44,266 nucleotides of DNA from Acidobacteriota bacterium (lineage in GTDB: Bacteria; Acidobacteriota; Thermoanaerobaculia; Multivoradales; JAGPDF01). The notes under the pieces are model-generated. The model had not been told where the DNA came from, ran no database searches, and was given only the letters and a program-made list of their open reading frames with translations. The stretch is taken from the NCBI GenBank assembly GCA_014584695.1, contig JACTMI010000003.1:1-44266 (forward strand), given 5' to 3'. The position numbers and the translations under genes were made by a program. Of the stretch, positions 1-44,266 are shown piece by piece; position 1 is the stretch's first letter, and every line of letters begins with the position of its first letter.

Positions 1-251
1 ATGTAGCCGCGCAGCGGCGCGACAAGGCTGGCCGCAGGCCACCCGGAGGGCTCGGCCTTGCGCGCCGCGAGCAGCGGAATCGAATGTGGGGCGCCGATGG
101 ACGACACCCGGGCAAGCCTTGAGCCGGAGACTCGAGACCTCAAGTGTCTGCGACCGGTGCTGGGATCGATTGCGGCGGCGACTCGCCGGACGATCCGGGA
201 GCTACCTCCCGCGCCCTGCCCCTTGCAGGCGGGGACTTGGAGCTCCGCCGC

Positions 252-758
252 TCAGCCGCCGACCACAGTCACCGTGACGAGGCAGTGGTTCGTCTCGTCA
301 CCGTGGGGACCGGCGCCGTAGAAGTCGTAGTGATATTCGCCCATCGGGGCGTCGGAGCGCTGGCAGCCGATCTGGCCGATGTCGTCGTCGAGGCAGTAGA
401 TGCCATCGCCGGCGACCGGGTCGCCATGCGTGCCGTCGTCGAAGAGGCGCGCCCGGCCCTGGGAGCCCATCATTCCGTGCGCCCCCGGCTGCTCGTAGCG
501 CATCCACATCTCGAATCCGGGCTCGAGCGAACCATCATGCTCCACGCGGGCCTCGAAATGGGTGACCGCGCCGTGGTGCCCCTGCGGCACGTTCATGCCC
601 GAGACGTCTCGGCCATCGACCACGACCTTTGCGCTCGAAACGACTGTCGCTGCCGGCATGATGCTCGGCGCAGTCGGGCTCGAGCCCGAGTCGCCCGAGC
701 AGGCTGCGACGATGAGCAGCGACGGTGCGAGGAACCGGATCATCTGTCTGGAGCGCAT
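252..758 (-). CDS. Lipoprotein with choice-of-anchor X-like domain
   Basis: A 168-aa predicted lipoprotein. The N-terminus is a short signal peptide ending in a lipobox (LIVAAC), so the mature protein would start at Cys and be membrane-anchored. The body holds the D-D-G-T-x-G-D-x-V-A-G-D-G-I-Y signature typical of choice-of-anchor X domains, which are beta-sandwich modules of exported proteins. The start was set at the ATG preceded by AAGGGAG about 8 bases upstream, ten codons inside the longest frame. It is the last minus-strand gene of the copper region, 139 bp beyond the HAMP-protein gene. Its Met/His content is modest (GAHGMMG), so a metal role is only suggested by position. Function unknown. 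Confidence 0.75.
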   Translation of the reverse strand: MRSRQMIRFLAPSLLIVAACSGDSGSSPTAPSIMPAATVVSSAKVVVDGRDVSGMNVPQGHHGAVTHFEARVEHDGSLEPGFEMWMRYEQPGAHGMMGSQGRARLFDDGTHGDPVAGDGIYCLDDDIGQIGCQRSDAPMGEYHYDFYGAGPHGDETNHCLVTVTVVGG

Positions 759-897
759 CGCGGATCTCCCTTGGGGTCCGAGGACCAAGCCTCGGTCAGG
801 CTAGGCGCCCGCGCTTCGACCTGCCAGCCCGCACCGGGTAGGCCGCTGCCCACCCGATCGGAGAGCCCGGCCTTGCGGAGGCCCGCTCCCGGCCTCG

Positions 898-1854
898 TCA
901 GCGCTCACTCGGCTGGCCGAGAAACTCGCGATCCTCGAGCGCGGCGTCCAGATGCCCCTCGATGCGGTCCGCCGCGGCCAGTACCCGTTCGATCAACGGC
1001 AGGCCGACGGTCGCAGGTTGACTCTCCCGCAGCGCGCCCACGAGCGTCTTGATCTCCCGCAAGTCCGGAAGCGCTGACGCCTGGAGCTTCCTGCGGGCGA
1101 GTTCCGTCGACGCCTTCTTCTCCGCCTCGACCCACTCCGGGATCCGATGATCGAGGGTGAGGCCGAGACTCTCAACCTCCCTTGCCAAGGCCACGACCTC
1201 GGCGACGCCGCCCACTCCCGCGGTCGTGCGCCAGGGGCCCCGGCGCATCGTCCGGATCTGCTTGTGGATCCGCTGGAGCGGCCGAACCAGGCCCCAGACG
1301 ACGGACGCCTGGACGGCGATCGCCAACCCCACGAACAGCGCCGCGAGAAGGGTGGCGTAGAGAACGAAAAGCCTCCGCCCGAGGGTCTGGCGGGCCGGAC
1401 TGGTTCTCGCCAAGCGCAGCTCGCTACCGTCGCCCACGACGGGCACGCGTACCGCGCCGTCGCCCAGGGAACCCTCGGCTGCGCCCGGCCTGGCCCACTC
1501 GAGCTCCACGCCGAATCCTCCGAGCTCGCCACTCAACCGCTGGACCGTCGCCGCACGCTCTCCCGCGGGCGCCGCCGCGATCATGCTCGCGGCGTGGTGG
1601 CCCATGGCGGCCACGTTTTCGCGTTCCCACCGGTCGACCGCGGACTGAATCGAATGATGGAGCAGGAGCCCGAAGAGGCCGAGAACGATCGCGACCGCCG
1701 AACCGGAGGCGAGGCTCACTCGCGCACCCAGACTCATCGGCCCATGAGGTGCCGCGCTTGGTCTCGTGTCATCGCTCCCCTGGTGGTCGCCGACTCGGCG
1801 CGAGGGAGCCCTCTCGCCTCCTGCGGCACGTCGCTTCGCTGGCCCCGCGTTCAT
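898..1854 (-). CDS. HAMP-domain membrane protein without kinase domain
   Basis: A 318-aa inner-membrane protein with sensor-kinase topology. It has a charged N-terminal tail, a first membrane helix around residues 48-68, a periplasmic segment of about 100 residues, a second helix around 180-205, and a HAMP-like linker followed by a helical cytoplasmic tail. No H-box, N-box or G-box of a histidine kinase follows, so it looks like a sensor module that lost, or never had, the catalytic part. The start ATG follows AGGGGG with a 6-base spacer, giving a shorter protein than the open frame allows. It lies 79 bp downstream of the NTF2-like gene. It might be a stand-alone signalling adaptor or a decayed sensor; no response regulator is present in the window. 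Confidence 0.7.
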   Translation of the reverse strand: MNAGPAKRRAAGGERAPSRRVGDHQGSDDTRPSAAPHGPMSLGARVSLASGSAVAIVLGLFGLLLHHSIQSAVDRWERENVAAMGHHAASMIAAAPAGERAATVQRLSGELGGFGVELEWARPGAAEGSLGDGAVRVPVVGDGSELRLARTSPARQTLGRRLFVLYATLLAALFVGLAIAVQASVVWGLVRPLQRIHKQIRTMRRGPWRTTAGVGGVAEVVALAREVESLGLTLDHRIPEWVEAEKKASTELARRKLQASALPDLREIKTLVGALRESQPATVGLPLIERVLAAADRIEGHLDAALEDREFLGQPSER

Positions 1855-1933
1855 GTTCGCCCCCTGGCGCCTCTCTTGATCGATCGCTCGCCCGGACTCC
1901 CCGCTTCGCACGGACGGAAGATCCTGCTGCGCC

Positions 1934-2407
1934 CTACGGCTGCCGATCGACTGGATCGAGCGGACGCGACGACCAGTGAATGTGGACGATGCGCCACGCG
2001 CCATCGGCACCTCGCTCGAGCACCATGCTCTCGGTTCCGCTCGACGAGACTTCCTTGCCTCTGAACTTCCCGGTCGTCTTCGAGCGACTGAGCACCCAGG
2101 CCACGTCCCCGCTCCCGCCACCCCGACGATCGGTGACCTCGGTCTTCGTCGCCGCGACGTATTCCATGTCGCCCGCCAAATGGTGGCTCGCGTACTCGTC
2201 GCGGGACAGCTCCGCACCGCCGGACTCGAAGATCACGACGGAAGAGTCGAGGACGGCCAGCACCTGGACGCGATCACCGGCCGCGAGCGCGGCATGGAAC
2301 CGCTCCACCACCGAAATGGCTTCGGGCGGCGCCTCGGCGGCATGCGTCACCGCCGCCACCGCAAGGCCCCCGATCAACAAGGTCAGAAGCCGCCCGGCGC
2401 GAATCAC
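1934..2407 (-). CDS. Exported NTF2/SnoaL-like protein
   Basis: A 157-aa protein with an N-terminal signal peptide (hydrophobic LLTLLIGGLAVAAV, then THAAEA). The mature part has the DUF4440/SnoaL-like pattern: an initial helix (VVERFHAALAAGDRVQVLAVLD), a VVIFESGG strand, and a C-terminal strand ending in WRIVHIHWSSR. Such cone-shaped folds bind small ligands or act as enzymes; the ligand here is unknown. The start is a GTG whose last two bases form the TGA of the upstream gene (GTGA overlap), so the two are translationally coupled. Similar exported NTF2-like proteins occur in copper-resistance clusters, which is a contextual argument only. Confidence 0.72.
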   Translation of the reverse strand: MIRAGRLLTLLIGGLAVAAVTHAAEAPPEAISVVERFHAALAAGDRVQVLAVLDSSVVIFESGGAELSRDEYASHHLAGDMEYVAATKTEVTDRRGGGSGDVAWVLSRSKTTGKFRGKEVSSSGTESMVLERGADGAWRIVHIHWSSRPLDPVDRQP

Positions 2408-2736
2408 GGCTTCTTCGCCCCGAGCCGCACCTCGAGCGCCCGATCGGCGCCATCCTCCGTTTCGTACATCACGACGGCCCGCTCGCCGGCCGTGATGTCT
2501 TCGCGCGTCACTGCCGTCTCGCCTCGCAGGTACTTGGTCTCTCCGGAAAGCACAAAGGTCTGGTCCTTGCCTTCCGAGATCGTGAGCATCAAGTGATTCT
2601 CGTGGAGCATCTTCACCGTGCCCATCGCTTCGTGGTGGTGACCCTCGTGGGCAATCAGGACCGCAGGGGCGGCGAGGATCGCCGCCAACGCCATCCATGT
2701 GGCGATGGGCTGCAACTTCGAGAGCATCGTCTTCAC
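2404..2736 (-). CDS. Small periplasmic His-rich DUF5666-like protein
   Basis: A 110-aa exported protein. After the signal peptide (about 30 residues, ending near VLIAHEG) there is a His cluster (EGHHHEAMG). A small beta-barrel-like domain follows, with the repeat G-x-V-x-x-x-x-x-x-H-L-M-L-x-I, resembling DUF5666/CusF-like OB folds. The His/Met-rich start of the mature protein could bind Cu or Ag in the periplasm. Two starts are possible: GTG at 2736, preceded by AAAGGGG, or ATG at 2727; the first is preferred. It overlaps the following gene by 4 bp and lies 26 bp after the cytochrome gene. Family assignment is tentative. Confidence 0.68.
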   Translation of the reverse strand: MKTMLSKLQPIATWMALAAILAAPAVLIAHEGHHHEAMGTVKMLHENHLMLTISEGKDQTFVLSGETKYLRGETAVTREDITAGERAVVMYETEDGADRALEVRLGAKKP

Positions 2737-2762
2737 CGCTTTCCCCTTTCGAAAAGTGACTT

Positions 2763-3386
2763 TCAATGATGATGTCCTTCGTCGGAGACCGATTCTCCGG
2801 CGAGGAACGCGTCGATCTCCCTCTCGTGCTCGACAGCGGCGCGAGAGAGCGTCGGGTTGAGCCGTTCCATCTCTTTCAGGTCTTCGGGCGTGAGGCTGGG
2901 CAATTCGCGAATGAACGCGACGAGATCCCAGCTCTCGGCGTCGTTCGACGGATCGTCGTCGCCGAAACCCGGCATGCCGGTCAGTCGCACGCCGTTCTCG
3001 ATGATCCAGAAGAGCGCGCCGTCGGAAAGTTTCTGCGTGGCTGCAGCCGTCATGTCGGGCGCCCGCGGGTACATTCGCTGCCCGTAGGAGGTCCTCCCCT
3101 TTCCGTCGTTGCCATGGCAGGTGGCGCAATGATCGGCGAAGTGGGCTCGACCCCGGGCGATCGAGTCCGGGTCCGTGGCCGTCGGGGCGCTTCGAGCTCG
3201 GGCGGCTGCCGGGATCAGCAGGTGCCTCGCCGAACGGGCGAGCCGCGTCTCGACCCGGGTAGGCTCCGGCCGCGCCGAGACTCCGCTCCACACAAGGCCA
3301 ATGCCTGCCAGGGTCGCCGCGAATCCGATCGTCGCGAACACGGCGAGAGTCCAACGGCGCACCCCGCCTGGGGTTGAAGTGGCCAT
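2763..3386 (-). CDS. Membrane-anchored class I cytochrome c
   Basis: A 207-aa protein with an N-terminal membrane helix (residues 12-32) and one periplasmic cytochrome c domain. The haem-binding motif is C-A-T-C-H (context FADHCATCHG), with a distal Met ligand probably in GMPGFGDDD. The order CxxCH, then T-S-Y-G-x-R-M-Y-P-x-x-P-D-M, then GxPxF is typical of cytochrome c class I/cytochrome cbb3-type modules. The C-terminus ends in GHHH. The ATG is preceded by AGGAGGAGA. It sits between a membrane protein and the small His-rich protein, so it may act in periplasmic redox of copper, but this is inferred from neighbourhood. Confidence 0.85.
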   Translation of the reverse strand: MATSTPGGVRRWTLAVFATIGFAATLAGIGLVWSGVSARPEPTRVETRLARSARHLLIPAAARARSAPTATDPDSIARGRAHFADHCATCHGNDGKGRTSYGQRMYPRAPDMTAAATQKLSDGALFWIIENGVRLTGMPGFGDDDPSNDAESWDLVAFIRELPSLTPEDLKEMERLNPTLSRAAVEHEREIDAFLAGESVSDEGHHH

Positions 3387-3390
3387 GCGG

Positions 3391-3924
3391 TCAGTCTCCT
3401 CCTGTCTCTGGATACGATTCGCTTCGAGATCCCGAGTCCACTCCTTGGGAGCTTTGTCGACGCTCAGCCGTCGACCGCGGCGCAGCGTCCGCCCGGAGCC
3501 GAACCAGCAGCCAGACCAGGAACGGGACGACGACCCACTGGAGCAAGGGGCTCGCGCCGATTCCCCACAGCGTCGGCATGCTCGGCGCGTAAGACCAATT
3601 CCCCCGAATGCCCGCGTTCCACCACTCGCTCCAGAAGGTGTAGGCAATGCCGAGCGCGACGAAAGCCAGCATGGGTGGCACGCCTCCGGCCACGATCCAG
3701 TCGCGACCGCCGAACAGCAGGGCGGTGCCCCAGAAGCAGGCGAGGAGAATCAGCACGTCACCCAGGGTGCAGTGCAGTCGGGTCCACGTGAGGTACGACA
3801 GCTCCCGGTCGGCGTCGGCGTAGAGCGGCGTCTGGATCGCTTCCCAGGCGAGATGGAGCCCGAAACCCCAGCTCGCCAGTCGAAGCTCCGGAGCCGACGC
3901 CAGGGATCGGAATCGCGTACTCAC
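3391..3924 (-). CDS. Integral membrane protein, copper-cluster associated
   Basis: A 177-aa hydrophobic protein with about four membrane helices (around residues 40-60, 65-90, 110-130). Conserved-looking aromatic and polar patches include GFGLHLAWEAIQTPLY and FWSEWWNAGIRGNWSYAPSM. The family is not recognised beyond a small integral membrane protein seen beside metal-resistance genes. The GTG start overlaps the stop of the preceding gene as GTGA, so translation is coupled to the putative nuclease-fold gene, and the cytochrome c gene follows by 4 bp. The hydrophilic C-terminal tail (about 30 residues, Arg/Ser-rich) should be cytoplasmic or disordered. Confidence 0.7.
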   Translation of the reverse strand: MSTRFRSLASAPELRLASWGFGLHLAWEAIQTPLYADADRELSYLTWTRLHCTLGDVLILLACFWGTALLFGGRDWIVAGGVPPMLAFVALGIAYTFWSEWWNAGIRGNWSYAPSMPTLWGIGASPLLQWVVVPFLVWLLVRLRADAAPRSTAERRQSSQGVDSGSRSESYPETGGD

Positions 3925-4634
3925 TCCGAGTGATCCTCGGGCGGTGTCGCACGACGCCTGCTCGGTCGACGGCCAGGACCCTCCGACTTCGTCCCGGGCC
4001 CGATCAGCCTCGGGGGGGGCCCTCCGATACCCCGGGCGCCCGGGCCACACTTCTGCAGCAGCCAGAACAGCGCCAGGGTCGCGTCCTTCGATTGGCCATG
4101 GCGCAGCACCGCCCAGTTGTCGCCCACGAAGCCGGAGACGAACGCGATGACGTGCGACAGGGACATGCGCTGGTAGCCGGTCGCCCGACCCTCATCGACG
4201 GTGCCCCCGAAGGCGAAGAGCCGCACCTGGTGGCCGTGGTGCGTCGTCGCCCGGCCGTGCCGCACGAGCTCGCGCGCGAGGCGGGCGGCGCCGGTCTCCG
4301 AGCAGCAGCCGAAGCGCGCTAAAGCCGCCGCGAGCACCGCCGGGCGGCGAGCCGGCCCGTTGAGCTCGGCGCGCCCCTCCTTGACTTCGCCCAGGATCAT
4401 GTCCGGCGCTTCGGGAGGGACACCGAGCGCCGGATCCGGCCGGTACACGGTCGCTCCCCCCGACTCGCCGATGACGGGGCGGCCAGCACCGGGAAACCGG
4501 AAGGCGAGCAGGTCGAGATCCGTGGCCGTGCGGATTCCGCCACCCGAGCCGAGCTCGAAGACCGGATACTCGGTGACCGTGAAGTAGCCGTTCAACCGGA
4601 GGTAGGCCTGGACCAACGCGACCGCGGTGTCCAC
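3921..4634 (-). CDS. Putative PD-(D/E)XK-fold protein
   Basis: A 237-aa soluble protein of no recognised family. The N-terminal 90 residues fit a restriction-endonuclease-like core: helix (VALVQAYLRLNGYF), strand, T-D-L-D-L-L-A-F-R strand with D41, then I-L-G-E-V-K-E-G with E83 and K85 spaced as E-x-K. A helical C-terminal half contains the segment LSHVIAFVSGFVGDNW. It starts at a GTG 8 bases after the stop of the CopA gene and overlaps the next gene by 4 bp, so it is part of the copA transcript. An intact D...ExK triad suggests catalytic competence, but the fold is inferred from motifs alone. No substrate can be named. Confidence 0.65.
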   Translation of the reverse strand: MDTAVALVQAYLRLNGYFTVTEYPVFELGSGGGIRTATDLDLLAFRFPGAGRPVIGESGGATVYRPDPALGVPPEAPDMILGEVKEGRAELNGPARRPAVLAAALARFGCCSETGAARLARELVRHGRATTHHGHQVRLFAFGGTVDEGRATGYQRMSLSHVIAFVSGFVGDNWAVLRHGQSKDATLALFWLLQKCGPGARGIGGPPPRLIGPGTKSEGPGRRPSRRRATPPEDHSE

Positions 4635-4642
4635 GGGGTACC

Positions 4643-7117
4643 TCAGACCTTGGCCCGGTGCAGCCGAAGGGCGTTTCCGATCACCGACACCGACGAGAAG
4701 CTCATCGCCGCGGCGGCGAGGATCGGCGAGAGCAGCCAGCCCGTCCACGGGTAGAGCAGGCCCGCCGCGATCGGCACGCCGGCAGCGTTGTAGGCGAAAG
4801 CCCAGAACAGGTTCTGCTTGATGTTGCGCATCGTCGACCGCGACAGGCGCCGCGCCCGGACGATCCCGCGCAGATCGCCCTTGACCAGCGTGACGCCCGC
4901 CGACTCCATCGCCACGTCGGTGCCGGTGCCCATGGCGACGCCGATCTGGGCCTGGGCGAGGGCAGGCGCGTCGTTGATGCCGTCGCCCGCCATTGCCACG
5001 AACCGGCCCTCGGCCTGGAAGCGCTTGACGTGGTCGACCTTCTGGTCGGGCAGAACCTCGGCCGCGACCTCGTCGATGCCGAGCTTTCGCGCCACCGCCT
5101 CCGCCGTCGCGCGACTGTCGCCGGTGAGCATCACGACGCGGATCCCCTCGGCGTGCAGCGCGCGGATCGCCTCGGGCGTGGTCTCCTTGATCGGATCGGC
5201 GACGCCCAAGATGCCGGCCAACCGGCCGTCGACCGCCAGGAACATCACCGTCTGGCCCTCCTTGCGCAGCTTCTCCGCATCGTCGGCGAGGGTCCCGGGA
5301 TCGACTCCGGCCTCGTCCATCATCCGGCGGTTGCCGAGCGCGACGAGCCGACCTGCAACCTTCGCGCGCACGCCCTTGCCCGTCACCGACTCGAAGCCAT
5401 CGGCCGCGGAGATCGAGACGCCGCGCTCCGTCGCGCGGTTGACGATGGCGGCCGCCAGCGGGTGCTCGCTTCCGCGCTCGACGGCCGCGGCGTAACTCAG
5501 CAGCTCGGGCTCGCCGAACCCTTCGGCCGGCTCGAGCGAGACCAGCCGGGGCTTGCCCTCGGTGAGTGTCCCGGTCTTGTCGACCACCAGCGTGTCGACC
5601 TTCCTCAGGTGCTCGATCGCTTCCGCGTTCTTGAACAGGACGCCGATCGAGGCGCCCTTGCCGGTCGCGACCATGATCGACATCGGGGTCGCGAGGCCGA
5701 GCGCGCAAGGGCAGGCGATGATCAGCACGGCGACCGCGTTGATCAGGGCGTGGGCGAGCCTCGGATCGGGGCCGAGCGTCCCCCAGGCCAGAAACGTCAG
5801 TACCGCGATCGCCAAGACGACGAGCACGAACCACCCCGAGATGACGTCGGCGAGCTTCTGGATCGGCGCTCGGCTGCGCTGGGCCTCGGCCACCATCGCG
5901 ACGATACGGGCAAGCAAGGTCTCGGCGCCGACCTTCTCGGCTTGCATCACGAAACCGCCCGTGCCGTTGACCGTGGCGCCGACCACCCGGTCGCCTGCGT
6001 GCTTCTCGACCGGGATCGGCTCACCCGAGACCATCGACTCGTCGATCGAGGTCGCTCCCTCGAGCACGACGCCGTCGACCGGCACCTTCTCGCCCGGACG
6101 CACCCGTAGCCGGTCGCCGGCCTGGACGGTATCGAGCGGTACGTCCTCCTCGCTCCCGTCCTCCTGCAATCGTCGAGCGGTCTTGGGAGCGAGGCCGAGC
6201 AGCTTGCGGATCGCCGCGCTCGTCTCGCCGCGGGCCTTGAGCTCGAGCACCTGGCCGAGCAGGACGAGGGCGGTGATCACCGCCGCCGCCTCGAAGTAGA
6301 CGGCGACCTGTCCACCCTCCTCGCGGAAGGCATCCGGGAAGAGGCCGGGGAACAGTGCCGCTACGAGGCTGTAGGCATAGGCGACGAACACGCCGAGGCC
6401 GATCAACGTGAACATGTTCAGGCTGCGATTGCGCAGCGACGCGACGCCGCGCACGTAGAAGGGCCAAGCCGCCCAGGTGCAGACCGGCGTGGCCAGCAGG
6501 AGCTCTAGCAGCACCCGCCAACGAGCCGGGATCGCGCTCGCGATCGGGCTCCCCGGCAAGAGCAGGTCGCCCATCACCAGGACCAACGTGCCAAGCGCCA
6601 GCGGCACCGAGACCCAGAACCGGCGCCGCATGTCGAGGTACTCTGGATTGGGCCCCTCGTCGGCCGAGATCGTCCGCGGCTCGAGCGCCATGCCACAGAT
6701 CGGACAACTGCCCGGCTCGTCGCGCACGATCTCGGGATGCATCGGGCAGGTCCACTCCGTCTTCGTCTTCGTCGCCGGCGCCGTCGGGGTCGCCCGCTCG
6801 AGCGCCATGCCGCACTTGGGGCAGGCGCCGGGCCGATCGGACTCGACTTCGGGGTGCATCGGGCAGGTCCACTTCTCCGCGGCCGGCGCCGCCGAATCGC
6901 GGGGCGCCGTCGAGCCAGGCGTCGAATAGGTCGCTGGCGAGGCATCGAACTTCTGCTTGCACCCGGAGGAGCAGAAGTGGACCGACCGGCCGCCCCACTC
7001 CGAGTGATGAGGCGTCCGTTCCGGATCGACCTGCATCCCGCAAACCGGATCCTTCACGATCGGCCTCTCGCCGCCGTGATTCTCGCCCTGTCCAGAATCG
7101 TCCCGTTCAGCCATCAT
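4643..7117 (-). CDS. copA: Copper/silver P1B-type ATPase (CopA-like)
   Basis: An 824-aa heavy-metal efflux ATPase that would pump Cu(I)/Ag(I) out of the cytoplasm. In order it has a YHS domain (residues about 20-58, KDPVCGMQV and CSSGCKQKF), two heavy-metal-binding domains (W-T-C-P-M-H-P ... C-x-x-C-G-M at about 83-108 and 121-147), eight membrane helices, the CPC metal-site motif near 468, DKTGTLT near 512 (phosphorylated Asp), SEHPL, and [10 protein letters not shown] near 710. It lacks the usual N-terminal HMA (GMTCxxC) domains, as in SilP/CopA variants that carry YHS and HMBD modules. Two adjacent ATGs follow GAGGGGGAA; the first is used. The next gene begins 8 bases downstream. Confidence 0.96.
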
Positions 7118-7218
7118 TTCCCCCTCTGCTCGCCTACGCCTGCCGAGCTTCGACCAGGCGCAACTTTCCCAGCCCACCGGCCGCCACCCGGATCTCGGGC
7201 GACGGCCGGAGCGCCCGC

Positions 7219-7722
7219 TCAGTGGTGGGCGTCGTGCCCAGTTTCAGCTTGTGACGTCGCGCCCATCATCGGGCATCCGGACATCGACTGCGACATGCCT
7301 TCGATCATCCCGGACCGCATGTGGCCCATCATGTGCTGCATCATCTCCGCGTGCATCGACTCCATCGATTCACGCATCGCACGGCGCTGCGCCACGAGCT
7401 CCGTGACCACCGCGGCCGTGGCGTCGACTTTCTTGCTGCCGCGCGAGTCGTTCATCGACTGAACGAGCGCGTCGAGCTTGGCGTCCATGGCCTTCATCTC
7501 GTCCATCATCGCCTGGCGCTTCGCCATCATCGCCTTGCAGTCGTCCATCATCGACCCGCCAGGCTTCGACTCGCCCGACATGGCCCCGCCCATCATCGCG
7601 CCGCCCATGGCGTGGCCTTCCGTCTTGGGCTCTTGCTGCTGAGGTGTCGACGTCTGCGCCCAGAGCAGGCCGGCGCCGACGAGCAGGGCCGAGGTCGCGA
7701 GTGCAACGATTCGAGATTTCAT
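7219..7722 (-). CDS. Met-rich exported protein, putative copper binder
   Basis: A 167-aa exported protein with a signal peptide ([20 protein letters not shown], cleavage near WAQ). The mature sequence is dominated by Met and His: [49 protein letters not shown], and a GHDAHH end. The middle looks like a long amphipathic helix or coiled coil. Met- and His-rich periplasmic proteins chelate Cu(I)/Ag(I) (compare PcoE, SilE and Met-rich CopC/PcoA segments), so a metal sponge or chaperone role fits, though no named family is certain. The start is supported by AAAGGAG upstream. It lies just upstream of copA in the same orientation and just downstream of a strong hairpin. Confidence 0.8.
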
Positions 7723-7758
7723 GATTCCGAGCTCCTTTCCGAGGTAAGTTTAAGGATT

Positions 7759-7791
7759 CCGCCGCCCCGCCCACCCGGGGCGGAGCGGCGG
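7759..7791 (-). terminator. GC-rich hairpin, terminator-like
   Basis: A 14-bp stem with one G-U pair and a 5-base loop. On the minus strand CCGCCGCTCCGCCC pairs with GGGCGGGGCGGCGG across CGGGT. It lies between the DUF5676-like gene (ends 7830) and the Met-rich gene (starts 7722), where transcription of the upstream block would end. The following bases (AATCCTTAAACTT) make only a poor T-tract, so termination may be incomplete or Rho-assisted. Confidence 0.55.
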
Positions 7792-7829
7792 CCGATGAGC
7801 TGCCCAAGTCGGAGGCACGCCGTCCGATC

Positions 7830-8087
7830 TCACTGCTTCACCCACCGGTTGTAGAGGCCGGCGAGCGCCGCCGCGCTGGCGGCGGCGCCCACGAACCAGA
7901 AGACGAGGCCGGCGACGAAGCCGACGCCGGTGAGGGTCGGCGGCGACGCGACGGCGACGTGGAAGAGCTCCCGCGTCGCCCAGACCGCCGCTTCCGGCGC
8001 CAGGACGACGAAGAGCGAGCAGAGTGCGAAGAGCGTCGCCGCGACGGTTCCGCTGGCGAGGGCGAGGGAGCGGGCTTCGAGTTTCAT
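7830..8087 (-). CDS. Small membrane protein, DUF5676-like
   Basis: An 85-aa protein with two predicted membrane helices (about residues 8-33 and 52-78) and a short C-terminal YNRWVKQ tail. The pattern (ALASGTVAATLFALCSLFVVL, a T-x-x-L-F-H linker, GFVAGLVFWFVGA, then YNRW) resembles DUF5676 family proteins, which are common in heavy-metal-resistance islands and have no known function. The ATG is chosen so that a charged MKLEAR start precedes the first helix; the ribosome site is weak. It lies 26 bp after the His-rich 88-aa gene and probably shares its promoter. Confidence 0.72.
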   Translation of the reverse strand: MKLEARSLALASGTVAATLFALCSLFVVLAPEAAVWATRELFHVAVASPPTLTGVGFVAGLVFWFVGAAASAAALAGLYNRWVKQ

Positions 8088-8113
8088 GGCGTGGTCTCGT
8101 TTCTCAGGACCCA

Positions 8114-8380
8114 TCAGCAGCAGCCGTGGCGGTGCCGGTGGCCCGCGGAACGAGAGTGCTCGTGGGCTGGGGCCATCGCAGGTCCGACGCCCGAGCCGGT
8201 GGTGTGCGCGGCATGCGAGAGATCCGTGTCGCGCCGGGGCGTGTCGCCGGTGGCCAACAGCGTCCGACCAGGATCGATCGTCGTCGTTCGGCGGCGACCG
8301 AACCACATCAGGGCGGCGCCGACGACCACCAGGGCCACTGTCCAGGCCCAACCGTTTCCGAGAATCTCCGTCCAGTTCAT
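8114..8380 (-). CDS. Small His-rich membrane protein
   Basis: An 88-aa protein with one N-terminal membrane helix (WAWTVALVVVGAALMWFG, residues about 10-29) and a hydrophilic tail rich in His and ending in GHRHRHGCC. The tail has several possible metal ligands (HAAH, HEH, HRHRH, CC), so a metal-binding single-pass protein is likely, facing either side of the membrane. GAAGGAGGACGACG gives a strong ribosome site before the ATG. It is the first gene after the ECF-type promoter at 8458-8483, with an untranslated leader of about 70 bases. No family was recognised. Confidence 0.72.
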   Translation of the reverse strand: MNWTEILGNGWAWTVALVVVGAALMWFGRRRTTTIDPGRTLLATGDTPRRDTDLSHAAHTTGSGVGPAMAPAHEHSRSAGHRHRHGCC

Positions 8381-8457
8381 CGTCGTCCTCCTTCTCGCCC
8401 GTCGATCCTTGCTGGGAGAGTGTGCTGGGCGTTGTCACCCTCTCCGTTCACTTGTGC

Positions 8458-8483
8458 AGACGGATCGGTCCGCTCGGCCTTAC
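8458..8483 (-). promoter_or_regulatory. ECF-type promoter copy 1 (GTAAGG-N15-CGTCT)
   Basis: On the minus strand GTAAGGCC and GATCCGTCTGCACA are separated exactly as in the second copy at 11783-11808: -35-like GTAAGG at 8478-8483, a 15-bp spacer, and -10-like CGTCT at 8458-8462. A CGTC-type -10 and a short spacer are usual for ECF sigma promoters. It lies directly upstream of the His-rich membrane protein gene. The cognate sigma is inferred to be the CorE-like factor at 11805-12383. Confidence 0.62.
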
Positions 8484-8528
8484 ACAGTGGGTTATGGGGG
8501 TCCTGCCTCGGCAGCGCTCGCGGGCTCC

Positions 8529-9206
8529 TCATGCGGCGACTCCCTCCGCGGGAGCCACGAGGCGCGCGAACGCCGCGAATCGCCGTGCGGTCCTCTGCGA
8601 GAATCGAATGTACGCCGCGCCGAGCGTACCTCCGACCGCTCCTCCGGCGCCATCCAGGATCAGGTCCCACATCGTGTCGTCGAGCGGTGCCATCACCGGC
8701 GAGCCTTGCGCCCCCTCCCGAAACAGCGCGTCGGCCCCGTACTCGACAATCTCCCAGAGGGCACCGACTCCGAGCGCCAGGAGGACGATCGCGACCGCGT
8801 TCGCCACGGCCGAGGTGCGAAGCCGACCGGTGAGCTGGAGCGCGTACACGATCAGGAACGCGAGGAGCCCGATGAGCAGCGAGTTGCCGAAATGGAGGAC
8901 CTTGTCGAACCAGGCCGTACCCGAGTAGAGGCCGAGGAGTCGGCCCAGCGTCATGTCGCCGACCGCGCCCCAGAGCGCCGCGAGCTCGAGCTCGACCGGC
9001 AGGTTCCCCAGGCTGGTGCGTGCGAGCAGCGGGGGCGCCACCAGGACGGCGATCACGGCCGCGCAGAGCGCCGCATAGAGATACCTGCCCTGCACGAGGT
9101 GCACGGTCGCAGTCACGGCAATCAGTCCGCGAAGCGCCCACGCGACCCGGATCTCCCAGGGACGGGGGCAGCCCGGCTCGGCGCAACGACCCTTGCAGTC
9201 GTTCAT
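8529..9206 (-). CDS. YjdF/DUF2238-like integral membrane protein
   Basis: A 225-aa membrane protein with about six helices. Motifs resemble the E. coli YjdF/DUF2238 family: W-F-D-K-V-L-H-F near the middle, then G-V-G-A-L-W-E-I-V-E-Y and D-D-T-M-W-D-L-I-L-D-G-x-G. The acidic and aromatic residues inside these helices suggest a binding site; the biochemical role is unknown. The N-terminus carries a short Cys-containing segment (DCKGRCAEPGCP) that could bind metal. The ATG overlaps the stop codon of the LOG-family gene (ATGA). It is the last gene of the long small-protein operon. Confidence 0.8.
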   Translation of the reverse strand: MNDCKGRCAEPGCPRPWEIRVAWALRGLIAVTATVHLVQGRYLYAALCAAVIAVLVAPPLLARTSLGNLPVELELAALWGAVGDMTLGRLLGLYSGTAWFDKVLHFGNSLLIGLLAFLIVYALQLTGRLRTSAVANAVAIVLLALGVGALWEIVEYGADALFREGAQGSPVMAPLDDTMWDLILDGAGGAVGGTLGAAYIRFSQRTARRFAAFARLVAPAEGVAA

Positions 9207-9973
9207 GGCTGAGCGGGCCCACAGCGGCAGGTGCTCGTTGTCGCAAAGGCGGGTGTCGGGCCGTCCAGGCTCTCCGAGAGCCGCGGCCGGAGCAGGTCCA
9301 TCGCTTCGCCTGGGCTGTCCGCGAACTGGAAGAGATCGAGATCCTGCGCGCCGATCAGGCCGAGTCGCGCCAGGGACTCGAATCGAATCACCTCCTGCCA
9401 GAACTCCCTGCCGTAGAGAAGGACCGGGATCTCGCGCGGGAGCTTCTTCGTCTGGGTCAGAGTCAGCACCTCGCAGAGCTCGTCGAGCGTCCCGAAGCCG
9501 CCCGGGAACGCGACCATCGCCCGCGCGAGGTGAGCGAACCAGAGCTTGCGGGTGAAGAAGTAGTGGAACTCGAAGCTCAGCTCGGGCGTGACGAAGGAGT
9601 TCGGCCGCTGCTCGTGGGGCAGGCCGATGTTGAGGCCGATGGTGCGGCCGCCCGCCTCGCGGGCACCGCGGTTCGCCGCCTCCATGATGCCGCCGCCACC
9701 GCCCGTGCAGACCACGAACCGGCGCGCGTCGCACGGCAGTGCGAGCGACCACTCCGTGATCCGGCGCGCGAGCTCCCGCGCGTCGTCGTAGTAGCGCCCG
9801 AGCGGCCCGTCCTCGCGCAGCCGGGCCGAGCCGAAGAAGACGATCGTGTCGTGAACCCGCTCGCGCCGGAACGCCCGGAGGGGCCCCAGGTACTCGGAGA
9901 GAATGCGCAGCGGCCTGCCGTCGTCGCTGTCGAGGAGCTCGTCGCTCCGGTAGGCGAGCGTGGATTCCGTCAC
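9203..9973 (-). CDS. LOG-family nucleotide-binding protein
   Basis: A 256-aa Rossmann-fold protein of the LOG/YvdD type (once called lysine decarboxylase family). The two signature motifs are present: G-G-G-G-G-I-M-E-A-A-N-R-G-A near residues 92-106 and P-G-G-F-G-T-L-D-E-L near 157-166. Family members hydrolyse nucleoside 5-prime-monophosphates to release the base. The GTG start overlaps the preceding 46-aa gene (GTGA) and the next gene begins in its stop codon. The C-terminal tail ends TSTCRCGPAQP with two Cys. LOG proteins do occur in metal-resistance islands, but a metal function is unproven. Confidence 0.88.
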   Translation of the reverse strand: MTESTLAYRSDELLDSDDGRPLRILSEYLGPLRAFRRERVHDTIVFFGSARLREDGPLGRYYDDARELARRITEWSLALPCDARRFVVCTGGGGGIMEAANRGAREAGGRTIGLNIGLPHEQRPNSFVTPELSFEFHYFFTRKLWFAHLARAMVAFPGGFGTLDELCEVLTLTQTKKLPREIPVLLYGREFWQEVIRFESLARLGLIGAQDLDLFQFADSPGEAMDLLRPRLSESLDGPTPAFATTSTCRCGPAQP

Positions 9974-10110
9974 CGGGCCTCCTCGAGTGGGCTGATCCCT
10001 GCTTCCGGGAGAACGAGCCCGCGTAGAAAGAAGGTCATCTCGCGAAAGGACGTGGCTTCGAAGGCGCCAACGATGTCGAGCGACTCCCAGGGCTTCCGCT
10101 TCACCGTCAT
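9970..10110 (-). CDS. 46-aa coupled small protein
   Basis: A 46-residue protein starting MTVKRKPWESLDIVGAFEATS and ending GISPLEEAR. Both its ends are 4-bp overlaps (ATGA with the upstream membrane-protein gene, GTGA with the LOG gene), which is the main reason to call it. It is charged with a short hydrophobic middle (MTFFLRGLVL) and has no recognisable domain. It may be a regulatory or coupling peptide. Confidence 0.55.
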   Translation of the reverse strand: MTVKRKPWESLDIVGAFEATSFREMTFFLRGLVLPEAGISPLEEAR

Positions 10111-10364
10111 CCTCCCCAGCGGCGGTGGAAGGCGTTGTGAATCGGCACGAAGATCAGCCCGAAGTAGGCACCGTAGAGGAAGCTCTCCACGAGCCCGACG
10201 AGGAACGACGTCGGGGACAGCCACTGGAATCCGGGCAGGACCGACTCGAGGAAGCGGTGCATGTGGAGCGCCTCCGGGGTCACCAGGCCCCAGACCACGC
10301 AGACGACGAAGCTCACCGCGGACGTGGTGGCGAGAGACCAGGTCCAGACTTTGAGTCGAAGCAT
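10107..10364 (-). CDS. Small two-helix membrane protein (DUF5676-like)
   Basis: An 85-aa membrane protein with two helices (about residues 8-28 and 50-76). Notable motifs are V-C-V-V-W-G-L-V-T-P, a Met/His linker (EALHMHRFLESVLPGFQWLS), and V-E-S-F-L-Y-G-A-Y-F-G-L-I-F-V-P-I-H-N ending FHRRWGG. Such proteins recur next to copper-efflux genes. I place it near DUF5676 but not firmly. The His/Met linker between helices could touch metal. It is 21 bp downstream of the Cys-rich 68-aa gene, preceded by AAGGAGG. Confidence 0.75.
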   Translation of the reverse strand: MLRLKVWTWSLATTSAVSFVVCVVWGLVTPEALHMHRFLESVLPGFQWLSPTSFLVGLVESFLYGAYFGLIFVPIHNAFHRRWGG

Positions 10365-10385
10365 CTTCGAACCCTCCTTTCTCGC

Positions 10386-10592
10386 TCAGCGAGCGAAATG
10401 CGACGCCGTGCGGCGAGGCCCGCGCCGACGGGCGTCCTTTCCTTCGCAGCTCCCATCACAACTCCCGCAGGCGCCGCTGCACGAGCGGGCGAGGCCCGGA
10501 TTGTCCGGATCGCGCCGAGCGATCCAGATCTGGAGCCCTCCCCAGGCCGCCGCGAGCAGGGCGACCCCCAGAACGGCGAGGAGGGAGGTCAC
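10386..10592 (-). CDS. Cys-rich single-pass membrane protein
   Basis: A 68-aa protein with an N-terminal membrane helix (residues 3-24) and a Cys cluster, C-S-G-A-C-G-S-C-D-G-S-C, at about residues 38-49. A basic tail (KDARRRGPRRTASHF) follows. The layout recalls FeoB-associated Cys-rich membrane proteins, which bind metal next to a transporter. The GTG start overlaps the preceding stop as GTGA. The positive-inside rule puts the Cys cluster in the cytoplasm. A metal-chaperone role is inferred. Confidence 0.68.
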   Translation of the reverse strand: MTSLLAVLGVALLAAAWGGLQIWIARRDPDNPGLARSCSGACGSCDGSCEGKDARRRGPRRTASHFAR

Positions 10593-10807
10593 GGCTCGCC
10601 CCACTTTCCGGACGCTCCGGAGCCCTCGTGCCCGGCGCCCGGGCCGTGGCCTTCGTGATCGTCCTCGGGGTGCGAGTTGCGGCCATGGCCCTGCCCGTGT
10701 CCTTGCCCGTGACCATGGCCGTGACCGTGGCCGTGACCGAAGAGATGCATGCCGATGCAAGCCAGAGCCACGGCGAGGAAGAACCAGTTCTCGGTCAAGA
10801 AGCTCAT
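10589..10807 (-). CDS. His/Gly-rich small membrane protein, DUF2933-like
   Basis: A 72-aa protein. A single helix (WFFLAVALACIGMHLF) is followed by a long run of His-Gly repeats (residues about 25-44) and a Gly/His/acidic tail. DUF2933 proteins have the same plan (EN-W-F-x-hydrophobic helix-GMHLFGH) and occur in metal-resistance loci. The His-Gly repeats should bind several metal ions. The start ATG overlaps the stop of the methyltransferase gene (ATGA). Confidence 0.75.
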   Translation of the reverse strand: MSFLTENWFFLAVALACIGMHLFGHGHGHGHGHGQGHGQGHGRNSHPEDDHEGHGPGAGHEGSGASGKWGEP

Positions 10808-11469
10808 CGCGAATCTCCCTTCTCGAGCGCGGCCCGCGGGCCGGACAGGCTCGGCACGAAGGCCGGCGTCCGGGCCCGGTAGCGCTCGTAGTCGGCTCCG
10901 AAGGTGGCGAGCGCGTCGCGCTCCTCGCGTCGCGCGAGGCGCCAATACGTGGCGACCAGGATCGGGAACATGACCAGTGTGACGAAAGTCGGCCACTGCA
11001 ACAGGAAGCCGACCATGATCAGCGTAAAGGCCGCGTACTGGGGGTGACGGATGCGCGCGTAAGGCCCGGTCGCGGCCAACGACCCGTCGCGCTGCGCCTG
11101 GTAGAGCACGCGCCATGCCGAGGCGAGCAGATAGAAGCCGCCGAAGATGAACACCGAGCTCAGCAAGTGGAGCGGCCCGAAGTGAGCATCCGATCTCTCG
11201 CCGAGCAGCGTGCTCCACAGGTGCCCCGACTGGTGCGAGAAGAGGTCGACGCCCGGGAAGCGTTTGGTCAGCCACCCGGAGAGCAGGTAGATCGTCAACG
11301 GAAAGCCGTACATCTCGGTGAACAGCGCGACCAGGAAGGCGGAGAACATCCCCAGCGTTCGCCAGTCGGTGCGTGTCTTCGGCCGGAAGTAGGCGAAAGC
11401 GAAGGCGATGAAGATCCCCGCGTTGATCACCACCAGCGGCCAGTAGCCGTACTCGTAATGGCTGTTCAT
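10804..11469 (-). CDS. ICMT-like membrane methyltransferase family protein
   Basis: A 221-aa membrane protein of the isoprenylcysteine carboxyl methyltransferase-like family. About five helices are seen. The C-terminal signature is G-P-Y-A-R-I-R-H-P-Q-Y-A-A-F-T-L near residues 134-149, followed by R-R-E-E-R-D and F-G-x-D-Y-x-x-Y. In characterised ICMTs this region binds S-adenosylmethionine. Bacterial members are frequent in copper islands and their substrate is unknown. The ATG follows AGGAGG with a 9-base spacer. It is the second gene of the run that begins at the ECF-type promoter 11783-11808. Confidence 0.88.
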   Translation of the reverse strand: MNSHYEYGYWPLVVINAGIFIAFAFAYFRPKTRTDWRTLGMFSAFLVALFTEMYGFPLTIYLLSGWLTKRFPGVDLFSHQSGHLWSTLLGERSDAHFGPLHLLSSVFIFGGFYLLASAWRVLYQAQRDGSLAATGPYARIRHPQYAAFTLIMVGFLLQWPTFVTLVMFPILVATYWRLARREERDALATFGADYERYRARTPAFVPSLSGPRAALEKGDSR

Positions 11470-11514
11470 GGCTCGAATCCTCCTCGATGACCTCTTCTCT
11501 CTCCAGATCCCGGA

Positions 11515-11757
11515 TCAGTGGCAGTGTCTCGCGCCCGGAGGATGCCTCGTGCTCTTCTCGCCGGAAGGCAGCCCGCCGCAGCAGCTGCCGCGGCCTTCGC
11601 TGTCCAGCTCACCGTCGTCCGTTCCGTCGTCACCCTCGGCCAGGTGGCGAACCGGGCCACGGTGGAGCTGCCGTTCGTCCCACTCCCCGGCACCGAGCTC
11701 GAACAGAGTCACTTCGTCGAGCTCTCGAGCAGTCTCTCGATGTGTCGCTGAGTTCAT
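11515..11757 (-). CDS. 80-aa soluble protein with Cys/His tail
   Basis: An 80-residue acidic protein with no signal peptide. The N-terminal half (ATHRETARELDEVTLFELGAGEWDERQLHRG) is probably helical. The tail holds C-C and H-C-H residues (GSCCGGLPS, ARHCH) able to bind metal. No family was recognised. The ATG has AAAGGAG 8 bases upstream, and the ECF-type promoter's -10 element ends only 25 bp before the ATG, so this is the first gene of that transcript. Confidence 0.6.
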   Translation of the reverse strand: MNSATHRETARELDEVTLFELGAGEWDERQLHRGPVRHLAEGDDGTDDGELDSEGRGSCCGGLPSGEKSTRHPPGARHCH

Positions 11758-11782
11758 GTCGTCGTCTCCTTTCTGCCTGTGC

Positions 11783-11808
11783 AGACGGATCCGGGCCGAG
11801 GGCCTTAC
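11783..11808 (-). promoter_or_regulatory. ECF-type promoter copy 2, overlapping sigma stop codon
   Basis: On the minus strand GTAAGG at 11803-11808, a 15-bp spacer and CGTCT at 11783-11787, with GTAAGGCC and GATCCGTCTGCACA identical to the copy at 8458-8483. The TAA inside GTAAGG is the stop codon of the sigma-factor gene, so the promoter lies at the 3-prime end of that gene and faces the 80-aa gene. Transcription would give a leader of about 20 bases that carries the ribosome site. Confidence 0.65.
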
Positions 11809-12383
11809 GACGGCTGCCGTGCCTGCTTCGCCGCGGGCTCGCAGGAGCAGTCCAGGCAGCCGTGTTCGGCGCAGGTGCGGCAAGAGCGCTGCATCCGCTC
11901 CCGCAGCGCCCGCCGGGCGCGGTGCAGGCGGACCATGGCGTTGTTGGGCGTGATCGCTTTCTGCATCGCGAAGTCGACCGGGCGCATGCCTTCGAGGTCG
12001 ACTCGTCGCAGGATGGCCTCGTGCTCGGGCTTCAGCTTCGGCAGCAGAGGCACGAAGCAGTGGCAGAGTTGGTTTCCGATCTCCGGTTCCGGTTCCACCG
12101 CGTCGGCCAGCTCGCGGGCGAGCGCCTCTTCGCCTCGGCGCTCGGCGGCGCGCTCCCGCCAATGGTCCGAGAGCTCGTTGCGGAGCAGGCGGTAGAACCA
12201 GGCCACCGCCCGCTCCTCGTCACGAATCTGGCCCGCCCGCTCGATCCCCTTGACGAACGCCTCCTGGAGGATCTCCTCCGCCTCGTCACGGCTCCCGGTG
12301 CGGTTCTCGAGGAACGCGAGAAAGCGGCGGTGGCTCTCGACCAGCGCCAGGACACCGGACGACTTCGCCTCGTCCGCCTTCAT
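11805..12383 (-). CDS. ECF sigma factor with Cys-rich tail, CorE-like
   Basis: A 192-aa sigma-70-family factor. Sigma-2 covers about residues 17-85 (R-D-E-A-E-E-I-L-Q-E-A-F, AWFYRLLRNELSDHWRE) and sigma-4 about 112-163 (LKPEHEAILRRVDLEGM, NNAMVRLHRARRALRERM). A C-terminal Cys-rich domain has C168, C171, C176, C179 and C181 (C-x2-C-x4-C-x2-C-x-C). A further pair, C107-x-C109, lies in the linker. This layout is that of CorE-type (ECF44) factors, in which copper bound by the tail switches the sigma on or off without an anti-sigma factor. No anti-sigma gene is seen. GGGAGG precedes the ATG. It lies inside the copper region. Confidence 0.88.
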   Translation of the reverse strand: MKADEAKSSGVLALVESHRRFLAFLENRTGSRDEAEEILQEAFVKGIERAGQIRDEERAVAWFYRLLRNELSDHWRERAAERRGEEALARELADAVEPEPEIGNQLCHCFVPLLPKLKPEHEAILRRVDLEGMRPVDFAMQKAITPNNAMVRLHRARRALRERMQRSCRTCAEHGCLDCSCEPAAKQARQPS

Positions 12384-12409
12384 CGCGGTGCCTCCCGGAC
12401 GAGCAGTGA

Positions 12410-12889
12410 TCACCCCGCGACTCTCTCCACTTTCACGCCGCAGCCGGACATCGCTCTTCCGTAGTACGGGTTGTGCGTCGCTCCGTCGCCCTTCGCCTGC
12501 AGCCAGTAGGCCTTGACCATCGGGCAGAAGTAGAGCTGCGCCGAATCGACGCCGGTGACCTTCAGGTAAGCGGGCATCGCCTTCGACAGCCCCTTGAACT
12601 GCTCGCGCAGCGTCCCGAGATCGCTGCCGTTCATTCTGCGCGCGGCGTCGACCAGGACTTGCGATGCCTCGCTCTCTTCGAGAGAGCAGTCGCAGGGCTT
12701 CACGATGTCCGCGATCTGGCCGGCCGCGTCGACGACGCCCTCGACCGAGTCTCCGGCCAGCGCCGCCTGGATCTTCTGGTACTGCGTCAGCACCCGTGTC
12801 CCGAGCTCCTTGGCCTCGATGGCCCGCGCGGATGTCGCGGCGAGCAGTGTCAAGGCCACCGTCAGGCCGATGATGGAAAGCTGCTTCAT
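12410..12889 (-). CDS. Exported DUF3347 protein
   Basis: A 159-aa exported protein with a signal peptide (MKQLSIIGLTVALTLLAATSARA). The mature part is helical and ends with the DUF3347 signature: L-Y-F-C-P-M-V-K-A-Y-W-L-Q at about residues 119-131, then N-P-Y-Y-G-R-A-M-S-G-C-G. DUF3347 domains are found alone or fused to CusB-type adaptors, and their Cys/Met residues are thought to handle copper. A CDC motif lies upstream (VKPCDCS). The ATG follows AAAGGAG. It sits between another exported Cys protein and the sigma factor. Confidence 0.85.
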   Translation of the reverse strand: MKQLSIIGLTVALTLLAATSARAIEAKELGTRVLTQYQKIQAALAGDSVEGVVDAAGQIADIVKPCDCSLEESEASQVLVDAARRMNGSDLGTLREQFKGLSKAMPAYLKVTGVDSAQLYFCPMVKAYWLQAKGDGATHNPYYGRAMSGCGVKVERVAG

Positions 12890-12927
12890 GGTCTTCTCCT
12901 TTCGTCAGACCGTCGACAATCGAGGGG

Positions 12928-13368
12928 TCAGGGAACGACCGGCTCGCGCATTCCGCCGCAGCCGTTGGCCGAGATCGGGCGCTGGCATCCGCCCGGCGTG
13001 TAGCAGGCATCGCCGGAGAAACCGCCGGGATTAACGAACTTCATCCACTCGGCGACCTTGCTGCGCACCTGGGACGCGTCGTAGTGCTTCTCGGCGATGA
13101 GATAGTTGGCCAGGCCCCACGCGGTCTTGGCCAGGTTGCAGGGGAGCCCGTTGTCGTCGCAACAGGGCGCCTTCAGCTTCGACAACGCCTCGCGCTTGAT
13201 CGCCTCCTGCTCCGGCGTCAAGGCGATCGACTTCGAGTAGCCGAGAAACTCCTCGGCTTGACGCGCCGCGTCGGTGAAACGCGGCTCCAGGGCGTTCGCT
13301 CCGAGGCTGACCGTGACGCTCGCCAGGGCGAGAATTGCAATCAGGATTCCTGCACGTCGGCTTCGCAT
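12928..13368 (-). CDS. Exported Cys-containing protein of unknown family
   Basis: A 146-aa protein with a signal peptide (residues 1-26, ending near GANALEP). The mature protein has a helical segment (TPEQEAIKREALSKLKA), then A-P-C-C-D-D-N-G-L-P-C-N-L-A-K and a C-terminal Cys set (GDACYTPGGC, ANGCGG). The vicinal CC and spaced Cys suggest metal or disulphide chemistry in the periplasm. No family was recognised. GGAG precedes the ATG by 7 bases. It lies 39 bp beyond the PII-like gene and 38 bp before the DUF3347 gene, probably in one transcript with them. Confidence 0.72.
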   Translation of the reverse strand: MRSRRAGILIAILALASVTVSLGANALEPRFTDAARQAEEFLGYSKSIALTPEQEAIKREALSKLKAPCCDDNGLPCNLAKTAWGLANYLIAEKHYDASQVRSKVAEWMKFVNPGGFSGDACYTPGGCQRPISANGCGGMREPVVP

Positions 13369-13407
13369 GGTTGATCTCCGTTGAGTCTTGGACATTGGAC
13401 CCACTCG

Positions 13408-13770
13408 TCAGGGCGCGGCCTGACTCGAGCGAGCCAGGGCGGCGGCCCCTTCCTCGTGGTTGCGGATCCGGATCGCCCGCTCGACTTCGGTGACGAATAC
13501 GATGCCGTCCCCTCGCAGGCCGGTCTGGGCAGCCGAGACCAGGGCGTCGACCAGGCGATCGACCTGCGGATCCGCACAGACCACCTCCACCTTCGCGATC
13601 GCCTGCGCCCGGCTCATCTCGCTCTCCGACATCGTGAACATGTTGGGCGCGTAGCCGTAGCCGACGCCGTGAACTCGGGATACGGTGATGCCGGGCGCTT
13701 GCGCGGCTTCCAGCGCGCGAACGATCTCCTCCAGTTTGTGGGTTCTCACGAACGCCTTGAGCAGCTTCAT
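13408..13770 (-). CDS. PII-like protein coupled to CusA
   Basis: A 120-aa protein of the GlnB/PII superfamily. It begins MKLLKAFVRTHKLEEIVRALE and contains the B-loop-like T-G-L-R-G-D-G-I-V-F-V near residues 86-96. The T-loop region (HGVGYGYAPNMFTMSES) is unlike GlnB/GlnK and lacks the usual uridylylated Tyr context. Its start overlaps the stop of cusA (ATGA). The PII-NG group is known for being linked to CusA/CzcA-type metal RND pumps, which matches. It probably senses metal or nucleotide state to tune the pump; a nitrogen role is unlikely. Confidence 0.85.
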   Translation of the reverse strand: MKLLKAFVRTHKLEEIVRALEAAQAPGITVSRVHGVGYGYAPNMFTMSESEMSRAQAIAKVEVVCADPQVDRLVDALVSAAQTGLRGDGIVFVTEVERAIRIRNHEEGAAALARSSQAAP

Positions 13771-16700
13771 GACGGCTCTCCTTCCGGGAGCGCGGCCGTC
13801 GGCCCGCCGTTCCCTGCGGGGCCGGGGAAGAGCGGCGAGCGCCGCAATCCGATCGACCGCCAGATGAAGAAAATCGAGGGATAGACGACCAGCTCGCCGA
13901 CGAACGAGCTGAAGACGCCGCCGATCATCGGTGCCGCGATCCGTCGCATGACGTCCGCGCCCGTGCCGGTGGCCCAGAGAATCGGCACCAGCGAGACGAG
14001 GATCGCCGCCACCGTCATCATCTTCGGGCGAATTCGCTGGACCGCACCGTGTTCGACCGCCGACGCGAGATCGGCGAAGGTGGCCATCTTGCCTTGCTGC
14101 TTCCACCGCTCGTACGCGATGTCGAGGTAGAGCAGCATGACCACGCCGGTCTCCGCGTCGAGGCCGGCGAGCGCGATCAGGCCTACCCACACCGCCACCG
14201 ACCAGTTGTAGCCGAGCGCCCAGAGCAGCCAGATGGCGCCGACCAGCGAGAACGGCACCGCCAGCAGCACGATCGCGGTCTTCACGATCGACTTCGTGTT
14301 GAGGTAGAGGATGAGGAAGATGAGGAAGAGCGTGATCGGCACGATAAGCATCAGTCGCGCCTTCGCCCTCTGCATATACTCGTACTGGCCCGACCAGAAG
14401 ATCGTGTACCCGGCGGGCAGCTCCACCCGCTGGGCGACCTCGGAGCGGGCGCGCTCGACCCATCCCCCGACATCCGAGGTCCTCAAGTCGACGAAGACCC
14501 AGGCATTGGGACGCGCGTTCTCGGACTTGATGCCAGGTGGCCCTTGGTGCACCTCGACCTCCGCGAGCTGCCCGAGCGGAACCTGGAGACCGGAGGATGT
14601 CGCCACCAGGATCTCTCGCAGGCGCTCCGGGTCGTCGCGCAGCTCGCGCGGGTAGCGGAGGTTGATCGGGTAGCGCTCGAGCCCCTCGACCGTCCAGGAG
14701 ACGTTCATGCCGCCGATCGCCGACTGAATGACGTCCTGGACGTCGCCGACCGTCAGGCCGAAGCGGGCCGCGGCGTCGCGATCGATCTTGAAGTCGAAGT
14801 AGCTCCCGCCCATGACGCGCTCCGCGTATGCCGAGAGCGTGTCCGGGAGACCCTTGACGACCGCCTCGACCTCCTTGCCGAGCCGTTCGAGCGTCTGGAG
14901 GTCGGGGCCTGCGATCTTGACGCCGACCGGCGTCTTGATGCCGGTCGACAGCATGTCGATGCGGGTCTTGATCGGCATCGTCCAGGCGTTGGTCAGGCCC
15001 GGAAAGCGCACCGCGCGGTCCATCTCCTCGACCAGCTTCTCCTTGGTCATTCCAGGACGCCACTCGGAGGGGTCCTTGAGCCGGATCGTGGTCTCGATCA
15101 TCGACAGCGGCGCCGGGTCGGTCGCGGTCTCGGCCCGCCCGATCTTGCCGAAGACCGAATCGACTTCGGGGAAGGTGCGCAAGATCTTGTCGGTCTGTTG
15201 AAGGATCTCCTTGGCCTTCGTGCTCGAGATCCCAGGGAACGTGGTCGGCATGTAGAGAATGTCGCCCTCCCAGAGCGGCGGCATGAACTCGCTGCCGATC
15301 CTCGCCAGGGGGACTGCGATCGAGGCCATGAGCACCAGCGCGCCGGCGATCACGACCCAGCGCGCCCGGAGCGCGAGCTCGAGCACCGGCGCGTAGATCC
15401 GCCGCAGGAGCCGGGAGACCGGGTGCTTCTCCTCGCTGTGGATGTTGCCGCGCACGAACCAGTACATGAGCACCGGGATCACCGTCACCGCCAGGATCGA
15501 GGAGGCGGCGAGCGCGTAGGTCTTGGTGAAGGCGAGCGGCTTGAACAGCCGCCCCTCCTGCTCCTCGAGCGTGAACACGGGAAGGAACGACACCGTGATC
15601 ACGAGGAGGGTGAAGAAGAGCGTCGGCCCCACCTCCTGCGCCGAACGCAGGATGATCTCGAAGTGCGAGCGCTTGCCCCGCCACTCCTCGTAGTGCTTGT
15701 GGGCGTTCTCGACCATGATGATCGCGGCGTCGACCAAGACGCCGATCGAGATCGCGATGCCGCCGAGCGACATGATGTTGGCGCCCAGCCCCTGCATCCG
15801 CATGACGATGAACGCGACGAGGATCGACACCGGGATCGAGATGATGGCGACCAGCGCCGAGCGGAAGTGGAAGAGGAAGAGGATGCAGACCAGCGCCACG
15901 ATGATCGACTCCTCGATCAGCGTGTGAGTCAGCGTCTTGACCGCTCGACGGATGAGCGCCGTGCGGTCGTAGGCGGTCGAGATCTCGATGTCGTCCGGCA
16001 ACCCGGCCTTGAGCTCCGCCAGCTTCTGCTTGACGCGATCGATGGTCTCCAGCGTGTCGGCTCCGGCTCGCACGACGATCACGCCGCCGACCGTCTCGCC
16101 CTCACCGTTCCACTCCGCGATGCCTCGGCGGATCTCCGGCCCGATGGTCACGTTGGCGACGTCGCGGAGGAGCAACGGCGTGCCCCCGGGGCCCGTGCCG
16201 AGGACCACCTTTTCGAGGTCCTGGACGTCGTGCACGTACCCGAGGCCCCGGACCATGAACTCCTTCTCCGCCATCTCGACGACCCGACCGCCGACGTCGT
16301 TGTTCGAGCGCTGGATCGCCGCCTTGATCTTCTGCAGCGAAACGCCGTAGGCGCGCAGCTTCACCGGGTCGACCTCGATCTGGTATTGGCGCACGAAGCC
16401 ACCGATCGAAGCCACCTCGGAGACCCCGTCGACGGCGGTCAGCGCGTACTTCAGGTACCAGTCCTGGTAGCTGCGCAGCTCGGCGAGAGATCGCTGCGGG
16501 GAATTGAGCACGTACATGAACGCCCAGCCGACACCCGTGGCGTCCGGGCCGAGCTGCGGAGAGACACCCTGCGGTAGCTGCCGCGACAGCCCCGACAGGT
16601 ATTCGAGTACGCGCGAACGCGCCCAGTAGAGGTCGGTACCGTCCTCGAAAATGACGTAGACAAAGGAATAGCCGAAAAACGAGTAGCCCCGAACGACCTT

Positions 16701-16937
16701 GGCGAACGGAACAGCGAGCATTTTGGTCGTGATCGGGTAGGTGACCTGATCCTCGACCAGCCGGGGTGCCTGGCCGGGGTACTCCGTATAGACGATGACC
16801 TGGACGTCGCTGAGATCCGGAATCGCGTCGAGCCGCATGCCGCGGATCGCCCAGACGCCTCCCAGCGTGGCGAAGAGCAGCCCGATCACCACCAGGAAGC
16901 GATTGCGCAGCGACCACTCGATGAGCCGATTGAGCAT
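13767..16937 (-). CDS. cusA: CusA-type RND heavy-metal efflux pump
   Basis: A 1056-aa inner-membrane RND proton/metal antiporter of the HME (CusA/SilA) group. It takes Cu(I)/Ag(I) from the periplasm or cytoplasm and passes it to the outer-membrane channel through CusB. It starts MLNRLIEWSLRNRF and has twelve helices in the usual 1+5/1+5 plan with two large periplasmic loops. The TM4 proton-relay Asp is in G-I-A-I-S-I-G-V-L-V-D-A. The length is normal for the family. GAGGAG lies 6 bases before the ATG; a longer frame upstream is not needed. The cusB stop is 10 bp upstream and the PII-like gene starts in its stop codon. Confidence 0.96.
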   Translation of the reverse strand: MLNRLIEWSLRNRFLVVIGLLFATLGGVWAIRGMRLDAIPDLSDVQVIVYTEYPGQAPRLVEDQVTYPITTKMLAVPFAKVVRGYSFFGYSFVYVIFEDGTDLYWARSRVLEYLSGLSRQLPQGVSPQLGPDATGVGWAFMYVLNSPQRSLAELRSYQDWYLKYALTAVDGVSEVASIGGFVRQYQIEVDPVKLRAYGVSLQKIKAAIQRSNNDVGGRVVEMAEKEFMVRGLGYVHDVQDLEKVVLGTGPGGTPLLLRDVANVTIGPEIRRGIAEWNGEGETVGGVIVVRAGADTLETIDRVKQKLAELKAGLPDDIEISTAYDRTALIRRAVKTLTHTLIEESIIVALVCILFLFHFRSALVAIISIPVSILVAFIVMRMQGLGANIMSLGGIAISIGVLVDAAIIMVENAHKHYEEWRGKRSHFEIILRSAQEVGPTLFFTLLVITVSFLPVFTLEEQEGRLFKPLAFTKTYALAASSILAVTVIPVLMYWFVRGNIHSEEKHPVSRLLRRIYAPVLELALRARWVVIAGALVLMASIAVPLARIGSEFMPPLWEGDILYMPTTFPGISSTKAKEILQQTDKILRTFPEVDSVFGKIGRAETATDPAPLSMIETTIRLKDPSEWRPGMTKEKLVEEMDRAVRFPGLTNAWTMPIKTRIDMLSTGIKTPVGVKIAGPDLQTLERLGKEVEAVVKGLPDTLSAYAERVMGGSYFDFKIDRDAAARFGLTVGDVQDVIQSAIGGMNVSWTVEGLERYPINLRYPRELRDDPERLREILVATSSGLQVPLGQLAEVEVHQGPPGIKSENARPNAWVFVDLRTSDVGGWVERARSEVAQRVELPAGYTIFWSGQYEYMQRAKARLMLIVPITLFLIFLILYLNTKSIVKTAIVLLAVPFSLVGAIWLLWALGYNWSVAVWVGLIALAGLDAETGVVMLLYLDIAYERWKQQGKMATFADLASAVEHGAVQRIRPKMMTVAAILVSLVPILWATGTGADVMRRIAAPMIGGVFSSFVGELVVYPSIFFIWRSIGLRRSPLFPGPAGNGGPTAALPEGEPS

Positions 16938-16947
16938 GGCCGGCTCC

Positions 16948-18492
16948 TCAGTGATTCGCGTGCCCGGCCGAATCGGTCGGGGGCGTTGCGTTGGTAGATT
17001 CACCCTGGCGAGATGCCAGGAGCTTCTGGACCGCTTCGCGGAGGTTCGATTCCGAGTCGATCAGGAACTGCGCCGAGGTCACGACCTTCTCTCCGGCCTC
17101 GAGCCCGGACAGCACCTCGATCTCTCTCTCTCCAGCGACTCCCAGGCGAACCTCCCGGACGGAGAACCGACCGCCCCCTGTCGCCACGACGACGACGTTG
17201 CGCTCGCCGGTGCGGAGCACGGCAAGGGACGGCACGGTCACCACGTCGCGAGCAACCACGGGTGCGAAACGGACGGTCGCGTACATGCCTGCCCGTAGCC
17301 GGCCATCGCGGTTCGGCACTTCGACGCGCAGCCCGACGGTCCGGGTCTTCTCCTGCACCTGCGGCTCGACGAAGCGCACGCGTCCGTGGAACGTCTCGCC
17401 CGGTAAGTAGGAGAGCGTGATTTCGGCCTCGTTGCCAGGCCGCAACCACGAAAGCTGGACCTCGAAGACCTCGACCGAGAGCCACAGTGTCGAGAGGTCG
17501 GCGAGATGAAAAAGCTCCATCCCCGGCCGGACCGACATCCCCTCGAGGCCGGCCATGCGCATCATGACCACGCCGCTCGACGGAGCGCTGACCGTCAACG
17601 TTCGCGTGGGCGCACCGCTCGCCTCCAGCTTCTCGACCTGGGCCGCGCTGATGTCCCAGAAGGAGAGCCGGCGCCGGGCCGCGTCGACCAACGCCTCCGC
17701 GCGCTGCCTCGCGCTCTCCGGCGCGCCTTCGAGCTTGCGCGCGTAGGCGATCGCCGAGACCAGCTCCTCCTGGGTCTGGACGAGCTCCGGGGAGTAGATC
17801 TCGAAGAGGGGCTGCCCCTTCCGCACCGGCTCGCCGATGTAGTTGACGTAGACCTTCTCGACGAAGCCCGGGAACTTGGTGGTGACCGAGACCATCTTTT
17901 CCTGGTCGTAGTCGAGGTAGCCCACGGTGCGGATCTCGCGCGAGAGGTCCCGGCGCTCGACCTCGGCGGTCACCACGTTCATGTTCTGGACTACCGCCGG
18001 ATCGATTCGAATCGTCGAGCCTTCGGCTGCCGCGTCGGTCTCCTCGGCGTACACCGGGGCGTAGTCCATCCCCATCGAGTCCTTCATCGGGACGGGCGAA
18101 GTCACGGTCGGGTCCATCGGGTTGCGATAGAAGAGGACTTTGCGCTCTCCCGTCGACTCCGCGGCGGCCTCCTGGCCTCCCGTTCCCGCGTCGAGGGGCA
18201 CCAAGTTCATGCCGCAGATCGGGCACGTCCCCGGGTGGTCCTGGATGACCTGGGGGTGCATGCCGCAGGTCCAGAGCTGCTTCGGGGCTTCGGGCGAAAC
18301 CAGGTCCGGAGCGTGGTGCCAACGGCCCACAATGCCGTGCAGCCAGCTATCGACCGGATGAAGACCCAGCGGGTCGGCAATCAGCAGGACGGCGAGCAGA
18401 GCCCCGCCGACGAGCCAGCCGAGGTTGGCGACCCAACGGCGCGAGCGGCGCGGCTTCGGAGTGAGGGTATCGTCTTGCAGTTCGTCGTTCAT
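16948..18492 (-). CDS. cusB: CusB-type periplasmic adaptor with heavy-metal-binding domain
   Basis: A 514-aa membrane-fusion protein linking CusA to the outer-membrane channel. It has an N-terminal membrane anchor (residues 22-45). A heavy-metal-binding domain follows (L-W-T-C-G-M-H-P-Q-V ... C-P-I-C-G-M-N-L, about 73-98), and then the typical CusB Y-R-N-P-M-D-P ... S-M-G-M-D-Y-A-P segment that carries the metal-binding Met residues. Beta-barrel, lipoyl and long hairpin domains fill the rest. The C-terminus is His/Asn-rich. The ATG overlaps the stop of the TolC-like gene. Length and order are normal for the family. Confidence 0.95.
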   Translation of the reverse strand: MNDELQDDTLTPKPRRSRRWVANLGWLVGGALLAVLLIADPLGLHPVDSWLHGIVGRWHHAPDLVSPEAPKQLWTCGMHPQVIQDHPGTCPICGMNLVPLDAGTGGQEAAAESTGERKVLFYRNPMDPTVTSPVPMKDSMGMDYAPVYAEETDAAAEGSTIRIDPAVVQNMNVVTAEVERRDLSREIRTVGYLDYDQEKMVSVTTKFPGFVEKVYVNYIGEPVRKGQPLFEIYSPELVQTQEELVSAIAYARKLEGAPESARQRAEALVDAARRRLSFWDISAAQVEKLEASGAPTRTLTVSAPSSGVVMMRMAGLEGMSVRPGMELFHLADLSTLWLSVEVFEVQLSWLRPGNEAEITLSYLPGETFHGRVRFVEPQVQEKTRTVGLRVEVPNRDGRLRAGMYATVRFAPVVARDVVTVPSLAVLRTGERNVVVVATGGGRFSVREVRLGVAGEREIEVLSGLEAGEKVVTSAQFLIDSESNLREAVQKLLASRQGESTNATPPTDSAGHANH

Positions 18493-19874
18493 CGGTCGAC
18501 TCCAACGGAAAGGGAGGCCAGGGGGGCGCCGAGCGCTCCATCGAGGCGGGCTCGTGCGATCAGGGAATCGGCCCGCACCCGGGCGGTACCGACACGGACT
18601 TCGAGAAGCACACGCTCGGCATCGAGCAGGTCGAGGGCGCCGGCCGAGCCGGCAGCGTAGGCGGCCTCGGCGGAGCGAAGTGACTCCTCGGCTTGGGTCG
18701 ACAGCAGGCCGGTGAACAACGCGAGCTGCTCGTCCAGCAGCGGCAGACGAGCCGCTAGCTCGCCGAGGCCCTGGTCGATGCCGGCCACGGTGGAGCGCAG
18801 CTCTTCCTCCGCCGCCGTCTCGCGCGCGGTGGCTTCGACCACGCCGGACTCAAGCCGCTCCCGCCAGACCGGGAGGTTGACCCCGAGCGTGACGCCGAGG
18901 ATGTCGTCGCCGTTCCCCGGCGGCGGCATGGCGCGGCCCGGGGCGTCCTGCCGCTTGCCGACCAGCGTATAGCCGAGCCCCACCGTCAGGTCAGGCCGGA
19001 ACTCCTTCTGCGCCAGCTCTCCGCCCACCCCGGCCGCGGCGATCATCGCTCGCGCCCGGGCGACTTCGGGGCGGTTCTCGACCGCCGCGGCTCGCAGCGC
19101 TGCCAGGTCGAGTGTTGGAAGCGGAGGCGGAGCGGCCGGGAGCGCGATGCCGGGCGGCACTCCGCCTGACGGCCGGTCGCGCAGGGCGTCGAGGGCACTG
19201 ACGAGGGCCGCACGGCGATTCGCGAGGTCGAGAAGTCGATTGTCGTCGCGCGTGATCTCGGCTTGGAGCTTGATCACCGCCTGTTCGAGGCCGACGCCCG
19301 AGGCGTACCGGGCGCGCGCCAGCTCTTCGTAGTGGATGAGCGTGTCGCGATCCTCGCGCAGGATCTCCTCCTGCGCGGAAAGAAAGGCGAGCTCGTAGGC
19401 CAGGCGTCGCGTTTCGGTGACGAGTGCCAGGCGCTTGGCCTCGACCGCCGCCCGTGCGGCCTCGGCGTCGAGCAGGGCCTGCCGCTCCTTGAGAGCGAGC
19501 TTGCCGAACCAGGGGAAGCGTTGCGAAATCGCCGCCGCCGCCTCCTGCGGCCCGACGCGGGTCTCGGGGGTCAGCGCGAAGGCGGTCAGCGAGGCCATCG
19601 GGTCGGGCAATGCCCGCACCTGGGGCGTCCGCGCGGCGCTCGCCGACGCGAGCGCGCGGAGTCGAGCGAGATCCGGATTTCGCTCGAGGACCTCGAAGAC
19701 GAGCGCGGCGTGCGCCGGCTCGAGCGACGCGATCAGCCGATCGGCAGCGGGCGGCGAGGGCTCCGGGCTCGACGTGGCGGGCAACGCCTCCTGCGCGGAG
19801 AGCGGACCCAGACCGAGCGAGGCGCCGGCGAGTACGGCGAAGACGGCAAGCCTGGATGATTCAGCAAGTGTCAC
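18489..19874 (-). CDS. TolC/CusC-type outer-membrane efflux protein
   Basis: A 461-aa outer-membrane channel of the OEP family. After the signal peptide (to about residue 27, LSAQEA) two OEP repeats can be traced from their long helices: one near residues 65-250 (including QEEILREDRDTLIHYEELARARYASGV-type heptads) and one near 260-455 (ARAMIAAAGVGGELAQKEFRPDL, AAYAAGSAGALDLLDAERVLLE). It would form the outer duct of the Cus tripartite pump. The start is a GTG with GGAGGAG close upstream. It overlaps cusB by 4 bp, so stoichiometric translation is likely. Confidence 0.92.
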   Translation of the reverse strand: MTLAESSRLAVFAVLAGASLGLGPLSAQEALPATSSPEPSPPAADRLIASLEPAHAALVFEVLERNPDLARLRALASASAARTPQVRALPDPMASLTAFALTPETRVGPQEAAAAISQRFPWFGKLALKERQALLDAEAARAAVEAKRLALVTETRRLAYELAFLSAQEEILREDRDTLIHYEELARARYASGVGLEQAVIKLQAEITRDDNRLLDLANRRAALVSALDALRDRPSGGVPPGIALPAAPPPLPTLDLAALRAAAVENRPEVARARAMIAAAGVGGELAQKEFRPDLTVGLGYTLVGKRQDAPGRAMPPPGNGDDILGVTLGVNLPVWRERLESGVVEATARETAAEEELRSTVAGIDQGLGELAARLPLLDEQLALFTGLLSTQAEESLRSAEAAYAAGSAGALDLLDAERVLLEVRVGTARVRADSLIARARLDGALGAPLASLSVGVDR

Positions 19875-19947
19875 GGACTCCTCCCGGAAACGTGTGACCT
19901 CCGCGCCGCGTCATGCGGCACGGACCAACGTCAACGTCCGGGGAGTC

Positions 19948-20349
19948 TCAGATCAGGAAGACGGAATTGAGGACGCAGAGCCCGCGTTTGTATTGGCGCT
20001 CTGCTCGCGCTCGGTCGGGCGCAGAAGGCGCCTGCCCGCCGGGAGCGACAGCGGAGGTCGCCACCACGGGCACTTCCGCGATCGGGTTCTCCGACGGCGC
20101 CGGGGCCTCGAGCTGCGATGCGGTGGTGACCGCCGCCGGGGCTGTGGAGGCCTCCGCCGCTGCCGGTCGAGCACAACACGTCAGCATCGGACCTGCCGTG
20201 GGCGGCGCCGCACAAGGCGCGGAGGCTGCGCCCCCCATCGTCACCATCGGACAGCAGCAATCGCTACACGCGAGCGCTGCGACGGGAGTCGCGAGCGCTA
20301 CCACGAGGAGCGCGATGCCGAGGCGGACGATGCGGCTGCGGGACTGCAT
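19948..20349 (-). CDS. Cys-rich exported protein heading the cus operon
   Basis: A 133-aa exported protein. The signal peptide is about 28 residues (LGIALLVVALATPVAALA), and the mature N-terminus is C-S-D-C-C-C-P-M, a dense thiol cluster well suited to bind Cu(I). Another C-C and an isolated C follow. The rest is Ala/Pro-rich and probably disordered, ending KRGLCVLNSVFLI. It resembles short DUF2946-like copper proteins but cannot be assigned firmly. The start is the ATG after CAGGGTG; an ATG six codons upstream is also possible. It is the first gene of the block that continues with the TolC-like gene 73 bp on. Confidence 0.65.
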   Translation of the reverse strand: MQSRSRIVRLGIALLVVALATPVAALACSDCCCPMVTMGGAASAPCAAPPTAGPMLTCCARPAAAEASTAPAAVTTASQLEAPAPSENPIAEVPVVATSAVAPGGQAPSAPDRARAERQYKRGLCVLNSVFLI

Positions 20350-20435
20350 CACCCTGTAATTATGCACCCGATCGACGCGCCCGCGCCACCCGCCGGGTCA
20401 GGATCTGCTGCTACCCCAAGGAAGGGCTCTGGACT

Positions 20436-20473
20436 TTCCAACCCTGGAAGCAGGGAACGATTTCCCTCCAGGG
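20436..20473 (-). promoter_or_regulatory. Overlapping dyad and 12-bp bulged hairpin upstream of cus
   Basis: This lies between parB (ends 20572) and the Cys-rich gene (starts 20349). CCCTGG (20442-20447) with AGGGAA (20452-20457) can pair with TTCCCT (20462-20467) and CCAGGG (20468-20473). That makes a 12-bp stem with a 4-base bulge and a 4-base loop. A second dyad, TTCCA-N4-TGGAA at 20436-20449, overlaps it and cannot form at the same time. It could be the terminator of the parAB transcript (no T-run is seen) or the control region of the cus operon. Confidence 0.42.
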
Positions 20474-20571
20474 ACCGACCTGCCTCTTAGATCCGCCAGG
20501 CGCGAAGCGCCCGGAATCTGGAAGCCTCCTGCGCCCAGGCCACGGGCAGCCTCGCGAATGGGAGCGGCACG

Positions 20572-21516
20572 TCAGGTGGCCAGGAGCGCCCAGAGGGTCT
20601 CAACCAACGTGCTCTCCTCTCCGGCTGAGCCGCCGAGGCACTCGATGAGCCTTCGGAGCTGCGCTGACGACACCCGAATCGTATGTGCTCCCTCCCCCTC
20701 GAGGAGCTGCGCCGGCTCGGGCCCTTCCTCCGGCGAGATGTCACCCTCGATCACGCACTTGCGGTCGCTTTGGCCCCCCGAGCTACCGGACGTGTTGCGT
20801 CTATCGAGCATCGCGATTTCGGCATGGCCGAGAGGCAAGCCCTGCTTTCGGGCCCGCCGCAGGAGCTTGCTCTGCTCCGCCTCGTCGAGTCGCCCGAACA
20901 TCCGCGCTGTCTCGGGATTGCCGAGGAGGCCCTCGTCAAGCGCCTCCCGAAACGGTCCCTCGGCCTTCAGCAGGGCCAGGTACTTCGACACCCACGACTT
21001 CGACTTCCCCAGCTCCTTCGCCAGCTCTCCCTGGCCGAGACCGGTCTCGTCGAGGCAGCGCCTGAGCGCGTTCGCCACGTCGAGGAGCTTGAGGTTGGAG
21101 CGCTGGAGGTTCTCGGAGAGCTGGGTCAGGGTGTTGCGGCCCGTGTCGAGCTCGCCCTCGGCGGCGACGAGGCAGGGGACGACTTCGAGACCGGCGATGC
21201 CGGCGGCACGCCAGCGGCGCTCGCCGGAGATGATGACGTAGCCGCCTTCGGCGTCGGGCCGCACGTGGATCGGGTTGTGGATGCCGATCGCGGCGATGTT
21301 CCGCGCGAGGCCTTCGAGATCCTCCTGATCCTCGGCGCTCATGACGTCGGCGACGAAGTCGCTGCGGACCTGACGCGGGTCGGGGTGGACCTCGCCGATC
21401 GGGAGATCGACGACGCGGCGACGGCCCCCGGCCTGACGGCGCTCGGTCTCTTCCTTGAGCTCGCGCAGGCGGTCGAGCGAGCTCATGCCCAGGGTTGCCT
21501 CTGCTCTCTCAGCCAC
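20572..21516 (-). CDS. parB: ParB-family partition protein
   Basis: A 314-aa ParB/Spo0J/KorB-type protein. The N-terminal ParB/sulfiredoxin-like domain has V-D-L-P-I-G-E-V-H-P, then G-I-H-N-P-I-H-V-R and the CTP-binding G-E-R-R-W-R-A-A motif near residues 99-106. A helix-turn-helix region follows (LGQGELAKELGKSKSWVSKYLALL, about 159-182), and the C-terminal part is probably for dimerisation. It would load on parS-like sites and segregate the element with ParA. The GTG start overlaps the end of parA by 8 bp; an ATG at 21486 is an alternative. No exact chromosomal-type parS was found; see the palindrome at 42015. Confidence 0.93.
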   Translation of the reverse strand: MAERAEATLGMSSLDRLRELKEETERRQAGGRRRVVDLPIGEVHPDPRQVRSDFVADVMSAEDQEDLEGLARNIAAIGIHNPIHVRPDAEGGYVIISGERRWRAAGIAGLEVVPCLVAAEGELDTGRNTLTQLSENLQRSNLKLLDVANALRRCLDETGLGQGELAKELGKSKSWVSKYLALLKAEGPFREALDEGLLGNPETARMFGRLDEAEQSKLLRRARKQGLPLGHAEIAMLDRRNTSGSSGGQSDRKCVIEGDISPEEGPEPAQLLEGEGAHTIRVSSAQLRRLIECLGGSAGEESTLVETLWALLAT

Positions 21517-22237
21517 CGATCAGCCCTCCGCACAGTTCCATCCAGGTCTCCCGGGTCTCGCGGTCGGCACGGCGGAAGCGCCAGACCGGAACGCCTTCGT
21601 CGAGCGCGTCGGAGACGGCGACGCGCAAGGTTAGAAACGGCCGCGTGAGCGGTACGTGCTCGCCGAGCAGCGCGATGTAGCGGTTCTGCTGGCCCGACGA
21701 GCGCGTGAAGCGGTTGATGAGCACCCGGTTCTCGAGCCCGGGCCGGATGGTGCGGATCTCCTCGATCGTGGCCAACGTCTGACCGAGCGCCAGGAGCGAG
21801 AAGCTGTTCGGCTCGAGCGGCGTCACCACGAGGTCGGCCCAGACCTGCGGACCGAGGTGGCGAACTCCGATCGCCGGCGGCGTGTCGATCACCACCAGGT
21901 CGTAGGGCAATGCCCGCAGGCGGTCGCGCACGCGCCTCGAGTCGGCCAAGCCCACCCGCTGGTCGACCTCGTCGAGATGCTGGTGGCCGTGCAGCAGGTG
22001 AAGGCCGCTTGCGGTAACCGTCGGCGCCAGCGGCGCGTCCGCGAAGAGCGCCGCGGCGCCGCCGGGCTGGCCGGCGACCGCGGCGTCTCGCGCCAGCATG
22101 GTGCTGGCATTGCCCTGCGTGTCGAGGTCGACCACCAGCGTTCGGAGGCCGCGCTCGACGCCGGCCAGCGCAAGATGGCAGACGAGAGTGGTTTTCCCCA
22201 CTCCCCCCTTCTGGTTGGTCACCGTGACGATGCGCAT
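21509..22237 (-). CDS. parA: ParA-family ATPase
   Basis: A 242-aa deviant Walker A ATPase. The P-loop is N-Q-K-G-G-V-G-K-T-T at residues 8-17, followed by V-V-D-L-D-T-Q-G-N-A-S (Walker A-prime) and D-L-V-V-I-D-T-P-P (Walker B). There is no N-terminal helix-turn-helix, so it is the short (type Ib/chromosomal-like) form that cannot itself repress. It would drive partition with ParB. The ATG is 9 bases after the trbI stop, so parAB may be the distal part of the trbK-I transcript. Confidence 0.94.
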   Translation of the reverse strand: MRIVTVTNQKGGVGKTTLVCHLALAGVERGLRTLVVDLDTQGNASTMLARDAAVAGQPGGAAALFADAPLAPTVTASGLHLLHGHQHLDEVDQRVGLADSRRVRDRLRALPYDLVVIDTPPAIGVRHLGPQVWADLVVTPLEPNSFSLLALGQTLATIEEIRTIRPGLENRVLINRFTRSSGQQNRYIALLGEHVPLTRPFLTLRVAVSDALDEGVPVWRFRRADRETRETWMELCGGLIGG

Positions 22238-22245
22238 TGCTGGCC

Positions 22246-23517
22246 TCAGTACGCCGCCGCCGGCTCGTAGGGGCCAGGAAGGTCGAGGTCCGCGGTCACC
22301 TCCACGTTCAGCTCATAGCCCGGCCGCACCTCGATCGTTGGCCGCACGTCGAGGTTCCGGCGGAGGTACTCCGAGGCGACGCGGCCGAGCTCCTGGCCGA
22401 CGGCCGCCGCCGCGAGCTGCGACGGGGTCGGGTTCGACTGGAAATTGCCGTCGTTCTCGGGCTGCGAGAGCTGGACGCCGGCCGAAACGGCGGCGATCAA
22501 GAGCGCGCTGCCGAAGGTGCGGACGAAGTGGTTGTTGACCTTGTCGCGGAGACCGGCTGCCGCGGAGAGATCGACGCCCTGCATCCCACCGAGATCGAGC
22601 GAGCGGCCGTCCGGGAAGATCAACCGGTTCCAGGCCACGAACACGCGGTTCTGACCGAAGGCGACGCGGCTGTCGTACTCACCGACCAGCCGACTTCCTT
22701 GCGGGATCAGAAGGAATCGACCGGTGCGACTGTCGTAGACGTTGCGCCGGACGAGAGCCGTCGTTTGGCCAGGCAGGTCGGAGTTGATGCCGGCCGATAG
22801 AACCGCGGGAATGAGCGTCCCGGTCGAGACTCGAAACGGCGAACCGGCTGGACGCAGCGCGCCGACGGCGGACGGCTTCTCCGGCGCAGCCTGCGGCTGG
22901 GCCTTGGTCTCCACGGCGCGCACCAACTCCGCGCGCAGAGTCGCGAGATCCGGAGGCGCGGACGGCGCGCCGTCGACCGCGTCACTGTCGCCTCGCGTCG
23001 CGAGCGCAGCTGCCGCGCGAGGGCTGGCCGAACGGAAGCCGGAAGGCACCAGCTCCGAGTCGAGCGCCCGCTGCAGGGGCGACCGTCCGGTGTCCGGGCT
23101 GCCCCCGCCTCGATAGGCGGTTTCGCGCCCGTAACTCTCGACGGGCGGGCCCGCCGCCAGCGGATGCTCCTGCTGCGCGAGAAGCTGCTCGAAACCGGGC
23201 GGCAGGTCATGGGGAGGCTGGAGCTGCTGGCCGCGCGTCATCGCTGCGTGCTCCGCCGCGAGCTTGGCTTCCCTCTCGGCGGCACGCTGGATGCGCTCCG
23301 CGAGGTCGTCGACCGGCGGCGGCACGGCCGCCACGCGCCGCTCCTGGCTGGGCCGCCGGGCCTTCGAGCTGACGAGGTAGCCGACGAGCCAGAGCACGGC
23401 GACCGCGAAGATGGCGGCGATCCAGACGATCGCCGAGCTGAGCTTCTTGATCCGGGGTTGCGGCGTGAGCTCGAGCTCGGTCTCTTTCGGCTCGGTCGGA
23501 GGGGTCCCCGTCTCCAT
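22246..23517 (-). CDS. trbI: Conjugal transfer protein TrbI (VirB10)
   Basis: A 423-aa VirB10-family protein that spans both membranes and gates the secretion channel. It has a cytoplasmic N-terminus (about 25 residues), one membrane helix (residues about 28-48), a long Pro/Ala-rich periplasmic stretch, and a C-terminal VirB10 beta-barrel domain. That domain has T-G-T-L-I-P-A-V-L, G-R-F-L-L-I-P-Q-G-S-R-L-V-G-E-Y and R-P-T-I-E-V-R-P-G-Y-E-L-N-V-x-V. The antenna region is probably the Gly/Ala segment FVRTFGSALLIAAVSAGV. Its ATG overlaps the trbG stop (TGATG). Confidence 0.93.
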   Translation of the reverse strand: METGTPPTEPKETELELTPQPRIKKLSSAIVWIAAIFAVAVLWLVGYLVSSKARRPSQERRVAAVPPPVDDLAERIQRAAEREAKLAAEHAAMTRGQQLQPPHDLPPGFEQLLAQQEHPLAAGPPVESYGRETAYRGGGSPDTGRSPLQRALDSELVPSGFRSASPRAAAALATRGDSDAVDGAPSAPPDLATLRAELVRAVETKAQPQAAPEKPSAVGALRPAGSPFRVSTGTLIPAVLSAGINSDLPGQTTALVRRNVYDSRTGRFLLIPQGSRLVGEYDSRVAFGQNRVFVAWNRLIFPDGRSLDLGGMQGVDLSAAAGLRDKVNNHFVRTFGSALLIAAVSAGVQLSQPENDGNFQSNPTPSQLAAAAVGQELGRVASEYLRRNLDVRPTIEVRPGYELNVEVTADLDLPGPYEPAAAY

Positions 23518-24443
23518 CAGCGGCTCCCGGTCGTCACGCGGGCGAAGCCGCGGTTGGTGATCTTCACCGCCTTCCGGGACCGGCCGACGCCCGCGACCAG
23601 CTCGCCGCGCTCGAAGAGCCCATCGACGATGATCCAGGAGCCGTTCATGCGGTAGTTGAGGATCGCTTCCTCGCCGCTCTGCGTGCGAGCCAGGAAGGCG
23701 GGCGCGTCGACTGCCGCGGCTCCGGCCGGAAGCTGGATGTACGTGTGGTGACCATCGTCGAAGATGGTGGTCGGCCGGAAGCCGGTGAAGTGGCCGCCCG
23801 AGAGCGAGTAGTCGAAGTTCATCCGGCCGGGGTTCATGGCACCGGTCAGGCTGGCGATCGTCGCTTCGCTCTGGCGGTTGGCGCGAGTCGCTTCGAGCTG
23901 TGCGGCGTCGGACCACTGCTCGACGACGTCGCCCGGGTAGTAGAAACGCACGCGCCGCAGGTAAGCGCCGTCGGTCTCGTCGGTCTTGCCCTTCGCCGGC
24001 GCGACCAGGTTGAGGTGGTAGGTCCGCCGGGTCGTGGTCACGATCATGTTGGTCGTGATGCCGTAGTCGCGCGGCTTCACCACCACGTGGGGCACGAGAG
24101 CATCCGGATCGCCCGAGTAGAGGGGGCTCGAGATCCAGCGCTCGGTGTCGCCCAGGGCCACGCCGTGAACGACCTCCCCCGCCTCGAGCTCGACGTCGCA
24201 CGCGCGAAGCGGCGTGCACTGGAGCACCGGCTGGCTCTCGCCGAAGGGGTAGACCACCGAGTCGCTGCGCTCTATGACCGGGGCCTTGCCGGTGGTCGCG
24301 TACTGCTGGGTCGCGTCGCGAACCGCCGCGTCGGGCCGCGAGCCGGCGCGCGCGGCGTCGGCGCCGAGGACGCTGAGCATCCCCAGGAGGGCGAGACAGG
24401 TGGAGGCGAAGCGCTTCGAGCGGAACGGCAGAAGTCGGGTCAT
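23517..24443 (-). CDS. trbG: Conjugal transfer protein TrbG (VirB9)
   Basis: A 308-aa VirB9-family core-complex subunit. The signal peptide runs to about residue 33 (LLGMLSVLGADAARA). The mature protein has the P-F-G-E-S-Q-P-V-L-Q-C region, a beta-rich N-terminal domain with W-I-S-S-P and H-V-V-V-K-P, and the C-terminal VirB9 domain with F-D-Y-S-L-S-G, P-T-T-I-F-D-D-G-x-H-T-Y-I-Q and G-S-W-I-I-V-D-G-L-F. It should pair with TrbI in the outer-membrane ring. The ATG follows GAGGAG by 7 bases, 12 bp after trbF. Confidence 0.94.
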   Translation of the reverse strand: MTRLLPFRSKRFASTCLALLGMLSVLGADAARAGSRPDAAVRDATQQYATTGKAPVIERSDSVVYPFGESQPVLQCTPLRACDVELEAGEVVHGVALGDTERWISSPLYSGDPDALVPHVVVKPRDYGITTNMIVTTTRRTYHLNLVAPAKGKTDETDGAYLRRVRFYYPGDVVEQWSDAAQLEATRANRQSEATIASLTGAMNPGRMNFDYSLSGGHFTGFRPTTIFDDGHHTYIQLPAGAAAVDAPAFLARTQSGEEAILNYRMNGSWIIVDGLFERGELVAGVGRSRKAVKITNRGFARVTTGSR

Positions 24444-24454
24444 GGAGCAGCTCC

Positions 24455-25147
24455 TCAGAGGGTTTGAGTCCAGTTGATCTCGGTGACGTAGAGGCCGAGA
24501 GGGTTGACGAGCAAAACGTCGGTGGTCTCCGGCGGGGTGAGCTCGACGCCGAGGATCGCCTGCCAGGCAGTCTCGGAGACGATGCGGCCCGTCGCGGCGA
24601 TCTGGGTTTCGCGCCACTGCACCTGCCAGCTCGAGGCGGACAGCCGTAGCACCGACTGGACCTGCACCGTGACGGTGCCCTCGGCCTCGCGCAGGAACGG
24701 GTTGCTCTTCTTGAAGTAGTCGTTCAGGAAGCCGAGCGCGCTGTCCTTGGCGTGGCCGTACGCGCGGTTGATGACGGTCTTCTGCACCTCGGCGTCCGAG
24801 AACACCGAGCGCACGTCGCGGATGAAGAGGTTGAGCTGGTAGCGGATCAGGCGCTCGTCGGTCTTCCGGAGCTGCTCTGCCGGCCCGAACGCCACCGCCT
24901 GCCCGAGACGATCGACCTCGACGACGAAGGGCGACACGCGACTCTGGCTCGCGAGGTGGACGATGCCGGCGGTGAGGAGGCCGTCCACCGCGAGAAGTCC
25001 CAGCGCCGCCAGCTGCCAGTTGCGTTTGCCGCTGGCGAGACCGGCATAGCGGTCGTCCCATTCGCGTCGCCCGCGGGCAATGCTCGCGTCCGCGGGAGCA
25101 GGCTCCGAGCCGGCGTTCCCGCGGCGAAAGATGCGGTTCAGCTTCAT
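24455..25147 (-). CDS. trbF: Conjugal transfer protein TrbF (VirB8)
   Basis: A 230-aa VirB8-family assembly protein. It has a cytoplasmic N-terminus (about 40 residues with R-R-E-W-D-D-R-Y), one membrane helix (about 44-64), and a periplasmic NTF2-like domain. Recognisable segments are V-V-E-V-D-R-L-G-Q-A-V, I-R-Y-Q-L-N-L-F-I-R-D-V-R, and the end N-P-L-G-L-Y-V-T-E-I-N-W-T-Q-T-L, typical of TrbF. It would nucleate the inner-membrane part of the channel. The ATG overlaps the trbL stop (ATGA). Confidence 0.94.
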   Translation of the reverse strand: MKLNRIFRRGNAGSEPAPADASIARGRREWDDRYAGLASGKRNWQLAALGLLAVDGLLTAGIVHLASQSRVSPFVVEVDRLGQAVAFGPAEQLRKTDERLIRYQLNLFIRDVRSVFSDAEVQKTVINRAYGHAKDSALGFLNDYFKKSNPFLREAEGTVTVQVQSVLRLSASSWQVQWRETQIAATGRIVSETAWQAILGVELTPPETTDVLLVNPLGLYVTEINWTQTL

Positions 25148-25965
25148 TGACCCTCCACGAACAGGGACCGCAGACTGAAGCCCGGGCCTGCGCCCAGCAT
25201 CTGGCTCGCGAACAGCGGTACCTTGGTGGTGACGAGCGCCAACACGACGGCCCCGCCGAGAACTTCGAAGAGCGGCCCCGGGTTGTCGAGCGCGACGCCG
25301 TTGAGCATTCCCGCCCACTGGGCGGCGAGCGAGCCGGCGATGCCGAGGACGAGGTAGGCGACAAAGAGCTTCACCCCGACGCGGAAGACGTAGACCAGGT
25401 AGCCGTCGGCGAGCCCGGCGGTGAAGCGTGAGCCACCGAAGCCGAGAAGCACCACACCGCCGCCCAGGACGACGTAGCTCTCGACCAGGTAGACCAGGAG
25501 CACACCGGCCATCCACGCGTAGCAGAGGATGAGCGTGAGACAGGTGAATAGGATCATCGGGCCGGTGATCGGGTTGAGCAGGCCCCAGTTGTTGAGGCCG
25601 TCGAGCAGCCCCAACGCGAGGAGAAAGCCGCCCGAGAAGACCGACGACGGGTTGATGCCGTCGATGCCGCCCGCAGCGGCGCCGGCCTGCTCGAAGGAGC
25701 CGATGACCGTCGGCACCCAGATCGGCGAGAAGATGAGCACCGTGTAGAGGATCGAGAGGACGAAGACCTGGCGGAGCAGGTGCACCAGGACCTGCTCCCC
25801 GCTCTCGTGACGGACCAGCGTCGACCAGATCCCGGCCCACGCGATCTGGATCACCATGAGGGCGAAGAACAGGTTCTGCGCGATCGGAAAGAGCGTCGAG
25901 AACCAGGTCTGCGTGGCGAGCTCGAACGTCTGGACGATTCCGTCCAGGATTCCAAGGACTGGCAT
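25144..25965 (-). CDS. trbL: Conjugal transfer protein TrbL (VirB6)
   Basis: A 273-aa polytopic inner-membrane protein of the TrbL/VirB6 family. About six helices are seen, with the family patterns A-Q-N-L-F-F-A-L-M-V-I-Q-I-A-W, V-Y-L-V-E-S-Y-V-V-L-G-G-G-V-V-L-L-G-F-G-G and V-F-R-V-G-V-K-L-F-V-A-Y-L-V. It is shorter than RP4 TrbL, whose long hydrophilic tail is missing here. It should form part of the substrate path through the inner membrane. It lies 6 bp after trbK and overlaps trbF by 4 bp. Confidence 0.92.
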   Translation of the reverse strand: MPVLGILDGIVQTFELATQTWFSTLFPIAQNLFFALMVIQIAWAGIWSTLVRHESGEQVLVHLLRQVFVLSILYTVLIFSPIWVPTVIGSFEQAGAAAGGIDGINPSSVFSGGFLLALGLLDGLNNWGLLNPITGPMILFTCLTLILCYAWMAGVLLVYLVESYVVLGGGVVLLGFGGSRFTAGLADGYLVYVFRVGVKLFVAYLVLGIAGSLAAQWAGMLNGVALDNPGPLFEVLGGAVVLALVTTKVPLFASQMLGAGPGFSLRSLFVEGQ

Positions 25966-25971
25966 CGCGGT

Positions 25972-26382
25972 TTAGTCCTGTCCGGCGGAATCTGCGCCGG
26001 GACGGCGGCCGGAACGGCTCCCTGCTGGCGGCGCCAGGTGTTTGCTCTGCTCGAGCAGGAGCTGGAGCTGCTGCTTGGCGGCTTTCGCCGCCTTCTCGAG
26101 CTCGATCGTCGAGAGCACAAGGCCCACGGTCTGGCAGTTGGGGGCGGCGGAGTTGCCCGGCGTCCGGCAGTAGGCGACGGCGTCCTGCCAGAGGTTGGTC
26201 GACTGAACCGCCTCGCGGTTCCAGAAGGCGCCGTCGTAGCGAGCCGAACGCACCGGGGAGCGCAGCGCCGCGAGCGGATCGTCGCCGTTGGCGAGCTCCC
26301 CGGCGCTCGGCTGGCCGCACGCCGCTTGAAGGAACGACAAGAAGGTAATGAGTATCGGAGCCCAACGATTCATGGGGATCAT
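25972..26382 (-). CDS. trbK: TrbK-position lipoprotein, possible entry exclusion
   Basis: A 136-aa predicted lipoprotein with a signal peptide and lipobox (LQAAC) near residue 18 to 21. The mature part has A-Y-C-R-T-P-G-N-S-A-A-P-N-C-Q-T-V, a Cys-pair pattern resembling EexN/TrbK entry-exclusion lipoproteins, then a helical segment (ELEKAAKAAKQQLQLLLEQS). The name rests mainly on its place, between trbJ and trbL in Ti-type trb order, because TrbK proteins are poorly conserved. The start is ATG 26382: there is no ribosome site, and the promoter-to-ATG distance equals that of trbB. ATG 26373 is an alternative. Confidence 0.65.
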   Translation of the reverse strand: MIPMNRWAPILITFLSFLQAACGQPSAGELANGDDPLAALRSPVRSARYDGAFWNREAVQSTNLWQDAVAYCRTPGNSAAPNCQTVGLVLSTIELEKAAKAAKQQLQLLLEQSKHLAPPAGSRSGRRPGADSAGQD

Positions 26383-26429
26383 GGCTCGCAACGTACAACA
26401 GCTGTTGAGTTCAAGTCAACAACTGTTGT
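26383..26429 (-). promoter_or_regulatory. trbK promoter with paired TCAAC-N4-GTTGA operators
   Basis: Minus-strand -35-like TTGACT at 26414-26419 and, 17 bp on, a weak -10 at 26391-26396 (GTACGT). Two 14-bp dyads, at 26395-26408 and 26416-26429, have centres 21 bp apart; the core CAACAGCTGTTG at 26396-26407 is a perfect palindrome. The layout matches the trbB promoter base for base up to the ATG, with 8 bases between the -10 element and the ATG. This implies leaderless mRNA and repression by one factor bound to adjacent helical faces. Confidence 0.66.
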
Positions 26430-26742
26430 GTCGTCTGTCGACCGCTCGAAGCGCCCGACGGCGACGCCAGGGCCGGCCACGGTGCGGCGCATCGATCCGC
26501 GCCGAGATGTTCGGATCCGACCCTTCGTTCGTCTTCTATGTCAGGGAGGGCTTCGCCTGCGGCGCGCCGCCCGCGCTCGCCGTCAGGGAAAGTCTCGTCC
26601 GTGGCCTACGGACCTCGGCGTGGCATCGAGGTGACGAACCCGGCCCGGGCGCCCGCTGCGTGGAATGCGCCACTGCGCGCGGGCGATTCGAGGAGCAACG
26701 TCGGTGTCCTCACATCAACCGGGGGGCACGAAAGGAGGACTC
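26430..26742. other. Intergenic stretch between trbK promoter and lipase
   Basis: No convincing coding frame is present. The lipase ribosome site (AAAGGAGG) lies at its right end. The octamer GTCAGGGA occurs twice about 48 bp apart (near 26540 and 26584) around a very GC-rich stretch; no transposon ends or target duplication were recognised. This would be the left junction of the cargo block. Confidence 0.5.
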
Positions 26743-28809
26743 ATGGGTTTCCGAAGGACGACACTGCCGATCATCGCCCTCCTGTCTGTCGGGGCGTCCG
26801 CTGCTCTGGGCGTGCCTCCTGGAGTCTCAGCGCCCCACAGCGGGTTCCTGGTCGGCGACCCGGGCGACCTCCGTCCGGCGGCCCCCGAAGGACCCGACTT
26901 CACCATGGCCGCCGACGGCATCACCATCATCACGATCGCCTGGCTCGACTGCTTCAATATCTATGGCCCAGGAAACTTCCGCCTCGACATGATGGCGGGC
27001 CCGGTCATCGAAGACGGCGGCGTGTCCACGACGCCCGACGGGACGAGAGTCGACCTCGTCACGATCCCCGCCGCTTTCATTGACGGGTGTTGGTATGCGG
27101 AGGGCTACTACCGCGTTCCGGACGAGTTCAACCGTGGCGGAGACGACAACGTGCCGGTGCGCGGTGTCGACATCGAGGCGCGGTTCATCCCGCAGTCGGG
27201 CGGCCCGGCGGTCCTCACGATCTTCGTCGACCTCGTGCGCCCGCCTGTGGTCTTCGTCCACGGGTTGTGGTCCGGCGCCACGACCTGGCGCGACTTCGAC
27301 ATCGCGAGCGCGAGCATCCTCCCGATCCGCGTACTGGCCGACTACGCGGGGGATCCGGCGGCAAGCTTCTTCTCCACGAACAAGCGTGTCGTCTACGACT
27401 CCATCGAGAAGGCCCTCGAGAAGTGCCGCGATGCGGAGATCCGTTGCACACGGGTGGACGTCGTAGGCCACAGCATGGGTGGCCTGCTAACCCGCATTCA
27501 TAGCAACTCGCCGTTGTTCGCCACCGCGCTCAACCGCCATCACGGAAACGTTCGCAAGCTCATTACGCTCGATACGCCTCATACCGGCTCACCGCTCGCG
27601 AACCTGTTGGCATTGCTGGCCGTCGATCCAACACCGCGAGGATTCCGAATGCGAGCATTGTTCGACCAGATCAACAAGCCGATCGACGAAGGCGCCATCT
27701 ACGACCTGGCCACGAACAGCACGCCGATCACGACATTGCAGGAGTGCCCGATACCTTCGCACGCACTGGTCGGCGTAGGGGGGCCGGACCTCCTTGGTAC
27801 TGTATACCGGCCCATGGGACCGCTCTACCGTGCGCTCTTCCTTGCCTCAGTCGTGACCGGCACCGACGTCTTCGGGCCGCTACAGCACGACACGGTCGTG
27901 GGGCGCCTAAGTCAGGAGGGTGGGCTGCCGACGAGCGCCACGACAAGCTTCGGATTCCCCGACGGAATCCACTTCGGAATCCCCCTGGTGACCCCCGGCA
28001 ACACGGGCAGCGACGCTTACAGCGATCGCGTTCGCGAGTTGCTCGACACGCGGACTTCGGAGAGTGTCTGGAGCCTACTGCCGGCCAACACGCCTTTGCA
28101 GACGAGTGACCCGGCCCCGGAGGTTCCAAAGCGGCTGGACGAGGCGGCGAATGACAAGCAGGCGAAGGCCGCGAGCGGCAGAGGTGGCGAGGGGACCTTC
28201 GACTTGACGATTACTTCGCCCGCACCTGGGGCGATCGTCACACCCGGGACGTCGATCACCGTAACTGTGAGCGTGGCGCCCGGCGTAACGGTCGATCAGA
28301 TCGTGGTCGCCGGGAAGGACGAGGCGATCAACGACACGTCGGCACCGTTCGAGGTTTCGTTCCCAATCCCCCTTGAAGCGTTTCGCACTTACACGATCGA
28401 AGCGTTCGGCAAGAACGACACGACAAACGAGTACTTCCAGTCCGAGACCGTCAACCTCGTCGCGCAGCCAGGGGCGGCGCTCCAGTCGCTCGAAATCAAC
28501 CCGACGGAGGCGTTCATCGTCGGGCCGGAGGACACCCTCCGACTCTTCGTGATCGGCATCTTTGCCGACGGAGTTCCGAGGACCGTGCCACCGGCCGAGG
28601 TCACGTGGACGTCGCTCAATCCCGGGATCGTCGCGGTTGCATCGGACGGCACAGCGACAGGCGTGGCGGTGGGCACGGCGACGGTTCGCGCAGACTCGCA
28701 AACCCTGCAGGCGACGCGCACCGTCAAGGTCCTTCCCCGCCCTCCTCTGGTTTTCGTAGACAACTTCGAGTCTGGGGATACGTCCGAGTGGTCGCTCACA
28801 TCTCCGTAA
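26743..28809 (+). CDS. Secreted lipase/esterase with Ig-like domains
   Basis: A 688-aa exported alpha/beta hydrolase. The signal peptide is residues 1-24 or so. The catalytic domain has V-F-V-H-G-L-W near 170 (oxyanion loop), G-H-S-M-G-G with nucleophile S244, and L-D-T-P-H-T-G-S-P. Likely triad partners are D383 (HDTVVG) and H410 (GIHFG). The C-terminal part holds a Big_9-like domain (TITSPAPGAIVTPG) and a BIG2-like domain (V-T-W-T-S-L-N-P-G-I-V-A-V-A). It ends D-N-F-E-S-G-D-T-S-E-W-S, a motif I recall from the ends of exported proteins in Thermoanaerobaculia and some gammaproteobacteria. AAAGGAGG precedes the ATG. It runs opposite to the trb genes it interrupts. Confidence 0.88.
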   Translation: MGFRRTTLPIIALLSVGASAALGVPPGVSAPHSGFLVGDPGDLRPAAPEGPDFTMAADGITIITIAWLDCFNIYGPGNFRLDMMAGPVIEDGGVSTTPDGTRVDLVTIPAAFIDGCWYAEGYYRVPDEFNRGGDDNVPVRGVDIEARFIPQSGGPAVLTIFVDLVRPPVVFVHGLWSGATTWRDFDIASASILPIRVLADYAGDPAASFFSTNKRVVYDSIEKALEKCRDAEIRCTRVDVVGHSMGGLLTRIHSNSPLFATALNRHHGNVRKLITLDTPHTGSPLANLLALLAVDPTPRGFRMRALFDQINKPIDEGAIYDLATNSTPITTLQECPIPSHALVGVGGPDLLGTVYRPMGPLYRALFLASVVTGTDVFGPLQHDTVVGRLSQEGGLPTSATTSFGFPDGIHFGIPLVTPGNTGSDAYSDRVRELLDTRTSESVWSLLPANTPLQTSDPAPEVPKRLDEAANDKQAKAASGRGGEGTFDLTITSPAPGAIVTPGTSITVTVSVAPGVTVDQIVVAGKDEAINDTSAPFEVSFPIPLEAFRTYTIEAFGKNDTTNEYFQSETVNLVAQPGAALQSLEINPTEAFIVGPEDTLRLFVIGIFADGVPRTVPPAEVTWTSLNPGIVAVASDGTATGVAVGTATVRADSQTLQATRTVKVLPRPPLVFVDNFESGDTSEWSLTSP

Positions 28810-29696
28810 CAAGCGGTGGGCCAGGACGAAGTCGCCTTCGCTGGAGTATTGCGGCAGCCGGGATTCTCCTGCTCAGCTGTAGCCCTTCCGGCGACATCCG
28901 CGCCCGGGCAGAGCCAGTAGCGGTGACTGATGATCCCGGCTGGGAGCCCGGAGAATTCTCGATCTCGCCGGATGGCCGCTGGGCGGCTGTTGCTGCCGTA
29001 TCTTCGGCGAGTCGCTCCGGCTTTCGACTCTTCTTGATCGAGCTCGAGCGGGGCGAGTCGAAAGAGGCCACGCCAACGCCGGACGCGAAGGCACGGTCCC
29101 TCGTCGAGCCACGCCCGGGGTTGAGGGCGGCGGTGTGGGCACCCACGGAACTGCGTTTTCCCGCTCCTCGCGTCGAACCGGAGAATCTCTGGATCCGCGG
29201 AAAGACCGGAGAGGCCTACCGCGAACCGGGCACGGTGATCGGTTCCAGATCGTGGTACCACGTCGCGCTGGATGGCGAAGGAACAAGACAGCTTGAGTTG
29301 GACGAGTCGCCAGAGACGGCGTCTCGGGCGATCCGAATCCCGACTAACGTGGACGCACGCCTCGATGTTCGAGCGCATTCGCGGAGCGACCTGGAAGTCG
29401 TCGACGCCGAGAGAGGGGCTCGGACCGTCGCGCGCCTGCGCGCGTTCATGGTGTGGATCGACCTGCGCACGGCGACACTCTCGCCTGATGGACACTGGGT
29501 GGGGCTGACGGTGGCGCGGGAGGTCTTTGGGAACCTCGGACCGCGCGGATTCGTCTTTCGACGAGACGGGGGCGAGCGTACCGAACTCGGAGACGGGATC
29601 TACTCGCCGCTGGCATTCCATCCCTCCAAGCGACAGGTCTACGCGATCTCGGAGGCGGCCGGGTCCCGACGAACTTTGGTGCGGTGGCAGTTCTGA
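28788..29696 (+). CDS. Lipoprotein with propeller-like repeats, paralogue 1
   Basis: A 302-aa protein with a lipobox (ILLLSC) near residue 30. Its mature part has repeats of the PD40/propeller kind (FSISPDGRWAAVAAV, ATLSPDGHWVGLTVA, LAFHPSKRQVYAISEA). It is clearly related to the next gene through its C-terminal half (D-A-E-R-G, L-R-T-A-T-x-S-P, L-V-R-W). The GTG start lies 22 bp inside the lipase gene in another frame, with GGGG about 9 bases upstream; no ATG is available nearer. Function unknown; surface-exposed cargo of the element. Confidence 0.65.
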   Translation: MVAHISVTSGGPGRSRLRWSIAAAGILLLSCSPSGDIRARAEPVAVTDDPGWEPGEFSISPDGRWAAVAAVSSASRSGFRLFLIELERGESKEATPTPDAKARSLVEPRPGLRAAVWAPTELRFPAPRVEPENLWIRGKTGEAYREPGTVIGSRSWYHVALDGEGTRQLELDESPETASRAIRIPTNVDARLDVRAHSRSDLEVVDAERGARTVARLRAFMVWIDLRTATLSPDGHWVGLTVAREVFGNLGPRGFVFRRDGGERTELGDGIYSPLAFHPSKRQVYAISEAAGSRRTLVRWQF

Positions 29697-30622
29697 ACCC
29701 TGCCGCCAATTCGATTCTCCGCTCGGATCCGACGGTAGAGTGGAGGGCGGCGAGGCTGTGCTTTGTCGTCCTCCTCGGTGCGGGCGCGGTCACTTGTGGG
29801 CCTGGAGGTAGTCGTTCGGTCGAGGCCGAGCGCATTCCTGTGGTCCAGGAAGCAGAATGGGAGCTGGCGCAACTGTCGGTGTCTCAGCTCGGCAGTTGGG
29901 CCGCCGTCGCTGCCACGTCGGCGACGGGACGACCCGGCGTTCGCCTATTCCTCGTCAACTTGGACACGCTCGCTGTCTCGGAAGCCGCGCCTTCGGGAGA
30001 CGCTCAAGCTCAACTGGCCGCCAATAGCAAGCCCGGTATGTCGGTTGCCGAGTGGGCGGCCGATGAGAGGTCCGTGAGGTTTCCAGCGGCGACGGTCTAT
30101 CCCAGCACGCTGAATCCCGCGAGCTACCATTCCGGCAAGCCTTCTTACGATCGGGCTGTAGCGGTGGGGTCGCGCGCATGGCTCGAGATTCGGCAGTCGC
30201 CGGCGGAGGATTGGAAGGTTGCGCTCGACGACTCGCCCCAGGCGATGGCCCAGCCGTCCCCAAAGCCCGACTCGATCGATTCGCGACTGGGAGTCCGGTG
30301 GTTGGCAAAGGGCAGCTTCGAACTGACCGACGCCGAAAGGGGTGGTGCGGCGATCACCCGGCTCAGCGGGATGACCTGGTACCACCTGCGAACGGCGACG
30401 ATCTCGCCGACGGGCGACTGGATCGCCATTACCGTCAATCGCGAGGGCTTTTTCAGTCACGGCCGCCGGGGACTTCTGGTCGATCGTGCCACGGGTCGCC
30501 GATTCGTTCTCGAGGACGACATCCTCGGCTCACTGCACTTCAGGCCAGGGCACCACGAGATCCTCGGGATCTCTCGCGCGCGATCCCGGAACGGGGATCT
30601 CGTCCGGTGGCGCTACCCGTGA
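29684..30622 (+). CDS. Lipoprotein with propeller-like repeats, paralogue 2
   Basis: A 312-aa lipoprotein with a hydrophobic leader (LCFVVLLGAGAVTC) placing the lipid-bound Cys near residue 38. The mature part parallels the upstream gene segment by segment: S-W-A-A-V-A-A-T-S-A-T-G-R-P-G-V-R-L-F-L-V, then D-A-E-R-G-G-A, then W-Y-H-L-R-T-A-T-I-S-P-T-G-D-W, and a terminal N-G-D-L-V-R-W-R-Y-P. The GTG start overlaps the preceding gene by 13 bp. It ends 31 bp from the convergent end of trbJ. Function unknown. Confidence 0.68.
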   Translation: MAVLNPAANSILRSDPTVEWRAARLCFVVLLGAGAVTCGPGGSRSVEAERIPVVQEAEWELAQLSVSQLGSWAAVAATSATGRPGVRLFLVNLDTLAVSEAAPSGDAQAQLAANSKPGMSVAEWAADERSVRFPAATVYPSTLNPASYHSGKPSYDRAVAVGSRAWLEIRQSPAEDWKVALDDSPQAMAQPSPKPDSIDSRLGVRWLAKGSFELTDAERGGAAITRLSGMTWYHLRTATISPTGDWIAITVNREGFFSHGRRGLLVDRATGRRFVLEDDILGSLHFRPGHHEILGISRARSRNGDLVRWRYP

Positions 30623-30653
30623 GTTCCGATCGAGAGGTGGGCGACGTAGGGCC

Positions 30654-31463
30654 TCAGCGGACCTTTTGCGCGGTACGTGACCCACACCCGAAGCAGGCCC
30701 ACGGCCAGTCGGATGGCACGCCACGCACGGCGCTGGCGCTGTCGTAGGGAGGGACCTCACCGACGCCGTTCGCGATCCACTCGCTCGTCGTGGCGCGATC
30801 GGCCGCCTCGCGGTCGACCTCGTAGGCCCAGTAGACCGCCTGGACGTTGGTCTGGAGCGAGAGCTGCTGGCTGATCTTGGCGAGCTGCCCGGCCTGATGG
30901 TGCAAGAACTCGTTGGCGGCCTGGAGCGCCTCGATGTTGCCGTCCGCGGCGGCGGCATCCGCGGCCAGGCCCTCCAGGATGTCCTGCGACGGAATCGAGT
31001 TCCAGGAGATCCGGTTGAGCGCGTTGAGCGAGTAGCGGAGCGTGTCGAGCGTCCGGCGGTTGCGGTGCTCGAAGATCTCGAGCCAGTCGTCCTCGAGGAT
31101 CGGCTCGTAGCCGGGGAACGTCTCGGCGAACTGGGCGTCGATGTCGTAGAGCGTGTGCCCGAGCGACTCGCCGTACTGAATGATGTCGTTGACGGCCGCG
31201 GCCAACCCGACGAGGTTCTGGAAGGAGAGCTCGTCGAACCGTTCGAGGTTCTTCACCATCGTGGCGTAGCGCTGGTAGTCGTTGTAGAGCTGCATGTACT
31301 TCTGGTAGATCTCGTACGCCTGCTGGATGACCTGCAGGGCGTTCTCGATCCAGTTGAGGGCGTCGTAGACGGCGAACTGGGCTTCCGCCCGCTTGGGCGT
31401 GGCGACGCTGGTCATCACGGTCAGGCAGACGAAGGCGGCAACGGTGCGCTTCAGCCTGCGCAT
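30654..31463 (-). CDS. trbJ: Conjugal transfer protein TrbJ (VirB5)
   Basis: A 269-aa exported VirB5-family pilus-associated protein. The signal peptide is about 29 residues (ending KRAEAQF). The mature chain is helical: VYDALNWIENALQVIQQAYEIYQKYMQLYNDYQ-type coiled coil, and a second bundle with ILEGLAADAAAADGNIEALQAANE and LAKISQQLSLQTNVQAVYWA. The last 30 residues (VPSDWPWACFGCGSRTAQKVR) look less typical and may reflect the junction with the cargo 31 bp away. Length is close to RP4 TrbJ. AAAGGAG precedes the ATG, which lies 13 bp inside trbE. Confidence 0.92.
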   Translation of the reverse strand: MRRLKRTVAAFVCLTVMTSVATPKRAEAQFAVYDALNWIENALQVIQQAYEIYQKYMQLYNDYQRYATMVKNLERFDELSFQNLVGLAAAVNDIIQYGESLGHTLYDIDAQFAETFPGYEPILEDDWLEIFEHRNRRTLDTLRYSLNALNRISWNSIPSQDILEGLAADAAAADGNIEALQAANEFLHHQAGQLAKISQQLSLQTNVQAVYWAYEVDREAADRATTSEWIANGVGEVPPYDSASAVRGVPSDWPWACFGCGSRTAQKVR

Positions 31464-33913
31464 GCGAGGCTCCTTTCGTTTCGGTCAGTGGCTCGGTCGG
31501 CAAGTTGATCCGCCCAGCGGTCGAGGCCGCGCTGCCGCACCCAGGCGCGCGGCCACTCCGGCCCGTACATCGCACGCAGCTCGCGGATGGCTCGCAGGTC
31601 TTCGCGCCCGGTCGCGCCGACGAAGGCCAGCGCCAACGGCCCGAGCGTCAGATCCATGAGCCGGTTGCCGAGCGGCGAGGTGTAGTAGTAGTCGCGCTTC
31701 TTCGCGCTCTGGGCGACGATCTCGATCTCACGATCGTTGAGCCCGATCGCGCGGTAGATCGCGGCGCCCTGCTCAGAGCCGGCCTCGCTGTTGGGAAGCA
31801 GGATCTTCGTCGGGCAGCTCTCGTAGATGACGTGGCGCTTCGACGACGTGTGGATGTCGGCGAGACTCTGGGTGACGAAGACGACCGCGGCGTTGTACTT
31901 GCGCAGCTCCTTGAGCCAGAGCTGGATCCGTTCGGCGAAGAGCTCGTGGAGGAGGTAAGTCCACGCCTCTTCCAGGATGATGAGCGTCGGCCGGCCGTCG
32001 AGCCGCTGCTCGATGCGGTGGAAGAGGTAGAGGAGCGCCGGAATGACGATTCGGTCGCCCAACTCCATCAGGTGCGCCATCTCGAAGACCTGGAAGCGGC
32101 CGTCGCGGAGCCCGTCGCTCTGGGCGTCGAGGAGCGCGCCGAAGTTGCCCTTGAGGGTGTAGGGCCGAAGCGCCTGGCGCAGGTTCGGGTCCTGGAGCTT
32201 CACCTGGAGGTCGGTCAGCGTGCGCGAGGGCGACGCGGCGAGCAGTCCCAGCGCGTGGTCGATCGCACCGCGGTGGGCTGGCGTCACGACCACGCCCTGC
32301 AGCGCCATCAGCGTCTCGATCCACTCCGCCGCCCAGGCGCGCTCGGTGGGCCGATCGATGCTCGCCAGCGGGTAGAACGCCAGGGCGTCGAGCGCCTCGG
32401 CCGCGATGTCGTAGTGATGGCCGCCGCAGGCGGCGACCAGGGGGAAGGAGGAGTACCCCTTGTCGAAAGTGAAGACCTGGGCGTCGGGGTAGCGGAAGAA
32501 CTGCGCCTGGATGAGGCCCAGAAGCGTGCTCTTGCCCGCTCCGGTCGGACCGAGCACGAGCGTGTGTCCGACGTCGGAGACGTGCAGGTTGAGCCGGAAC
32601 GGCGTCGAGCCGCTCGTCGCCGCCCAGAGCAGTGCTGGGCTTCCCGTCGGGTAGTACTGGCAGGGATTGGTCGGCAGGCCCGGCCAGACGCTCGTCGTCG
32701 GCAGGAGGTCGGCGAGGTTGAGCGTGCTGATCAGCGGCCGGCGCACGTTCGGGTGAGCGTGCGACGGCAGGCTCGACCGGAAAGCCTCGAGGGCATTGAC
32801 GCGCTCGATTCGCGCCGCGAAGCCTCGGTTGTGAATCTCCTTGAGAACCAGGCGCGCCGACACCTCGACGGCGTTCTCGTCCTCGGCCATCAGCACGATC
32901 GTCGTCGTGTAGAAGCCGTAACGGACCGCTCCGCCGAGGCACTCGGCGAGCGCCTCGTCGGCGTCTTCCGCCATGCGGACGGCGTCGCGGTTCAGGAACT
33001 TCGGCTCGGACGCCTTCTCCTCGGTGGTGATCGCCTCCTTGATCAGCCCACCGAGGCCCTTGCGCTTCTGCCACCAGTTCCGCCGGTAGAGCCGGATGTG
33101 CTTGGCGGCCGATTCCGGGTCGAGCGGCATGAAGCGGTGCGACAGCCGGTACTCCATCGGGGTCCGGTGGAGAAAGTCGAACATCGCCGGGTGCGACTCG
33201 TGGGGGAAGCCCGTGATCGAGAGCGCCCGAAGGTGACGGTCCCCGATCCGCGGGCTGAAGCCACCGTAGAGGTCCTGCGAGGCGAGCAGCACGTCGAGGT
33301 AGCACGGCGTGTCGGGCACGGCCACGCGGTGATAGAGCCCGGTGAGACAGGTATGGAGGTGCGTGAGCAGCGCCTCGGAGCTCAGGCGCGTCAGCGCCAG
33401 CGACGCCGAAAGGCGATCCTCGATGTCCTCCAGCCGGTCGACGAACGAGTCGACCTGCGCCCGCCAGTCGGGACCCTTGCGGTCCTCGCCACTAATGAAC
33501 CAGCGAGCGAGGCTCGACTGAAGCTCGTCGGGCGGGAGCCACGAGACGCAGAGCGTGTAAGTCGTCTCGTAGTTGCGTCGGCCCGACTCGTACTGTTCGC
33601 GACGCTCGTCGTCGAGGAGCTCCGACACGGGGTCCGGGAAAGGCCCCGGTGGCGGGTAGTCACGGCTCGGTCGCCGGATCGCGTCGGCGTTGAGCAGCCA
33701 CTCGTCGCCGAGGGGCAGAAGCGCCTGGTTGAAGTGCTGGGAGAGGAGTGCCAACTCCTCCGCCGTGGCGGCGTCGAGGTCGGGGCCGGTGTAGCTCCAG
33801 CCGGCCACGAACGAGCCGTCCTTGTTGACGGCGATTCCCTCACCGACCAGGGCGGCCCAGTTCAGGAGATCGGCGAGTCCCTGCGGCTTCGGCCGGTGCT
33901 CGCGCAGGATCAT
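31451..33913 (-). CDS. trbE: Conjugal transfer ATPase TrbE (VirB4)
   Basis: An 820-aa VirB4-family ATPase that powers channel and pilus assembly. The N-terminal half is the CagE/TrbE domain. The C-terminal half has Walker A G-P-T-G-A-G-K-S-T-L near residue 450 and Walker B L-I-I-L-E-E-A-W-T-Y near 645, followed by V-V-F-V-T-Q-S-L-A-D-I. It ends near a Y-G-P-E-W-P-R-A-W-V segment typical of TrbE. The ATG overlaps the trbD stop (ATGA) and it runs 13 bp into trbJ. Length is normal. Confidence 0.96.
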   Translation of the reverse strand: MILREHRPKPQGLADLLNWAALVGEGIAVNKDGSFVAGWSYTGPDLDAATAEELALLSQHFNQALLPLGDEWLLNADAIRRPSRDYPPPGPFPDPVSELLDDERREQYESGRRNYETTYTLCVSWLPPDELQSSLARWFISGEDRKGPDWRAQVDSFVDRLEDIEDRLSASLALTRLSSEALLTHLHTCLTGLYHRVAVPDTPCYLDVLLASQDLYGGFSPRIGDRHLRALSITGFPHESHPAMFDFLHRTPMEYRLSHRFMPLDPESAAKHIRLYRRNWWQKRKGLGGLIKEAITTEEKASEPKFLNRDAVRMAEDADEALAECLGGAVRYGFYTTTIVLMAEDENAVEVSARLVLKEIHNRGFAARIERVNALEAFRSSLPSHAHPNVRRPLISTLNLADLLPTTSVWPGLPTNPCQYYPTGSPALLWAATSGSTPFRLNLHVSDVGHTLVLGPTGAGKSTLLGLIQAQFFRYPDAQVFTFDKGYSSFPLVAACGGHHYDIAAEALDALAFYPLASIDRPTERAWAAEWIETLMALQGVVVTPAHRGAIDHALGLLAASPSRTLTDLQVKLQDPNLRQALRPYTLKGNFGALLDAQSDGLRDGRFQVFEMAHLMELGDRIVIPALLYLFHRIEQRLDGRPTLIILEEAWTYLLHELFAERIQLWLKELRKYNAAVVFVTQSLADIHTSSKRHVIYESCPTKILLPNSEAGSEQGAAIYRAIGLNDREIEIVAQSAKKRDYYYTSPLGNRLMDLTLGPLALAFVGATGREDLRAIRELRAMYGPEWPRAWVRQRGLDRWADQLADRATDRNERSLACAG

Positions 33914-34245
33914 CGCGTGTCCCCCCGGAAGACAGGGACCCTCGGCAGCGGGGCGCCGACCGCCGCCGCTGCCGGGTAGAACGGCTGGTAGAGCCGGTGA
34001 CGAGCGAAGACCCGCGTCGCCTGCGGGTCCTGGCGGCCGATCCACACCAGGATCCGGTGACCGACCGTGCCGAGCAGCAGCGCCAGGCTGAGGCTCGCGA
34101 ACCGGAAGCCGACCCCGAAGAGCAGCGCGGCGATCAGGCTCACCTCGATGATCACGAGATCGCGCTCGGCACCGCCCAGGAGGATCGGCCTCGTGAGCGA
34201 GCTGTGGAGCGGCACGGTGCGGAGCGACCGTCTCTTCACAGCCAT
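33910..34245 (-). CDS. trbD: Conjugal transfer protein TrbD (VirB3)
   Basis: A 111-aa inner-membrane protein of the VirB3 family. It has the conserved entry V-P-L-H-S-S-L-T-R-P-I-L-L-G-G-A-E-R, two close membrane helices (about residues 32-50 and 52-70), and an R-Q-D-P-Q motif seen in TrbD. It recruits VirB4. The hydrophilic tail after residue 85 is longer than usual (PFYPAAAAVGAPLPRVPVFRG). Start and stop overlap trbC and trbE (TGATG and ATGA). Confidence 0.9.
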   Translation of the reverse strand: MAVKRRSLRTVPLHSSLTRPILLGGAERDLVIIEVSLIAALLFGVGFRFASLSLALLLGTVGHRILVWIGRQDPQATRVFARHRLYQPFYPAAAAVGAPLPRVPVFRGDTR

Positions 34246-34565
34246 CAGAGAGTGGCCCCGGAGAAGCCGAGGGCGGTGACGAAGCTCACCGCTCCGAGCG
34301 CGACGCCGGCGCCGAAGATGACCTGGGAGACGCGGCGCATGCCGGTGCCGTGATCGGAGAGCGCCCACATCACGCCGGCCAGCGCGACGGCGATGATGAT
34401 GATCGCGCTCGCCACCGGTCCGGTGAGGTTCTCCTGGATTCGGATGAGCGGCTCGTCCCACGGCATCGACGTGCCACCCGTCGTGGCGAACGCAGCCGGC
34501 GAACTCACCATCCAGAGCGCTGCCAGCGCCCCGAGCTGTCGTCCCTTCTCCCTCCATCGCTTCAT
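34245..34565 (-). CDS. trbC: Conjugal pilin TrbC (VirB2)
   Basis: A 106-aa prepilin. The leader (WREKGRQLGALAALWMVSSPAAFA) is long and positively charged, with cleavage near AFA. The mature part has two helices separated by a short polar turn (GPVASAIIIIAVALAGVMWAL and VIFGAGVALGAVSFVTALGFSG), as in TrbC/VirB2. RP4 TrbC is cyclised by TraF; a TraF-like protease is encoded at 38728-39255, so the same could apply. It overlaps trbB by 4 bp. Confidence 0.92.
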   Translation of the reverse strand: MKRWREKGRQLGALAALWMVSSPAAFATTGGTSMPWDEPLIRIQENLTGPVASAIIIIAVALAGVMWALSDHGTGMRRVSQVIFGAGVALGAVSFVTALGFSGATL

Positions 34566-35554
34566 GACTGTTCCTCCTCCTCGGTAGTCCGAGCCGCGGT
34601 CGGCTCGAGTTGAAAGCTGCCGTCGCCGGCAAGGCCGGCGACACGAACGAGCTCGGAGACGCGGCGACCGCGGCTCCCTCCCTCGATATGGACGACGAGG
34701 CCGACGGTGTCGGCGATGAGGGCGCGCTGGGACGGAACGCCCGCTTCCTGCGCCAGCTGGTCGAGGCGCTGCAGCGCGGCGATCGCGTTGTTGGCGTGGA
34801 CGGTCGTGCAACCGCCGGGGTGGCCCGTGTTCCAGGCTTTGAGGAGGTCCAGGGCCTCGCGGCCCCGGACCTCGCCGATGATGATCCGGTCGGGATTGAG
34901 CCGCATCGTCGCCTTGACGAGAGTCGCCAGGTCGACGTGGCGGGTGGTGCGCAGCGCCGTGTGGTTCTCGGCCGTGCACTGAAGCTCCACCGTGTCCTCG
35001 AGCAGGATGAAGCGCTCGCTCGGCTCGCCGAGCCGGACCATCTCGTCGAGAATCGCGTTGACCAGCGTCGTCTTGCCGGAACCGGTTCCGCCGGACACCA
35101 GGATGTTCCGCCGCTCGGCGATCGCCGCCCGGAGCAACTCGGCCTGCGTGACCGTCATCGAGCCGGTCTCGATGTAGTGCGACAGGGGAAAGACCCGCGT
35201 CGCCCGCTTGCGGATCGCAAAGCTCGGGCTCGCCACCAGCGGCGGCACCATGCCCTCGATCCGGCTCCCGTCGAGCGGTAGCTCGGCCTCGATGATCGGG
35301 TGCTCCGAGTCGATCTGGGTGCCGAGCATGCCGGCGATCGACGCGAGGATCGCCTCCGCCTCCTGCGGCAGCAGGCGGGAGCCGGAGTCGTACATCCCCT
35401 CGGTGCGCGAGTCGAGCCAGATCCGCCCGTCGGGGTTGAGGAGTACCTCGACCACGTCGTCGTCCCCGAGGGCGCCGACGATGGTCTCCCCCAGCTCGCG
35501 AATCAGCCCTTCAGTCCAGCGCTGCCGCTGCTCGTCGTGTGGCCCCTGCCGCAT
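34562..35554 (-). CDS. trbB: Conjugal transfer ATPase TrbB (VirB11)
   Basis: A 330-aa VirB11-type hexameric ATPase. The N-terminal domain has [10 protein letters not shown] near residue 36. Walker A is G-G-T-G-S-G-K-T-T near 150-158, the Asp box L-L-E-D-T-V-E-L-Q, Walker B-like [11 protein letters not shown] and the His box [13 protein letters not shown]. The ATG at 35554 was taken because the promoter ends 8 bases before it and no ribosome site exists; a GTG at 35566 lies inside the -10 element. It is the first gene of trbB-C-D-E-J. Confidence 0.94.
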
Positions 35555-35601
35555 GGCGAGGGACACTACACAAGCGTTGATAGTATGTCAGCAGTTGTTG
35601 A
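35555..35601 (-). promoter_or_regulatory. trbB promoter with paired TCAAC-N4-GTTGA operators
   Basis: Minus-strand CTGACA (35586-35591), a 17-bp spacer, and TAGTGT (35563-35568), 8 bases before the ATG. Two dyads, at 35567-35580 and 35588-35601, overlap the -10 and -35 elements with centres 21 bp apart. The 50 bases ending at the ATG align without gaps to the trbK promoter, with CAACA, CTGAC/TTGAC, TCAAC and GCCATG shared. A leaderless start and repression by a dimeric regulator are inferred. Confidence 0.7.
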
Positions 35602-35675
35602 TTTCGTGCGGCGCGCCCGCTCGCCCCGGCGCTCGAGTCTTCAAACCGCTACAGGCATCTCAATCAGGGAGAACG

Positions 35676-35701
35676 CCCCGACCGGCCGAACGCCATCGGG
35701 G
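35676..35701 (-). terminator. Possible terminator hairpin after DUF190
   Basis: CCCCGA (35676-35681) pairs perfectly with TCGGGG (35696-35701) around a 14-base loop. It lies 28 bp beyond the DUF190 stop and 75 bp before the trbB promoter, where the fluoride transcript should end. No T-run follows on the minus strand. Confidence 0.3.
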
Positions 35702-35728
35702 TTCCGCCGAGAGTCGCCTTATCTAGTG

Positions 35729-36067
35729 CTACTTGTTGCTGTGCCGGTAGGCGACGATGTGGACCTTCTCCAGCGTCATGAGGCCCTCCTTCACCATCGC
35801 ATCAAGCGCGGGCAGGATGGCCTGGATACGTTCCGCCTTGTCCACGATCTCGACGATTACCGGGAGATCCTCCGAAAGACGCAGGATCTTCGTCGTGTGA
35901 ATGCGGCTGTTTGCCCCGAAGCCTTGCATTCCGCGAACCACCGTAGCGCCGGCTAGTCCCTCCTCGCGCGCTACGCGCACGATGGCATCGTGGAGAGGCT
36001 GCCCTTCCCATCGATCGCTCTCGCCAATGAAGATCCGGAGCAGCTGGCCTTCCCCTTCGACTTTCAT
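35729..36067 (-). CDS. DUF190 PII-like protein
   Basis: A 112-aa DUF190 protein, a PII-like trimeric fold. Recognisable parts are L-L-R-I-F-I-G-E-S-D-R-W-E-G-Q-P-L-H-D-A-I-V near residues 9-30, G-L-A-G-A-T-V-V-R-G-M-Q-G-F-G, and D-L-P-V-I-V-E-I-V-D. DUF190 genes commonly pair with crcB. Its role in fluoride export is thought to be regulatory but is not settled. AGGAGG lies 5 bases before the second of two adjacent ATGs, so that one is used. It follows crcB by 15 bp. Confidence 0.93.
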   Translation of the reverse strand: MKVEGEGQLLRIFIGESDRWEGQPLHDAIVRVAREEGLAGATVVRGMQGFGANSRIHTTKILRLSEDLPVIVEIVDKAERIQAILPALDAMVKEGLMTLEKVHIVAYRHSNK

Positions 36068-36082
36068 CATGCCCTCCTTGGC

Positions 36083-36463
36083 TCAGGCGCCGATCGCCCT
36101 GAGAATCGTTCGGCCAAGCCAGACAGCACCGAGGCCGAGGAACAGGTTCCCGGAAATGTTCAGGATCGCGAAGCGCAAGTCACTGTCGCGCAGTAGCGCG
36201 ACAGTCTCGTAGCCGAAGGCCGAGAACGTCGTGAAACCGCCGATGAGACCTACCGCGATGAACAGACGAGCATCCGGCCCGAGGGTAGATCTGTCCTCCA
36301 CGAGATGCAGGACGCCGCCGATCAAAAGGCAGCCGACAACGTTCACGACCATCGTCCCGTACGGGAAGGCGGTGCCCAGGTGGCGCTGAACCAACCCGGA
36401 AAGGGCGTACCGCGCGATTCCCCCCAGGAAACTTCCAACTCCAACGATCAACGCCTTCTCCAT
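36083..36463 (-). CDS. crcB: Fluoride exporter CrcB (Fluc)
   Basis: A 126-aa four-helix Fluc fluoride channel, active as an antiparallel dimer. Motifs are G-G-I-A-R-Y near residue 14-19, T-M-V-V-N-V-V-G-C near 37-45 (pore Asn), and G-L-I-G-G-F-T-T-F-S-A-F-G near 73-85 with the Phe box and the central sodium-binding Gly-Thr turn. Being single, it should be a homodimer. GGAGGAG lies 8 bases before the ATG and overlaps the riboswitch-controlled hairpin. It makes the element a carrier of fluoride resistance. Confidence 0.95.
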   Translation of the reverse strand: MEKALIVGVGSFLGGIARYALSGLVQRHLGTAFPYGTMVVNVVGCLLIGGVLHLVEDRSTLGPDARLFIAVGLIGGFTTFSAFGYETVALLRDSDLRFAILNISGNLFLGLGAVWLGRTILRAIGA

Positions 36464-36469
36464 GACGTA

Positions 36470-36540
36470 CTCCTCCTACGAGCCTGTTCGTAGGAGTCAT
36501 CAGCCGTGGATGGCGGTTCAAGGGAGACTCCATTCCCCGC
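36470..36540 (-). promoter_or_regulatory. Fluoride riboswitch (crcB motif) with RBS-sequestering hairpin
   Basis: On the minus strand GGGGA (36534-36538) can pair with TCTCCC, forming the pseudoknot. P1 is GGAGTC (36526-36531) with GACTCC (36493-36498). A GCC...GGC stem follows AAC, and GGCTGATGACTCCTAC is the crcB-motif 3-prime core. CTCCTACGA (36488-36496) can instead pair with TCGTAGGAG (36473-36481), which contains the crcB ribosome site. The two pairings share CTCC, so fluoride binding should free the ribosome site. Confidence 0.9.
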
Positions 36541-36637
36541 GCGGCAGACATCAGCTTATGCCTCACCAGCGGTGCCCGCGCAAGACCCCCGTCCCCGTGC
36601 CCGTGACACAGGTTGGTTGGCGTATCGCGGCAGCCGC

Positions 36638-38731
36638 TCAGAGTTCCTGCCCAGGGTCCGGGCCAAGGCTCTTCTCCAGACTCGGCGCTGAACTGGTCTC
36701 GCCCGCATCGCGGCCCAATCGCTCCGGAAACGAGGGCAAGGAGACGCGGCCACCCAAGTGGCCCCACGATTGCCGTGCGAGATCCAAACGGTCCGACCGG
36801 ACAGGTGGGGCAATGCTTGCTCTTCGCTCTAGTTCCAGATCCTGAAAGTAGCGCGACTTCCCGGCGTAGATCGGCTGCTGCCCGGCCACGAACACGACCT
36901 CGTGGTCGGGGTCCAAGCGCATCGCCTCGTCCGGAGTGAGCAGCCGCCGGCGAATCTCCTGCTGCGTGGTGTTCCTGTCGCCCATCATCAGGCTCCCACC
37001 GCGGTAGGAGACCTGCTTGTGCGAGACCGTGGTGTCGCCTGCCATCTGGGAGAGCAGCTCGGCGGTCTCCGGCTTGTTCGCGGCGAAGGCGATCCGGACG
37101 TGGCAGTTCGCGGTGATCGACTCCTGTTTGCCGTAGACGCCCTGGTGCTGCGAGAGGTCCTGCGTGATGAGCATCGCCCGGATGTCGTAGCCGGCGAGGT
37201 ACGCCAGCGACTCCTGGAAGAACTGGAGCTTGCCGAGCGCGGGGAACTCGTCGAGCATCAGGAGGAGCGGGTGCTTGCCCGCTCCCCTGCCGCGACCCTC
37301 CGAGAAGTCCATCCGCTCCGTCAGCCGCCGACACGCCTGATTGAGCAGCAGACGAACGAGCGGCCGGGTGCGGCTGAGATCGGACGGCGGGACCGTCAGG
37401 TAGAGGCTGACCGGACTCTCGTGGCTCACCAGGTCCTCGAGCGCGAAGTCCGAGACCGCGGTGTTCTGCGCCAGGATCGGATCGCGATAGAGATCGAGGA
37501 AGCTGAGGGCTGTCGACAGGACGCCGGAGCGCTCGTTCGGCGACTTGTCCATCAGCGCTCGCGCGGCGGCTGCCACTGTCGGATGCGTACGCAGCGATTC
37601 GCCGGTGACCGGATCGCGCCAACCAGGGTGCCCGGGTGGCGCATGCTCGGTGGCCAGCAGCACTTCGAGGCTCAGGTCGATCGGGCGGTCGGGGCGCGCG
37701 AGGAAGTGCGCGCAGCCGGCCAGCGTCTTCTCCTTCTCCGCGTAGAGAACATGCAGGATGAGCCCGACCAGGAGCGAATGCGCGGTGCGGTCCCAGTGGT
37801 CGCGGATGCGGTCGCCGTTCGGGTCGACGAGGATGTCGGCGACGTTCTGTGCGTCGCGCACTTCCTGATCACCCATGCGGATCTCGAGCAACGGGTTGTA
37901 GCGCGCGCCCGAGCCGTCAGAGCAAGTGGGATCGAACTTGAGACAGAGGCTGCCGAGCTCGCGACTCCGCCAGCCCGCCGAGAGCACCCAGTTCTCTCCC
38001 TTCATGTCGTGGACGAGCACCGAGTGCGGCCAGGTGAGCAGGTTCGGCACGACGAGAGAGACGCCTTTGCCGCTCCGAGTCGGGGCGAAGACGAAGACGT
38101 GCTCGGGACCATCGTGACGGAGGGTCCGCCCTTTCCTTCCGGGCCACTGGCCCAGGATGAGGCCCTTCTCGGCGAAGAGCCCGGCATCCCTCGCCTCTCG
38201 TTCCGTGGCCCACCGGGCGGAGCCGTGGAGGTCGGACTGCGGATCGAGGCGTTTGATGGCCACGATGACGACGATGGCTGCAACGACAGCGCAGGCCGCC
38301 GTCGTCAGGCCGAGCGCCAAAAAGGCCGAGCGCCAGAACTGGTGCGTAGCGACGGTCGAGCCCAGCCGCTGTGCCCACACGAAGAGATGGAACGGCGTGA
38401 AGAGTGGCCCAAGTGACCACGCGAAGGCGCCAGCGCCGAGCACCGCGGCGATCGGAGCAATGAGGCGCGTTCGCTTCGCTGCCAGTAAAAGCAGCGCCGC
38501 TCCCCAGAGCGCCCACGCGGCGATGTTGAGTGCCGCCTCGCGGCCGTCGAGTGCGGGTAGCCACGGCCGGCCAAGCGCTGCGTGGAATCCCAGTCGGATC
38601 GCCGCGTGCTGCGTGAGCGCCCAGGCCGTCAGTGTGGCGACGCCGACCACGGCCGCAAGACCTCGGGCGACGACGCCCTTGGCCGTGAGCCCGCCACCTG
38701 CCTTGAGCCTGTACGAAGGCTGCGCGCTCAT
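36638..38731 (-). CDS. traG: Type IV coupling protein TraG (VirD4)
   Basis: A 697-aa coupling ATPase that brings the relaxosome to the channel. It has four N-terminal helices within residues 20-165, Walker A A-P-T-R-S-G-K-G-V-S near 217, and Walker B L-L-L-M-L-D-E-F-P-A-L-G-K near 495, followed by D-I-R-A-M-L-I-T-Q-D-L-S-Q. The C-terminal 60 residues are polar and variable. The extra N-terminal helices are normal for TraG of this group. The ATG overlaps the traF stop (ATGA). The promoter of the fluoride cassette must lie in its last 100 bases. Confidence 0.96.
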   Translation of the reverse strand: MSAQPSYRLKAGGGLTAKGVVARGLAAVVGVATLTAWALTQHAAIRLGFHAALGRPWLPALDGREAALNIAAWALWGAALLLLAAKRTRLIAPIAAVLGAGAFAWSLGPLFTPFHLFVWAQRLGSTVATHQFWRSAFLALGLTTAACAVVAAIVVIVAIKRLDPQSDLHGSARWATEREARDAGLFAEKGLILGQWPGRKGRTLRHDGPEHVFVFAPTRSGKGVSLVVPNLLTWPHSVLVHDMKGENWVLSAGWRSRELGSLCLKFDPTCSDGSGARYNPLLEIRMGDQEVRDAQNVADILVDPNGDRIRDHWDRTAHSLLVGLILHVLYAEKEKTLAGCAHFLARPDRPIDLSLEVLLATEHAPPGHPGWRDPVTGESLRTHPTVAAAARALMDKSPNERSGVLSTALSFLDLYRDPILAQNTAVSDFALEDLVSHESPVSLYLTVPPSDLSRTRPLVRLLLNQACRRLTERMDFSEGRGRGAGKHPLLLMLDEFPALGKLQFFQESLAYLAGYDIRAMLITQDLSQHQGVYGKQESITANCHVRIAFAANKPETAELLSQMAGDTTVSHKQVSYRGGSLMMGDRNTTQQEIRRRLLTPDEAMRLDPDHEVVFVAGQQPIYAGKSRYFQDLELERRASIAPPVRSDRLDLARQSWGHLGGRVSLPSFPERLGRDAGETSSAPSLEKSLGPDPGQEL

Positions 38732-39255
38732 CGCATCGTCACCAACGGTTCGACGATCGTGGTGACGTTCTCGATCCGAACCGGCCCGAAGTACCGGCTG
38801 TCCCAGCTCCGCTCCTCGTAGGGCGAGTAGAGCCAGACCTCGCCTGGCTCCAGTTGATGCTCGCCCGCTGCGAAGGGCAGCAGATCGCGCCCACCGCGGT
38901 CGCGATCGAGGGGCCGACTGTGGGGCAACCGGACGCCGTTGACCAAAACCGCGCTCGCCGTGACTTCGATGCGATCGCCCTCCACGGCGGCGAGAACTTT
39001 GACGACAGGTTCCGAGCCGTCGGGGCACGAGCCCGCGCCGAGATAGTGCCGCTCCATCCCAAACCTCGCGATGGCCGGCGGCAGACAGACGGCTGCGACC
39101 GCGTTTCGTCGCACACCACCGGCGACCGATCGGTACAGGCCCCGCGGCATGCTCGTCGAGGTGTTGATTCGGAGGCCCGTGGCCTGCGGAACCAGGTAGA
39201 TCACCAGAAAGAGACCGACCGCCACGAGAGGCGCCGTCGTCTTGAATCGAATCAT
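38728..39255 (-). CDS. traF: TraF-type S26 peptidase
   Basis: A 175-aa signal-peptidase-like protease. The N-terminal membrane helix is residues 8-25. The catalytic Ser is S35 in N-T-S-T-S-M-P-R-G-L-Y and the general base is K86 in P-V-V-K-V-L-A-A-V-E-G-D. The C-terminal box is G-E-V-W-L-Y-S-P-Y. In RP4, TraF matures and cyclises the TrbC pilin, and a TrbC homologue is present here. It lies between traI and traG with 4-bp overlaps on both sides. Confidence 0.95.
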   Translation of the reverse strand: MIRFKTTAPLVAVGLFLVIYLVPQATGLRINTSTSMPRGLYRSVAGGVRRNAVAAVCLPPAIARFGMERHYLGAGSCPDGSEPVVKVLAAVEGDRIEVTASAVLVNGVRLPHSRPLDRDRGGRDLLPFAAGEHQLEPGEVWLYSPYEERSWDSRYFGPVRIENVTTIVEPLVTMR

Positions 39256-41513
39256 CGGCCTCGCTCCTGCGATAGCTCGCGCACGATGCTGCGGACGATC
39301 AACAGCGCCTTCACCACCGCGATCGGAGCCTTGACCGCGGTAGCGAGCGCCTGAACGGTCATCGACACCGTCTTCTCGACGGCGCGACCCGGCTGCACCG
39401 TCGCGAGCGCGCGCGCCACGACGCGCGTTCCGTGCGCCAACGCAACATCCTTCGAAGCCGCGGCCCGAGCACCGCGCTCCGCTACCTCGCGAAGTACGAC
39501 GTGCGGCTCGACCCCACGCCGGAGGGCCGCTGTCGCCCAGGCGGCGTCCGCCCGATCGAGGCTGGCCGAGTAGGCGGGATGGCGGTGGTAGCTCGCCAAC
39601 GGCGGCGTCCCCGTTCGCCGCAGGGACTCGCGAAGCGCCGCCGCCGCTAGTCGTTCGTCGGTGGCCGATCCGCCCAGAGCGACTTCAGCACCTCGAGCCG
39701 GTCCGGCTCCTCCATGTGCTGGAGTCGCTGGTAGAGCCTCTGGCCCAGAAGCAACTCGGACCGCTGATGGGCTCGCAGCGCCCACTCGGGGCGAAGCAAC
39801 GTGATCCCCAGCAGAGTGGCCAGTGCCGCCACGAGCGCCCACACCACGGTCGACGCCGCCCGGCTCCGGGTGGCCTTCGGCGCCGCGTGGTCGCGCGTTG
39901 CCGGCAGGGTTTCGCGAAGGGCTCGCTCCACCGACTCCAATCTCCGGTTCGTCTCCACCGCGACGGCCAAGAGCGTCGATAGGCTCGCGGCCAGCTCGCT
40001 CCTCGCGGGGGCGTCGGTCGCGAGCACCGGCGCCGGGCTCAGGGCCCGGTCGTTCGCGGCCTTCGCGGATTCGAGGAAGGTCTCTCGTCGGCTCATAGCT
40101 CACTCCGAGACGCCGTTGAAGGCCGGTCCAGGTGAAGGACGGTCCGAGCTCCTGGCCAGGGATCAGCTCATCGCCCAAGCGGTAGACGATCGCCTTCACG
40201 TCGCCGCCACGGCCGAGCAGCGGGAGCGGTCGGACGCCAGCGGCCTCGAGGCGGTCGAGAAAGAGCCCCATCGAGGGCGCTCCTGTAGCAGCCGCCCGGA
40301 CGTAGGCCGCGGCGACACCGCGGGACAGCGGACTCGGCGCCGCGCTCTTCGCGAGCGCCGGCAGAGCCAGTCGTCCCGCGGTTGTCGCCAGGCGGGCGCC
40401 ATACAGGAGAAGTCCGAGGGGCGAACGCGCGGCGCTGGCGAGGTCGAGGATCGGCGCCACGGCACCGAGACCCGGAGTGCGGCGAGCGACGTGGCGCACC
40501 GCCGACCGAGGAGAACGCAGGGCGTACGCCAGGCGCACGGCATCAGCCGGCCCGTCGAGCGCACCGGCTCCCGCCCGAGTCAGTCCCGAGGCGGCCCGCG
40601 AAACGACACCGCGACGCGCGACGTTCGGAAGAGCCCGCAGTTCCTTCTGAAGCGCGTCGAGACTCGCCGGCGACCAGGGCGTCGCCGAGCGGCCGGTGCC
40701 GCGGTCCGGGCTGGCCGCCGCCGCGCGCACCGCCGCGAGGTCTCGCTCGGGTTGGTAGTCGACCCCGAGACGCTCCTGAAGACCGCGCCACGAATAGGCG
40801 CGGCCGAGCGCCGAGCCCCGAAAGCTGGTGCCATCGAGGCCGTACGAGATGCCCGAGACGTGCCCCGTCGTCGCCACCCGCGGAACGGGTTCGACGCCCG
40901 CCTCGCGCAGCCGCCCCAGAAAGGTGGTCATCGAAGGCCGATCCGCGGCGGCGCGCTCGAGCAGATCCTGCAGGCGAAGGCGAGTGCTCACCTCGCCCGT
41001 GCGCTCGAGCTGGCGGATCTCGCCGGGGCGCATCGCTGTCTTCTCGACCTCGTGCGCCGACTTGACCTGGGTAAGCCCGTATTCGCGCTCGAGCTGACGG
41101 AGAACTTCCTCGCCACGACGGTAGTCGTGTGAGTCGGAGACGGCACGCCCGTCGGCGCCGATGCGCGCCGCGACGATGTGGACGTGGTCGTGCTCGGTGT
41201 CGCGATGGCGCACCACGACGAACGGCGAGCGCCCGTAGCCGAGGTGTTCGAGGTAGCGCTCGGCAACGTCGCGCCACTGCGCGTCGCTCAGCTCTTCGCG
41301 CCCGGTGGGTCCGTGCGGCAGGGACAGAGAGGAATGGAACACGGCGCGCGTCAATCCAGGCCGCAGCTCTCGCCACTCGCCGAACTCCTGAGCGAGGGCG
41401 CGCGGGTCCTCGCCGTACATGTTGCCGCCCACGAGCTCCGGCGACTTCGCGCGGCCGAAGACGTAGTTGAGGACGCCGCGGAAGCCCTTGCCCTTGTGAA
41501 TGCTCTGGATCAC
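39252..41513 (-). CDS. traI: MOBP relaxase TraI
   Basis: A 753-aa relaxase. The N-terminal nuclease has catalytic Y17 (G-V-L-N-Y-V-F) and the metal-binding H-R-D-T-E-H-D-H-V-H at residues 103-112. Two copies of a roughly 65-residue domain follow, at 193-259 and 413-479 (P-S-M-x-x-F-L-x-R-L, then S-W-R-G-L-Q-E-R-L-G-V and T-W-T-G-L-Q-R-R-L-G-V). Residues about 480-620 are low-complexity and overlap another ORF. The C-terminal part (YHRHPAYSASLDRADAAWA) resembles a relaxase/primase tail. The GTG start overlaps the mobC stop (GTGA). Confidence 0.9.
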   Translation of the reverse strand: MIQSIHKGKGFRGVLNYVFGRAKSPELVGGNMYGEDPRALAQEFGEWRELRPGLTRAVFHSSLSLPHGPTGREELSDAQWRDVAERYLEHLGYGRSPFVVVRHRDTEHDHVHIVAARIGADGRAVSDSHDYRRGEEVLRQLEREYGLTQVKSAHEVEKTAMRPGEIRQLERTGEVSTRLRLQDLLERAAADRPSMTTFLGRLREAGVEPVPRVATTGHVSGISYGLDGTSFRGSALGRAYSWRGLQERLGVDYQPERDLAAVRAAAASPDRGTGRSATPWSPASLDALQKELRALPNVARRGVVSRAASGLTRAGAGALDGPADAVRLAYALRSPRSAVRHVARRTPGLGAVAPILDLASAARSPLGLLLYGARLATTAGRLALPALAKSAAPSPLSRGVAAAYVRAAATGAPSMGLFLDRLEAAGVRPLPLLGRGGDVKAIVYRLGDELIPGQELGPSFTWTGLQRRLGVSYEPTRDLPRIREGRERPGPEPGAGARDRRPREERAGREPIDALGRRGGDEPEIGVGGASPSRNPAGNARPRGAEGHPEPGGVDRGVGARGGTGHSAGDHVASPRVGAASPSAVRVASGPEALPATPAHGGAGPARGAEVALGGSATDERLAAAALRESLRRTGTPPLASYHRHPAYSASLDRADAAWATAALRRGVEPHVVLREVAERGARAAASKDVALAHGTRVVARALATVQPGRAVEKTVSMTVQALATAVKAPIAVVKALLIVRSIVRELSQERGR
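39647..40096 (-). CDS. Membrane protein nested out of frame in traI
   Basis: A 149-aa ORF fully inside traI in another frame of the same strand. It has a good start (GGAG 7 bases before ATG), a helical N-terminus (LAASLSTLLAVAVETNRRLESVERALRETL), a membrane helix at 82-101 (STVVWALVAALATLLGITLL) and a polar tail. In the stretch I compared (about 39800-39950) its codons end almost always in G or C, whereas the traI frame does not. So it is probably translated, and the traI linker is the imposed frame. In RP4, traH is likewise nested in traI; no sequence likeness to TraH is claimed. Confidence 0.62.
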   Translation of the reverse strand: MSRRETFLESAKAANDRALSPAPVLATDAPARSELAASLSTLLAVAVETNRRLESVERALRETLPATRDHAAPKATRSRAASTVVWALVAALATLLGITLLRPEWALRAHQRSELLLGQRLYQRLQHMEEPDRLEVLKSLWADRPPTND

Positions 41514-41872
41514 GCGGCGCCCGCCTTGCCGACCAGCGCCTGGCGGACGTCGTGAAGCAACCGGCGAAGCTCCTCGACGAGCGCCACCGGAACGCCTTCG
41601 GTCTGTCCGCGGTTGATCGCGCGCTGGAGCTGATTGAGGTTCGCCGCGAGCCGGCCGAGCTCGACCCATTGGTCCGACGCGATCGGGTCGGGCTGGTGGC
41701 GCCGGGGAAGGGGCCGACCGAGGGCGGCCTCCCGCAACAATTCCGCGACGGTGATGCCGAGGGATCGGGCGCGATCTCGCAAGCGGCCGTCTTCAGCCGG
41801 CGTGAAATGCGCGCCGTTCTTGACGACGCGAGCCCGCGCCGGGTCCTTGCGCGGACGCCCTCGGCGGGTCAC
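41510..41872 (-). CDS. MobC-like relaxosome accessory protein
   Basis: A 120-aa basic protein with a ribbon-helix-helix-like start: R-R-G-R-P-R-K-D, then K-N-G-A-H-F-T-P-A-E-D-G-R-L-R-D-R-A-R-S-L-G-I-T-V-A-E-L-L-R-E-A-A-L-G-R-P. It then has the MobC pattern V-E-L-G-R-L-A-A-N-L-N-Q-L-Q-R-A-I-N. Such proteins bind next to oriT and load the relaxase. GGAG precedes the GTG by 6 bases, and the longer frame upstream runs through a palindrome and looks non-coding. Coupled to traI by GTGA. Confidence 0.85.
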   Translation of the reverse strand: MTRRGRPRKDPARARVVKNGAHFTPAEDGRLRDRARSLGITVAELLREAALGRPLPRRHQPDPIASDQWVELGRLAANLNQLQRAINRGQTEGVPVALVEELRRLLHDVRQALVGKAGAA

Positions 41873-41902
41873 GCCGGGCTCCGGTTGGCGGCGTCCCGCC
41901 GG

Positions 41903-41922
41903 GAGTTGCAAATTTGCAACTC
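41903..41922. promoter_or_regulatory. Perfect 20-bp palindrome upstream of mobC
   Basis: GAGTTGCAAATTTGCAACTC is self-complementary over all 20 bases, and its AT-rich centre stands out in GC-rich surroundings. It lies 31 bp before the mobC GTG. An operator for MobC autoregulation, or an oriT arm, is likely. Confidence 0.6.
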
Positions 41923-42014
41923 GAGCCCGCCGATACCGCCTGCGAGCCCAAGCGAGCCGCGGCCAGCCGTTGCCCGCCCGGAAGAAACCTGCCTGCCGCG
42001 AGAGCGGCGGCGAG

Positions 42015-42033
42015 GTTTCCCGGGCCGGGAAAC
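42015..42033. repeat. 19-bp palindrome GTTTCCCGG-G-CCGGGAAAC
   Basis: The two 9-bp arms are exact complements around a single G. It could be an oriT inverted repeat or a ParB-binding site: the GTTTC...GAAAC ends recall parS, but the core is longer. Confidence 0.45.
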
Positions 42034-42171
42034 ATGGCTGGCTCCTAACCAGCAGTGGGAGTGGCCTCGAAGCTCCGGGAGCGGTCGAACTGAAGAACAG
42101 GCAGAGACGCTGGGGTGACACAACACCGGTCGCCCCCTCGCGCGCTGAAGGGTGGCCCGACAGTCGATCGC

Positions 42172-42212
42172 GTCAAGGGTTCGCTGGCGCCGGTCTGTCG
42201 ACCGCCCTTGAC
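42172..42212. repeat. Nested inverted repeat GTCAAGGG/CCCTTGAC
   Basis: An outer 8-bp stem (42172-42179 with 42205-42212) encloses an inner CGGTC-TGTC-GACCG hairpin (42191-42204). It may be part of oriT or a terminator of the upstream ssb-side transcript. Confidence 0.42.
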
Positions 42213-42297
42213 CCGACCGCCTTCGCCGGGCCTTCGAAGACATGCGGGCGAGGGGGACGGATGGGCTCAGGGTCCAGATGGGTGTCACCGAGTGGGC

Positions 42298-42543
42298 CTA
42301 CAGGAACAGGGTGCTTCGACCAGACCGTCGAGCGAACGCCACGACCTCCTGGTGAACCGGGAGCGCAGCACAACCCTTGGCGGTGAGAACGGCTCGCTCG
42401 CGATTGACGATCCAGCCCGACCGCAGCCACCTCCGAAGCGTGGATCGGCTCACCCCCTCGGGCCGAAGCAGTACGTCCCCCGCACGCGCCGACCGACCAG
42501 CACCCAAACAGCGATAAATCCGCTCGGCCGTGGCGAGTGGCAT
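42298..42543 (-). CDS. Putative small DNA-binding protein
   Basis: An 81-aa protein, MPLATAERIYRCLGAGR at the start, with a helix-turn-helix-like core (AGDVLLRPEGVSRSTLRRWL) and a following strand pair (GWIVNRERAVLTAKGCAAL) that would fit a winged helix. It lies just upstream of the probable oriT region, so a regulator or relaxosome role is possible. The ribosome site is weak, and the upstream part of the frame is used by the 48-aa gene in another frame. Family not recognised. Confidence 0.5.
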   Translation of the reverse strand: MPLATAERIYRCLGAGRSARAGDVLLRPEGVSRSTLRRWLRSGWIVNRERAVLTAKGCAALPVHQEVVAFARRSGRSTLFL

Positions 42544-42574
42544 CGCGAACGAACCGCTCGCAGCCGACCGCCCT

Positions 42575-42721
42575 TCAGAACCGCGGCCGAGCTCGGAGTC
42601 CCGACAGCGCCCCGCCGGCGACTGCCGCAAGGATGACGAGTGGCAGGGCGAAGAGAATGAGCAGGACTCGGCCGACCGCTCGAGCCCCACCGTCACTGAA
42701 TAGCTTCGATCGTTGTCGCAC
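42575..42721 (-). CDS. 48-aa single-pass membrane peptide
   Basis: A short ORF starting at GTG with a perfect AGGAGG 6 bases upstream. It encodes a basic N-terminus (MRQRSKLFSDGGARAVGR), one membrane helix (VLLILFALPLVILAAVAGGAL) and a basic tail (RARPRF). The strong ribosome site and clean topology argue that it is real. It lies between ssb and the 81-aa gene. Function unknown. Confidence 0.55.
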   Translation of the reverse strand: MRQRSKLFSDGGARAVGRVLLILFALPLVILAAVAGGALSGLRARPRF

Positions 42722-42824
42722 ATTGCGCCTCCTGGCGAGAGTTCTCCCGACTCGGCGGTCGAGAAGAAATGGGATCGCGGCCTTGGTCCTCTGAAAGGGA
42801 CCAGCAGCCCTGTCGCTTCGGTGC

Positions 42825-43172
42825 TTACGCTGCGGCTTCCCCCGAGCCTGCGGCCCGGGTCAACGCCTGCCAACTCTCCGCGATCACCTCGGTGCGGAAG
42901 TGCTTGCCGCTCTCGTCCTCCCAGGACCGCGTCTGAATCCGGCCCTCTACGTAGACCAGCCGCCCCTTGGCGAGCACCGATGCCACGTTCTCAGCGGTCT
43001 TGCCCCAGAAGACGACGCGGTGCCACTCCGTCTCCTCCTGGCGGTTGCCTTCGCCGTCGCGCCAGTACCGGCTCGTCGCCAGGCGAAGGTCGGCAACCTT
43101 GGTGCCCTGCGGCGTCTCGCGAATCTCGGGGTCCTGCCCGACGTGGCCGATGAGTTGCACCTTGTTCAGCAT
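42825..43172 (-). CDS. ssb: Single-stranded DNA-binding protein
   Basis: A 115-aa SSB consisting almost only of the OB fold: M-L-N-K-V-Q-L-I-G-H-V-G-Q-D-P-E at the start, then T-E-W-H-R-V-V-F-W-G-K, V-Y-V-E-G-R-I-Q-T-R-S-W and F-R-T-E-V-I-A. The acidic tip (DDDIPF-type) that recruits repair proteins is missing; it ends RAAGSGEAAA. AAAGGAG precedes the ATG. It would coat transferred single strands. An operator-like dyad lies 27 bp upstream. Confidence 0.95.
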   Translation of the reverse strand: MLNKVQLIGHVGQDPEIRETPQGTKVADLRLATSRYWRDGEGNRQEETEWHRVVFWGKTAENVASVLAKGRLVYVEGRIQTRSWEDESGKHFRTEVIAESWQALTRAAGSGEAAA

Positions 43173-43198
43173 GGGAGATCTCCTTTCGGTCTCTGATA

Positions 43199-43212
43199 TC
43201 AACGCTTGTTGA
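43199..43212. promoter_or_regulatory. TCAAC-N4-GTTGA operator upstream of ssb
   Basis: TCAACGCTTGTTGA has perfect 5-bp arms and is the best copy of the dyad found twice each at the trbB and trbK promoters; TCAACGCTTGT is shared exactly with trbB. It is single here. TTGACT (43244-43249) and TAGCGT (43220-43225) upstream could be the promoter, placing the dyad just after the start of transcription. Confidence 0.6.
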
Positions 43213-43245
43213 CACGCGGACGCTACCGGGCCTGGTGACGCAGAG

Positions 43246-44178
43246 TCAAGCTGCTTCTTCCTCAGGGCTCGCCTCCACCGGGTGGGATTCCGATTCCTCG
43301 GCGGACCGTGCGACGCGGCCGAGGATGAAGTCGGCCGCCCGCTGCGCCTGCTGCGCGGCGGTGATCACCAACCGCGAGTCGCGCGAGAGCTGCTGACGCC
43401 AGTGATCGATGTAGGCCGCGGAGTTCGAGATGTCGGGCTCGAGGCCGGCCTCGCCGCACAGGAACGCGGCGCCCAACTCCGCCACCAGTTCCTCACGCGC
43501 GTAAGGCTCGGAGCCGAACGGCGAAGAGTGGTTCTTGTCGAAGCCAGGCCGCGCAAGGCGCTTGGCGTGGCCGGTTGCGTGCGTGAGCTCGTGGAAGAGC
43601 GTCGAGTAGTAACCCTCGGTCCGCTCGAACGCGCTTCGCGGCGGCATCGTCACGCTGTCCGTCGACGGGCGGTAGAAGGCGCGGGGTTGCGCCAGGTGCT
43701 CGATCGCCGGCGGATCCGGGAACCGAGCGACGATCTCCTCGGCAGTCGGTACATCGTCGATCGCCGAAGGATCGACTGCGGGAACCTTCGCCAGGTCGAT
43801 TCCCTCGGTCTGGTCGAGGTTGAACACCGAGTAGTAGCGCAGCACCGGCAGGCGCTCGCGCCGCCGCTCGCTGCCGGAGGACGTTTCGTCGACCCCGCGC
43901 TCGGCCCGGTCGACCCAGCGCCAGAAGATCACCGGCGTCGACCGCTCACCCGCGCGCACGCTGCCACCCAGCGCCTTTGCCTGGCGGAACGTGAGCCACC
44001 ACGGCGTTGACGCCGCCCGGAAGCCGAGGAGAAAGACGTTGATCCCGCGATACGGCCGCCGCGAGACCAAGTTCGACGGCGCCAGCCCATCCACCTTCCA
44101 CGGCCGCGCCCACGGAACCACCCCGCGCTCCAACTGCTCCACGATCTGACCGGTGATCACCTCGTAGACCTTCGACAT
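43246..44178 (-). CDS. ArdC-like antirestriction protein
   Basis: A 310-aa protein with the two-domain ArdC layout. The N-terminal ssDNA-binding domain has V-P-W-A-R-P-W near residues 21-27, R-P-Y-R-G-I-N-V-F-L-L, and F-R-Q-A-K-A-L-G-G-S-V-R-A-G-E. The C-terminal zincin-like metalloprotease has F-H-E-L-T-H-A-T-G-H at residues 195-204 and an E-E-L-V-A-E-L-G helix likely giving the third ligand. ArdC proteins protect incoming single-stranded DNA from restriction during transfer, which suits its place as a leading-region gene beside ssb. GAGAGGAG precedes the ATG. Confidence 0.93.
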   Translation of the reverse strand: MSKVYEVITGQIVEQLERGVVPWARPWKVDGLAPSNLVSRRPYRGINVFLLGFRAASTPWWLTFRQAKALGGSVRAGERSTPVIFWRWVDRAERGVDETSSGSERRRERLPVLRYYSVFNLDQTEGIDLAKVPAVDPSAIDDVPTAEEIVARFPDPPAIEHLAQPRAFYRPSTDSVTMPPRSAFERTEGYYSTLFHELTHATGHAKRLARPGFDKNHSSPFGSEPYAREELVAELGAAFLCGEAGLEPDISNSAAYIDHWRQQLSRDSRLVITAAQQAQRAADFILGRVARSAEESESHPVEASPEEEAA

Positions 44179-44199
44179 CGCCGCTCTCCTCTCGGTGCC

Positions 44200-44238
44200 G
44201 TTCTCGGTGGATTCCGAGAACCTGAGGGCTTCCCCTCA
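44200..44238 (-). promoter_or_regulatory. Leader inverted repeats upstream of ardC-like gene
   Basis: GTTCTCGG (44200-44207) and CCGAGAAC (44214-44221) form a perfect 8-bp dyad, 22 bp before the ATG. TGAGGG-CTTC-CCCTCA (44223-44238) forms a second. A further CCGAGA just before the ribosome site could pair with TCTCGG instead, so alternative leader folds are possible. Confidence 0.45.
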
Positions 44239-44266
44239 ACGCACCTGAAGAGCCAGTCCGGCCGCG

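Follow-up and report, generated by a model that had tools for sequence, protein, structure and literature searches.

A CorE-type, metal-gated ECF sigma factor most probably drives a local copper regulon from two promoters on a conjugative element represented by the window, the term used here for the whole 44,266-nucleotide stretch that was analysed, which is an entire contig. Because the sigma gene adjoins the only two copies of the motif in its genome, and because relatives keep that motif beside copper-detoxification genes, the sigma factor and its two sites very probably form a copper switch that is portable and of the type known from CorE. The sigma gene and the codons of its two cysteine motifs are located as follows:

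11805-12383, minus strand: CorE-like ECF sigma factor of 192 aa (TIGR02937, Pfam Sigma70_r2, linker CxC, Cys-rich tail)
11841-11882, minus strand: codons of the tail C168-x2-C171-x4-C176-x2-C179-x-C181 (CRTCAEHGCLDCSC), from the translation; CorE-like spacing
12057-12065, minus strand: codons of the linker C107-x-C109, from the translation; invariant in alignment A1

The best general model for the protein was TIGR02937 (sigma70-ECF; 50.6 bits against a cut-off of 42.9). Sigma70_r2 of Pfam was matched above its cut-off and Sigma70_r4_2 weakly, below it, while SigZ models also matched with scores well below theirs. Together with an AlphaFold model, these profile matches describe the ECF architecture of sigma2 and sigma4 only: the two appear as confident helical domains (overall pTM 0.45), with the linker (96-106) and the tail (178-192) at pLDDT <50. 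The seven cysteines given by the initial annotation (107, 109, 168, 171, 176, 179 and 181) were all found in the translation, and both linker cysteines are invariant across 35 aligned homologues (alignment A1), most of which were fetched with peptide seeds containing parts of these Cys motifs. No anti-sigma domain was detected with Pfam and NCBIfam in the proteins neighbouring the sigma factor. The proposal of a CorE-type factor working without an anti-sigma thus stands, given the CorE-identical cysteine spacing, the linker CxC, the lack of an anti-sigma nearby and the copper genes on both sides; ECF44, the group named in that proposal, is an old name since merged into ECF238. These sequence features support the assignment of the protein as a putative, not previously described member of the CorE kind.

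To our knowledge, experimental work on CorE-like sigma factors has so far been confined to two of them. CorE itself (MXAN_3426, Myxococcus xanthus), for which activation by metal and the parts played by individual cysteines were demonstrated, carries tail cysteines at 181, 184, 189, 192, 194 and 206 (PMC3107203). Its four invariant tail cysteines are matched at identical spacing by C168, C171, C179 and C181 of the window sigma, and C176 is the equivalent of C189. The two proteins share sigma2, sigma4, the linker CxC and the tail C-x2-C-x4-C-x2-C-x-C, and likewise a setting with no adjacent anti-sigma, copper efflux neighbours and a P1B ATPase as likely target. They differ in that the window sigma lacks the sixth cysteine, C206 (all six CorE cysteines are present at CorE numbering in the Myxococcaceae homologues L156 and L161), and lies on a conjugative element, unlike CorE; moreover, the CorE gene is partly under the control of CorE itself, and a site of that sort was not found at the window sigma operon. 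CorE2 of M. xanthus has the same architecture as the window sigma. OrbS of Burkholderia cenocepacia is also an ECF sigma factor with an on-board metal-binding Cys tail, but its cysteine spacing is different and Fe(II) inhibits it instead of activating it (PMC9023288).

Two predicted promoters precede genes that follow the sigma factor:

8456-8484, minus strand: predicted promoter P1, TGTAAGG-N15-CGTCTGC; exact motif copy, upstream of the DUF5676/CopA genes
11781-11809, minus strand: predicted promoter P2, -35 (C)GTAAGG, N15, -10 CGTCTGC; motif copy with one mismatch

Their core sites, GTAAGGCCGAGCGGACCGATCCGTCT at 8458-8483 near the P1 genes and GTAAGGCCCTCGGCCCGGATCCGTCT at 11783-11808 at the sigma end, are both present on the minus strand where the initial annotation had placed them, and each is directly continued by GCACA. 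The identical 15-bp spacer asserted for the pair is correct when counted between GTAAGG and CGTCT; the longer shared blocks are 9 bp apart. The overlap of one site with the sigma stop codon is likewise real, the TAA within the P2 -35 box being that stop. From the P2 -10 element to the next ATG, which is preceded by AAAGGAG, there are 26 nt, a distance that would be fitting for a leader of about 20 nt; P1 lies 78 nt ahead of an 88-aa small protein gene. An explanation of the P2 region by RNA structure was rejected (folding z = -1.2).

When the whole 4.35-Mb genome was scanned with the 29-mer TGTAAGG-N15-CGTCWGC at up to one mismatch, only P1 (exact) and P2 (one mismatch) were recovered, 3.3 kb apart and beside the sigma gene. 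Two mismatches admitted 16 further matches, approximately the level of the reversed-pattern control (12+6), and a slightly looser spacer range added a single place with an 18-bp spacer. No third site was found upstream of the cus/sigma operon at up to one mismatch, so autoregulation of the sigma factor is not supported. The regulon was proposed to be self-contained; for sigma expression it is not, since the motif is missing upstream of the cus operon from which the sigma gene would be expressed.

All genes from 19874 down to 4643 lie on the minus strand, and those ahead of P2 run in the order TolC-like, CusB-like, CusA-type pump, PII-like, secreted protein, DUF3347-like and sigma. The genes of this copper block are:

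18489-19874, minus strand: TolC/CusC-like outer-membrane efflux protein (Pfam OEP)
16948-18492, minus strand: CusB-like adaptor (NCBIfam)
13767-17003, minus strand: CusA/CzcA heavy-metal RND pump (TIGR00914, 1162 bits)
12410-12889, minus strand: DUF3347-like exported protein, immediately upstream of sigma (Pfam, just under cut-off)
11515-11757, minus strand: 80-aa protein with GSCCGG, first gene after P2 (no Pfam match)
10804-11469, minus strand: ICMT/PEMT-like membrane methyltransferase (Pfam)
10589-10816, minus strand: 75-aa His-rich small membrane protein (ORF; no Pfam match)
10386-10595, minus strand: 69-aa Cys-containing small membrane protein (FeoB_associated-like, below cut-off)
10107-10364, minus strand: DUF5676 2TM protein, P2 side (Pfam)
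8114-8380, minus strand: 88-aa small membrane protein, first gene after P1 (ORF)
7830-8087, minus strand: DUF5676 2TM protein, P1 side (Pfam)
7219-7722, minus strand: Met/His-rich exported protein (ORF; no Pfam match above cut-off)
4643-7177, minus strand: copper-type P1B ATPase (CopA) with YHS and two HMBD domains (Pfam; CPC, YN...P and MxxSS motifs)

The P2-side DUF5676 gene is followed by genes for a LOG-family protein and then a DUF2238-like protein; we infer the extents of the P1 and P2 transcripts or operons. Both sites had been described as facing runs of small metal-protein genes. Small genes do follow each of them, and the operon behind the 8458 site ends in a full-size copper P-type ATPase, which that description did not cover. 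A gene for a PII-like signalling protein (13408-13770) comes directly after the CusA pump gene. Beyond CopA, the stretch 2404-3647 contains frames that resemble a cytochrome c-like protein and, in addition, a His-rich exported protein (MLSKLQPIATWMALAAILAAPAVLIAHEGHHHEAMG...); they may extend the copper block.

In the mechanism proposed here, the sigma factor would be expressed as the last gene product of the cus efflux operon, and cytoplasmic Cu(II) would be bound by the five tail cysteines, probably together with C107-x-C109 of the linker. Metal binding would reorient the sigma2 and sigma4 domains and let the sigma factor join RNA polymerase, the resulting holoenzyme recognising -35 TGTAAGG and -10 CGTC, 15 bp apart, at P2 and P1. 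P2 would then turn on the small metal-related membrane proteins and the methyltransferase, and P1 the DUF5676-CopA export genes. Metal gating by tail and linker is presumed by analogy with CorE, and copper as the ligand, induction by copper, binding of the sigma factor and transcription starts at P1 and P2 are predictions of the same scheme.

The motif recurs beside homologues of the sigma factor. With peptide seeds containing the tail motif, 55 homologue loci were obtained from a species collection, most of them from Acidobacteriota, Myxococcota, Planctomycetota and Gemmatimonadota; because of these seeds, the perfect cysteine conservation in the loci is partly a matter of selection. The whole protein served as query in the window's class and in Myxococcaceae, where tail variants such as CATHGCLDC, CASHGCLDC and CAAHGCLDC were obtained. 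With only TGTAA...CGT[CG] fixed and every spacer from 10 to 25 counted within 1 kb of sigma, spacer 17 (the window's N15 as measured from GTAAGG) gave 41 near matches distributed over 40 of the 58 sigma loci, while the counts at the other spacers stayed between 0 and 7. Loci that had no part in the definition of the motif (Myxococcaceae genomes and plasmids) contributed 25 near matches at spacer 17 and at most four at any other. Beyond the first set, TGTAA-N17-CGT[CG] was seen again in 40-odd loci, among them those of CorE2-type Myxococcus genes and of plasmid-borne sigmas from the published CorE set, the family form being TGTAA[T/G/C]G-N15-CGTC[A/T][G/T]C. The sites are situated just past the sigma stop, divergently 34-135 nt before sigma, or upstream of sigma itself, and overlap with the stop codon is seen in the window and in L001, L003, L029, L154 and L158. 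The scan of related genomes suggested by the initial annotation has accordingly found the motif at fixed spacing beside homologues, with copper genes downstream, and this recurrence in several phyla, along with genome uniqueness, strongly supports the view that the sigma factor has its own promoter pair.

Within the class to which the window belongs, 149 genomes were covered, and a sigma homologue was present in 16. The exact family motif occurred in nine of these 16 (it was not found in the other seven) versus 8 of the 133 sigma-negative genomes (Fisher p = 2.4e-6); the reversed motif bore no association with sigma presence (p = 1.0). In one sigma-negative genome from the same genus as the window, a copy of the motif precedes an ORF starting MNPNETQQIEIVVQRGYHPN, which looks like a cupredoxin as judged by eye on a truncated contig. 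A second CorE-type sigma (L153) was noted in the Archangium MAG that also holds L029, with motif copies 9 nt after its stop and 0.7 kb and 5.5 kb away.

By Pfam, the first genes after the sites include those for P1B ATPases with HMBD/YHS domains (L001, L003, L009, L012, L031 and L032), HMA-domain proteins (L006 and L027), a cupredoxin (L006) and an SMR protein (L010), and at five loci it is the sigma gene itself that follows the site. Proteins of 43-68 aa that hold 10-15 cysteines and match nothing in Pfam are encoded behind several divergent sites, and Cys-rich ORFs of 26 and 32 aa follow two sites ahead of the sigma gene. As a class, these ORFs of 26-68 aa with 7-15 cysteines and no Pfam match lie divergent from sigma in L005, L008, L015, L016, L017, L018, L041, L044 and L049, and ahead of it in L007 and L033; they are candidate bacterial metallothioneins.

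The same pairing of sigma factor and promoters might respond to a metal other than copper, be it zinc or cadmium (as for CorE2), silver or another thiophilic metal, or to heavy metals in general. This is rather improbable, although the close relative CorE2 answers cadmium and zinc (PMC9023288), CorE is itself weakly induced by both, and CorE2-type (Cys-Cys) homologues nest inside one tree with the relatives of the window sigma. The adjacent Cys-Cys pair that sets the Cd/Zn response (C173-C174 in CorE2) is not present in the window tail, which reads C171-A172 instead, and C176, the Cys189 equivalent marking copper-linked members, is retained. Copper is favoured as the metal on these two grounds, and the immediate neighbours, CusA/CusB and a copper-type P1B ATPase, agree with what is plausibly a copper regulon.

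That the sites serve a different regulator, such as another ECF factor or a CusR-like response regulator, with the window sigma acting elsewhere, is very unlikely. About a dozen other sigma-like genes exist in the genome (E <= 0.001), and the copper genes of M. xanthus also answer a second copper-dependent regulator; yet the motif tracks this particular sigma family across phyla with fixed spacing and sits where the sigma gene itself ends or begins, and motif and sigma are associated within the class. It is scarcely credible that the pair arose by chance or duplication with no promoter function. The two copies do have more in common than the family consensus (GATCCGTCTGCACA), possibly through local duplication, but dinucleotide shuffles of the window yielded even one such match in 0 of 100 cases, and genome-wide uniqueness also speaks against this reading, which the cross-phylum conservation at spacer 17 already contradicts.

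The -35 element varies within the family. The published M. xanthus CorE -35 motif is built around AAC, which the window GTAAGG does not contain; some relatives have TGTAACG or TGTAACC. CorE2-type genes of Myxococcus relatives mostly carry TGTAAGA-N15-CGTCAGC 9 nt after the stop. Two plasmid CorE-group sigmas from Alphaproteobacteria, that of Roseobacter litoralis (pRLO149_83) and that of the Phenylobacterium zucineum HLK1 plasmid, both from strains in the 2011 CorE alignment, are about 36-42% identical to the window sigma and show the -35 variants TGTAACG and TGTAATG. The R. litoralis plasmid follows the two-site plan of the window, with one site 18 nt after sigma and a second about 3.5 kb further away; the latter is immediately followed by a small Cys-rich ORF, then an EF-hand gene, DUF5676 and CopA. 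On the protein side, residue 154, in the recognition helix, corresponds through the motif R-x-[FH]-R-A-R to F175 in sigmaE and to H174 in SigW, both of which touch the -35 element (PMC6713349). H/F at this residue goes with G/T as the -35 base (Fisher p = 1e-7 in raw counts, which contain only three independent tree contrasts), and the covariation is kept as a hint, the independent pairs being too few.

It is conceivable, if on balance slightly doubtful, that CorE-type sigmas in at least six phyla share a near-invariant promoter, TGTAA[T/G]G-N15-CGTC[A/T][G/T]C, kept no more than a few hundred bases from the sigma gene and, in some lineages, incorporating the sigma stop codon, which drives ATPases, chaperones and undescribed tiny metallothionein-like proteins. 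The promoter rule across phyla, the stop-codon overlap and the tiny Cys-rich targets may be new to the specialist. If the rule were true, the AAC-based M. xanthus motif would need revision, and each sigma factor would travel with its promoter as a portable copper switch. The rule would also allow the regulons of the remaining CorE-like sigmas to be read from sequence, give ready reporters for how the Cys tail gates a sigma factor, and single out the small Cys-rich proteins as probable metallothioneins of bacteria not described before.

In the window, the complete unit is carried by a conjugative element, the conjugation genes of which were recognised as:

25144-38800, minus strand: conjugation block (Pfam: TrbL, TrbE, VirB11-like ATPase, TraG)
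25144-25965, minus strand: TrbL (Pfam)
31451-33910, minus strand: TrbE (Pfam)
34562-35566, minus strand: VirB11-like ATPase (Pfam)
36638-38800, minus strand: TraG coupling protein (Pfam)

No relaxase was identified on the contig, and no overlap between its ends was found that would mark it as circular. Between 20572 and 44178, trb/VirB-type conjugation genes are accompanied by genes for ParA, ParB/KorB, SSB and ArdC, by virtue of which the contig is taken as all or part of a conjugative element, in keeping with the mobility first ascribed to the regulon. Among 35 plasmids with a sigma homologue, 16 were typed as conjugative. Genes for a CrcB-like protein (a putative fluoride channel) and a DUF190 protein, at 35729-36463, sit in cargo-like fashion between the VirB11-like ATPase and TraG.
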